Assembly: GCA_030651815.1 (NCBI GenBank)
Contig: JAUSBW010000212.1
Location: 1-38,677, forward strand
DNA: 38,677 nt
Direction of reading: 5' to 3'
Origin: Methanoregula sp.
GTDB lineage: Archaea > Halobacteriota > Methanomicrobia > Methanomicrobiales > Methanospirillaceae
The translations under genes and the position numbers were made by a program. The notes beneath the pieces are model-generated. The model had not been told where the DNA came from and did not search any database. It worked only from the letters and a program-made list of their open reading frames with translations. Positions 1 through 38,677 of this stretch are shown piece by piece. The number at the start of each line of letters is the position of its first letter. Positions within the stretch are counted from its first letter, which is position 1.

Positions 1-139
1 GAGGTCGTTGCACAGACCTTTTCAATTCTACATTTGTGTTAATTGTCCTCCAAAATATCGTTGAAAATTCATCAGAACACATACCGTTTTTTGCAAATTC
101 TACTATTGGGTTAATTTTTTCGAACTGTGCAACAGCCTC
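1..139. repeat. Possible MITE or insertion-sequence end with 15-bp inverted repeats
   Basis: Positions 1-15 and 125-139 are inverted repeats matching at 13 of 15 bases (GAGG, two mismatched bases, then GTTGCACAG). The 109 bp between them is much richer in A and T than the neighbouring DNA. This looks like a short miniature element or the end of an insertion sequence, but the window begins exactly at the left repeat, so the outer boundary and any target-site duplication cannot be seen. The minus strand is also open across this stretch and to about position 205, so a coding sequence entering from the left is an alternative. Confidence 0.3.
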
Positions 140-426
140 AGTCGCCAGCCCAAAACCCCCATTTTCCCAAAACCCCCGTCGTAAAAAAAGACCCTCACAT
201 TCGCATTCCGGCAGCCTTTCCGGTACCCGGAAGGGGTAAACTATGCACCGAAAATCACCCCAAAACAAAGATCCCTGGCAGCCATTGGGTGAGGGGCTTT
301 CCAGTCGCATTTTGGCAAACAGGGCGAAATTCAGGTATATTCTCCACGCGAACTGAAACGAGCCGTTTTACGAGTTTTTCCGGACGGGTTTTTGGTAAAA
401 GAAGCCTGCTACGGGCGTATTTCCCC

Positions 427-527
427 TCAGGATCCATACCCCCTCTTTACCGGCACAACCCCCAGTACCCTCCCTCTCACCTGCCGGCCATCCCTGCCAT
501 TTCGGAAAATCATGTTACAATGGCAAC
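427..527 (-). pseudogene. Decayed HIT-family gene, 3' end (copy A)
   Basis: Read on the minus strand this stretch encodes a degraded C-terminus of a HIT (histidine triad) nucleotide hydrolase: a CHCNMI stretch where HxHxHxIP is expected, then RDG, VRG and LGVVPVKRGYGS before a TGA at 427-429. Intact HIT proteins end their catalytic domain in this order (HxHxH, IPR, GD, RGGVR, G-V-I/V-P-x-K). Key histidines are replaced and no N-terminal half is recognisable, so it is a remnant. Two more copies of the same 3' end lie at about 1356-1490 and 2197-2345. Positions 140-426 show no gene I can support. Confidence 0.5.
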
Positions 528-605
528 ACTCAAGTAGGTATCAGCCCCCACCCTGCCCCTTGTCAGGGCGACATATAAAATTCTGCAAAAAAGTAATCTA
601 TCCTT

Positions 606-953
606 TCATTCTTCCGGTTCCATCGCTTCGTACAGCGATCGGATTTCCGGCTCAAGTTCGGGAAGTTTGTGCTGGATGACATCCCAGACAATCTCATAAT
701 TGATCGCAAAATAGCCGTGAATCACCTTATCGCGGATCCCTGCCATGAACTTCCAGGGAATCCTGGAGTTCTCCTTTTTTATAGAATCCGGGATATTCTT
801 TGACGCTTCTCCAATAATCTCCAGCGCCCGGGTCACCGCATGCTCTGTTGTTTTATCCTGGGTGAGACTCGCGTAGCTGAGGGTAGGACGAAGAGAATTC
901 AGGTATTCGATCTCATCAAGAATATGCTGGAGATAAACCCGGTCATCCTTCAA
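606..953 (-). CDS. hepT: HepT-like RNase toxin (DUF86, HEPN fold)
   Basis: About 115 residues, usual for HepT. The C-terminal half carries RDKVIHGY, which is the RX4HXY catalytic motif of HEPN ribonucleases; the tyrosine is the residue that the partner MntA modifies in characterised systems. I place the start at the TTG at 953 because a strong AGGTGG ribosome-binding site lies six bases upstream and homologues begin at this point; a further-upstream frame is open to 998. It overlaps the end of mntA by 11 bases, the normal arrangement of this type VII toxin-antitoxin pair. Expected role: RNA cleavage (reported for tRNA) unless neutralised by AMPylation. Family assignment is firm; activity is inferred. 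Confidence 0.85.
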   Translation of the reverse strand: MKDDRVYLQHILDEIEYLNSLRPTLSYASLTQDKTTEHAVTRALEIIGEASKNIPDSIKKENSRIPWKFMAGIRDKVIHGYFAINYEIVWDVIQHKLPELEPEIRSLYEAMEPEE

Positions 954-1251
954 CCCAGACCACCTCGCGTTCAACCCGGGAACTGATATATTTGTCAATA
1001 CCCCCTGTTGTCAGAAGATCCACCTTCCTGCTAAAGAGATCTTCAAGAAAATACACCAGAGGCATGAAATTATCAAATGTTGCCTGACCGTCAGCAAATT
1101 CGACAAGCACATCCACATCACTGGAACGCGTCTGCTCGCTGCGGGCAAAGGACCCGAATATTCCGATTCTTTTCACACCGTACCGTGTGCGGATACCCGG
1201 TAATACATTCCGTAATTTCTGGAATACCGGACTCTTTCTCTTCCGCTGCAT
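943..1251 (-). CDS. mntA: MntA-like minimal nucleotidyltransferase antitoxin
   Basis: About 102 residues from the ATG at 1251. It contains GSFARSEQTRSSDVD, an exact GSX10DXD signature of minimal nucleotidyltransferases that bind ATP and Mg2+. In the known MntA/HepT systems this enzyme adds AMP to the HEPN toxin and silences it; the overlap with hepT supports that pairing. A strong GGAGG lies about 35 bases before the ATG, so a non-ATG start some 15-20 bases upstream is possible. A T-rich TATA-like box on the minus strand at about 1304-1313 (CTTTTTTATA) fits a promoter for the pair. Confidence 0.85.
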   Translation of the reverse strand: MQRKRKSPVFQKLRNVLPGIRTRYGVKRIGIFGSFARSEQTRSSDVDVLVEFADGQATFDNFMPLVYFLEDLFSRKVDLLTTGGIDKYISSRVEREVVWVEG

Positions 1252-1355
1252 AATACCCTGTGATGCCAGAATGGTTTCCTCCGTACCAGTTGTTAGGTGA
1301 CGGGTATAAAAAAGGGTATGGATGCCAATCCATAACAGACACTTTGCAGCAAGGG

Positions 1356-1490
1356 TCAATACCCACTCTTCCCTGGCACAATCCCCTGCACCCCACCTCG
1401 CGGATCCGGGACATCCCCTCAATCAGGAAGCACCCGTAACAATGGCCCCCCCTCAGTAACAGCCCGGCCGCCACACCGGCATTGAACCCG
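1356..1490 (-). pseudogene. Decayed HIT-family gene, 3' end (copy B)
   Basis: On the minus strand the last part reads GDVPDPRGGVQGIVPGKSGY and then TGA at 1356-1358, a textbook HIT-protein C-terminus. Upstream the reading frame is broken, with an H-C-Y-G-C stretch in another frame where the histidine triad should be and a trace of F-N-x-G-x-A-A-G before it. It lies directly between the mntA promoter region and the antitoxin/PemK pair. It shares wording and order with copies A and C, so all three derive from related genes. Confidence 0.6.
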
Positions 1491-1549
1491 GTGGCGCCCG
1501 TGCCTTTGGTACCGCAAAACTAATCTCATGAGCCAGACAACTACCCATA

Positions 1550-1738
1550 ATGACAGCGCAGGCAGCTTCGCGGGTACCAACGGATCATCCTGCAAAAAAG
1601 AACACCGCCCGGCAAAAAAAGACGGATAAGCAAGGCAAGAATGCCCTGTCCGCACTTTCAGAGTACTCCCTTTCTGAATTTCTTGAAAATGAACCTGACC
1701 TCTACTCCGTATCTGACCTGAAAGTGCGGTACAAATGA
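1550..1738 (+). CDS. Small antitoxin-like protein upstream of PemK-type toxin
   Basis: A 62-residue protein with a Lys/Gln-rich, probably disordered N-terminus (about residues 10-32) and an acidic amphipathic C-terminal stretch (SLSEFLENEPDLYSVSDL), the usual build of small type II antitoxins. Its stop overlaps the start of the downstream toxin (AAATGAAA at 1735-1738), indicating translational coupling. No family motif is recognisable, so the role is inferred from size and position. The exact start is uncertain; the first 20 residues may be non-coding. Confidence 0.6.
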   Translation: MTAQAASRVPTDHPAKKNTARQKKTDKQGKNALSALSEYSLSEFLENEPDLYSVSDLKVRYK

Positions 1739-2064
1739 AAGCAAAAATTGTTCTCGTTCATTTCCCTTTTACGGATCTTTCCGGTTCAAAGCTCCGGCCG
1801 GCACTCGTTATCCATGAAGGTGAACAGGATGTTATTGTGGCATTTATTTCTTCAAAGATCCCCTCATCCCTCCAGGAATCCGATCTGCTCATAACGACAG
1901 ATCACCCGGCATTCCGGTCAACGGGCCTGAAAATTTCTTCCGTGATAAAATTTGACAAAATTGCCACGTTGTCAAAGACACTGATCGAAGGTGAGATTGG
2001 AGAAGTTCTGCCCGGTCTCGCTGATGAATGCAATGACATCCTGTGTCACATTTTTTGGTTCTGA
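1735..2064 (+). CDS. PemK/MazF-like endoribonuclease toxin
   Basis: A 109-residue protein of the PemK/MazF type. It has the characteristic N-terminal strand order: IVLVHFPFTD (homologues have V-x-V-x-F-P/P-F-T/S-D), then a K-x-RPALVI segment at about residues 19-26, then VIVAFISSKI, which corresponds to the V-x-x-I/A-x-I-T/S-S strand, and a late SVIKFDKIATL strand. These plasmid-maintenance-type toxins cut mRNA at short sequences. It starts within the stop codon of the small upstream gene, as expected for an antitoxin-toxin pair. Confidence 0.8.
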   Translation: MKAKIVLVHFPFTDLSGSKLRPALVIHEGEQDVIVAFISSKIPSSLQESDLLITTDHPAFRSTGLKISSVIKFDKIATLSKTLIEGEIGEVLPGLADECNDILCHIFWF

Positions 2065-2196
2065 CCGGGATCCTTACTATTTACTTCCACACCTAACAGC
2101 CGCTACTCCGGATAATCCGGCCGTAGTCGGCCTGAACTAAAAAAATATTCCTGCGAAATACCCTGGATGCGAACCCAGAAGAGTGTTACCCCCCCT

Positions 2197-2458
2197 TCAA
2201 TACCCATTCTTCCCCATCACAACCCCGCGTAATCCCACCCCGGGGCTCTTTGACATCCCCGACATATCGCGGGATCACATGACAATGACAATGCATCACC
2301 GTCTGCCCGGCCGCCCCACCGTCATTGAACCCCATGAGGACATGTGGTACAGGCACAGTTCCTGATCCTTTTGCAACATCTTCAAAGTCACGGGATTTGA
2401 CATTCTTTGATCTGCTTTTTTTAATCTGTGCCATGACATCCCGATCCGCAAAGGACAT
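2197..2458 (-). pseudogene. Decayed HIT-family gene, 3' end (copy C)
   Basis: The best-preserved HIT remnant. On the minus strand it reads GFNDGGAAGQTVMHCHCHVI then PRYVGDVKEPRG. The catalytic H-x-H-x-H triad (HCHCH) and the preceding N-x-G-x-x-A-G-Q-T-V are intact. After PRG the frame shifts by one; in the new frame GLRGVVMGKNGY follows and ends at TGA (2197-2199), matching the family terminus. Residues before the N-D-G segment do not resemble the N-terminal half of a HIT protein, which suggests an internal deletion. HIT enzymes hydrolyse nucleoside phosphoramidates, AMP-lysine or ApnA; this copy cannot make a complete enzyme. Confidence 0.65.
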
Positions 2459-2539
2459 CGATAGTGCGGTTCATGGAATCATATCCATCTTTGGATATGG
2501 TCACCCATTCTGTTCCGGGCCCGCATCTCACACCCTATC

Positions 2540-2903
2540 GTGCGGGAGGCCAAAATTTTTGCAACACTGCTTGAACTCTCGCCGCTCATCACTGCAGAGC
2601 AAAGTGAACTCATGCGGATGATTCTCTTTGGCAGTTATGCGGTGGGAGAGGATTCTGATAAAAGCGATATCGAACTCTACATGGAAACCACCGATAGTCA
2701 TGCAGCAAAGACCCTGATATCGCGCTTATGAGCCTGGTGTATCGCGGAAAATTTCTCCGATTATTGTCTCACCGTATGAGGCTGTGCAGATCCGGACACC
2801 TGACCGCCCACTGTTCGAGCGGATACAAAGTGAAAAGATCCTCGTGGGTGAGCAGCAATGGGTTGCGGATTTAAAAAAAGAAAATGAGATTGATTCCAGA
2901 AAT
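2540..2903 (+). pseudogene. Frameshifted nucleotidyltransferase-fold gene remnant
   Basis: Residues from 2540 (GTG) read LMRMILFGSYAVGEDSDKSD then IELYM, a nucleotidyltransferase G-S-x10-D-x-E motif. The frame stops at 2729-2731. In another frame the protein clearly continues from about 2720 (YEPGVSRKISPIIVSPYEA, then RPLFERIQSEKILVG), the usual tail of archaeal HTH-linked nucleotidyltransferases. One frameshift near 2718-2728 explains the break. The remnant runs into the 3' end of the convergent gene at 2903. It may be a degraded antitoxin-type transferase, in keeping with the toxin-antitoxin-rich neighbourhood. Confidence 0.55.
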
Positions 2904-3889
2904 TACCCACACCCGCCACTCACCGCAGTCCCCGGCACTGAGGGAAGTATGGTGGAGCACTCAGCCGGAGCGGTCACGAAACGATCGCAGATTGCCTGCT
3001 TATATGCATCAGGTGTCCGCGTTCCACGATACTCCTGCCCGTTGATGATGAGGGTTGGAGATGAACTTGCCCCGTACTTATTCGAAAGTGCCTCATCTGC
3101 TCTGAGCAGGGCCAATCCTTCTTCTCCGCTGGCACAGGTTTCGATACTCCTGGCATCAATTCCGATTGCCGCAGTGACATTTCCCCGGCAGGCATCCAGC
3201 AGAGCTGCATTCTGGTATTGCGGATAACACGCATCATTGAACTTTCCTAAATACTCCCAGAATTTTTCCGGGTTCTTTTTGAGTATGCAGATCTGGCGCA
3301 GGTCTTCTTTTGCCTCAGGCATTCCATGCAATGACTGGACAGACGCAACAGTAGTCCCGGTAGTGGTTGTGAGATACCTCACATGAATATCTGCTTTTGA
3401 ACCGAGCAGTGAAGCGACCGGCTTCATCACATTCTCGGCATATGTGCCACCCGGACAGAAGGCCATCACGTAAAGATCTACTACCGGGCGCTCCGTTTTT
3501 ATGGGAGCAGCAGCAGGTTGTGCCGGAGCGGTCCCGCTTACTCCCGCCTTGGCGTTCATATCAATGCTGTTGGTAAACAGGGATGAACAGTCCCGCGTTG
3601 TGTAGAGTGTCATACCCCGGCCCAGGTACGTGATCTTCATTTCATACATACCCCGGTTTTCTGTAACGGAGGTGAGCGAGGCGGATGTACCGGGAGAAAC
3701 AAGATTGTTATTGATATAGGTGAGGGTTTTTTCAGCGCAAGACTGCGCGGGTACAACTGCACCCTGGGTCGGCATATTTTGCGTAACACCGGCAACAAGC
3801 AGGATCACGATTACCACTGCGATGCCTATAATGGCTACGAGCGTCCCTTTACTGAAAAAAGATTGCTTTTGTGTCTTTCCTGCTTTCAA
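2903..3889 (-). CDS. Membrane-anchored DsbA/GILT-like thioredoxin-fold protein
   Basis: 328 residues. A single membrane segment at about residues 16-36 follows a basic N-terminus, so the rest should face outside. Residues 49-110 form a small domain with two cysteines (C51, C101); a Pro/Ala-rich linker follows. From about 135 comes a thioredoxin-like domain: VDLYVMAFCPGGTYAENVM, then a helical insert with CILKKNPEKFWEYL and C-Y-P, and SSSPTLIINGQEYRG, the strand with the cis-proline and the N-G turn. The active-site position is C145-P-G-G, so the second cysteine of CxxC is missing and a classic two-cysteine redox centre is not possible there. It ends with a GGCG tail. Likely a thiol or quality-control protein of the cell surface; substrate unknown. 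Confidence 0.75.
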   Translation of the reverse strand: MKAGKTQKQSFFSKGTLVAIIGIAVVIVILLVAGVTQNMPTQGAVVPAQSCAEKTLTYINNNLVSPGTSASLTSVTENRGMYEMKITYLGRGMTLYTTRDCSSLFTNSIDMNAKAGVSGTAPAQPAAAPIKTERPVVDLYVMAFCPGGTYAENVMKPVASLLGSKADIHVRYLTTTTGTTVASVQSLHGMPEAKEDLRQICILKKNPEKFWEYLGKFNDACYPQYQNAALLDACRGNVTAAIGIDARSIETCASGEEGLALLRADEALSNKYGASSSPTLIINGQEYRGTRTPDAYKQAICDRFVTAPAECSTILPSVPGTAVSGGCG

Positions 3890-4147
3890 ACTGCCCTTTT
3901 CGGGCGCAGTCGTTTCCAGATTATTGTCGTACGTCAGAAAACACCTGAATAATATTCATAATTTAATCCTGAAAAACTGTTCCTTTTTTCTCATCAGGAA
4001 TTATGAGAAGGAATGGCAGTCGGGTCGCGCAGGATCGTTGATTGAAGCCACCCATGCGAACTATTACCCGGGAATTTTTGGGTGTCATCTTTTTCACCAA
4101 TTCGTCAACTGTGTCAGGAACCCCGGAAATGAGCAGCGACCAGGAAT

Positions 4148-4178
4148 TCATATATTCCAGATATAGAATATTATACAT
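4148..4178 (+). promoter_or_regulatory. padR promoter and candidate PadR operator
   Basis: ATATTC at 4152-4157 and GAATAT at 4166-4171 form an inverted repeat with an 8-base spacer directly before the padR ATG at 4179. The A/T-rich CATATATT at 4149-4156 sits about 25 bases before the ATG and could be the TATA box of a leaderless transcript, since no Shine-Dalgarno sequence is visible. An operator overlapping the TATA box would allow PadR to repress its own operon. This is inference from position. Confidence 0.4.
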
Positions 4179-4748
4179 ATGGAACAATCGGATCCCATTA
4201 TCAATGAGCGGGAGGCTGCAGTCCTCGGGCTCCTGTGCGAAAGCCCGCTCTACGGGTATACCATAGAAAAAATTATTGAAGAACGGGGAATGCGTCACTG
4301 GACTGATATTGGGTTCTCCTCTATCTACTATGTCCTCAAACGGCTTGAGGCAAAAATGCTGATCACCAGTTCCTGCGAACAGCAGGAGGACAAACCCTCA
4401 CGCAAGGTATACACGATCACTGAAGCCGGACTCGATATGATGAAGTGCACTGTGCGATCGCTTCTCACCTTGTATACAAGGATCAGTTCACCATTTGATC
4501 TCGGCATTGCCCATCTTCCGCTCATTCCGGAACAGGAAACTGTGGCATGCCTGCGAGAGCGTCTGGCAGGGCTTGACAAAATGATCGAACATGTCAGGCA
4601 GATCCGTGAGCAGAAAGCGGATGAGAAACGCCCCTTCTATGTGCTTGCACTCTTTGACCGCACGCTTGCGCATCTTGATTGCGAGAAAAAATGGGTCCGG
4701 AAATTTATAGGGGAGGTGGAACAGCATGGCAGCACAACCACTCTCTGA
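4179..4748 (+). CDS. PadR-family transcriptional regulator
   Basis: 189 residues. The N-terminal winged-helix domain (about 10-90) has the PadR signature: VLGLLCESPLYGYTIEKII, then FSSIYYVLKRLEAKMLI and a R-K-V-Y-x-I-T wing. The C-terminal half is helical, as in the Vir-like dimerisation domain, ending in the D-R-T-L-A-H-L region. It overlaps the ABC transporter ATPase gene by 23 bases, so it probably controls the exporter and responds to the exported compound, a common arrangement for PadR regulators and drug-type ABC exporters. Its ligand cannot be deduced. Confidence 0.85.
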   Translation: MEQSDPIINEREAAVLGLLCESPLYGYTIEKIIEERGMRHWTDIGFSSIYYVLKRLEAKMLITSSCEQQEDKPSRKVYTITEAGLDMMKCTVRSLLTLYTRISSPFDLGIAHLPLIPEQETVACLRERLAGLDKMIEHVRQIREQKADEKRPFYVLALFDRTLAHLDCEKKWVRKFIGEVEQHGSTTTL

Positions 4749-5733
4749 AAAGGAAGCAATTATCACGGTAGAAAATCTTGAATACGCGTATGGCGACTTC
4801 AAGGCAGTTGATGGAATCAGTTTCACTGTAAAAAAAGGTGAGATCTTCTCGTTCCTTGGGCCAAACGGTGCCGGCAAGAGCACTGCGATCAACGTGCTCA
4901 TCACGCTGCTCGCACTGCAAAAAGGTAAAGCGAGTGTGGCCGGTTATGATGTGACAAAAGATCCCCAGAAGGTCCGGGAATCGATTGGCATCGTCTTCCA
5001 GGAGATCACCCTTGACCGGGACATGACCGTATGGGAAAGTCTTGAGTTCCATGGAAAACTCTACTCCATGTCCCACACTGATCGCAGGAAGCGAATAGAA
5101 GAACTCTTAACCCTCGTCCAGCTCGAAAGCAAACGGGATGTCAGGACCAAAAACTTAAGCGGAGGTATGAAACGCAGGTTAGAGATTGCCCGGGGATTGA
5201 TGACACGCCCGAAAGTGCTCTTTTTGGATGAACCGACAATCGGACTCGATCCGCAGACCCGGATGCGCATGTGGGATTATATCAAGGATGTGAACAAGGA
5301 AGGCACGACGATCTTTTTAACAACGCATTACATGGATGAGGCAGACCAGCTCTCTGACCAGATCAGCATCATCGACAATGGTAAGATCATCATCTCCGGC
5401 ACTTCATGGCAGCTGAAAAACACCCTTGGGCAGGATATCATCTACTTAGAGGCCAGCAATAACGATGCTGCTATTCGACTGCTCCGCAATCTTCCGTCTG
5501 TTAAGGATATCACCACAAAAACCCGGGGATTCCTGGTCAGTGTTCATGAAGACGGGACAAAAGTACTCCCCATAATAATGGAACGTTTACACGAGGCCGG
5601 GATCCGCATCGATACGGTAAATCTTAAAAAACCATCCATGGATGATGTGTTTGTCTATTATACAGGAAAAGAGATCCGTGACGAACAGCCCGGGAAGAGC
5701 GGGTTTTTATCACTTCGTCCGGGAGGTCATTGA
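4726..5733 (+). CDS. ABC exporter ATP-binding protein, DrrA type
   Basis: 335 residues. Walker A GPNGAGKST (about 45-53), the signature LSGGMKRRLEIARG, Walker B KVLFLDEPTIGLD and a TTHYMDEA switch histidine are all intact. The C-terminal extension of about 100 residues is typical of the daunorubicin-resistance (DrrA) subgroup. A strong GGGGAGG site lies before the ATG inside the end of padR. It powers the permease encoded directly downstream; together they would export a lipid-like or drug-like substrate across the cytoplasmic membrane. The substrate is unknown. Confidence 0.9.
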   Translation: MAAQPLSEKEAIITVENLEYAYGDFKAVDGISFTVKKGEIFSFLGPNGAGKSTAINVLITLLALQKGKASVAGYDVTKDPQKVRESIGIVFQEITLDRDMTVWESLEFHGKLYSMSHTDRRKRIEELLTLVQLESKRDVRTKNLSGGMKRRLEIARGLMTRPKVLFLDEPTIGLDPQTRMRMWDYIKDVNKEGTTIFLTTHYMDEADQLSDQISIIDNGKIIISGTSWQLKNTLGQDIIYLEASNNDAAIRLLRNLPSVKDITTKTRGFLVSVHEDGTKVLPIIMERLHEAGIRIDTVNLKKPSMDDVFVYYTGKEIRDEQPGKSGFLSLRPGGH

Positions 5734-5734
5734 G

Positions 5735-6571
5735 ATGAATTACGGGTTTGCAAATATCTACTGGCGGGATATGATCCGGTTTGTCCGGTTCAGGACCATG
5801 CTGATCTCATCGCTCCTCCAGCCTGCACTCTGGCTTGCGTTCTTTGGAATTGCCATGTCGAGCAGTTTTGATTCGCTGATGAGCGGTATGCCGGTTCCCC
5901 CAGGAGCGCATGCTGTCGGGTATCTCACGTTCATGGCAGCCGGGATCATTGCGATGACTACGTTGTTCACGAGCCTTTTTGGGGGCATGATCATCCTCTT
6001 TGACAAGAACTGGGGACTCATGCGGGAGATTCTGGCAAGTCCTATGCCCCGGGATCACGTGATCATCGGTATTGGACTTTCGGGTATGACAAAATCGTTT
6101 ATCCAGGCGATCATCATCATGGTATTTGGCATCCTTATCGGGGCAGGATTCTTTGTCGGGTACGGCGCTGTGCAGATCGTAATTGCGGTTCTGGGCATTC
6201 TCACATTTGTCGCCATATTTGCGCTGGGATTCCTTTTTCTCTCGGCAGGAATTGCTATTTCCATGGAGACACCCGAAGGGATGCAGGGCATCATGACACT
6301 GCTCACCATGCCGATATTCTTTGCAAGCAATGCCCTGTATCCGCTCGATGCTTTCCCGGAATTTTTAAAGGTGCTCTCGACTTACAATCCGATGACACTC
6401 CTCATCAACGGGATACGCTATTTTGCTATCGGCGATGATTTTGTGGCGCTCGGCAAGCATTACATCTATACAACAGGCGACATCGTGCTCTCGTTTGCCG
6501 GTCTTGTCGTCTTTGCATTGATTATGTATGTATTTGCCCGCTGGCGGTTCGACAAAGCGGTAGTGACTTAA
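5735..6571 (+). CDS. ABC-2 type permease, DrrB type
   Basis: 278 residues from the ATG at 5735, one base after the ATPase stop, with GGGAGG at 5721-5726 as ribosome-binding site. It has about six hydrophobic segments and the ABC-2 features: an N-terminal amphipathic stretch (YWRDMIRFVRFRT), a coupling region (NWGLMREILASPMPR) and the F-F-A-S-N-A-L-Y-P-L motif before the last segments. A frame open from 5642 would run through the ATPase tail and is not needed. It forms a homodimeric channel with the ATPase above. An A/T-rich run follows the stop (6571-6590) and may end the transcript. Confidence 0.9.
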   Translation: MNYGFANIYWRDMIRFVRFRTMLISSLLQPALWLAFFGIAMSSSFDSLMSGMPVPPGAHAVGYLTFMAAGIIAMTTLFTSLFGGMIILFDKNWGLMREILASPMPRDHVIIGIGLSGMTKSFIQAIIIMVFGILIGAGFFVGYGAVQIVIAVLGILTFVAIFALGFLFLSAGIAISMETPEGMQGIMTLLTMPIFFASNALYPLDAFPEFLKVLSTYNPMTLLINGIRYFAIGDDFVALGKHYIYTTGDIVLSFAGLVVFALIMYVFARWRFDKAVVT

Positions 6572-6946
6572 AAAAAATTTTTAAAAACAGACCGGTAAAT
6601 AAATAACCCTTTTTATCTTACAGATCCTTTGAAAAAATATCCGGTTCATGCCGGTGTATCTGCTCATTCAAAACTGATCCACCATACTCCTGAACACGGG
6701 AGTTGGCTCAATATTGCCAAAATCGAATTGAGTGCTCTAACCCGGCAATGTCTGGATAGATGATTGGGTAACCTAACCTTGCTTGTGCAGGAGACAAAAA
6801 AGTAAAAAACTTTCAGGAATCACAGCCATAAACCGGTCGACTGGCAGTTTACTACAGAAAACGCCCGGATTAAGTTAAAACAACTCTATCCCAATTTTAA
6901 TTGCTCCACTCCACGGGTATGATTCTGACCCGGAACATAAAAAAAA
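6572..6946. other. Intergenic region without recognisable gene
   Basis: 375 bases between the ABC permease and the MFS remnant. The start has runs of A and T (AAAAAAATTTTTAAAAA at about 6570-6586) that may act as a terminator for the exporter operon. I see no coding frame with family resemblance, no tRNA-like fold and no clear repeat in the remainder. Confidence 0.5.
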
Positions 6947-7276
6947 TCAGGTTATTGGTTTTGGGGGTTTCATCAGGGTGAATGCAATGACCATCCCGAC
7001 CACTGCAAGACCGAGCACATAGGGAAATACCCCGATATAGGACCCTGTCGACGTCTTGATGAACCCTGCCAGCTGCGGTCCGGCAATCGCGCCGGCACCA
7101 TATGCAAGGAAGACGACCCCGTAACACCTCGGGTAGTCGCAGGTGCCAAAATAACTGCCGGTGGTTGTCGGTGCAATGGCCAGCCAGCCTCCGAGACATC
7201 CCCAGAGTATGGCAAAGGCAAGGATGTACACCGGTACAATCGTGATCTGCCACATCAGCAGCGAGGCCAGAGATAT
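6947..7276 (-). pseudogene. C-terminal fragment of an MFS transporter (oxalate/formate antiporter-like)
   Basis: About 102 residues from an internal ATG. They match the last three or four membrane segments of OFA-family MFS carriers: GGWLAIAPTTTGSYFGT, then YGVVFLAYGAGAIAGPQLAG, and a final hydrophobic helix ending K-P-P-K-P. The family normally has about 400 residues and 12 membrane segments. Upstream the frame stays open but loses all resemblance, so the first eight or nine helices are missing. A transport function is very unlikely. Confidence 0.7.
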
Positions 7277-7653
7277 TGGATTGATGATAATAAAAAAGAA
7301 ATGGAATGTTTGGGAATCATTGTGCGATCTTATTGGGCTGTCCTTATAATCGTGATACCCAGGTTTTTTTAAAGGATTGAAGCCTTTGCCGGTAAGAGGG
7401 AAAAAAAATTCGTTAAACTTGAGCTGCTTCCGTTACTTTTTCCTCTTTCCTGATATCCTTGACAATATCATGAAATACCCAAATATATAAACCAAAAAGA
7501 ATGGACATACAAATAAGATTATATATACTGGTGAAGTCGCTCAACAATATAAAAAATTGGTGCAATTATCGATAGCAAAATTATATTTACTGCCGTAATT
7601 GCAACGTCATCGCTTAATTCAAATGCATCTTTTTTTCAGCATTTTTTCCATAA
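7277..7653. other. Gene-poor stretch with a possible 32-codon membrane peptide
   Basis: 377 bases between the MFS remnant and actP. On the minus strand an ATG at 7508 opens a 32-codon frame to TAA at 7413-7415. Its product begins MSILFGLYIWVFHDIVKDI and ends in KEEKVTEAAQV, that is, one hydrophobic segment and a charged tail; the frame is open further upstream without an ATG. It could be the tail of a lost membrane protein or chance. Nothing else in the stretch is recognisable. Confidence 0.3.
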
Positions 7654-9144
7654 TTACACGTCTGTCGCTGTCGCTTCCTCCTCTTTCCCCATCAGCGATA
7701 ACCCGATTACCACGGCAAATCCAAGAGGGATGCTGACGATGCCCGGATTATTCAGCGGGAAGATTGCAGCCTTGCCCATCACCGTCGGACTGATGGCAAT
7801 CAGTCCAATTGAGACCACAAGACCGGTGAGGATGCTCCAGATGATCGCGCGCGCGCTTGTCCTCTTCCAGAAGAGCGTACAGATCAGGGCGGGGATATTG
7901 GCTGAAGCTGCGATGGCAAATGCCAGACCCACAAGGAACGCAACGTTCTGGCCCTTTGCCAGGATTCCCAAGGCGATCGCAATGACTCCAACTGCCACAG
8001 CGGTCATCTTGGAGATCTTCAGGGACCGGGCCTCATCGGGCTTATTGCCGAGCACCTCAGTGTAGATATCATGGGCTATAGCTCCTGCTGATGCGATAAT
8101 CAGCCCGGCCACGGTTCCCAGAATAGTTGCAAAGGCGATCGAGGCGATAAAGGCAAAGAAGAGCTCACCGCCGAGAACCTCTGCCAGTAGCGGAGCAGCG
8201 AGATTCTGGTTTGTCGGGTCCGTGGTGAGGAAATAGTTTGCCCCCAGTCCGAGGAACAGGGTAAGGATATAGAAGATCCCAATTGTGATGATGGCGATCA
8301 CCGTTGATTTGCGGGCATCTGCGGGGCTCGGCACCGTAAAGTACCGGATCAGGATGTGTGGCAATGCTGCAGTACCCAGGATCAATGCGATGGCCAGCGA
8401 TGCAAAGTCCAGCGGATTCTTGTAATACATACCCGGGGACATGAAAGCGCTCCCGCTAACGGTACCTCCCTGTGGGAGTGTGACCGCCGGATTTTCAATA
8501 AAGTGCGTGATAAACTCGACAGGACCCATGCCGACTGCCATCAGGACGCCTATCGTGAGAGCGAATGCGGCGATCAGGAGCAGGAAACCCTTGATGAACT
8601 GGACATACGTTGTGGATACCATGCCCGCGGTTGCGACGATCATGATCACAATGATGCCAACCATGATCACGCCCACTTCATACGGCAGGCCGATCAATGG
8701 CTGGACGATGGAACCCGCACCCACCATCTGGGGGATCAGGTAGAATATGCTGACAACCAGTGCCGAGATTGCTGCCATAAGGCGGACCCGTTTGTCCTTG
8801 AACTTGCTCATCAGCGCGTCGCCGAAGGTGTACTTCCCGATTCGGCGGAGCGGCTCTGCGATGATCAGCAGGGCGATGATCCATCCTGCCAGGAAACCAA
8901 TGGAATACATGAACCCATCGAACCCGAAGAATGCGATCATCCCGGCAATGCCAAGGAATGAAGCCGCGCTCAGGTAATCACCGGCAAAGGCAACGCCGTT
9001 CACGAACCACTTGACATTGCCTCCTGCCGCATAGAAATGGCTGGCGGTACGCACTTGTCTTGCCGCCCACAATGAGATCGCCAGCGTTGATATGGTAATC
9101 AGACAGAATATGCCAAATGCCAGTGGCTGGAATTCATAGGCCAT
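7654..9144 (-). CDS. actP: Cation/acetate symporter, ActP-like (SSS family)
   Basis: 496 residues from the ATG at 9144, preceded by GGAGGTG; a longer frame to 9237 would run through the upstream gene and is not needed. It is a sodium:solute symporter with about 13 hydrophobic segments. Visible family features: FYAAGGNVKWFVNGVAFAGD then YLSAASFLGIAG in the first two segments, S-T-T-Y-V-Q-F-I-K-G in the middle and G-x-V-A-G-L-I-I-A-S-A-G-A later. These match the ActP acetate/glycolate branch. It starts 5 bases after the stop of the UspA/DUF485-like gene, a pairing that mirrors yjcH-actP in bacteria. Together with the neighbouring acs it would supply acetate for activation. Substrate is inferred from family and context. 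Confidence 0.85.
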   Translation of the reverse strand: MAYEFQPLAFGIFCLITISTLAISLWAARQVRTASHFYAAGGNVKWFVNGVAFAGDYLSAASFLGIAGMIAFFGFDGFMYSIGFLAGWIIALLIIAEPLRRIGKYTFGDALMSKFKDKRVRLMAAISALVVSIFYLIPQMVGAGSIVQPLIGLPYEVGVIMVGIIVIMIVATAGMVSTTYVQFIKGFLLLIAAFALTIGVLMAVGMGPVEFITHFIENPAVTLPQGGTVSGSAFMSPGMYYKNPLDFASLAIALILGTAALPHILIRYFTVPSPADARKSTVIAIITIGIFYILTLFLGLGANYFLTTDPTNQNLAAPLLAEVLGGELFFAFIASIAFATILGTVAGLIIASAGAIAHDIYTEVLGNKPDEARSLKISKMTAVAVGVIAIALGILAKGQNVAFLVGLAFAIAASANIPALICTLFWKRTSARAIIWSILTGLVVSIGLIAISPTVMGKAAIFPLNNPGIVSIPLGFAVVIGLSLMGKEEEATATDV

Positions 9145-9148
9145 ACGA

Positions 9149-9874
9149 TTACACCTCCGTTCCCTGTTCAAAGCGCCCGGCGTACCAGCTGTAAAAGAGC
9201 GCAATGACGATCGCTCCGATGATGATGACCATCCCAAAGACGATCGCTACATTCATTCCGAGCAGGCGTGCGCTCATTATGTCACGGAAATAGGTTCCGC
9301 CGAGGGTAAATGCACCATAGCCGAGCAGGTATATTGTAAGAAGTCCTATGGCCATCCTGAATAATCTGCCATTAGGCTCAACGGCAAGTACCGGTACTTT
9401 CTTGGGGTGCGCGATGACACGTACCAGCTCCAGGATCTCTGTTAATTCCTCGGGGTTCGGTTTGATCATCCAGACAGAGCAGGTGGCAGTCTTGAGGACT
9501 GCTTCTGCAACATCGCCCAGCATCAGTCCATCAAGGCCCTTCGGATTTGTGCTCCCCATAATAATCAGGTCTGCCGAGATCTCCTCGGAGGCCCTGACAA
9601 TCTCTCCTGCAACCGGTCCCGATAGGTAGATCACGCGTGCGGGGATACCCGATTTGGATGCATAGTCAACAGCGAAGGTAACGAAATCAATGGGGCATCG
9701 CCTGTCCAGTGCCAGATCTTCTGCAATCCTCTCAATGTTGACAAGAGGCGTTTGCTCACTGACGTACATAATCACCAGCTCCCCATTCTTTTCGCGAGCG
9801 TGCTCGACTGCCTTTTTCGTGGCCACCAGCGAGGGCATAGACCCATCAACGGCCAACAATACGGTATACGTCAT
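9149..9874 (-). CDS. Universal stress protein fused to a DUF485-like membrane domain
   Basis: 241 residues. Residues 1-140 are a UspA domain: VLLAVDGS at the start, ADLIIMGSTNPKGLDGLMLG near 103-122, and CSVWMIK at the end. The usual ATP-binding G-x9-G-S/T is altered (LGDV where G-S is usual). Residues about 170-241 contain two membrane segments with an R-L-L-G-M-N-V-A loop and a YSWYAGRFEQG tail, resembling the small DUF485/DUF4212 partner of solute symporters. It lies directly upstream of actP with a 4-base gap. It may act as a regulatory small subunit that senses nucleotide or stress state for the symporter. The fusion is seen; its role is inferred. Confidence 0.75.
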   Translation of the reverse strand: MTYTVLLAVDGSMPSLVATKKAVEHAREKNGELVIMYVSEQTPLVNIERIAEDLALDRRCPIDFVTFAVDYASKSGIPARVIYLSGPVAGEIVRASEEISADLIIMGSTNPKGLDGLMLGDVAEAVLKTATCSVWMIKPNPEELTEILELVRVIAHPKKVPVLAVEPNGRLFRMAIGLLTIYLLGYGAFTLGGTYFRDIMSARLLGMNVAIVFGMVIIIGAIVIALFYSWYAGRFEQGTEV

Positions 9875-9943
9875 ATTTGTCCTCTCTCTCCATTCTCTAT
9901 CATGATTTTTTTCTTTTACACACTACGAATCTATTCAGAAATT

Positions 9944-9986
9944 CCGGGCCTTTAGCCCCGGTCACGCCCCTGCCGGACTTTCCGGC
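9944..9986. promoter_or_regulatory. Two hairpins between acs and the symporter genes
   Basis: CCGGG (9944-9948) can pair with CCCGG (9957-9961), and GCCGGA (9972-9977) with TCCGGC (9981-9986), a perfect six-base stem with a 3-base loop. They lie in the 201-base gap between the acs stop and the UspA/DUF485-like start. No T-run follows on the minus strand, so they are not classic terminators; they could slow or process read-through RNA from acs into the symporter genes. Confidence 0.35.
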
Positions 9987-10075
9987 CAAGGTGCAGTTAC
10001 AAGTGTCAGTTAACGAAGAATCATTATCTCCTCCATTCAGCAGTTCCTGATTCTCTTTACACGTCCTGAGTTACC

Positions 10076-11971
10076 TTATTCCTCCAGCGTTGAGATGTCG
10101 CCGGGGTCCATACCCATCTCCTTGGCTTTTAAGACGCGGCGCATGATCTTGCCGCTCCGGGTCTTGGGCAGCTTGTCGACAAATTCGATCTCCTGGGGGA
10201 CTGCGATCGGCCCCAGTGTCATGCGCACGTGATACATCAGATCCTGTTTGAGTTTGTCGCCGGGTGAATTGCCCACGCGGAGGATCACAAATGCCTTGAT
10301 CGAGTTGCCCTTCAGAACGTCAGGTTTCCCGATGACTGCCGATTCTGCAACCGCGTGGTGGGAAACCAGCGAGCTCTCAACTTCTGCAGTGCCGATATTG
10401 TGGCCCGCAACCACGATGATGTCATCAGAACGGCCGAGGATCATGATGTAACCGTCCTTGCCTTTCACCGCGAGATCGCCGACTGTATAGACGCCTTTGA
10501 TAGTTTCCCAGTATACACGGTACCGTGCATCATCCTTCCAGACCGTCCGGAGCATAGCTGGCCACGGGGACTTGACAACAAGGAGCCCCCCGGTTCCGGG
10601 CTGGACAGAGTTCCCGTCTTTATCAACCACATCCGCTTCCACACCGGGAATAGGTTTGCCGGCAAAACCCGGCCGCATGGGCTCACCGATCATCGTGGTG
10701 ATCATCTGCATACCGGTCTCGGTCTGCCACCAGGTGTCGAGGATTGGGATCTTGTCCTTTCCAATGACATGATAATACCACTCGAACGCTTCAGGATTCA
10801 GGGGTTCCCCGACCGATCCGATGATCCGCAGAGAGCTTAAGTTGTATTTGTTTGGCCATGTCTCACCCAGTTTCATGAACATCCGGATCGCTGTCGGTGC
10901 TGTGTAGAAGATAGTGATCTTCTGCTCTTCGATTAAGCTCCAGTAGCTGCCTGCATCCGGATAGTCCGGAGTGAGCTCGGACATAAATACCGTCGCGCCT
11001 ACTGCAAGCGGGCCGTATACAATGTAACTGTGGCCCGTGATCCAGCCCGGATCTGCAGTACACCAGAAGATATCCTGGTCCTTCATGTCGAATACGTATT
11101 TGCTGGTGTAGTAGGTTCCGACCATGTAACCGGCGCAGGTGTGCACGATCCCTTTGGGCTTGCCTGTGGATCCGCTGGTATAGAGCGTGAAGAGTGGATC
11201 TTCTGCATCCATGACTTCAACCGGGCATTCCTGGGATGCACTCTCCATTATTTCGTTGAAATCCAGTTCAAGACCGGGTCTCAGATCAACCTGCGGATCC
11301 TGCCGCCTGAGCACAATGACGTGCTCGACCGACGGTGCATTGATCAGTGCCTCCTCGACAATCGATTTCAGCTGGATCGTTTTACCGCGCCGCATACTGA
11401 TATCTGCGGTGATGACGACCTTGGCAGAAGCATCCTGGATGCGCAAATTGAGCGCTGCCGGACCAAAACCTCCAAAAACCACGCTGTGGACAGCACCGAT
11501 GCGGGCGCAGGCAAGCATGGCGATCACCTGTTCCGGCACGAGCGGCATGTAGATGCAGACACGGTCGCCTTTCTCCACACCGAGCTTTTTGAGTGCGTTT
11601 GCAAACCGCATCACTTTGCTGAGCAGCTGCTGGTAGGTAAAGATGCGTTCTGCACCCTTCTCCCCCCGCCAGATGAGTGCTGCCTTGTTGCGCCGCTGGT
11701 TTTTGACATGGCGGTCAAGACAGTTTGCGGTAATGTTAAGCTGTGCGTTGATGAACCACTTTGCATACGGGTAGTTCCACTCCTTCACCGCACTCCACGG
11801 CCGAATCCACTCCAGCTCCGAGGCCATTTTGTCCCAGAACCCATCAGGGTCAGCCAGGAATTCATCGTATGCTTTCTGGTAGTCACCCATCCAGGAATTT
11901 TGTTTGTATTTAGCATCCGGCGTGTAGGATTTCTCGTTTTCCACTAACTTGACATCAAATGATTCCTTCAT
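10076..11971 (-). CDS. acs: Acetyl-CoA synthetase (AMP-forming)
   Basis: 631 residues, full length for the family. It converts acetate, ATP and CoA to acetyl-CoA, AMP and pyrophosphate. Motifs: N-terminal W-I-R-P-W domain, P-loop [18 protein letters not shown] in the acetate pocket region, [12 protein letters not shown], and [11 protein letters not shown] with the catalytic lysine (about K608) that is the usual acetylation target. AGGTGG lies before the ATG. It has its own roughly 380-base leader, near-duplicated in front of cdhA. Acs is the high-affinity route of acetate activation; with ActP and CODH/ACS nearby it supports acetate assimilation or acetate breakdown. Confidence 0.96.
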
Positions 11972-12328
11972 TCTTTTTCCACCTTTTTTGGTTCTGGTTA
12001 TACCAGATACTCGCAGGGGTTGCCCTTAAACCGGATGTCATCACATCCAGCCGGCATCCCTTATGTTCAGAGTTGTGAAAATGACCTCTCTTCCACAATT
12101 GATACCTTACAGCGAGTACGGTTCAATTATACAAGGGTTCACTGAGGAACCAGATCATCACAGGCTGCAGAAGTCCAAAGACTTCCTCAATACTTTTACA
12201 GGAAGAGAATTACAATGATTCTCTTTTTACTGCACTGCTACACTGCCATCTTTCGGATTCATCCCCCCGCTGAGATATCTATCATGATTAATCATTGTAA
12301 TTAAAAAAAGGTTTTGGTTGTAAATATC
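11901..12328 (-). repeat. Direct repeat copy 1: acs leader and first ~23 codons
   Basis: This stretch covers the whole acs upstream region and its first codons. It aligns end to end with 30743-31176 in the same orientation, at roughly three quarters identity by eye. Shared landmarks on the plus strand are TAAATATC at the far end, the TGATTAATCA palindrome, AGAGAAT-N7-ATTCTCT, GGTTCAATT, TATACCAGATACT and GATTCCTTCATTCTTTT over the start codon. The two copies bracket the complete cdh/hydrogenase cluster. Confidence 0.85.
12170..12301 (-). promoter_or_regulatory. acs promoter/leader elements
   Basis: Three structures lie in the leader. (1) A 12-base element at 12209-12220 (ATTACAATGATT) recurs as an exact inverted copy at 12290-12301. 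(2) AGAGAAT-N7-ATTCTCT spans 12204-12224. (3) A hairpin has arms 12170-12175 and 12180-12185 (GAAGTC/GACTTC). On the minus strand an A/T-rich TTTTTTTAATTACA at about 12294-12309 is the best TATA-box candidate. Transcription would then begin near 12270, leaving an untranslated leader of about 300 bases before acs. All three structures have counterparts before cdhA, and the hairpin shows a paired base change between copies. Confidence 0.5.
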
Positions 12329-12353
12329 TCCTGTTACAGAATCACTAAAAAAT

Positions 12354-13124
12354 TTATTTTTTGCCATATCCTGCTTTTTCCATAAGATGCTGAACTGACT
12401 GGTATGCAGGCGAATCATCAGGAACATCAAGGAGCGATCTTCCCGCAATTACGGATTCCTGCACCTGATCATCAAACATAATTTTTCCCAGGTAGTTTTG
12501 TCCGGTTTTTTCCCGGGCAACCTGTTCCAGATTTTCCGGGAACAGACAACCGCCAACAACATAAAAATGATCGAACGCGATACCGACATCATGGGCAATG
12601 CGATACGCCCGTTTCACATTCTCAAATGATTTGTGTGAAGGGCCTATCACATCAAAAATATCATTCACGCGGGTAGTGATCTTACGGTTCAGGTGTTCGA
12701 GTCCGGCAGGAGAATCGATCAGCACATACTGGTAATTCCTGGTGAGCGTTAAAAGAGCGCCTTTGAGCGCCGCATTGGGAAGGCAATAGCACCCTTCAAT
12801 CCATTTGGTGCCGACTGCAATCAGATCAAAGGCATCACCCTCATACAATCCCCGCTCAAGAACGGTGGCCTCAATCCGCTGAGTGGGGGGTATCCCGATT
12901 GTCGTCCCGCCTTTTTGTATAAACGTTTCCGTGACCAGTTCGGAGATGCTTTTAACTCCTTCACGTTCGAGATCCACACCTACCATCTCGGCAAGATTCT
13001 GATCCGGGTCGAGATCGACAAGAAGGACAGGGGCATCCCCGCGTGCAATAAAATATTTTGTCATCAGGGCAACAAAACTTGTTTTACCCGTTCCGCCTCG
13101 TCCAACAGTGACTAGTGTTTTCAT
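12354..13124 (-). CDS. CooC-like ATPase, second paralogue
   Basis: 256 residues, MinD/CooC-type P-loop ATPase. It begins TLVTVGRGGTGKTS, a deviant Walker A (G-R-G-G-T-G-K-T), has LLVDLDPDQNLAEMVG (Walker A' region) and VLIDSPAGLEHLNR (Walker B). EGCYCLPN gives a C-x-C pair in the place where CooC proteins bind nickel at their dimer interface. It starts 21 bases after the other CooC gene and is the last gene of the cluster. Two CooC paralogues would suit two nickel sites to be filled: the C-cluster of CdhA and the A-cluster of CdhC. Which serves which is not known from sequence. Confidence 0.85.
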   Translation of the reverse strand: MKTLVTVGRGGTGKTSFVALMTKYFIARGDAPVLLVDLDPDQNLAEMVGVDLEREGVKSISELVTETFIQKGGTTIGIPPTQRIEATVLERGLYEGDAFDLIAVGTKWIEGCYCLPNAALKGALLTLTRNYQYVLIDSPAGLEHLNRKITTRVNDIFDVIGPSHKSFENVKRAYRIAHDVGIAFDHFYVVGGCLFPENLEQVAREKTGQNYLGKIMFDDQVQESVIAGRSLLDVPDDSPAYQSVQHLMEKAGYGKK

Positions 13125-13145
13125 GATTTTCCTCCTTCTTTTGTA

Positions 13146-13943
13146 TCACGTATTGCCTTTTGCCGGTTTGACGAGTTCAATCCGGTGCCCGATCTCCTCA
13201 ATTATCCGGATGGCAGGTGTGTTCTCAAATACCATCACTGAACTGCCGGCAATGCCTCCTGCCATGACTGCGGGATCAAATGGCACGATACCCACAATCG
13301 GAATATTGTGTTCCTGTGCAAACATTTTGATAATGGTTTCTTCAGTGATATTTGTTATACGGTTACCTGCCAGTTCAACACGGGGGATGCCGGCATCCAG
13401 AGCCATACGGACAATTGTTCCGGCAGTGGTGAGCGATTTTTTGTTTGCATCACTTACCACAATCATCATGTCGACACCTTCTGCTGTCCCCCTGCCGAGA
13501 TGCTCAATGCCTGCTTCCATATCGAGCACCACCGCCTCATCACGGTCGATTACGAGGTGGCGGAGCAGGGCGCGGATGACACTGTTTGATGCGCAGGTGC
13601 ACCCGGAACCCATGGACTTCACGGTGCCCATCACCAGCAGGTGCACACCTGACGGGGTCGGGATCGCATAGTCCCGGACGACATCATCGACAGAAAAGTT
13701 CAGGTTGTAGACGCCGGGAAATGCGGTGCCGGTTTTTAGTTTGATCAGGCGCTCATTTTCAGATACCGGAACGATCGCATCTGCTGCATCCTGATCGAAC
13801 CCGAGCGAGATGGCAAGATTGGGCGAAGGGTCTGCATCGATCGCAATAGTTTTGTATCCGGACCGTGCAAGCGACCACGCCAGTCCGCTTGCCATCAGAG
13901 TTTTGCCGACACCACCTTTTCCGGCAATTGCTATCTTCATCAT
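13146..13943 (-). CDS. cooC: CooC-type CODH nickel-insertion ATPase
   Basis: 264-265 residues; ATG codons at 13943 and 13940 are both possible starts. It has AGKGGVGKT (deviant Walker A, residues 7-15), AIDADPSPNLAISLG, and MGSGCTCASN with C115-x-C117, the spacing of the nickel-binding pair of CooC. VVLDMEAGIEHLGRGT is the Walker B region. It is a cytoplasmic dimeric ATPase that inserts nickel into the CODH C-cluster. In Methanosarcina cooC sits inside the cdh operon; here it lies at the far end, behind the hydrogenase and its protease, with a 119-base gap upstream. Confidence 0.9.
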   Translation of the reverse strand: MMKIAIAGKGGVGKTLMASGLAWSLARSGYKTIAIDADPSPNLAISLGFDQDAADAIVPVSENERLIKLKTGTAFPGVYNLNFSVDDVVRDYAIPTPSGVHLLVMGTVKSMGSGCTCASNSVIRALLRHLVIDRDEAVVLDMEAGIEHLGRGTAEGVDMMIVVSDANKKSLTTAGTIVRMALDAGIPRVELAGNRITNITEETIIKMFAQEHNIPIVGIVPFDPAVMAGGIAGSSVMVFENTPAIRIIEEIGHRIELVKPAKGNT

Positions 13944-14062
13944 CAGTAACTTCCTTTAATTGATATAATGTGCCTTTTCATTAACTCTCACTTCGGGATA
14001 CCATTCGAAAAATTTTAGATGCGCTATAGAGCGAACTTCCGGGATCTTCGGGTTATGTGGAT

Positions 14063-14554
14063 TCATGTTCCTGAAGCTGAAACGATTACATCTGCATATT
14101 CTTTTAGAAATTTTTCAGCAACTGGCGTAAGGCCGGGCATATGAGAGATACAGGCAGACTGCACACCGAACAAAAACACCGCTGCGCCCGTCTCCTGCCC
14201 TAAATAGTCCATGACCACGTCCAGCGAAAAGGTGTGCGTGCTCATGCCATACCGCATAATATCTGCTGATTCAATGATTCTCGCATGGCCGGGGCTCGCC
14301 CCGAAATCGAGCGCATCCAAAAAAACGATTACGGATGGGTTAAGGCGTTTGATGGCCCCGGTAAAATTCTCAGGGGTGCTACCCGCGTCAAGCGCGTGGG
14401 ACACCCGGCCATTCAGTAAGTCGATGAGCACCGGCCCGATGCCATCATCGCCTCTCATCCGGTTTCCAACGCCCACGAACACGATCCGGTCAGGTTTTAC
14501 TGACCTTAACCTGCTCATGAGTTCAGTTTTCAATGAGTCAAAGGCTCCAGTCAT
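14063..14554 (-). CDS. hycI: [NiFe]-hydrogenase maturation endopeptidase, HycI type
   Basis: 163 residues, peptidase family M52. GVGNRMRGDDGIGP is the conserved nickel-site motif (GxGNxLxGDDGxG), VFLDALDFGASPG carries the second Asp, and STHTFSLD carries the conserved His. It removes the C-terminal tail of the hydrogenase large subunit after nickel has been inserted. The large subunit in this cluster has such a tail: 21 residues after DPCYSCTDR. It lies 33 bases after the antiporter-like subunit gene. Confidence 0.93.
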   Translation of the reverse strand: MTGAFDSLKTELMSRLRSVKPDRIVFVGVGNRMRGDDGIGPVLIDLLNGRVSHALDAGSTPENFTGAIKRLNPSVIVFLDALDFGASPGHARIIESADIMRYGMSTHTFSLDVVMDYLGQETGAAVFLFGVQSACISHMPGLTPVAEKFLKEYADVIVSASGT

Positions 14555-14587
14555 TTTAAGTTCCGTTAACCCGCTGCAATATAGTAA

Positions 14588-16057
14588 TCATATCCTTAAC
14601 TGGAATAACACATCTGCCGTATATTCGAGAACCCCCGATAGCAGGTCCGGGTAGATGCCGATGATGATGCATAAACTAACCATAATCAGAATCGGCAGCA
14701 TCATGCAGACGGGCGGGTCCCTGACATTCCTGAACTCCTCTTTTTGCTTTCCCATGAACATCACGTAAAACACATGTATCAGACAGATGAAGGTAAGCGC
14801 ACTCGTAATCCATCCCAGAATAGCGAAAATGGTGAAGTGCACGCCAAAAACAGAAAAGATGACGGGATAACCAGCCTGGACAGAGCCCTCGTAAATGAGC
14901 TCCTTGCTCACGAAACCGTTAAGGAACGGTACGCCTGACATAGCAAGGGAAGCAATCAAAAAACTGGCGGCCGTCAGAGGCATCACCTTGCCAAGCCCGC
15001 CCATCTTATGGATCTGTCTGGTGTTCACGCGAAGGATAAGGGCACCCGTAATTAAGAATAAACAGCCCTTAAACAACATGTGGTTGGTGATGTGGAACAA
15101 TGCACCGTAAATGGCGGTGGGAGCAGCCAGCCCGAATCCCAGAATGATATAGCCCATCTGGCTGATGCTATGCCATGCCAGTAAACGCTTGATATCCTCA
15201 GATAGCAGGGCCATGATGACACCTATTAACATGCTGAGGATGCCGAAAGTGGTAACTATGAGGATGAGCGTTCCGGCGCCCGACATCAGATAGAACGGAT
15301 AGATGCACTTGACCATTGCTATGACGCCGGCCTTGAGGAGGATGCCGGACATCGTAGCGCTGATAGGAGGCGGAGCCTCGGAATGCGCCGGAGGCAGCCA
15401 GATACCACTCAAAGGCAATAAACCGGCCTTGGTGCCGAAACCGAAAAAGAAGAGCATGGCCAATAAAAACATAGTATTCTGGCTCATGCTACTGATATTC
15501 AATAAATATAAGTCCAGGGTGCCGGTCTCATTATAGAGAATGAAGGCACCAATGACCACCAGAATAACTTCGATGATGCTGATGGCCAGGTAAATGTATG
15601 TTGCTTTGATAGCCTGTTTCGTCCTGCCAAATAAGATTAAAACAGCGCTGGTGATTGTGGCCGCTTCCAGGAAGACGAGCATGACAATAACGTTATATGT
15701 GCACGCAAGGCCGCTCATCATGCCCATGAGCAGGAAATACATGATGAAATACGTGTTATCGTAATGCGTTTTATCTTTATAAACAAAGGAATAGAAGATG
15801 ACCAGCGCTCCGATGAACGCTACAAGACAGGATATAAAAATACCGGGGGCATCCAATACGATGGGGCCATATGACAGTGGATGAATGATATTCATCTGTA
15901 AGGCCATAAAATAGGACACGTTCAGCACGAATAGAACGACCGCAAATCCCATGAGAAACACGCGCTGGATCTTCTCCGGATATCTCCCGAGGAAATACGT
16001 GAGCAGGGCCCCAACGAGGGGTAAGATTACAGGCATGAGCGCCAGATATTCATACAT
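14588..16057 (-). CDS. Antiporter-like membrane subunit of group 4 hydrogenase (NuoL/M/N, HyfB/MrpD-like)
   Basis: 489 residues with about 14 membrane segments. It has the proton-pump signature of this family: FLEAATITSAVLILFGR with the conserved glutamate in helix 5, FGFGTKAGLLPLSGIWLPPA then HSEAPPPISA with the helix 7 lysine, L-S-E-D-I-K-R-L-L-A-W-H-S-I-S-Q-M-G-Y, and HITNHMLFKGCLFL. It would couple electron flow in the hydrogenase to proton or sodium translocation. Only one such subunit is encoded, as in Ech and CooM-type enzymes, whereas Hyf has three. It begins 90 bases after the small-subunit gene, the largest gap in the hydrogenase block. Confidence 0.9.
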   Translation of the reverse strand: MYEYLALMPVILPLVGALLTYFLGRYPEKIQRVFLMGFAVVLFVLNVSYFMALQMNIIHPLSYGPIVLDAPGIFISCLVAFIGALVIFYSFVYKDKTHYDNTYFIMYFLLMGMMSGLACTYNVIVMLVFLEAATITSAVLILFGRTKQAIKATYIYLAISIIEVILVVIGAFILYNETGTLDLYLLNISSMSQNTMFLLAMLFFFGFGTKAGLLPLSGIWLPPAHSEAPPPISATMSGILLKAGVIAMVKCIYPFYLMSGAGTLILIVTTFGILSMLIGVIMALLSEDIKRLLAWHSISQMGYIILGFGLAAPTAIYGALFHITNHMLFKGCLFLITGALILRVNTRQIHKMGGLGKVMPLTAASFLIASLAMSGVPFLNGFVSKELIYEGSVQAGYPVIFSVFGVHFTIFAILGWITSALTFICLIHVFYVMFMGKQKEEFRNVRDPPVCMMLPILIMVSLCIIIGIYPDLLSGVLEYTADVLFQLRI

Positions 16058-16147
16058 TGTTATACTCCAGAATCTGTATTTAAGTCAGTGAGGACGGTAG
16101 TCATGAGTTGTTTTGGCAGAAAATGATCCATTTGCTACACCGGTTTA

Positions 16148-16573
16148 TCAGGAATCAAATTTTCTCATCACTTTCAATATGCCATCGATAATGGTTTCCG
16201 GTTTCGGCGGGCACCCGGGTATCTTCACGTCAACCGGGATGATCTTTTCGACGGGGCCGGCTATGGAATAGTTCTCATTGTCAATGAAAATGCCGCATGA
16301 GCAACCGCATGCACCCACGGCGATGACACGTTTTGGTTCGGGTGTCTGGGCATAGACGCGTTCAAGGAACGGCTTTGTATGGAGAGGAACGGGGCCTGTC
16401 ACTAATAAAATGTCGGCACACCTGGGCGATGCGACAAATTTAACGCCCAGCCTCTCCAGGTCATATCGGGGACTCATTAAGGCTACTATCTCGATATCGC
16501 ATCCAAGACATCCTCCAGCGTGCACATGGTAAATCCATGGAGACTGCTTGATGAAGCTGTTCAAAAGACTCAT
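16148..16573 (-). CDS. Group 4 [NiFe]-hydrogenase small subunit (NuoB/HycG/EchC-like)
   Basis: 141 residues from the ATG at 16573, which overlaps the stop of the preceding gene (ATGA). It contains the proximal [4Fe-4S] cluster ligands GGCLGCD, GACGCSCG and PGCPP in the order typical of NuoB-like subunits, plus DILLVTGPVP. The short length without a signal peptide is normal for group 4 enzymes, which face the cytoplasm. It passes electrons between the NiFe site in the large subunit and the HycF-like ferredoxin subunit. Confidence 0.92.
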   Translation of the reverse strand: MSLLNSFIKQSPWIYHVHAGGCLGCDIEIVALMSPRYDLERLGVKFVASPRCADILLVTGPVPLHTKPFLERVYAQTPEPKRVIAVGACGCSCGIFIDNENYSIAGPVEKIIPVDVKIPGCPPKPETIIDGILKVMRKFDS

Positions 16574-17259
16574 GTGAACTTCCTCGGGTGCGTATTCCAC
16601 TCCAGACTGTGCATCCGCCTGCACGAAATACACGTCGTCAGGTATAGTTCCATGTCCTTCTTAACGATAGCAGCTGTTTCCGGCTTCAGGTTCTTTAAGA
16701 CCCTTTCCATAATAACATTCAGATGTTTTTCGGTGACAGGCATAACCTCCCCGCAAACAGTGCAGCGCTGCAATTTCAGCGTTGTATCGATGGCAGGGTT
16801 CTTCTCTTCGGAGCCATACGACACGTTAATCTGCTCTGTATACTTAAAGGATACTTCCGAATCCTCGTCCGAACCGCGTAAAGACCGGACACATGTATCA
16901 CCCACATCCCCTGTCGTTTTTAATAATTCTGAACGGAATTTCTTTTCCTCTTCTGTATCTGGCTCAATGGTCAGTTCTAATGCATGCTCCGGGCATACAT
17001 CGGCGCAACGGCCACAGAAAATACATCGCAGGCCGTCAATAGAGATCGTTCTTTCAGTGCCAATATCCGTGATGTTCGTAGCGCCACTGGAGCAGCGCTC
17101 GTTGCAGGCGCCGCACCCCGTGCATTTATCAGCGTCGCGCCTCGGCATCCACCGGAAATTTTTTGCTACGAATCCAAAAGTCTCTCTCACCGTAACGGGA
17201 TTACGGAAGACGTTTGTGATTAATTCGCCGAAGGCCTTGAATTTGCCTATAGTATTCAT
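16570..17259 (-). CDS. Group 4 hydrogenase polyferredoxin subunit (HycF/HyfH/NuoI-like)
   Basis: 229 residues from the ATG at 17259, overlapping the HycD-like stop by ATGA; a longer frame to 17454 would lie inside the upstream gene. It has two 4Fe-4S motifs, CTGCGACNERC (about residues 45-55) and CIFCGRCADVCP. A linker of about 80 residues follows, then a C-terminal pair CTVCG and CISCRRMH, a zinc- or iron-binding tail also seen in HycF and HyfH. It links soluble electron carriers to the small subunit. The C-terminal Cys pairs favour a formate-hydrogenlyase-like relative over Ech. Confidence 0.9.
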   Translation of the reverse strand: MNTIGKFKAFGELITNVFRNPVTVRETFGFVAKNFRWMPRRDADKCTGCGACNERCSSGATNITDIGTERTISIDGLRCIFCGRCADVCPEHALELTIEPDTEEEKKFRSELLKTTGDVGDTCVRSLRGSDEDSEVSFKYTEQINVSYGSEEKNPAIDTTLKLQRCTVCGEVMPVTEKHLNVIMERVLKNLKPETAAIVKKDMELYLTTCISCRRMHSLEWNTHPRKFT

Positions 17260-18185
17260 AGCACATACCTCCAGAGCACTGCCCATCCGATGGCAAGCAC
17301 CGATACAAGCAGGGGGATTTTGAAAAGCCACCGGGTCGCCTGATCTATTCTGAAACGGGCGAACAGGGAATTCATAAAACCGATTAACACGCCTGTGGCG
17401 ATAACCCCCGCCAGAAAGATAACCCAGGCCAAAGCACCCGATGATGGTATCCACAGAAACAAGTCCACGAACAATGCGATGAGTACGAATACCATAATGA
17501 TCCTGGCAGTCTCCAGCACGCCGAGCAGCTTGCCACCATATTCAGTTGTAAGACCGTTCACGATCTCAGTATCGGCCTCTGGTATGTCAAATGGCTTGAT
17601 GTGGAGCTTTACGATGATTGACAGGAGGACTGCCAGTGCCGCGAAAGGATTGATTAAAATGTTAAAGCCCATCATTTGCTGGATGGATAGTGTATCAAAA
17701 GTGATGGCTAACGCGAAGGTACCGAGGATAAAGGGTATCTCGTTGGCAAGCATAAGATCGATCTCCCTGACGCCCCCTATGGCAGAAAACAGTGAAGCGC
17801 TCGAGATGCCGCCCATGATAATGAAGAGGATCTCGCCCATCAGCAGATAGAATAGCACCACCAGACTGAATGAATAGTCGAATGATATGCCGGCTACCGG
17901 CACGAACAGCGTAGCCAGCACGGCGCACATGAGGGCCAATATCGGCCCGGCTATGAAAAATGGTGTCGCCGTGGAAGGTATGATGGTCTGCTTGGAGAAC
18001 AGCTTGATGATGTCATACAATGGCTGAAGGACTTTGCTCCGGTTGATGTCATGCCACCTGTCGGGCAGCCATATCAGCGGCCCCCGCCGGGATTGTACTC
18101 TGGCAGAGATCTTGCGCAGCTTAAATGAAAGCAGGATCCCAATGCTGAAGGCGATAACAGGATTCAGCCATGCCGCATCGATCAT
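17256..18185 (-). CDS. Group 4 hydrogenase membrane subunit (NuoH/HycD/EchB-like)
   Basis: 309 residues with about eight membrane segments. It shows the conserved quinone-site-like loops of this family: KISARVQSRRGP and PFDIPEADTEIVNGLTTEYG then GKLLG. It anchors the hydrophilic arm to the membrane and forms the start of the ion path. Its start overlaps the large-subunit stop by four bases and its own stop overlaps the ferredoxin-subunit start, so the genes are translationally coupled. Confidence 0.92.
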   Translation of the reverse strand: MIDAAWLNPVIAFSIGILLSFKLRKISARVQSRRGPLIWLPDRWHDINRSKVLQPLYDIIKLFSKQTIIPSTATPFFIAGPILALMCAVLATLFVPVAGISFDYSFSLVVLFYLLMGEILFIIMGGISSASLFSAIGGVREIDLMLANEIPFILGTFALAITFDTLSIQQMMGFNILINPFAALAVLLSIIVKLHIKPFDIPEADTEIVNGLTTEYGGKLLGVLETARIIMVFVLIALFVDLFLWIPSSGALAWVIFLAGVIATGVLIGFMNSLFARFRIDQATRWLFKIPLLVSVLAIGWAVLWRYVL

Positions 18186-19774
18186 CGCCTGCCTCCCAGT
18201 GACCGCATGTCGACAATGCTTTGCTCTTTACCTTTGAAGATCGTCACTCTGTCCGTGCAGGAGTAGCAGGGGTCAACACTGCTGATGATTGCGGGCACGT
18301 CAGCCAGCCAGCAGCCATGTATCAGCTCGAGCATGATACGGGCGTTAATGAAGGTAGGTACTCTGATGCGTACAAAGGCTGGCGTATTAGTGCCGTTCGA
18401 GACCACATGGTAGAGTAATTCGCCTCTTGGCGCCTCGCTCCTGGAGATAGTTTCACCGCATGGCAACTCGTTTACTTTGGCTGCGAGCGAAGATGGCGCA
18501 ATCTTTATTTTATCACAGCATTGTTCGCAGATATGCATGGACATGAGCGTCTCTCTCATCTTCACTTTTATGCGGGCCAGGCAATCGCACCCATTCTCCG
18601 TCACGATGTCCCAGTCAACATCTTCGTAGGCGGCGAAGGGCGAGTTCTTACGCACGTCTATCCTCAGCCCACTGCCTCTGGCTACAGGACCGATGGCCCC
18701 GGATTTCAGGGCATTTTCCCGCTTAAGGATGCCCACATCCTTAAGCCTGCCCATGAGCACGTCATTCGACTGGCACTGATCGAAGAACTGGGGCACCGAT
18801 TTTTTCATAATCTTTAATTTAGAGAGAATAAAATCGGTTTGATTCTCGGTAATGTCTCTGCGGATGCCACCTAATGCTATCAGCCCATGGGTAACCCGCT
18901 GGCCGGACACGACCTCAAGGCAGTCCTGCATCTCTTCCCGTATCCGTATCGCGTGCATGAGCATGGTGCGGAATCCGGTCAGGTCGCCGATCAGGCCAAT
19001 GGACAAGAGGTGGCTCTGGATACGCTCCATTTCGCATAATAAAGTCCTGGCCATCTGTGCCTTTTGGGGCACTTCAACAGCCGCCAGATCCTCCACGGAC
19101 ATGGCAAAGGATAAGGAATGGTGCGTATTACAAATGCCGCATACACGCTCCGCTAAAAAAAGGTCCTTGTAATAGTCGCGCCGCTCCATAAGTTTGATGA
19201 TGCCCCTGTGGTTGAAACCCAGCTTCAGGTCGGCCTTCCTGACGACCTCATCCTCAACGGACATTTTTAAATAATTACTTTCGATGAACGCCGGGTGATA
19301 CGGGCCATACGGTATCGTCGTCAGAGGCAGTGTAACGATGTTATCCTTGAGAGGTTTTACCGGAGGAGCCGTGTTGATTCTCTCTGTATCAGGGTGGGCT
19401 ACGGGCTTTTCCCCAGTGTAAATTTCCTTCCAGTCCAACGGCAGCCACAGGTGCGTGGGGTTCGGGTGGCCCTCTACCGTAATGCCTAAAAACTCGATGA
19501 GCTCCCGTTCAGACCAGTCTGCCTGGCTCGTGACAGGCGTGACCGAATGGATAACGGGGTTCTTCCTGTCCAGATACGTCCTCAATATGGTATGCTGGCT
19601 TGGCTCGTGATGGTCGAAGCAGAAGTAATAGTTGACCTGAATGCCCCGGACTCCCATGTCCACGCCGGAGGTGTAGATCATCCGGGCTCCCTTTTCCAGG
19701 AGATCGCTCACCTCTTCTCCAAGGGTATCTGCCTTGATCTCCCTGATGATGAGATTCAGGTGTGGCTTACTCAT
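18182..19774 (-). CDS. Group 4 [NiFe]-hydrogenase large subunit with fused NuoC-like domain (HycE/HyfG-like)
   Basis: 530 residues. Residues 1-120 are a NuoC (30-kDa) domain with FCFDHHEPSQH and ADWSERELIEFLGI; residues 140-530 are the NuoD-like catalytic part. Both nickel-binding motifs are complete: ERVCGIC (C212, C215) and DPCYSCTDR (C503, C506). This is therefore a true hydrogenase, not a complex I remnant. A 21-residue tail follows R509, the expected target of the HycI protease encoded downstream. The fusion and tail are as in HycE of formate hydrogenlyase; CooH and EchE lack the fusion. No formate dehydrogenase gene is present; the cdh genes upstream take its place. Confidence 0.94.
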   Translation of the reverse strand: MSKPHLNLIIREIKADTLGEEVSDLLEKGARMIYTSGVDMGVRGIQVNYYFCFDHHEPSQHTILRTYLDRKNPVIHSVTPVTSQADWSERELIEFLGITVEGHPNPTHLWLPLDWKEIYTGEKPVAHPDTERINTAPPVKPLKDNIVTLPLTTIPYGPYHPAFIESNYLKMSVEDEVVRKADLKLGFNHRGIIKLMERRDYYKDLFLAERVCGICNTHHSLSFAMSVEDLAAVEVPQKAQMARTLLCEMERIQSHLLSIGLIGDLTGFRTMLMHAIRIREEMQDCLEVVSGQRVTHGLIALGGIRRDITENQTDFILSKLKIMKKSVPQFFDQCQSNDVLMGRLKDVGILKRENALKSGAIGPVARGSGLRIDVRKNSPFAAYEDVDWDIVTENGCDCLARIKVKMRETLMSMHICEQCCDKIKIAPSSLAAKVNELPCGETISRSEAPRGELLYHVVSNGTNTPAFVRIRVPTFINARIMLELIHGCWLADVPAIISSVDPCYSCTDRVTIFKGKEQSIVDMRSLGGRR

Positions 19775-20048
19775 CTTTCACACTCCCGAATGGTGTTTTT
19801 GGAGTGTACATCTCTTCCTGATTGAGGTAGATCCCGCTCGCGCCGCAATTAAAATTCTCATCCGTATTCCTGTACTCAGGGAATAATGATGGGATGATTA
19901 CCGAGAAGAAAATGTAGAAAGATACCAGCGACGCCAGTTCTGCGAAGAGGAAAAAGATGATAGTCATACCACTTTCGTTCGAAAGGAATAAAGTCCCCAG
20001 CACGCTGATGACAAGGATAAATATGGCGATGATGAAGTACGGTTTCAT
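19767..20048 (-). CDS. Small membrane protein of the hydrogenase cluster
   Basis: 93 residues with two hydrophobic segments (about 4-22 and 27-54) and a soluble tail. The tail contains ENFNCGASGIYLNQEEMYTP and then KTPFGS. This resembles the end of HyfB/HycC-type subunits, where a C-G pair is followed by M-x-Y-T and S-F. It may therefore be a detached C-terminal piece of the antiporter-like subunit. It overlaps hdrB upstream by 4 bases and the large-subunit gene downstream by 8, so it is certainly part of the block. Function is otherwise unknown. Confidence 0.7.
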   Translation of the reverse strand: MKPYFIIAIFILVISVLGTLFLSNESGMTIIFFLFAELASLVSFYIFFSVIIPSLFPEYRNTDENFNCGASGIYLNQEEMYTPKTPFGSVKDE

Positions 20049-20962
20049 TGTACGCTGGTCTCCAGTTTTTCTATGAGCGTATCGACCGGTGCCGTCCGCA
20101 TGTAGCGCATGCCGATATCGTCCGGCCTGAGGCCGTACGAGATTGCCAGCAGCTCTGCCAGATGGATGACTGGCACGTCGAAATCGTATCCGTCAGTCTC
20201 CTTTAAGGTTTTCGAGGCTCTCTCGAACTGGTCGTAGCATCCCGCACATACGAGAACCAGTGCGTCGACGTTTTGGGCCTTGACTGAGTCGAACTTCCGC
20301 TTGGCCCGGTCATAGGTGGCAAACTCCCTGTCGGCGAGGTTACACTGCAGACCGCAGCACATACGTTCGCAGTCATAGGGCACGACCTCATCCACCAGGG
20401 CTTCAGTCAATTCGGTGAAATACCGGACCAGGTGGCCGTCTTCGAAGATACGCATATGACATCCGGGATGGATGGCAACTCTGATGTGGATCTTTTTGGC
20501 CTCTCTTCTGATGCGCTCAATCCCTACCTCCTCATATAATACCTCCAGCAGGTGCCGGATACGTATGTCGGCTTCGTAGTGTTTACCCGCAGCCGCCAGG
20601 TATTGATTCACCATTGCCAGGTCTTCGGGGTTCTCCTTCAGCACCTTATTGGCCTCGTATAGCGTAACATAGCATCCATTGCATGAGACCAGGACATCAC
20701 GGCCTGCACTCTCGGCCTGTAATAAATTGTAAGATGCGAGCGTCAGCCAGACGCGCCTGTCGACCGATATCCAGACTCCGGCTCTTGGACAGCATCCGGA
20801 CTTCGGCAGATATTCCAAGTCAATGCCCAGCCCTGGCAGGGTCTTCATGATGGCCGACTCGGCCCAGGGCATCTTCGCCGGCATAACACAGCCAAGAAAA
20901 TGCGCATATTTGGACCTGACTGCAGCCGGATTAACTTTATTTACAATTGGCAGATCAGTCAT
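20045..20962 (-). CDS. hdrB: Heterodisulfide reductase subunit B-like (two CCG domains)
   Basis: 305 residues from the ATG at 20962; a longer frame to 21121 would lie in the upstream gene. Both cysteine-rich CCG motifs are complete: C25, C57-C58, C94-x2-C97 and C168, C202-C203, C239-x2-C242. In HdrB these bind two non-cubane [4Fe-4S] clusters that reduce the CoM-S-S-CoB disulfide. No hdrA gene is present, and the place of hdrC is taken by a short protein without cysteines. It sits between a ferredoxin gene and hydrogenase genes, all overlapping. A role as terminal electron acceptor module in a membrane hydrogenase complex is inference; another disulfide or sulfur substrate is possible. Confidence 0.88.
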   Translation of the reverse strand: MTDLPIVNKVNPAAVRSKYAHFLGCVMPAKMPWAESAIMKTLPGLGIDLEYLPKSGCCPRAGVWISVDRRVWLTLASYNLLQAESAGRDVLVSCNGCYVTLYEANKVLKENPEDLAMVNQYLAAAGKHYEADIRIRHLLEVLYEEVGIERIRREAKKIHIRVAIHPGCHMRIFEDGHLVRYFTELTEALVDEVVPYDCERMCCGLQCNLADREFATYDRAKRKFDSVKAQNVDALVLVCAGCYDQFERASKTLKETDGYDFDVPVIHLAELLAISYGLRPDDIGMRYMRTAPVDTLIEKLETSVQ

Positions 20963-21230
20963 TAAACCGGTACTCCATTTTCTCCAGGTCCAGGCCCATG
21001 TTTTTGTCGATCTCCATCGCCTTAACGATCTTCTGGATATCCTCGACCGCTTCATGATACCTGTGAGCAGTTGGCGGTATGGGATCCAGCCCGGCTTTCT
21101 TCCTGACCTCCATGAGCTCATCAGTCACCGGATAAAGCAGCCCGATGGAGAAGTGCCTGATGAGCTGTGGCTTCACTGATGATGGCAGCGGTATTTTCAC
21201 GGGCCGCCGCCACGGGTATAACTCCTTCAT
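20955..21230 (-). CDS. HdrC-like stub protein lacking Fe-S cysteines
   Basis: 91 residues from the ATG at 21230, overlapping the ferredoxin stop by ATGA; its end overlaps the hdrB start by 8 bases. It has no cysteine. The middle part (PQLIRHFSIGLLYPVTDELM, then EVRKKAGLDPIPP) resembles the helical region that follows the two ferredoxin motifs in HdrC, and the order stub-hdrB is the normal hdrC-hdrB order. The cluster-binding part may have been handed to the separate ferredoxin upstream. It could act as a docking piece between that ferredoxin and HdrB. The HdrC resemblance is weak and read by eye. Confidence 0.6.
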   Translation of the reverse strand: MKELYPWRRPVKIPLPSSVKPQLIRHFSIGLLYPVTDELMEVRKKAGLDPIPPTAHRYHEAVEDIQKIVKAMEIDKNMGLDLEKMEYRFND

Positions 21231-21712
21231 CTTTTCAGTCTCCCTACGATTTCCTTGCCTTCCTCTCTCGATACGAATTTTATTGCCTTGGCTGAGCACA
21301 CTTTGATGCAGTCAGGATCCCCGCCGCACATGTCGCACTTTGCCATGGCTTTCAAGCCTCGTTGTATTTGCGGTATGGAGATGGGGCAGGCCCACATGCA
21401 TGCCTTGCAACCGATGCACAGCATTTTATCTATCGTCACAAAGCCCGTAGCTTCGTCCTTACAGATCGCGTCCACAGGGCATACTGCCATGCACATGGGG
21501 TCCTTGCAATGCTGACAATACACCCTGACGAACTCGCTATTCTGTCCGTTAATGACCTTGCAGAGTGAAAGGTCATAACTGTAAGTCTGATAATTCTTAA
21601 AAGAACAGGCTGTCATGCACTGCCTGCAGCCCGTGCACAGGTCCGGGTCATGGACGATTACCTTAGTCAAAGGATTACCGGAGTATTTCGCAATGTCAGT
21701 GTCAGCAGTCAT
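21227..21712 (-). CDS. CooF/HycB-like four-cluster ferredoxin
   Basis: 161 residues with four cysteine groups: CTGCRQCMTAC, CQHCKDPMCMAVCP, CIGCKACMWACP and CDMCGGDPDCIKVC. This is the CooF/HycB/DmsB pattern, predicted to hold four [4Fe-4S] clusters. CooF carries electrons from CODH to the membrane hydrogenase in carboxydotrophs, and HycB does the same from formate dehydrogenase. Here the gene lies between the CODH/ACS activase and the HdrB/hydrogenase genes, overlapping both neighbours by ATGA, which supports the role of electron link. Direct partner unproven. Confidence 0.9.
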   Translation of the reverse strand: MTADTDIAKYSGNPLTKVIVHDPDLCTGCRQCMTACSFKNYQTYSYDLSLCKVINGQNSEFVRVYCQHCKDPMCMAVCPVDAICKDEATGFVTIDKMLCIGCKACMWACPISIPQIQRGLKAMAKCDMCGGDPDCIKVCSAKAIKFVSREEGKEIVGRLKR

Positions 21713-23562
21713 TTTTTGTGTTCCTTGTAACTGTCAGGAAACAGCTCACGTTTTCCGGGGATATACAGTGCTGCAGAATATTCTTCCATGAAATCGGTAT
21801 CCACTAAAAGATCAATGTAGACCATGTCCAGGGCAACCTTTTCTGCCATGATCCGGTACTCGCGCGAGACGAGGGTGGCATATGCTCCTGAAAGGGACCC
21901 ATTGCCCAGGGGGTGAAATGCAGCATCTGGAAATTCCGGAAGAATTCCGAACCGCACCGTATTGCCGATATCGGTATAGGTGCCAAATGCCCCTGAAAGA
22001 TAGACATGCCGGATATCAGTAACGGCAATCCTGTATTTCCCCATGAGCACACCGATAGCTCCGCATGCGGCAGCTTTCGAATCCATAAGATAATCAACGT
22101 CCTGCTGGGTGAACACCAGGTCGCGCCCGGTGGCAGAAGCAGATGCCGGGATGAGCACATATTCCAGTCCTTCGGATCCGTTCCGGACCCGCGGGTGCCG
22201 GGAATTGAGTTTGCCGGCAAAATCGAGGGCACTGGATGCAACCATGGCGACTGCAGCATCAATAATTCCCGAACCACAGATACCCCGGGGGGGCACGTTC
22301 CCGATGGTTGAACAGATGGTCTCTGCCGTCTCAGGATCAAAGCGGACGTGCTCAATCGCACCGTTCATCGCCCGCATGCCGCACGTAATGCCCCCCCCCT
22401 CAAACGCAGGCCCGGATGCGCAGGAGACCGATGCCATCCAGTCTTTGTTCCCAAGAATGATCTCCCCGTTGGTTCCGAGATCGATAAGAAGGGATAGATC
22501 TTCAGAGGCATGCATCCCCGACGCGATCACATCTCCGATGGCATCCCCTCCCACAAACCGACTGACATTGGGGAGGCAGTACACCTGTGCATCCGGGTGC
22601 AGGCAAAGTCCCAGTTCTTTTGCGCTTTTGATGAGGGGAGTGCGCGGGATCTGTGCGTTTGCCATCTCCAGATAGTGCGGTTCGATCCCGCAGAACAGGT
22701 GGTGCATCACCGTGTTTCCGGCAACACATATGTCCACGATGTCTGTTTTGCCGATACCTGCTGCACCGGAAATCTGAGTGATAACCGTGTCAATACTTTC
22801 CCTCGCTGCCTTCTGCATCGTGGCGAGCCCCTCTGGTGAATCAGCAAACCCGATTCTTGTAATCAGTTCCTCACCATAGGTAATCTGACGGTTCATGGTT
22901 GATCCGGTCTCCACGATCTCACCGGTTTGCAGATTGACAAGGCATCCGACAACAGTGGTTGTACCAAGATCTATGGCAACCCCGTATAGTGGTCGTGCAC
23001 TGGCAGCAGGCTCAACGGCAATTATTTTAGGGGGTGTAAATACGTGTGAGATAGTGGCGATAAGTGGTCCGGTTGTTGTATTGAGCCTGTGGTAAACCTG
23101 TTCACACGTGCGAGGCCGCGGCCCCAAATATCCCGCGAGACGGATTGACTGCGAGGCAAACGGCAACCCTTCCGAGGGGGAAACCTCCACCGGGTAATTC
23201 ACAACCGCAGGAGAGATCGTGGTGATATTCATTTTATTGGAGATCAGGATTTGCGGCAGAACGATCCTGCTCTCCACGGGTATGGTAAATCCAGCATCCG
23301 CGGTTAGTGCCACCTGACAGGCATAATGGTATCCCTGTGCAATTTCCTCCGGTGTGAAATGGGAAGCGCCCAGCTGGGAGGTGGCGGTACATTTTCCTTT
23401 CGTGAGTATGACCCGGCACTTCCGGCACAGTCCCTGTCCGCCGCAGATTGCCTCAATGGCAATGCCCGCAGTCCGCATCGCATCCAGAAGCGGCGTATCA
23501 ACCGGAACAGTCAGTACCTTGTTCATCGGCTGGAATGTTACAATGATTGTTTGTTCAGTCAT
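21709..23562 (-). CDS. Corrinoid-activating ASKHA protein with 2Fe-2S domain (RACo/AcsV-like)
   Basis: 617 residues. The N-terminal 2Fe-2S ferredoxin domain has ligands C40, C46, C49 and C82. From about residue 190 comes the ASKHA ATPase core: YGVAIDLGTTTVVGCLVNL, a middle N-R-Q-I-T-Y-G-E-E-L-I-T-R-I, and LLIDLGTNGEIILG (DUF4445). Such proteins use ATP to return oxidised Co(II) corrinoid to Co(I); AcsV/RACo does so for the corrinoid iron-sulfur protein of acetogens. It lies 76 bases after cdhE, which encodes the corrinoid subunit. This bacterial-style activase inside an archaeal cdh operon is notable. It overlaps the ferredoxin gene by ATGA. Confidence 0.9.
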   Translation of the reverse strand: MTEQTIIVTFQPMNKVLTVPVDTPLLDAMRTAGIAIEAICGGQGLCRKCRVILTKGKCTATSQLGASHFTPEEIAQGYHYACQVALTADAGFTIPVESRIVLPQILISNKMNITTISPAVVNYPVEVSPSEGLPFASQSIRLAGYLGPRPRTCEQVYHRLNTTTGPLIATISHVFTPPKIIAVEPAASARPLYGVAIDLGTTTVVGCLVNLQTGEIVETGSTMNRQITYGEELITRIGFADSPEGLATMQKAARESIDTVITQISGAAGIGKTDIVDICVAGNTVMHHLFCGIEPHYLEMANAQIPRTPLIKSAKELGLCLHPDAQVYCLPNVSRFVGGDAIGDVIASGMHASEDLSLLIDLGTNGEIILGNKDWMASVSCASGPAFEGGGITCGMRAMNGAIEHVRFDPETAETICSTIGNVPPRGICGSGIIDAAVAMVASSALDFAGKLNSRHPRVRNGSEGLEYVLIPASASATGRDLVFTQQDVDYLMDSKAAACGAIGVLMGKYRIAVTDIRHVYLSGAFGTYTDIGNTVRFGILPEFPDAAFHPLGNGSLSGAYATLVSREYRIMAEKVALDMVYIDLLVDTDFMEEYSAALYIPGKRELFPDSYKEHKK

Positions 23563-23638
23563 GGGGTGCTTTTCCTCTTTTAAGTCCCGTATATGGAATT
23601 CATCTGGTCAGCCTTCATGAGTCCCTGCAAGGAGGTGT

Positions 23639-25096
23639 TTATACCCCGGAGGTGTTTGCGGGTGCATCTTTTGGAGGCCACCGTGTTTTTAAGAGTTCTG
23701 CAATGCCGGAGGAATCCTTTGGACCGACAATCACGTGCCAGCCGCTTGCTTCTTCGGTCTCCCCGCTCAGGCGGGCGGCAAGCCCCGGGATGATCAGGTG
23801 CCGGTGATCTACAAGATCTGCGACATTGAATTCCTGCAGGGCATTTGCTATAGTACCAGCAGTCAACAACCTGCCGGCAACTGCACTCTCTACGCTGTTG
23901 CCCCCGGTATCAGCGATAATCAGGTAACAGTCGATGTTGGCAGATTTGATGTCCGATTCTACTGTGAAGAAGGTAAGTGCATAGTTGGTCGTGATAAGTA
24001 CTGGAGATCTCCTGTCCGGCGAACCCATTATCCTGACGCCAGCCTCAACAGCAACCGGTTTGCGGGGGTCGGTATAGATATTGAACCGCCAGATCATCTG
24101 GGGCAGGAGCACCCACCCTTCGAGACTGTGCATGATCAGCATATCGGCGTACCGGGAAATGAGCATCGATGCGATACATGCTTCCTTCCACCGGAGCACA
24201 TCCGGGGAAATTTCCGGGGACAGCCATGCGGTGATGGGTGTTCCGAGAAGCGGGTAACCGAGCAGTTCATCGTTCTGCTGGAAAACCGAGCGGCGGATCC
24301 GGGAAAAGTCCTGGATAGTTGCAGCAAGGTTCGGATCGACCGATGTCCCGGGATCAAGCACGAGATCGGAAACGCCATATTCAACAAGTGTTTTCACCAA
24401 GGATCGCAGGAGGGCGATATCATGGGGGGCGGATACCACAAGCGGGCAGTGGTACTGCAGGGCAAGTTCCGCCATCTCCTTCCAGTTATCACGGGTGGCC
24501 GCATAGAGAAGCGGGCGCCGCTCTTTAACAGGGGCAAGCCCTGCTGCCATGATTGCCGGATCATACGTGCACAGTATGAAGGGGAGATCTGTCTGGTAGG
24601 CAACATCCTTTACCGTTGAAGCAAACGCGTCGGGATCATGCAGGGTTGAGCGGATGGCAATTGCATCCAGCCGCAGGTTACGCCCGATATACGTATAGTC
24701 AAATGAACTGATCATCTTTACCCGGGCATCCCGCTCATCTTTCGTCAGATCATCTGCAACATCGATTGCTATGGGCGTAGGATTATGGTACGTGAATTCG
24801 TGGCGGTAGAGGACATATTTCCCCCCGATCTTTATTGCCCGGTCACCGGTACCGACGGTGATCGTCTTGACCGGCGGTGCCATAAGCCGGAGCAGTTTTT
24901 CGTATGCTACCCGGTATTTGGTATTATTGATCAACGGTGGGCAGTTATCGATAGTGAGTTCTCCGTTCACGACCCGTGTGGCAAATGCCATGCAGTTTGC
25001 CTCCTGGCATTCACCGCAGTTTGTCTTCGGGAGGGACTTGTAGATGTCGATAGGGCTGATCTCTTTTATGGTTTTTTTGTGTTCTTTTTCTGACAT
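23639..25096 (-). CDS. cdhE: CODH/ACS corrinoid iron-sulfur protein, large subunit (gamma)
   Basis: 485 residues. The N-terminus has TNCGECQEANCMAFATRV then C-P-P-L, the [4Fe-4S] motif of CdhE/AcsC. The middle forms a TIM-barrel (about 90-320). The C-terminal third (VLITTNYALTFFTVESDI then IADTGGNSVESAVAGRL) is the corrinoid-binding domain. With CdhD it carries the methyl group between tetrahydrosarcinapterin and the A-cluster of CdhC. It follows cdhD by 15 bases in the order cdhABCDE. Confidence 0.96.
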   Translation of the reverse strand: MSEKEHKKTIKEISPIDIYKSLPKTNCGECQEANCMAFATRVVNGELTIDNCPPLINNTKYRVAYEKLLRLMAPPVKTITVGTGDRAIKIGGKYVLYRHEFTYHNPTPIAIDVADDLTKDERDARVKMISSFDYTYIGRNLRLDAIAIRSTLHDPDAFASTVKDVAYQTDLPFILCTYDPAIMAAGLAPVKERRPLLYAATRDNWKEMAELALQYHCPLVVSAPHDIALLRSLVKTLVEYGVSDLVLDPGTSVDPNLAATIQDFSRIRRSVFQQNDELLGYPLLGTPITAWLSPEISPDVLRWKEACIASMLISRYADMLIMHSLEGWVLLPQMIWRFNIYTDPRKPVAVEAGVRIMGSPDRRSPVLITTNYALTFFTVESDIKSANIDCYLIIADTGGNSVESAVAGRLLTAGTIANALQEFNVADLVDHRHLIIPGLAARLSGETEEASGWHVIVGPKDSSGIAELLKTRWPPKDAPANTSGV

Positions 25097-25111
25097 GCTT
25101 ATTCCCTCCTG

Positions 25112-26365
25112 TTAGATCTTTGTTGTCGCCCAGTTGGCGAAGTGATCCGTGGTCACTGCCATGTCTCTCTGCATGAGCATGTTCACCGTCTCTTTCAATG
25201 TCCTGATGGCTGCGGGATGCATCATCATGAAGATATCCACCCCCGCAAGGAGCAGGGTGATACCATTTATTGTCTCCCAGAGCGGACCCCGCAGTTCCCG
25301 TGATCCGTACTTCGGATCCATCTTCATCCATGCCTCCCTCGCCGCCCATGCATTTGTGGCTGCAGAGATCGTTGGATGCTGGAGTTCCGTATCTCCCATC
25401 AGTGCCGCATGCCGGGCGCGTTCATGAATGGTAAATGAATACTCCAGGCCGTACCCGAGTGCAACGGTGGTGAGATCCATCACGATATCCTCAGGGGGGA
25501 GGTATTCGTAGAGCCTGCGGTTCATCTCTTTTGCCTTGTTCAGGTCAAGCCCGGTAAACCCGAGAACGGCATGACCGTGCTCTTTTGCTGCCAGTGCCAC
25601 ACCCTCAAGGGTCTTTGCATTGGCCATATCCAGGGTAAGGGAGTTAAACAGTACCCGTTCACCTGCAGCGATCTCTGCAACTTTTTTGAACACCTCTGCA
25701 TCCTTGTGCGGATCGCCGCACCCGCCGATAATCAGGGGTACGTCCACTGCCTGCAGCACCTCCTCAACAGTTCGCGCTGCATCTGCAGGTGACCTGTCAC
25801 TGATGAGCGGGTCAGTGGACATGAGATGGACAGTGACCATATCCGCGCCAAATTTTTTGACGTTCATCCGCGCCCATTCTGCCGGATCGCTCATCACGTC
25901 CTTAATATTGGCTTTAAGCGCCATCGGCAGGTGCAGATCTGTATCAAAAACATCGAGAGCAAATACCGGGGGATGGACGGGGGGCTTGTCCGCATATACA
26001 AACGGCCGGGAATTGGCCCCGCCAATGACTACAGATCTTCCCCTGCTCCCTCCTTCGCTTTTTGTTGCACCCAGCCGGACTTCGCGGATGCTGCCTGTGA
26101 ATTCCTCTTGTGGGGGGACAAATGTCTCCGAAAGGAGCGAGGTTGGTTTTACTCTGGCTGCCGCCGGAGAACCTGAGATGACCGTGGATGACTGAGAAGG
26201 TGTAATGGACGTTCCCATCATAGGTATCCAGAGTTCAAGGTCCCCAATCTCCATGGAGAAATTCTCAAATTCCATCTTCTCTACGCCGGAGAGCAGCGAA
26301 AGAAAGCGGGGTATGGCATCCTGAAATGCTTCGTTTCCTTTCCGGTTGTTGTTATGATCGCACAT
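25112..26365 (-). CDS. cdhD: CODH/ACS corrinoid iron-sulfur protein, small subunit (delta)
   Basis: 417 residues, normal for archaeal CdhD. An N-terminal region of about 75 residues (FENFSMEIGDLELWIPMMG) leads into a TIM-barrel with LPMALKANIKDVMSDPAEWA, ADMVTVHLMSTDP, VPLIIGGCGDPHKD and NSLTLDMANAK. It pairs with CdhE, binds the corrinoid on one face and takes part in methyl transfer. It begins one base after the cdhC stop, with no cooC between them, unlike the Methanosarcina operons. Confidence 0.96.
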   Translation of the reverse strand: MCDHNNNRKGNEAFQDAIPRFLSLLSGVEKMEFENFSMEIGDLELWIPMMGTSITPSQSSTVISGSPAAARVKPTSLLSETFVPPQEEFTGSIREVRLGATKSEGGSRGRSVVIGGANSRPFVYADKPPVHPPVFALDVFDTDLHLPMALKANIKDVMSDPAEWARMNVKKFGADMVTVHLMSTDPLISDRSPADAARTVEEVLQAVDVPLIIGGCGDPHKDAEVFKKVAEIAAGERVLFNSLTLDMANAKTLEGVALAAKEHGHAVLGFTGLDLNKAKEMNRRLYEYLPPEDIVMDLTTVALGYGLEYSFTIHERARHAALMGDTELQHPTISAATNAWAAREAWMKMDPKYGSRELRGPLWETINGITLLLAGVDIFMMMHPAAIRTLKETVNMLMQRDMAVTTDHFANWATTKI

Positions 26366-26366
26366 G

Positions 26367-27764
26367 TTATTCGCCCTTCCTCATATCTTTCGGCTTGATC
26401 GTCTGGACGATCACGCGATCTGCATAGATCCGTGCATTCTTTAAGATGATCTTAAAACCACCTGTGGTAATGGGAAAATCCCCTCCGGCAAACACCTGCA
26501 CTGCAGCGGGCCGGACCTTGTCTTCTCCACTCATGCTCTCTTCCTCCTCCGTCTCCCAGCGCTCCACGACCGGATGCGAGCCGGACATGAGAAAATCACG
26601 GAGCTCGCTTACTGTTTTCACATCCAGTTCTGTTGCAATTTTATCAAAAAGTGTGACCGGGATGCACTCTTTCATCTGTTCTTTTAAGTCAGAAGGCATC
26701 CAGGCAACGCGGCTATATCCACCGTCAGCGATCATGAATTTCGGAGACCGCATATATTCAAGGGATATGCCGTGGAACCCGTCCACCTGCCGTCCACCAC
26801 CGGTGGAATCTGCCATAGCCGAAAACGGCAGCCCGTTCACGGTGATAGCGGAGTATCCCCGCATCACGATCCCGAAGCCATCAACTTCAGGGATATAGAA
26901 TGCGATACCCTCAAAGCACCCGCATGACGTGTGCGGGAATGCAAACGCACTGTAGAGGTAGATCCGGTTCACCTCTCCAAGCGAGCGTTTCTTTGCGCTC
27001 TCGTTAATTCCGGCAAACTCACCCTTTTCGGTATCAAGGCATTCGCCTTTTTCAATGGCGAAAATGGGACCTTTTGGATCGATCCGTGCTGCTGCCCTGC
27101 CGTCAAGCCAGCTGATCGCACCGCAGTTCGCATACCGCTGTGGGGTGATCATACATACGTGGCTTGGCGCAAACGACTGGCAGAGGGCGCACCCGTAGAA
27201 TACGTCCACGTCATCGTCTGTCAGTCCCCGTGCACGGGCGTCACGGGCTTCATATGCGCTCCTTGCCTCGATATAGACAGGTGAAATTTTTTCCGCGTCA
27301 GTGTAGAAGGTAATCTGAATCCGCTCGATCATGGGCAGTTCGCTTTTCAGGAGACGTTCAAGCACCATGCCCACAAATCTGAGGCTCGTAAACCTGCGGT
27401 TGAATGCCTTTTTGCAAACCCGGGTCCATATGTCGTAGCGCTGGTTCAGGTGCATGAATCCTTCGATATAATTTGTATATTCGTGAATACGGCGCTCGAT
27501 CACCCCCTCGATATCCTCTTCAAGATCTTTGCCGGCGATCTCGACCAGGATTCCCAGCGGATATTTATTCCCGGCCTCCATCGCGGAGATGTCGGGGCCG
27601 ATAATATTGATCAAACCATCGGTAACCTGATTAAGCGCCCGCACTCTGACCAGTTCGAATTTTTCCTCAATATCTGGTCCGCCAAGCTCAACGTACATGT
27701 CAGTTTTACGGATCCGCTCACCTGCATGCACGAGCCCGACATCGACCGGTATATCCTTAAACAT
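26367..27764 (-). CDS. cdhC: Acetyl-CoA synthase, CODH/ACS beta subunit
   Basis: 465 residues; archaeal CdhC lacks the N-terminal CODH-docking domain of the bacterial enzyme, and so does this one. A-cluster ligands are complete: C192, C195, C204 and C214 for the [4Fe-4S] part and C281-G-C283 for the two-metal site (HTSCGCFEG). It makes or splits acetyl-CoA from methyl-corrinoid, CO and CoA. A Glu-rich linker near residues 400-410 precedes a small C-terminal domain, as in other methanogens. It starts 5 bases after cdhB. Confidence 0.97.
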   Translation of the reverse strand: MFKDIPVDVGLVHAGERIRKTDMYVELGGPDIEEKFELVRVRALNQVTDGLINIIGPDISAMEAGNKYPLGILVEIAGKDLEEDIEGVIERRIHEYTNYIEGFMHLNQRYDIWTRVCKKAFNRRFTSLRFVGMVLERLLKSELPMIERIQITFYTDAEKISPVYIEARSAYEARDARARGLTDDDVDVFYGCALCQSFAPSHVCMITPQRYANCGAISWLDGRAAARIDPKGPIFAIEKGECLDTEKGEFAGINESAKKRSLGEVNRIYLYSAFAFPHTSCGCFEGIAFYIPEVDGFGIVMRGYSAITVNGLPFSAMADSTGGGRQVDGFHGISLEYMRSPKFMIADGGYSRVAWMPSDLKEQMKECIPVTLFDKIATELDVKTVSELRDFLMSGSHPVVERWETEEEESMSGEDKVRPAAVQVFAGGDFPITTGGFKIILKNARIYADRVIVQTIKPKDMRKGE

Positions 27765-27769
27765 CTCTC

Positions 27770-28354
27770 TCAGTCCTCCACGTGCTCAATGATTGCTTTT
27801 AAGTTCTCCAGCCAGTCCCTGCCAGATATATTTGAAAACGACCAGCACGCGTGAGGCTGGTACGTATTGTCGAGCGTCATGGTCCTGATCTGTGGGGCGA
27901 AGTGTTTGAGTCCTGACAGGATCGTGGACTCCATATAATTCGGCAACCCGGCAAAAATTGCGAGGTCGTAAGGTCCTTTTCCGTCAATCCCTTTCCAATC
28001 AGGGTCTGTGAGCCGGTGTCCGATCTCAATTGCCGGCATGATCCCTGCTTTGGTGTAATCACGCTCAAGGAGCGCCGGGTTCGTATGTGGTGTTGCGATG
28101 ACCGAAATATTGCCCTTTTGCGCCAGCTCAAGAAGGTAGTCGAGCATCTTTTTATCATCAATGTCAATCTCTGCCGCACGGTGCCCGATGATCAGGACAG
28201 GGTGTTTCGCCTTCCTGATACCATCTCCCCAACCCATACTTCCCATGCCACGGCGTCCGATGATTCGGACAGAATGTTTTGCCCTCCTGATGCTGCCCGA
28301 TGCTGTTTCCGGTCCTGCGACCCCGGCAATCTGCCGCGGTTCAATAATTGTCAT
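27770..28354 (-). CDS. cdhB: CODH/ACS epsilon subunit with internal N-terminal duplication
   Basis: 194 residues, longer than the usual ~170. The core has HPVLIIGHRAAE, VIATPHTNPALLE, GPYDLAIFAGLPNYME and DNTYQPHACWSFSN. The epsilon subunit binds CdhA tightly and may hold FAD. The extra length comes from a repeated segment: RRAKHSVRIIGRRG and then RKAKHPVLIIGHRA, 24 residues later. In DNA this is a 72-base tandem copy (28184-28219 and 28256-28291 match at about 30 of 36 positions). The start at 28354 lies a few bases after the cdhA stop with AAGGAG upstream. Confidence 0.93.
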   Translation of the reverse strand: MTIIEPRQIAGVAGPETASGSIRRAKHSVRIIGRRGMGSMGWGDGIRKAKHPVLIIGHRAAEIDIDDKKMLDYLLELAQKGNISVIATPHTNPALLERDYTKAGIMPAIEIGHRLTDPDWKGIDGKGPYDLAIFAGLPNYMESTILSGLKHFAPQIRTMTLDNTYQPHACWSFSNISGRDWLENLKAIIEHVED

Positions 28355-28360
28355 ACTTCT

Positions 28361-30718
28361 TCACAGCTCCTTTTTTATGATCTGATGTGACAGGAGCGTT
28401 GGATCGGGAATGATCGTCTCCTTCCAGCCCCGTTCCTCAAGCACCCGCGTTATCTCTCCTTTCATGGTAACGGGGACGTCCATTGCGGTCCGCACAAACA
28501 GGTGAATATCATCGGGAATGGTGCCAAAAAGCTTCCGGTGGAGGTCGATGTAATGTGTGAGCTTGGTCGCCCTGCCCTTTACGGTGTCGTTCGGGCGCAT
28601 GCAGAGTTTGGCGATCATCACCATCGCCTCTTCCTTGGTCTCTGCGGCAAAGAACAGGTGCTCGGGAACCGGTCCGACATACACCTTCTCACCGGTCCGC
28701 CGGTCGTGCACGTACCAGTCCTGCTCCCGATCTGCTCTCCCGAGCAGCATCCGGCGATACTTTGTCCCGTGCGGTCCGACCACAACGGGGATGCCGAGGC
28801 GCCAGAACCCGCTCATGATCGACGCTGCTTTCTGGGACATCGCCCCCCATGCAACGCCAACCGCCCCGACACGGTTGTGGACATAATCCGCGATCTCTTC
28901 GTAGTTTCCCCGCAACGGGCGTCTGCCAAAGATGCTCGCAATCTTGACTGCCGCCCCTGAGATATGGGCGTTTGCAACACAGGGGCCCACATTCACAATG
29001 CCTCCCGCTTCAAAGGATCCCGGATACATCTCGTACGCGGTTTTACCCTCCTCGTTCCGGTACATACCGGCTGACATCGCAGAACACCCGGATGTACAGA
29101 CAATATACCGCCGCTTTGCAAACTCCATGCACATCTCCGCAACCTCTTGGCCTCCTTTCGGGTAATTCGAACAGCCGACAAATGCCACTACGCCGGGTAT
29201 GTCTCCCAGAACAATCGGACCTCCTACCTTCCGTATCTCGGTGTCCTGTATCGCACCCCTGCCGGTACGGATCTTAAAGGTTTCCTCCCGCATCTTCTGC
29301 GCAGCCGCGGAAACGATCATGGTGTAGAGGGGAATCTCCTGCGGACATACCTGTTCACAGCGGGCACAGCCAGCACACTCGTCGTATATGTCTATGAGTT
29401 TCCTGAAATTGCCCTGGCCTGCCGCCTTTATGCTTTCAGGGATGTTTAGCTCGTTGGGACACGCACGCTGGCACACCAGGCACATATTGGACTGGGTGCA
29501 GATCTTCGCATAGTCGATGATCTCCTGAGAGGGGAGTAACGTGCCGGATTTTTTCCGCTCCGGTGCCACCGCACATGCAGTTCTGACGGCAACTTCTCCC
29601 ACCTTATCTGGATCGAGAATGAGGACGCCGGGAGCTTTCCCGCTTACGAGGTCAGCAACAATCTCGTCGGCAGGATCCCGTGTCCGGTCGGTAAGACCCA
29701 GGCAATTCTTTTCCGAGGTTGCAATGAAAGGTGCCCGGATGCGCTCCGCTTCGATGAGGCTGTCGCAGCGGATGCACTGCTCATCCACGACGATCACATC
29801 TGGAATGCCGCTCCGGATATACCGGAGCTGCCATGACATGGGTCCGATGATCTTTGCCTTCGGTGAATACCGCGTTGCATCGATTGCGGTGCAGCAGATC
29901 CCCGTGACCTCAACTTCGTCGGAAAGGCGTTTGTCTTTAAGGTAATCGATGATATTAATTGCAGGAAGGACGTTGTGTCCGATGACAAGAATGACCGGTT
30001 TTTTTGTGTCCACAACCCCCATGCCGAGTTCCACAAGCGGGGCGTCTGGATCCGCTTTCGGGAAACCGAATACAGAAATCTGGGCGATATCGGCGACTTC
30101 CATCCCGACCTGGTCGATCATGCCGGCATGAAGCACTTTTGACTCAAAGTCGAGGTGATTGCCTTCCTGCCCGGTATGGGTGGCGGAGAGGAGCTGGGTG
30201 AGCTGGTTTTCGAGATAGTCGAGCACAGTTTCAAGGTCGCCAAGCGTTTCGGGTTTAATGCCGCACACAAGCCGTATGGTGGGCGCCTCGACCCCGACTG
30301 CAAGCCCGCCCGTATCGAGCAGGTGATCGCTCCCGAACTTCTGGATTGTATGCGTAACAAGCTCCCGTGCATGGCTGGTGTGTGTAGCGGCTCCAATGCA
30401 GGCAGCCAGAAGGTAGGTGCGGGATTGTTGCGTCGACATGTTGATCCCACACGCTCCCCGCTTATTACCCGTGAGATCGCATTTCCCGTAGGTGCAGAGA
30501 TCGCAGTGATCACTGAATGGCAGGTAAAACGGCTGGTATCGCGCAAGAAGTTTTTTATCCCAGTTGCGAAGGGCAGTCATCGAGGGGAAGGGTGTTGGCC
30601 CCTGAAGTTCGGTCCAGTTGTCCTGCCTGAATTTTCCTATGGAGATCTCAAGATCCTTAATCTTCCCGATATCGGACTGCAGTTCCCTGATTTTGAGATT
30701 GATGCCCTTATCCGTCAT
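28361..30718 (-). CDS. cdhA: CO dehydrogenase, CODH/ACS alpha subunit
   Basis: 785 residues from the ATG at 30718 (a GTG at 30727 is also in frame). N-terminal Fe-S ligands are C72, C75, C80 and C90. Two ferredoxin-type motifs typical of archaeal CdhA lie at about 407-420 (CTQSNMCLVCQRACP) and 448-458 (CAGCARCEQVCP). C-cluster candidates include H249, C315 (DEQC), FVGCSNY, TSGCSA and GPCVANAH. It catalyses reversible oxidation of CO to CO2 and gives electrons to ferredoxin. I chose the ATG because it overlaps the stop of a short upstream frame (ATGA) derived from the start of an acs gene, which suggests coupled translation. Confidence 0.96.
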   Translation of the reverse strand: MTDKGINLKIRELQSDIGKIKDLEISIGKFRQDNWTELQGPTPFPSMTALRNWDKKLLARYQPFYLPFSDHCDLCTYGKCDLTGNKRGACGINMSTQQSRTYLLAACIGAATHTSHARELVTHTIQKFGSDHLLDTGGLAVGVEAPTIRLVCGIKPETLGDLETVLDYLENQLTQLLSATHTGQEGNHLDFESKVLHAGMIDQVGMEVADIAQISVFGFPKADPDAPLVELGMGVVDTKKPVILVIGHNVLPAINIIDYLKDKRLSDEVEVTGICCTAIDATRYSPKAKIIGPMSWQLRYIRSGIPDVIVVDEQCIRCDSLIEAERIRAPFIATSEKNCLGLTDRTRDPADEIVADLVSGKAPGVLILDPDKVGEVAVRTACAVAPERKKSGTLLPSQEIIDYAKICTQSNMCLVCQRACPNELNIPESIKAAGQGNFRKLIDIYDECAGCARCEQVCPQEIPLYTMIVSAAAQKMREETFKIRTGRGAIQDTEIRKVGGPIVLGDIPGVVAFVGCSNYPKGGQEVAEMCMEFAKRRYIVCTSGCSAMSAGMYRNEEGKTAYEMYPGSFEAGGIVNVGPCVANAHISGAAVKIASIFGRRPLRGNYEEIADYVHNRVGAVGVAWGAMSQKAASIMSGFWRLGIPVVVGPHGTKYRRMLLGRADREQDWYVHDRRTGEKVYVGPVPEHLFFAAETKEEAMVMIAKLCMRPNDTVKGRATKLTHYIDLHRKLFGTIPDDIHLFVRTAMDVPVTMKGEITRVLEERGWKETIIPDPTLLSHQIIKKEL

Positions 30719-30813
30719 GTGCTCCACACCAGGCTTATGCGTCTTTTGTACTGCGGGTCGGGTGTGTAATCCTTCACATCGTCGACGAGTTTGACATCAG
30801 ATGATTCCTTCAT
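30715..30813 (-). CDS. Truncated acs 5' end kept as leader reading frame of cdhA
   Basis: A 32-codon frame from the ATG at 30813 to TGA at 30715-30717. Its product begins MKESSDVKLV and continues D-D-V-K-D-Y-T-P-D-P-Q-Y-K-R; Acs in this window begins [10 protein letters not shown] and continues [14 protein letters not shown]. About 15 of the first 24 positions agree, so it is a former acs start. The remaining nine codons are unrelated. AAGGTG lies upstream as in acs. The TGA overlaps the cdhA ATG. Translation of the leader would bring ribosomes to cdhA; the peptide itself probably has no role. Confidence 0.8.
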   Translation of the reverse strand: MKESSDVKLVDDVKDYTPDPQYKRRISLVWST

Positions 30814-31176
30814 TCTTTTCGCACCTTTTTTGGGTTCCGGTTATACCAGATACTTGTAGGAGATGCCCTGAACCGGAATTTCATCCAATCCGGCATCCTT
30901 ATGTTCAGCGTCGTGAAAACGACCTCTATTCTACAATTGACACCTTACGGTAAGTACGGTTCAATTGCACAAGGGTTCGCAGGGGAACCAGATCATCACA
31001 GAACGCGGAAGTTAAAAAAACTTCCCCGATACTTCCGCAAGAAGAGAATTACAATGATTCTCTTTCTACTGCACTACTTCCTGATACACTGCCATCTTTC
31101 GGATTCTTCCCTCCTGTTGAAACAATCTAACATGATTAATCATTATAATTAAAAAAGCCTTTTGGTTGTAAATATC
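30743..31176 (-). repeat. Direct repeat copy 2: acs-type leader in front of cdhA
   Basis: Same orientation and nearly the same length as 11901-12328, aligning from the far promoter region down to about codon 23 of acs. Upstream of 31176 and downstream of 30743 the similarity ends. Because the copy includes acs coding sequence, cdhA appears to have acquired the acs control region, not the reverse. The repeats bracket 18.4 kb containing cdhA to the second CooC gene. Confidence 0.85.
31007..31149 (-). promoter_or_regulatory. cdhA promoter/leader elements
   Basis: These mirror the acs elements. ATTACAATGATT lies at 31048-31059, with its inverted partner at 31138-31149 (one mismatch). AGAGAAT-N7-ATTCTCT at 31043-31063 is unchanged. 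The hairpin has arms 31007-31013 and 31019-31025 (GGAAGTT/AACTTCC); where acs has a C-G closing pair, this copy has T-A, so pairing is kept. TTTTTTAATTATAA on the minus strand (about 31144-31157) is the best TATA candidate, giving a leader of about 300 bases. A long regulatory 5' leader of cdh mRNA is known in Methanosarcina, but homology to it is not claimed. Confidence 0.5.
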
Positions 31177-31387
31177 AGAGTTGTAATAATTGCCATGATC
31201 ATCAGTTGAAAAATCAATAAAAATCAAACGGTCAAATGCCAGAGCGCATGTATTGATTGTGTCCAATAATCGGTTAAGATCTCTATTTCAAAAGGTAACA
31301 TCTGTCATGAAAATTTTGAAATCTGCCGACGACAGAGCAGACAGCTGGAAATTGAGTTTTGAGTGCAAAATTTCCATTTGCCCTCGG
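31177..31387. other. Intergenic region before the acs-type repeat
   Basis: About 210 bases between the end of the U32 gene and the repeat. It is A/T-rich. Short frames are open on both strands but resemble nothing. I see no tRNA or strong hairpin. Confidence 0.4.
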
Positions 31388-34042
31388 TTATGATTCTTTG
31401 AGCCCTCTTATGAAATGACCCGTGGTGATCTCTCCCATGGAGCATCTTTTGATCCGGTCTTTGAGTGCCTGCAGCTGCTTTTCTGCACCCGTTGTCCGGG
31501 ATGCAGTTGCTGAAATTGCGGTTCGATAAATGCGTATCATCTCCGAAATACAGGCCCCGGTTCTTCCCCGTGCATCGATCACTACTTCACTGATGCCCAT
31601 CTCCATGATTTGAGGAAGATAATCCACAAGGCAGAGCTCTGCGGAGTTGCCGATGCGGGCTCTGCATTCACTATCCATGCGGACCGGAAATATGTGGCCA
31701 GTGGAGTCACGGATGCCGTAAAAAATTTCTTTTTGTTCTCCTGTATCAGCCTTGCAATGCAGGCAGGGTTCCAGCAGGCAGTCATCAGAGACGATCGCCT
31801 CGCAGATACCCTGTACAATCAGGGCAAAGGATATACCGGACCCCTGCTTACGGGCAGCAGATATCAAGAACCTGCATTCATCCCGTGAAAGTTCCGGTGA
31901 CAGGGTGAGCAGCTGTACGTGTGATGAGAGTTTTTTTACGGTGGCGTGGTTGAACACATTGAGCCCGGTGGATCCGTAGATGGTGGTAAGCGGTGCGATC
32001 TCATGGAGTGCGTGAACCATGCCCGGATTTTCCACCATGATACCCGCGATTCCCATTTCAGATATCTGCGGTACTACCGGAAGAACGGTGTCTGAAAATG
32101 CAGTCCGGGTTATCCGGGGGAATTTCCAGATAATGGGGATTTCATGTGCATGGCACACTTCAACAGCCATCTTGATCTGCTCTTTAATTCCTGCACGGAG
32201 AGGATGGCTGCAGCACGAAGCAGTCTTTGAGAGTAGGATATACGGTTCGAAATACACCCGGTCACACCCGGACTCTGCTGCCATGCGGACTGCATCAAGC
32301 GAATCAGTATAGACTGCGAGACGGAGCGGGTATGGGGATTTGACAGGGGATGAAGCCGGGGTTGACAAGGGATAATCAGCCGCCCTGTCCTGCCAGCGGG
32401 ATTTTGCACATTCAACCTGTTCTGCGGATGGGCGGGATGCTGCCACGAGTGCGGATTCTGCAAGAGTAAGGAACTCCCTGCGAGCCCGGTTCAGTTCTGC
32501 AAGCGGGGCAAAAAGATCGCCATGATACTGCATCATCACCGCATCGATTACAAACGGTGTGCCGCCGCTCTTTCTCATCTGCTGCTCCATCAGTTCAGCG
32601 GTGAGCGGGTGGGATTGCGCTGGTACAAGCGTGATATCCGGTGTATGGGACACTACGATTTCACGCCCGTCACCCGGATGGATACGGCCATCGAGTGTCA
32701 GCCTGCCGCCATTATCCACAGAAACGGCGAGATCGAGCGGCACAGGATGGCGCAGGGTGGATGAGGGGTGGTTAATGATCTGCCGGGCATGGGCTGCCAG
32801 ATCCACTGATGATGTGATGTATACCTTTGTGCCCGGACTGACTGGCTGCGGGACTACGAGCAGGATCTCTCCTTTCGTCCGGACAGGGACGGTATTTATG
32901 GAGAACCCGAATTGCTCTTCCGGTCTTTCATGTTCGAAAAAAAACAGCCCGTCTCCCGGCTTTGGAATAATTTCGCTCTCGATTCTGACGGATGCAGTTC
33001 TTGTTTTTGCCTTGTACTGGCTCACTCTGCCGATATACAATCCCCGGTTATCGGGTGCATCCCTGCCCATGAGTGTCTGATGCCGGTCACCGAATAGATA
33101 CCCGGAGGTAAAACCGCGGTTGAATGCGAGAAGGAGATTATTCATCTCATCAGTGAGGGTGCTCGTGTTTCCCGATGAGATGGCATCGAGAGCCCGCCGG
33201 TATGCAGCTACAACCACTGCCACATACTCAGCAGATCTCATTCGCCCCTCAATCTTGAGCGAGGTAATGGGTGAATCTACAAGAGCCGGCAGGTGCCGGT
33301 ACGTGCAGAGATCTTTTGGCGATAGTAGATAATTCCCGTGAGACGGAAGTGCCTGCACCTGTGCCGGTCTTCCATAGGCATCGGTTGTGGCGGTGACGAG
33401 CGTGTAGGGTTTCCGGCACGGCTGGGCACACATGCCGCGGTTCCCGCTCCTGCCCCCGATGACTGATGAGAGGAGACATTGCCCGGAGTACCCGTAGCAG
33501 AGCGCCCCGTGTGCAAAGACTTCGAGCCCGATACCGGTATCTCTGGTGTCGTGAGTGATCCGCTCCACTTCAGCAAGAGAGAGTTCACGGGCGAGTACTA
33601 CCCGGGAAAATCCCTGTTCTGCCGCCCACTTTACCCCTTCTGCATTGTGGATGGTTAACTGGGTGGAGGCGTGGATGACGAGGTTGGGAATAATCTCATG
33701 TGCTAATGCAGCGATCCCGGTATCCTGAATGAGGACCGCATCAACGCCGATCGAGTACAGCCAGATGAGATACTCAACCGTGCTTTTGATCTCCCGGTCA
33801 TGGATGAGGATATTGACGGTTATGTACACCCGCACGCCACGGGCATGGGCAAAACTGACTGACTCTTCGATCTCCGCATCAGAAAAATTCGCAGCAAATT
33901 TTCGGGAGCCAAACCGTTTTCCGCTCAGGTAGACTGCATCAGCACCTGCAGCAATTGCGGCACGGAATGCTTCGGGTGATCCGGCCGGGGCGAGCAGTTC
34001 GGGCAGGTTTTTTTTCGCGGGTGTGGGTGCAGGGTCTGGCAA
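31388..34042 (-). CDS. Peptidase U32 family protein (RlhA/YdcP-like)
   Basis: 884 residues. The N-terminal part (about 12-300) is a U32 domain: ELLAPAGSPEAFRAAIAAGA then DAVYLSGKRFG, IHASTQLTIHN, and HGALCYGYSGQCLLSSVIGG followed by RSGNRGMCAQPCRKPY with the conserved cysteine set thought to hold an Fe-S cluster. A middle DUF3656-like region (about 340-530) follows, then a second barrel-like half with Y-G-S-T-G-L-N-V-F-N and a C-L-H-C motif. Bacterial relatives hydroxylate a cytidine or uridine in 23S rRNA or tRNA using prephenate; archaeal roles are less clear. It lies 12 bases after the small membrane protein gene. Confidence 0.88.
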   Translation of the reverse strand: MPDPAPTPAKKNLPELLAPAGSPEAFRAAIAAGADAVYLSGKRFGSRKFAANFSDAEIEESVSFAHARGVRVYITVNILIHDREIKSTVEYLIWLYSIGVDAVLIQDTGIAALAHEIIPNLVIHASTQLTIHNAEGVKWAAEQGFSRVVLARELSLAEVERITHDTRDTGIGLEVFAHGALCYGYSGQCLLSSVIGGRSGNRGMCAQPCRKPYTLVTATTDAYGRPAQVQALPSHGNYLLSPKDLCTYRHLPALVDSPITSLKIEGRMRSAEYVAVVVAAYRRALDAISSGNTSTLTDEMNNLLLAFNRGFTSGYLFGDRHQTLMGRDAPDNRGLYIGRVSQYKAKTRTASVRIESEIIPKPGDGLFFFEHERPEEQFGFSINTVPVRTKGEILLVVPQPVSPGTKVYITSSVDLAAHARQIINHPSSTLRHPVPLDLAVSVDNGGRLTLDGRIHPGDGREIVVSHTPDITLVPAQSHPLTAELMEQQMRKSGGTPFVIDAVMMQYHGDLFAPLAELNRARREFLTLAESALVAASRPSAEQVECAKSRWQDRAADYPLSTPASSPVKSPYPLRLAVYTDSLDAVRMAAESGCDRVYFEPYILLSKTASCCSHPLRAGIKEQIKMAVEVCHAHEIPIIWKFPRITRTAFSDTVLPVVPQISEMGIAGIMVENPGMVHALHEIAPLTTIYGSTGLNVFNHATVKKLSSHVQLLTLSPELSRDECRFLISAARKQGSGISFALIVQGICEAIVSDDCLLEPCLHCKADTGEQKEIFYGIRDSTGHIFPVRMDSECRARIGNSAELCLVDYLPQIMEMGISEVVIDARGRTGACISEMIRIYRTAISATASRTTGAEKQLQALKDRIKRCSMGEITTGHFIRGLKES

Positions 34043-34054
34043 ATGTATCTCCTC

Positions 34055-34591
34055 TCAATGAAATATGACACTGAATAATCCGAGTGTTATCAGGATAAGG
34101 ATTACCGAAATGCCAATAAACCCTCCCATGATCAGGAGGATCGAATTATCCCTGCGCCAGGCAAGTGCCCATGAGAGCGGCGGGCAGACATAGAGGCCGA
34201 GGGTGAGGACGCAGGGTATGAGCCCGTACATGCCGTACTTTGAAAGGAATGTGAATTGTTTTGCCTTCTCTTCCGATCGTACAAGAAAACGTGCTATCCG
34301 TTCGGAATTCCGGCCCAGCGTATCGAACAGCTTAAAGAGAAATATTGTGATCCCCAGGGCCACGCAGGTAAGAACAAAGAGGACAAACACAGGATGAAGG
34401 CCAAGACCGATGCCAATCGGAGCTGCACCGTATTCGATAATGAGTGTGCTCGTGATAAGGGCAAGCGTTGCCGGCACCGATTGGGAGAAGAGGAATGCAG
34501 CTGCAACGGGAATGATAACTATGAGTGCCACGCATTTCGCTATTGCGCCGGTTAACTGGCGGATATAGGGGGGGATCGCGTAGCACTCCAT
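34055..34591 (-). CDS. Small multi-pass membrane protein (Sm_multidrug_ex-like)
   Basis: 178 residues with four or five hydrophobic segments (about 18-55, 63-88, 118-140 and 150-176). A G-A-A-P-I-G-I-G-L-G-L-H-P-V-F turn and a charged cytoplasmic loop (RNSERIARFLVRSEEKAKQF) followed by G-x-x-G-L-I-P-C-V-L resemble the 'small multidrug export' family, which despite its name has no proven transport role. It is the first gene of a two-gene unit with the U32 gene. Confidence 0.6.
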   Translation of the reverse strand: MECYAIPPYIRQLTGAIAKCVALIVIIPVAAAFLFSQSVPATLALITSTLIIEYGAAPIGIGLGLHPVFVLFVLTCVALGITIFLFKLFDTLGRNSERIARFLVRSEEKAKQFTFLSKYGMYGLIPCVLTLGLYVCPPLSWALAWRRDNSILLIMGGFIGISVILILITLGLFSVIFH

Positions 34592-34744
34592 GATGATGAT
34601 AGATGTATTACCTGAAAAAGGGATAAACTGATATCTTTGTGGCAGGTTAGCAGAAACAGCCTGTGTGATACCCGGTCTGTTGTTATCAGCTTCATGGTTT
34701 TACGGGATATCTTTTTTAAGAACTGCCGGCCAACACCACGGTAC

Positions 34745-35377
34745 ATGAAGATTGTTGCAGCACTCACAGATCCGCTCCAGGCGTCCCGTGCACAGGAGCA
34801 GGGAGCCGATATGATTGAGCTCAGGCTCGACCTGATGGAGGGTAATGCGAAGAAGCTGGTGCAGCAGTACAAAAAGATATGTTCACTACCGGTGATTGCA
34901 ACCCTGCGCTCTGCACGGGAGGGCGGGCAGTTCTTTGGTGACGGCAGGGAATGGGAGAAGAAGATCCGGCCGATCATCTCCCTTGTCGATTATGTGGACG
35001 TGGAACAGCAGTTTGTGAAAAATGCCATCTGCGTAAAGGAAGCGGGCACTAAGATCATCGCTTCCCACCATGCACCCATAATGATGCCGCTCCATGTGCT
35101 GTTTGTACTGGAGCGCGAACTCCGGGCGTATGGCGATATTGTGAAGATCATTGTCACACCGTCAAATGCTGACGATGTCATCGAGCTGATCGCGTTTACG
35201 CACGCGGTGAAACAACCGATCTGCTGTGGGGTGATGGGTTCTGAGTTCCGTTATGCCCGGGCAGTGCTGCCGCTTTTTGGCTCTGAACTTGTGTATTGTC
35301 ATATGGGTAAGACAACTGCGGAGGGGCAGTACTCGGTTGAGGAATTTTTCGCATTGAGGAAATTGCTGCTGGGATGA
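34745..35377 (+). CDS. aroD: 3-dehydroquinate dehydratase, type I
   Basis: 210 residues from the ATG at 34745; an upstream frame to 34637 lacks family resemblance. Type I signature: ADMIELRLDLME (about 22-32), IATLRS with the substrate-binding Arg (R54), IIASHHAP with the catalytic His (H108 or H109), and DIVKIIVTP with the Schiff-base lysine K134. It catalyses the third step of the shikimate pathway. It is transcribed away from the U32 unit, and a T-run follows the stop. Confidence 0.93.
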   Translation: MKIVAALTDPLQASRAQEQGADMIELRLDLMEGNAKKLVQQYKKICSLPVIATLRSAREGGQFFGDGREWEKKIRPIISLVDYVDVEQQFVKNAICVKEAGTKIIASHHAPIMMPLHVLFVLERELRAYGDIVKIIVTPSNADDVIELIAFTHAVKQPICCGVMGSEFRYARAVLPLFGSELVYCHMGKTTAEGQYSVEEFFALRKLLLG

Positions 35378-35396
35378 TTTTTTTTTAAATTCTGCA
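35378..35396 (+). terminator. T-rich terminator after aroD
   Basis: The stop codon is followed by GATTTTTTTTTAAATT. A run of nine T on the coding strand is the usual archaeal termination signal. No hairpin is needed. Confidence 0.5.
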
Positions 35397-35522
35397 TGAT
35401 TGTCGAGGGCTGCTCCCATCGGATGTTCAGGGTTTTGTCCGAGGGTCTGCCATAAGTAAAAGTTCGGTTTTACCCACGGATCCACTTTTTTTAAGACGGT
35501 TATGATGAGTGGTGCATGGCGG

Positions 35523-35640
35523 GCAGTGGTGTTGGAAGATTTCTGCATTGCTTGTCAGCTGCTTACGGATCAGTCGGCAGAACCTGGCGCTGTTCCGGGA
35601 GTATGATTCGTACTGAAAAAAACGATATTTTTTGACAAAA
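35523..35640 (+). pseudogene. 3' end remnant of a paralogue of the downstream surface protein
   Basis: Codons 35563-35613 read LRISRQNLALFREYDSY before TGA (35614-35616). The surface protein just downstream ends IRRQNPALFRQYD. The DNA similarity continues on both sides: AGTGGT at 35525 and the A/T-rich tail after the stop also match 38055-38175. An earlier tandem copy of the surface-protein gene, or its end, was therefore here and has been lost. The rest of 35397-35759 shows no gene. Confidence 0.65.
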
Positions 35641-35759
35641 TTTATAATCTCTTCTCTCATTGATCTCATAAACGGGGCGTGCAGGTTTTTTTCTGGGCCG
35701 AAGCACTCCTATATTGCGTCCATATACCATACGCGTCACCCCGGATTTTGTTTAGTACG

Positions 35760-38144
35760 ATGGGGTCGGTGTATCTGGGTCTGAAACGGTATGGTCTGAT
35801 TCTGGCAGGGTTGCTGCTTGTCGCACTGCTCGTAGTCACACCGGCGGATGCACTGGAATGGACGACACGGACCGTAGACAGCTCCGGGGATGTTGGGCGG
35901 TATACCTCGCTCGCGCTCGACAACAACGGATACCCTCACATCAGTTATCGTGATGCTACGAAAAGTGACCTGAAGTATGCTGCATGGAACGGTACAGCGT
36001 GGACTAACCAGACCGTTGACAGCGTTGGGAGTGTGGGGGAGTATACCTCACTCGCGCTCAACAGCAGCGGCTATCCCTGCATCAGTTATTATGACGCCAC
36101 AAACAGTAACCTGAAGTATGCTGCATGGAACGGTACAGCGTGGACTAACCAGACCGTAGACAGTGTCGGGGATGTGGGGTGGTATACTTCACTCGCGCTC
36201 GACAACAATGGATACCCCCGCATCAGCTATCATGACACCACGAACGGTGACCTGAAGTATGCTGCATGGAGCGGTACAGCATGGAGTACCCAGACCATCG
36301 ACAGTGTCGGGAGTGTGGGGGCACATTCCTCGCTCTCGCTCAACAGCAGCGACTTTCCCTGTATCAGCTATTATGACGGTACGAACACTGATCTGAAGTA
36401 TGCTGCATGGAGCGGTTCAGTGTGGACCATTCAGACTGTCGACAGCGGCGTTAGTGTGGTGGGGACATATACTTCTCTCGCGTTAGACAGCAGCGGTAAC
36501 CCTCGCATCAGTTATTATGACGGTACGAACACTGATCTGAAGTATGCTGCATGGAGCGGTACAGCATGGAGTACCCAGACCATCGACAGCACGGGGGATG
36601 TTGGGAAGTACACCTCGCTCGCACTCGACCACAGCGGTAACCCCTGCATCAGTTATTATGATGGTACGAACACAGATCTGAAGTATGCTGCATGGAGCGG
36701 TACAGCATGGAGTACCCAGACCATCGACAGTGTCGGGAGTGTGGGGTTGTATACCTCGCTTGCACTCGATAGCAGCGATAACCCCGGCATCAGTTATTAT
36801 GACACTACGAAATGGGATCTTAAGTATACGAAGGGGGTGGCAGTCAATGCCGGTTTTACTGCTGCGCCAACATCCGGAGCATCACCGCTTGCGGTGAGCT
36901 TTTCGGACACCTCGACCGGCACGCCCACCGCATGGACGTGGTACTTCGGCAATGGCGGGGTATCTGCGATCCAGAGCCCGGTGCATACCTACACCACGGC
37001 TGGCACTTACACAGTCTACCTGACCGCAAAGGATAGCTTTACGAGCAATACAACAGTCCAGATCGGGTACATCACCGTTACGGATTCCGGTTCATCTGCC
37101 GTGGTCTCCGGGTTCACCGGCTCACCCATGAGCGGCACTGCCCCGCTGACGGTTACATTCACTGACACGTCTACCAACACCCCGAGCAGCTGGAACTGGA
37201 ACTTCGGCTCGTATAGTGTCGCAGATGGCGGGGTTTCGACAGTCCGGAACCCGTCGCACACCTATGCGAGTGCCGGGACGTATACCGTTACCCTGAACGC
37301 ACAAAACGCCAACGGTGGCGATACCTCTGCCCGGACCGGGTACATCACAGTGTCTTCAACCGGTGGGGACTCAGGCTCCGGTTCTGGTTCCGGATCATCA
37401 GGATCATCCAGCAGCGGCGGCAGTGACAGCGACAGCGGAGGAAGCTCGCCCTCCTCCGGTTCCGGGTCTTACGGCACCGTGAACGCCAATGTCGGCGGCG
37501 GCTCGGCAGTCGATACCGTCACCGTGACCGGAACCGGTGTGAACGGGGTCATCGTCACCGGCCGGCAGCAGGATACCCTACCGCCCGGTGTCCCGCCGGT
37601 AGATCCCAACGCCTACCAGTACATTGAGATCACGCCGGCCCGGTTCGGAAGCATCACCGGTGCCACCATCAGTTTCGCAGTTCCGGTCTCATGGCTGGAG
37701 GAACACGGGCTCACCACCGGAGACGTCTCCATGAACAGGTACCATGAAGGTGCGTGGACATCCCTGCCAACCACGTTTTTTGGGGTCAATAACGGTGTGG
37801 CATCCTATTCCGCACAATCCCCCGGGTTCTCGCTGTTTGCCATTACGCCCAAGAAGAATGGTGCACAGGCCGGGACTGCATCGGCATCGTGCCCTGTGAT
37901 TCAGCCGGCTTCCTGTCCGGTGTGTCCCGGTCCCGTTGCCGGTTCCCTGTTGGCGTCCTCTGGTGCCCCGGCCGTTTGCGAGACTGCCGCACCCCAGGCA
38001 CCTGCGGTACCGGATACCGGATCCCCGCTAACAACCGGTGCCATAATCGGGGTTAGTGGTATCGGGCTCATCAGTGGCGGCATGCTCGTCCGCAGATGGT
38101 GGATCCGACGGCAGAACCCGGCGCTGTTCCGGCAATATGATTAG
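35760..38144 (+). CDS. Large surface protein: seven-repeat propeller-like domain, two PKD domains, PGF-pre-PGF domain, C-terminal anchor
   Basis: 794 residues from the ATG at 35760. A signal peptide (hydrophobic LILAGLLLVALLVV, then P-A-D-A) is followed by seven repeats of about 47 residues, each with T-V/I-D-S, Y-T-S-L-A-L-D, I-S-Y-x-D and L-K-Y-A-A-W. Seven units suggest a seven-bladed beta-propeller. Two PKD domains follow (A-x-F-S/T-D-T-S, W-x-W-x-F-G, H-T-Y). A Ser/Gly linker leads to a PGF-pre-PGF-like domain (YIEITPARFGSITGATISFA then V-S-W-L-E-E-H), a Cys-Pro stretch, and a final membrane helix before RRWWIRRQNP. Likely an S-layer-associated or adhesive protein. Repeats 4-7 are nearly identical in DNA, indicating recent expansion. 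Confidence 0.85.
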   Translation: MGSVYLGLKRYGLILAGLLLVALLVVTPADALEWTTRTVDSSGDVGRYTSLALDNNGYPHISYRDATKSDLKYAAWNGTAWTNQTVDSVGSVGEYTSLALNSSGYPCISYYDATNSNLKYAAWNGTAWTNQTVDSVGDVGWYTSLALDNNGYPRISYHDTTNGDLKYAAWSGTAWSTQTIDSVGSVGAHSSLSLNSSDFPCISYYDGTNTDLKYAAWSGSVWTIQTVDSGVSVVGTYTSLALDSSGNPRISYYDGTNTDLKYAAWSGTAWSTQTIDSTGDVGKYTSLALDHSGNPCISYYDGTNTDLKYAAWSGTAWSTQTIDSVGSVGLYTSLALDSSDNPGISYYDTTKWDLKYTKGVAVNAGFTAAPTSGASPLAVSFSDTSTGTPTAWTWYFGNGGVSAIQSPVHTYTTAGTYTVYLTAKDSFTSNTTVQIGYITVTDSGSSAVVSGFTGSPMSGTAPLTVTFTDTSTNTPSSWNWNFGSYSVADGGVSTVRNPSHTYASAGTYTVTLNAQNANGGDTSARTGYITVSSTGGDSGSGSGSGSSGSSSSGGSDSDSGGSSPSSGSGSYGTVNANVGGGSAVDTVTVTGTGVNGVIVTGRQQDTLPPGVPPVDPNAYQYIEITPARFGSITGATISFAVPVSWLEEHGLTTGDVSMNRYHEGAWTSLPTTFFGVNNGVASYSAQSPGFSLFAITPKKNGAQAGTASASCPVIQPASCPVCPGPVAGSLLASSGAPAVCETAAPQAPAVPDTGSPLTTGAIIGVSGIGLISGGMLVRRWWIRRQNPALFRQYD
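35866..36836 (+). repeat. Seven tandem ~141-bp coding repeats
   Basis: The unit is 47 codons; the fifth has one extra codon. A 50-base core beginning AAGTATGCTGCATGGAGCGG is identical in three units (about 36256, 36540 and 36680). The earlier units differ more. Such identity in coding DNA points to recent duplication or gene conversion and makes the region prone to copy-number change and to assembly errors. Confidence 0.9.
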
Positions 38145-38426
38145 TGCCGGGGAATAAAAAAGATTTTTTGAAAAGCACTCTCACGGTATTGTTAACCCCT
38201 TGACCCTGTTCTGCCGCACAAAACCTGACCTGATGATCGTTATGGTGTGCATTTTCCTGACAGCAGGATGTATGCGGCACCGGGTAAACCCATTGCGTCA
38301 AAATGAGGTTGGGTTTTAGATCATAAAAATTCCCAACAACGCCCTATTTTTGCCTATTTGTGTCAAACAAGGAGTTTCTGCGGCAGATCCGTAGTGGTAT
38401 ATAGTAGTGGAACGTTACACTACACT
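38145..38426. other. Intergenic region between surface protein and transposase
   Basis: 282 bases. AATAAAAAAGATTTTTTG at about 38152-38169 follows the surface-protein stop and probably ends its transcript. The same tail is seen after the paralogue remnant near 35620. Positions 38330-38426 probably contain the left end of the insertion sequence, but I cannot point to its terminal repeat. Confidence 0.4.
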
Positions 38427-38677
38427 ATGAGCTATATCCGAAAGACCATCTGCTACAACAAAAATGGCGAAACCAGAGTTTACTACAACGAAGTGGAATC
38501 TGTTCGAGTTGGCAGGAAAGTTATACAGCGACATATCAGATCTTTAGGTAATGATCCATCCGTTCCCACCAATTTTTCAATAAATGACGTACAGTTCTCC
38601 TATTTAGCCATTCGACTAATGCAAGGGAATTTATCTTCGTCCGAGATTTTTGATATGCTGGAGGATATGGGACAACC
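38427..38677 (+). CDS. Transposase, N-terminal part (IS1634/IS4-like), cut by the window edge
   Basis: 83 codons are visible from the ATG at 38427 and the frame is still open at the window end. The product begins MSYIRKTICYNKNGETRVYY, followed by N-E-V-E-S-V-R-V-G-R-K-V-I-Q-R and H-I-R-S-L-G. This K-N-G-x-T-x-x-Y-Y-x-x-V-E-S-x-R-x-G-x-K-V-x-Q-R-x-x-x-x-L-G pattern is typical of IS1634-type DDE transposase N-termini. The catalytic domain lies outside the window, so completeness and activity cannot be judged. Confidence 0.65.
   Translation, partial: MSYIRKTICYNKNGETRVYYNEVESVRVGRKVIQRHIRSLGNDPSVPTNFSINDVQFSYLAIRLMQGNLSSSEIFDMLEDMGQ

Follow-up and report, generated by a model that had tools for sequence, protein, structure and literature searches.

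The Usp-DUF485 fusion is a real archaeal protein family, in which a universal stress (Usp) domain is joined to a two-helix membrane domain and the gene is invariably followed by that of an SSF symporter. We describe it here from a Methanoregula sp. contig (JAUSBW010000212.1), analysed over a stretch of 38,677 nucleotides that we call the window. The open reading frame at 9149-9874 of the window is a real gene, and its product belongs to both the Usp and the DUF485 families. The fusion probably serves as an accessory subunit of an acetate-type SSF symporter, with the Usp domain as a built-in module. The features of the window are as follows.

6947..7255, minus strand: C-terminal remnant of a native MFS transporter (79% identical to the stretch 311-416 of an MFS protein of 421 aa at locus L106)
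7654..9144, minus strand: ActP/MctC-like SSF symporter, 496 aa (PF00474, 290.7 bits); its ATG lies 4 nt past the fusion stop
9149..9874, minus strand: Usp-DUF485 fusion gene, 241 aa, ATG start (ORF and Pfam; 14 further homologous loci)
9164..9358, minus strand: DUF485 two-helix membrane domain, residues 173-237 (PF04341; helices in the model)
9461..9865, minus strand: Usp domain, residues 4-138 (PF00582; best Foldseek match TeaD, 3hgm)
9512..9556, minus strand: changed nucleotide motif, residues 107-121 (alignments and motif table)
10076..11971, minus strand: acs, AMP-forming acetate-CoA ligase (NCBIfam AcsA, 869.9 bits, over cut-off; native to the genus)
11969-12330, minus strand: long leader of acs, ~360 nt, repeated at 30811-31176 (minus strand) upstream of the cdh cluster
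12354-13124 and 13146-13943, minus strand: two ATPase genes, read as CooC-like
14063-14554, minus strand: HycI-type protease
14588-19774, minus strand: complex-I/hydrogenase-like gene set
20045-21121, minus strand: HdrB-like protein
21709-23562, minus strand: AcsV-like protein
23639-25096, minus strand: CdhE, among CODH/ACS genes

The fusion family and its symporter

The window protein scores 83.1 bits with the Usp model (E 3.8e-23; Pfam cut-off 24) and 37.1 bits with the DUF485 model (E 3.1e-9; cut-off 28). The preliminary description of this DNA had likened the C-terminal helices to the small subunit of a symporter and had called for a search of this part against DUF485 and DUF4212. The likeness holds: the 83 C-terminal residues scored alone reach 40.4 bits with DUF485, and a DUF4212 identity was rejected because the window fusion gave no match to that Pfam family at E<=1. 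Within the window's own genome, the fusion is the sole DUF485 match at E<=1. Hydropathy of the DUF485 part peaks at 1.58 and 2.72, and an AlphaFold2 model of the fusion alone (14 sequences; mean pLDDT 78.4, pTM 0.58) predicts a Usp alpha/beta domain, a linker of low confidence (residues 158-168) and long helices at residues 169-195 and 209-236. When this model is compared to the PDB with Foldseek, TeaD (3hgm, E 5e-10) ranks first, followed by other Usps; given the many similar Usps, the first rank is not specific. A sequence match for the DUF485 part was not found in the PDB.

Searched with PF04341, 392 genomes of the phylum yielded seven with matches at E<=1e-4. Among these, Usp-DUF485 fusions are found in the window and in L039, L040 and L042; in L037 and L038 the Usp, DUF485 and SSF parts are three separate adjoining genes, and L041 has a weak PF04341 match with the Usp domain absent from the ORF scanned. 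A fusion profile run against 392 genomes of the phylum matched 40 genomes at E<=1e-25, with four full-length fusions at the top (299-369 bits), the two split loci next (153 and 119 bits) and a remainder at or below 105 bits that is nearly all limited to the Usp part. A scan of one genome per species then gave 17 loci: 13 archaeal full-length fusions and four bacterial matches, all four of which are tandem Usp proteins and were set aside. The 13 archaeal fusions come mostly from Methanomassiliicoccales, and also from Methanohalarchaeum, SCG-AAA382B04 and 'Methanomicrobia DTU008'. Together with G107 and the window itself, the archaeal survey for which the preliminary description had asked therefore comprises 15 distinct full-length loci (G117 and L048 are the same record, as are G108 and L051). 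Usp and DUF485 both matched in 15/15 (E<=0.05), and three other family members scored singly gave 22.5-27.8 bits with DUF485, just below the cut-off of 28. In the class to which G107 belongs, one of four genomes has the fusion. A plasmid search with the fusion found none at E<=1e-12, which is a weak test since Usp-only matches would score near that limit. With 15 distinct full-length loci, and with native flanks around the window copy, the fusion is not a product of chance or of assembly.

Besides a match of the helices to symporter partners, linkage to symporters elsewhere had been set beforehand as the test on which the description would stand or fall, and the linkage is complete. An SSF gene lies directly 3' of the fusion, on the same strand, in 15/15 loci, with a spacing that ranges from a 4-nt overlap (-4) to +12 nt. 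In the control, SSF genes were found within ~1.5 kb of free Usps in 0/48 loci, and the scan detected SSF at all 22 loci known to hold it. Many bacteria have DUF485 next to ActP, and its function is given as unknown in Pfam to this day. The preliminary description had started from this bacterial arrangement, and our comparison bears it out: an unfused DUF485 gene lies just 5' of the symporter in 3/3 annotated bacterial loci (three further records carry no annotation). The gene acs adjoins the fusion in 2/15 loci only, the window and L048, with several flanks being short.

The fusions fall into two groups, clade A (the window, G107, L046 and L047) and clade B (11 loci). In a midpoint-rooted symporter tree with long branches, the clade-A symporters group with ActP-like proteins of bacteria, and those of clade B are placed beside the symporters of the two archaeal loci with split genes; the window symporter is 42-47% identical to bacterial symporters. 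In the Usp tree, which samples free Usps of one order only, the fused and split Usps come together (100/99), separate from 18 free Usps of the order. This grouping is consistent with a single, old association between a Usp lineage and the symporter system. Clade A is separate from clade B and the split Usps in the same tree, and either a single fusion with later splitting or two separate fusions could account for the sequences. One clade-B locus, L055, was left out of the Usp tree and of the identity comparison, and its symporter is in the symporter tree. As a side observation, L046 and L047, labelled Methanomassiliicoccales RumEn M1 and Methanomicrobia DTU008, have almost identical fusions and symporters (symporter branch lengths 0.035 and 0.046), so one of the two labels may be loose.

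The transporter slot behind acs

The genes around the fusion are arranged on the same strand in the order CODH/ACS genes, AcsV-like gene, HdrB-like gene, complex-I/hydrogenase-like set with the HycI-type protease, ATPases, acs, fusion and symporter. The contig is a genuine part of its genome, which is Methanoregula-like. We considered that it might be a mis-binned or chimeric piece of another archaeon, as the fusion and symporter are missing from the other sampled relatives (the symporter was found in 1/60, its own genome, and a search of 100 genomes showed no full-length fusion in the 99 others) and the genome has a contamination estimate of 3.14%. We give this explanation almost no credence. 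The tetranucleotide correlation of the window with its own contigs is 0.950 (0.854 for the fusion region alone), whereas the foreign loci tested give 0.17-0.68. Acs has matches in 59/60 relatives with up to 92% identity and CdhE in 44/60 with up to 78%, and the native acs flanks the fusion and symporter on one side, the native MFS remnant on the other.

This remnant lies beyond the fusion and symporter, and the window has no other part of the MFS protein than residues 311-416. The gene next to acs in relatives, on the same strand, encodes either a 421-aa MFS protein or a 196-aa AceTr protein and starts ~20-116 nt behind acs where the start is visible. We surveyed this slot in 40 acs copies, chosen from more than 100 places, with copies at contig ends excluded. 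The slot gene is a carrier in 29/29 orthologous acs loci of the genus (21 MFS, eight AceTr), and 0/11 other acs loci (seven from other families, four second copies in the genus) matched the four transporter queries. A slot MFS example is named as the L-lactate MFS transporter SfMCT (389 bits, cut-off 320) and a slot AceTr example as the acetate uptake transporter AceTr_1 (287 bits, cut-off 50). Because relatives hold a carrier behind acs and the window holds only the C-terminal remnant of an MFS, the fusion and symporter have likely replaced the native MFS carrier at this position. The acs slot also shows that carriers of acetate type, though unrelated, are exchanged within a single genus. The two genes would have been acquired jointly, and in taking the place of the MFS they would leave acetate uptake and acetate activation encoded adjacently. 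An AceTr-like gene, which shares 65% identity with the one in G010, comes next after the fusion and symporter in G107; L049 has a nearby MFS gene on the opposite strand, 49% identical to the slot MFS.

Support for the acetate link drawn in the preliminary description comes from acs as a neighbour, from the carrier slot that follows acs and from the AceTr gene beside fusion and symporter in G107, with acetate as the presumed substrate. The best NCBIfam models for the symporter are MctC (498 bits, cut-off 670) and ActP (467 bits, cut-off 750), and since both scores are below their cut-offs acetate is not certain as its substrate.

Several further features of this neighbourhood are recorded here in their own right. 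Between the symporter and the MFS remnant, a hydrophobic 50-aa ORF with a TTG start (7413-7565, minus strand) has no family over cut-off. Compared to G010 and G002, where both CooC-like genes are directly 5' of cdhA, the CODH/ACS cluster at 12354-31387 is rearranged: in the window the AcsV-like gene is followed by the hydrogenase/complex-I-like set, with HdrB-like and Fe-S proteins, and the CooC-like genes adjoin acs. The rearranged region could be an acetate-oriented energy island. In addition, the leader of acs is 81% identical across 360 nt to its copy upstream of the cdh cluster, which ends in ~24 acs codons and then a stop codon, with which a possible cdhA start overlaps. In G011, a further copy (the third) lies 5' of a second acs, beside an ORF read as transposase-like. 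Through the shared leader, acs and CODH/ACS may be controlled jointly. It folds better than shuffled sequences (z -3.98 and -2.48), has no Rfam match at gathering, and shows covariation at 4/100 predicted pairs (three sequences), too little for it to be classed as a structured RNA.

The nucleotide motif and the role of the Usp part

The preliminary description had also noted an N-terminal UspA domain with an altered nucleotide motif, which is what the alignments show. Measured against the ATP-binding motif G-2x-G-9x-G(S/T), the window Usp has Asn at the second Gly and Asp at the Ser/Thr position, and so lacks the motif of the ATP-binding subgroup; its N-terminal Asp is retained. In G107 these two positions are D and N, and in L046 and L047 they are S and S, so the second Gly is lost in 4/4 clade-A fusions. 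The motif G-2x-G-9x-GS is intact in 11/11 clade-B fusions (with that of L055, absent from the motif table, taken from the alignment) and in both split Usps, and the free Usps of the order are canonical in 18/18 shown (L008, L017 and L030 read by eye from their sequences). Low model confidence at the phosphate loop was dropped as a sign of lost ATP binding, because L052, a member with a canonical motif, dips likewise.

These substitutions make a loss of ATP binding likely in the window Usp. It is not proved, because the accessible part of one paper (PMC3673472) includes ATP or dAMP complexes of degenerate Usps, so that such proteins may still bind nucleotides, and finds the second Gly in only half of the solved Usp structures. 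The direct stress or ATP-state control of acetate uptake that the preliminary description had suggested has weak support, and with the motif damaged throughout the window's clade the ATP-state part becomes doubtful for this protein. Spelled out, that proposal would have the Usp domain bind a nucleotide, be it ATP, AMP or a cyclic one, and gate acetate uptake by the energy or stress state of the cell. The Usp fold with its retained N-terminal Asp, the canonical motif in clade B and the split Usps, and the nucleotide binding possible in degenerate Usps all speak for gating of this kind. We nevertheless regard it as unlikely, given the two altered phosphate-loop residues in the window, the loss of the second Gly across clade A, and the available text on Rv2623 (PMC2682197), in which ATP binding falls when the N-terminal Asp or the region of the first motif Gly is mutated. 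ATP-state sensing by the window copy itself is correspondingly improbable. Clade-B fusions may still bind nucleotide.

A damaged motif could also mean that the Usp part is a decaying vestige in clade A, with only the DUF485 part of importance to the symporter. By sequence identity the fusion evolves faster than its partner, the window and G107 being 47% identical in Usp and 45% in DUF485 against 76% in the symporter, as a vestige would lead one to expect. However, the same figures show the Usp part to be as well conserved as DUF485, the frame is open in 4/4 clade-A loci, and nearly all of the 26 columns that are invariant across the 15 loci lie within the Usp part. We consider a vestige quite improbable, and read the Usp part as likely a built-in regulatory or assembly subunit.

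Taken together, the domains, the invariable SSF linkage, the replaced MFS gene and the changed motif are best explained if the fusion is an accessory subunit of the symporter. The DUF485 helices would associate with the symporter inside the membrane, and the Usp domain would sit on the cytoplasmic N-terminus of the small subunit as a regulatory or assembly module for what is presumably acetate uptake, in a role that may be likened to that of the free Usp TeaD acting on the TRAP transporter TeaABC. Because phosphate-loop residues are changed in clade A, the window copy is unlikely to be an ATP sensor, and dimerisation, protein contact or another ligand would be a more probable function.

More tentatively, methanogenic archaea could possess a distinct class of SSF complex, whose DUF485 subunit has a built-in Usp regulator. 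In this possible scheme clade B would be nucleotide-sensing; in clade A, with its bacterial-type ActP, the phosphate loop would have been lost and the Usp would serve as a nucleotide-independent switch or docking face (e.g. for Acs or another Usp). The module would be mobile between archaea, and at the acs locus the whole of it would trade places with MFS and AceTr carriers. Archaeal Usps beside transporters have been noted since 2011, without a mechanism. A natural fusion, its split versions, and intact and damaged nucleotide sites now provide ready pairs with which to probe both the role of the small subunit and a possible control of acetate uptake by a Usp.

Comparison with known systems

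A literature search found no paper on a Usp-DUF485 fusion, with most subscription journals beyond its reach, so this is not proof of novelty. For haloarchaea, the literature already describes Usp genes next to those of SSF acetate transporters. In Haloferax volcanii, the accessible text of one study (PMC7746861) describes acs7, HVO_A0155 (a small hypothetical protein), ssf and uspA28 as one acetate-induced transcript, and reports that deletion of ssf cuts acetate uptake by 80%. Likewise, the part available to us of a genome comparison (PMC3102087) finds, in 7/10 haloarchaeal genomes, a UspA protein encoded after a putative acetate transporter of the SSS type and proposes a regulatory role. The likeness to the window is that Usp, SSF acetate transporter and Acs are encoded together. 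The difference, as far as these two sources were accessible, is that the haloarchaeal Usp has a gene of its own behind that of the symporter, whereas in the window the Usp is joined to DUF485 and precedes the symporter. Closer to our genus, a paper on a Methanoregula symbiont (PMC10579272) records, in its accessible portion, CODH/ACS and Acs together with a transporter for acetate, and assigns all of these an assimilatory role.

The bacterial acs-yjcH-actP operon, as given in the available text of PMC6498577, has the same order of acs, DUF485 and SSF; it differs in that no Usp domain is present in the bacterial loci read. TeaD of Halomonas elongata, which modulates TeaABC according to the accessible part of PMC9006882, resembles the window protein in that it is a Usp dedicated to one system of solute uptake, and is its best fold match. 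However, TeaD is free, has ATP bound and serves a TRAP transporter, whereas the window Usp is membrane-anchored, has a changed motif and goes with an SSF symporter. Finally, archaeal Usps are known as fusions to APC permeases, FNT channels and Na+/H+ exchangers (PMC3102087, PMC12159084, both as far as available). These share with the window protein a Usp covalently joined to a transport system; in the portions of these reports that we could consult, the Usp is carried on the transporter itself, whereas here it is carried on a small accessory subunit.

Follow-up and report, generated by a model that had tools for sequence, protein, structure and literature searches.

What brings the start of an acetate--CoA ligase gene (acs) directly in front of cdhA, the gene of the CODH/ACS alpha subunit, and what does it do there? 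The question is raised by a contig of a Methanoregula sp. genome (the window, 38,677 nucleotides), which belongs to one metagenome-assembled genome of 285 contigs and 3.28 Mb. A preliminary description had seen in this locus an amputated acs start whose expression signals were captured by the cdh operon, and had proposed that translation of this leader, coupled to that of cdhA, matches the expression of Acs and CODH/ACS.

The leader frame (30715..30813, minus strand) comprises 32 codons and its translation is MKESSDVKLVDDVKDYTPDPQYKRRISLVWST*. Within the genome, its sole real match is the intact acs gene at 11971-10076 (64% over residues 1-25, E 3e-5); a weak third match on contig C245, considered as a possible second acs, is due to chance and sits within a histidine-kinase frame. 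The start region of the leader is near-identical to four acs starts and the ribosome-binding site is still present (aaaaaaGGTGcgaaaagaATG), with its GGTG (30822..30825, minus strand) spaced as in acs and an anti-SD duplex of -6.3 kcal/mol, against -7.3 for acs; since this start region is intact, the leader is probably translated. Its TGA (30717-30715) overlaps the cdhA ATG (30718-30716) as ATGA at 30718-30715. The acs N-terminus with its ribosome-binding site directly before cdhA, and the overlap of stop and start, are therefore as first described, and no such leader was found in the cdhA flanks of any other genome compared. The extent of the feature had been understated: the frame is real, its acs-derived part amounts to ~25 codons (themselves mosaic, see below), and homology to acs reaches ~360 bp farther upstream.

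Indeed, positions 30791-31176 align with positions 11949-12328 at 82% identity (391 aligned columns, E 8e-104), and this repeat of ~385 bp carries the entire acs control region, namely the operator, a ~310-nt 5' UTR, the ribosome-binding site and the first codons. Copy 1 (30791..31176) is upstream of cdhA and copy 2 (11949..12328) is upstream of the intact acs, beginning ~25 bp past cooC2; the two share the minus strand and, as direct repeats, bracket the 18.4-kb cdh/hydrogenase cluster. Copy 1 is moreover 88% identical to the acs upstream region of another genome (G011:C128). That the UTR spread on a mobile element present in many copies was considered and rejected, as the genome contains just two copies. 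The control region at cdhA is homologous to that of acs and missing from cdhA orthologues, as in promoter capture, and the proposed capture of acs expression signals by the cdh operon is borne out by the copying of operator, long 5' UTR, ribosome-binding site and start together. The similarity between three acs-type control regions (edges at 31176, 12328 and L109:2199) starts at one common base (GATATTTACAACCAAAA), whereas their flanks are unrelated; this shared edge may be either a functional promoter edge or a recurrent recombination edge.

The order of the genes points to the rearrangement that would have brought this region to cdhA. On the minus strand, cdhA (28361..30718; TIGR00314, 1146 bits) is followed by cdhB, cdhC, cdhD and cdhE (23639..28354), by genes for a corrinoid activator (RACo/AcsV-like), a ferredoxin and a CCG-domain (Hdr-like) protein (20045..23562), by membrane-bound NiFe-hydrogenase-like genes (NuoCD, H, I, B, M-like) with a HycI protease (14063..19774), the large subunit of this module retaining RVCGIC and DPCYSC, by cooC1-cooC2 (12354..13943), by acs (10076..11971; TIGR02188, 870 bits) and, downstream of acs, by genes for a Usp/DUF485 protein and an SSF permease (ActP-like; 7654..9874). 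All relatives with readable flanks, Bathyarchaeota included, have the order cooC1-cooC2-cdhA-B-C-D-E, as far as each contig extends, and RACo comes next after cdhE in the longer Methanoregula contigs. The core genes are the same as in this canonical cooC1-cooC2-cdhABCDE-RACo cluster, and cdhA is mostly 65-81% identical, but in the source genome the operon is permuted: cooC1-cooC2 is displaced from before cdhA to the far end, before acs, with the hydrogenase module in front of it, while an acs promoter stands before cdhA. The farthest genes of the cluster are up to 18 kb from this promoter, so that they may not all be co-transcribed. An ancestral U32-acs neighbourhood split by the cluster was rejected, U32 adjoining none of the acs genes examined. 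Elsewhere in the window, a large repeat protein is encoded at positions 35679-38144; its tandem unit measures 141 nt, and a repeat of 92 nt (35549, 38083) lies on either side.

The position of the joint was read from a relative (G027) in which cooC2 ends ~130 bp before cdhA and the sequence preceding cdhA is cggttgtggagcacGTG; the equivalent flank in the source genome is ctggtgtggagcacATG. Because 'tgtggagcac' before the cdhA start is common to both, the final ~7-8 codons of the leader (ISLVWST and the stop) are not acs but native cdhA 5' flank into which the frame continues. By the same comparison the joint lies ~15-20 nt before the cdhA start, the native promoter region being gone, and cdhA keeps its own ribosome-binding site, GGTGTGGAG (GGTG; 30722..30730, minus strand), now inside the leader frame. 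This native sequence at the cdhA side also bears on the reading that the joint is neutral or an assembly artefact without effect on expression. The source is a fragmented metagenome-assembled genome and the joint occurs in one genome only, which would suit such an artefact; however, the retained flank, together with an operator, UTR and start that are all intact in the copy, argues against it, and the two repeat copies differ by ~20% and are therefore not an assembly duplicate. We consider this reading very improbable.

The copied region contains an operator-like palindrome, ATGATTAATCATG (palindrome form ATGATTAATCAT), located at 31131..31143 (minus strand) just downstream of the TATA-like TTTAATTATA, ~330 nt before the leader start; the second exact match in the genome is at acs (12283..12295, minus strand), ~324 nt before the acs start. 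The corresponding motif, ATGATTAATMATG, occurs exactly at two sites only in the 3.28-Mb genome, those of acs and of the leader. With at most one mismatch it was found upstream of 23/23 acs genes examined, usually 29 nt ahead of the start, and upstream of 0/24 cdhA genes of relatives, the motif having been defined after inspection of these same sequences. Since many of the 23 acs loci were retrieved through their similarity to the region under study, the genome-wide count and the count in 108 family genomes, where 147 motif sites were found vs 10 for the reversed control (totals summed from a per-genome table), weigh more. Among 46 motif sites that were examined, 16 precede acs and 20 precede the gene of a 638-aa NuoL/EchA-like hydrogenase membrane subunit, mostly at 50 nt or less, and 5 of the remaining 10 precede porC (pyruvate synthase gamma), in one genus; the porC of the source genome also lies behind a one-mismatch site. 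Judged from these sequences, the motif marks acs, an Ech-like hydrogenase operon and porC across Methanoregulaceae (e.g. L161-L176, L131-L160), and we infer that it acts as an operator. The natural reading would be a regulon for making and using biosynthetic acetyl-CoA, through Acs, ferredoxin reduction by the hydrogenase and pyruvate synthase. This small acs/ech/por regulon is apparently undescribed so far: a literature search, with most subscription journals outside its reach, returned neither a description of this operator nor any work on how acs is controlled in Methanoregula.

Two further sites deserve mention. One (G000:C150:9372) is a one-mismatch operator, ATAATTAATCATGATAGATT, in a context like that of one of the two acs types described below (type A), with no clear gene behind it. 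At the other (L140, G072:C48, motif at 3787), the operator is followed by an acs start and then by just the last ~47 acs residues, which may reflect either an internal deletion that left a second acs remnant or a gap in the assembly. With regard to the hydrogenase itself, the EchA-type protein, with full-length matches of 54-92% identity in most relatives, is missing from the source genome, where the best match has 34% identity; that the hydrogenase inside the captured cdh operon replaces it is suggestive only.

The leader is not, however, the simple local remnant that the term 'amputated acs start' implied. Genome G011 holds two acs types, A with a long UTR (C128) and B with a short UTR (C554). 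Leader codons 1-8 match type A at 23/24 positions and type B at 14/24; codons 9-24 match type B at 39/48 positions (up to 42/48 in other species) and type A at 28-30/48 (about 58-62%), a score of 30/48 or less having a probability of 4e-3 to 5e-6 at the identity level of the UTR (80-88%). The UTR of the leader is 88% identical to the type A UTR of G011 and 80% identical to that of the local acs, and in a UTR quartet with G121 as outgroup the informative sites favour the grouping of leader and G011 by 9:1:3. The local acs is also mosaic, type A in its first 30-40 codons and type B in its body, and windowed identity places its switch later, after codon ~26-50. Given this A/B mosaic and a UTR nearer to another species' acs, the leader is probably not a simple copy of the present downstream acs; the idea that it was copied recently from the 5' end of the local acs was rejected on account of the mosaic and the quartet sites, and its origin seems to require two or more recombination events between acs types. 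At L109 (G011:C128), the type A acs control region is immediately preceded by an integrase/transposase-like gene (judged by eye from the sequence), a possible carrier of the promoter.

The captured region includes a 5' UTR of ~310 nt (30814..31125, minus strand, from a putative transcription start; best-supported core 30904-31066). Similar long UTRs are found upstream of acs in G011, G121 and G131, with folding z-scores of -2.1 to -3.3 (-2.1 for the captured copy), and consensus hairpins show a few compensatory changes across 5 sequences from ~3 lineages, too few for a claim of structured RNA. The captured UTR is thus a possible structured RNA. A search against Rfam families gave no match at gathering score or at E<=1, and a wide RNA family was discarded, the covariance model recovering just its 5 input copies (4 at acs, 1 at cdhA) in the 108 family genomes. 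A further idea, which we hold to be unlikely, is that the long 5' UTR of acs represents a novel cis-regulatory RNA that senses a signal of acetate or acetyl-CoA status and was moved intact before the CODH/ACS-hydrogenase operon; if true, one DNA operator and one RNA switch would govern two acetyl-CoA routes. According to Anderson et al. 2009, as cited in PMC3600222, CODH/ACS of Methanosarcina is under 5' leader control; going by that description, the two cases are alike in having a 5' UTR before a methanogen cdh operon, and unlike in that the UTR captured here derives from acs.

Whether the leader also acts through its translation was considered separately. The coupling put forward in the preliminary description, in which ribosomes coming from the acs-derived leader would terminate at the ATGA and restart on cdhA, is a serious possibility that we rate somewhat below even, and the evidence for it is mixed. 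The overlap exists in a leader whose start region is near-identical to those of acs, and in the predicted fold the cdhA site is mostly paired, its GGUGUG with ACACACC of the leader codons (unpaired probability 0.29). In Haloferax volcanii 9/9 tested overlapping pairs are strictly coupled, and in E. coli ATGA overlaps are mostly coupled (PMC6728339). The arrangement resembles the termination-reinitiation described there by its 4-nt overlap and by a ribosome-binding site within the upstream frame, and differs in that the upstream frame is here a 32-codon gene fragment and the coupling a predicted one. However, cdhA retains its native GGTG, whose duplex of -5.6 kcal/mol is within the -5.2 to -9.0 of its relatives, and the local fold around this site is no more stable than shuffled sequences. 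In addition, cdhA has an NTGA start in 19/22 relatives, so that the ATGA overlap follows from the frame alone, with a 1 in 3 chance, and a frame accumulating 6-10 substitutions without selection would stay open with a probability of 0.5-0.6.

Selection on the leader peptide was not detected: codons 9-24 have 2-3 synonymous vs 4-6 nonsynonymous nucleotide changes. Together with the retained cdhA site and the low identity of these codons to the type A acs whose UTR the leader carries, this lack of any sign of purifying selection fits a leader that is an inert scar, with cdhA initiating independently from its own site and only the capture of promoter and UTR being of consequence. We regard this as tenable but short of probable, since, with intact start signals and an ATGA overlap, a degree of coupling would be difficult to escape and the cdhA site is itself predicted to be paired.

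Considering these data together, we propose, as a probable explanation, that the cdh operon captured an acs control region through rearrangement and that an acs-type promoter drives the permuted operon. Duplication of the acs control region, from the operator through the long 5' UTR and ribosome-binding site to codon ~25, would have supplied a copy that was fused to cdhA at its native 5' edge and took the place of the promoter situated, in relatives, between cooC2 and cdhA; with the promoter so replaced, the acs-type promoter would transcribe the permuted cdhABCDE-RACo-hydrogenase-cooC1C2, and the cdh operon would enter the small regulon (acs, Ech-like hydrogenase, pyruvate synthase) supplying biosynthetic acetyl-CoA and pyruvate. 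In this scheme, the homology, the distribution of the motif, the permuted gene order, the mosaic and the retained cdhA ribosome-binding site are direct observations, the transcription start, the co-expression and the order of the recombination events are what we infer from sequence comparison, and the transcriptional capture itself appears well supported. The leader frame would be a by-product of the fusion that may help cdhA initiation. Matched expression of Acs and CODH/ACS, as first suggested, is a likely outcome, but a leader-peptide mechanism is disfavoured relative to transcription and the shared UTR: the matching would arise mainly through the common operator and UTR, probably via the operator, and Acs and CODH/ACS, both makers of acetyl-CoA, would then probably answer to one signal.

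As in other promoter captures by rearrangement, a gene set would have gained a foreign control region and a truncated gene start is left behind; the present case differs in that a long 5' UTR and start codons form part of the control region, that the operon which received it is permuted, and that the products of donor and recipient yield one and the same metabolite. The locus would offer a concrete example of how regulation is rewired in an uncultured methanogen: the CODH/ACS promoter would have been swapped for the one serving the alternative route to acetyl-CoA, in a genome without the hydrogenase that usually bears this operator. It also exposes a simple and apparently unreported putative operator that would link acs, an Ech-like hydrogenase and pyruvate synthase across Methanoregulaceae.
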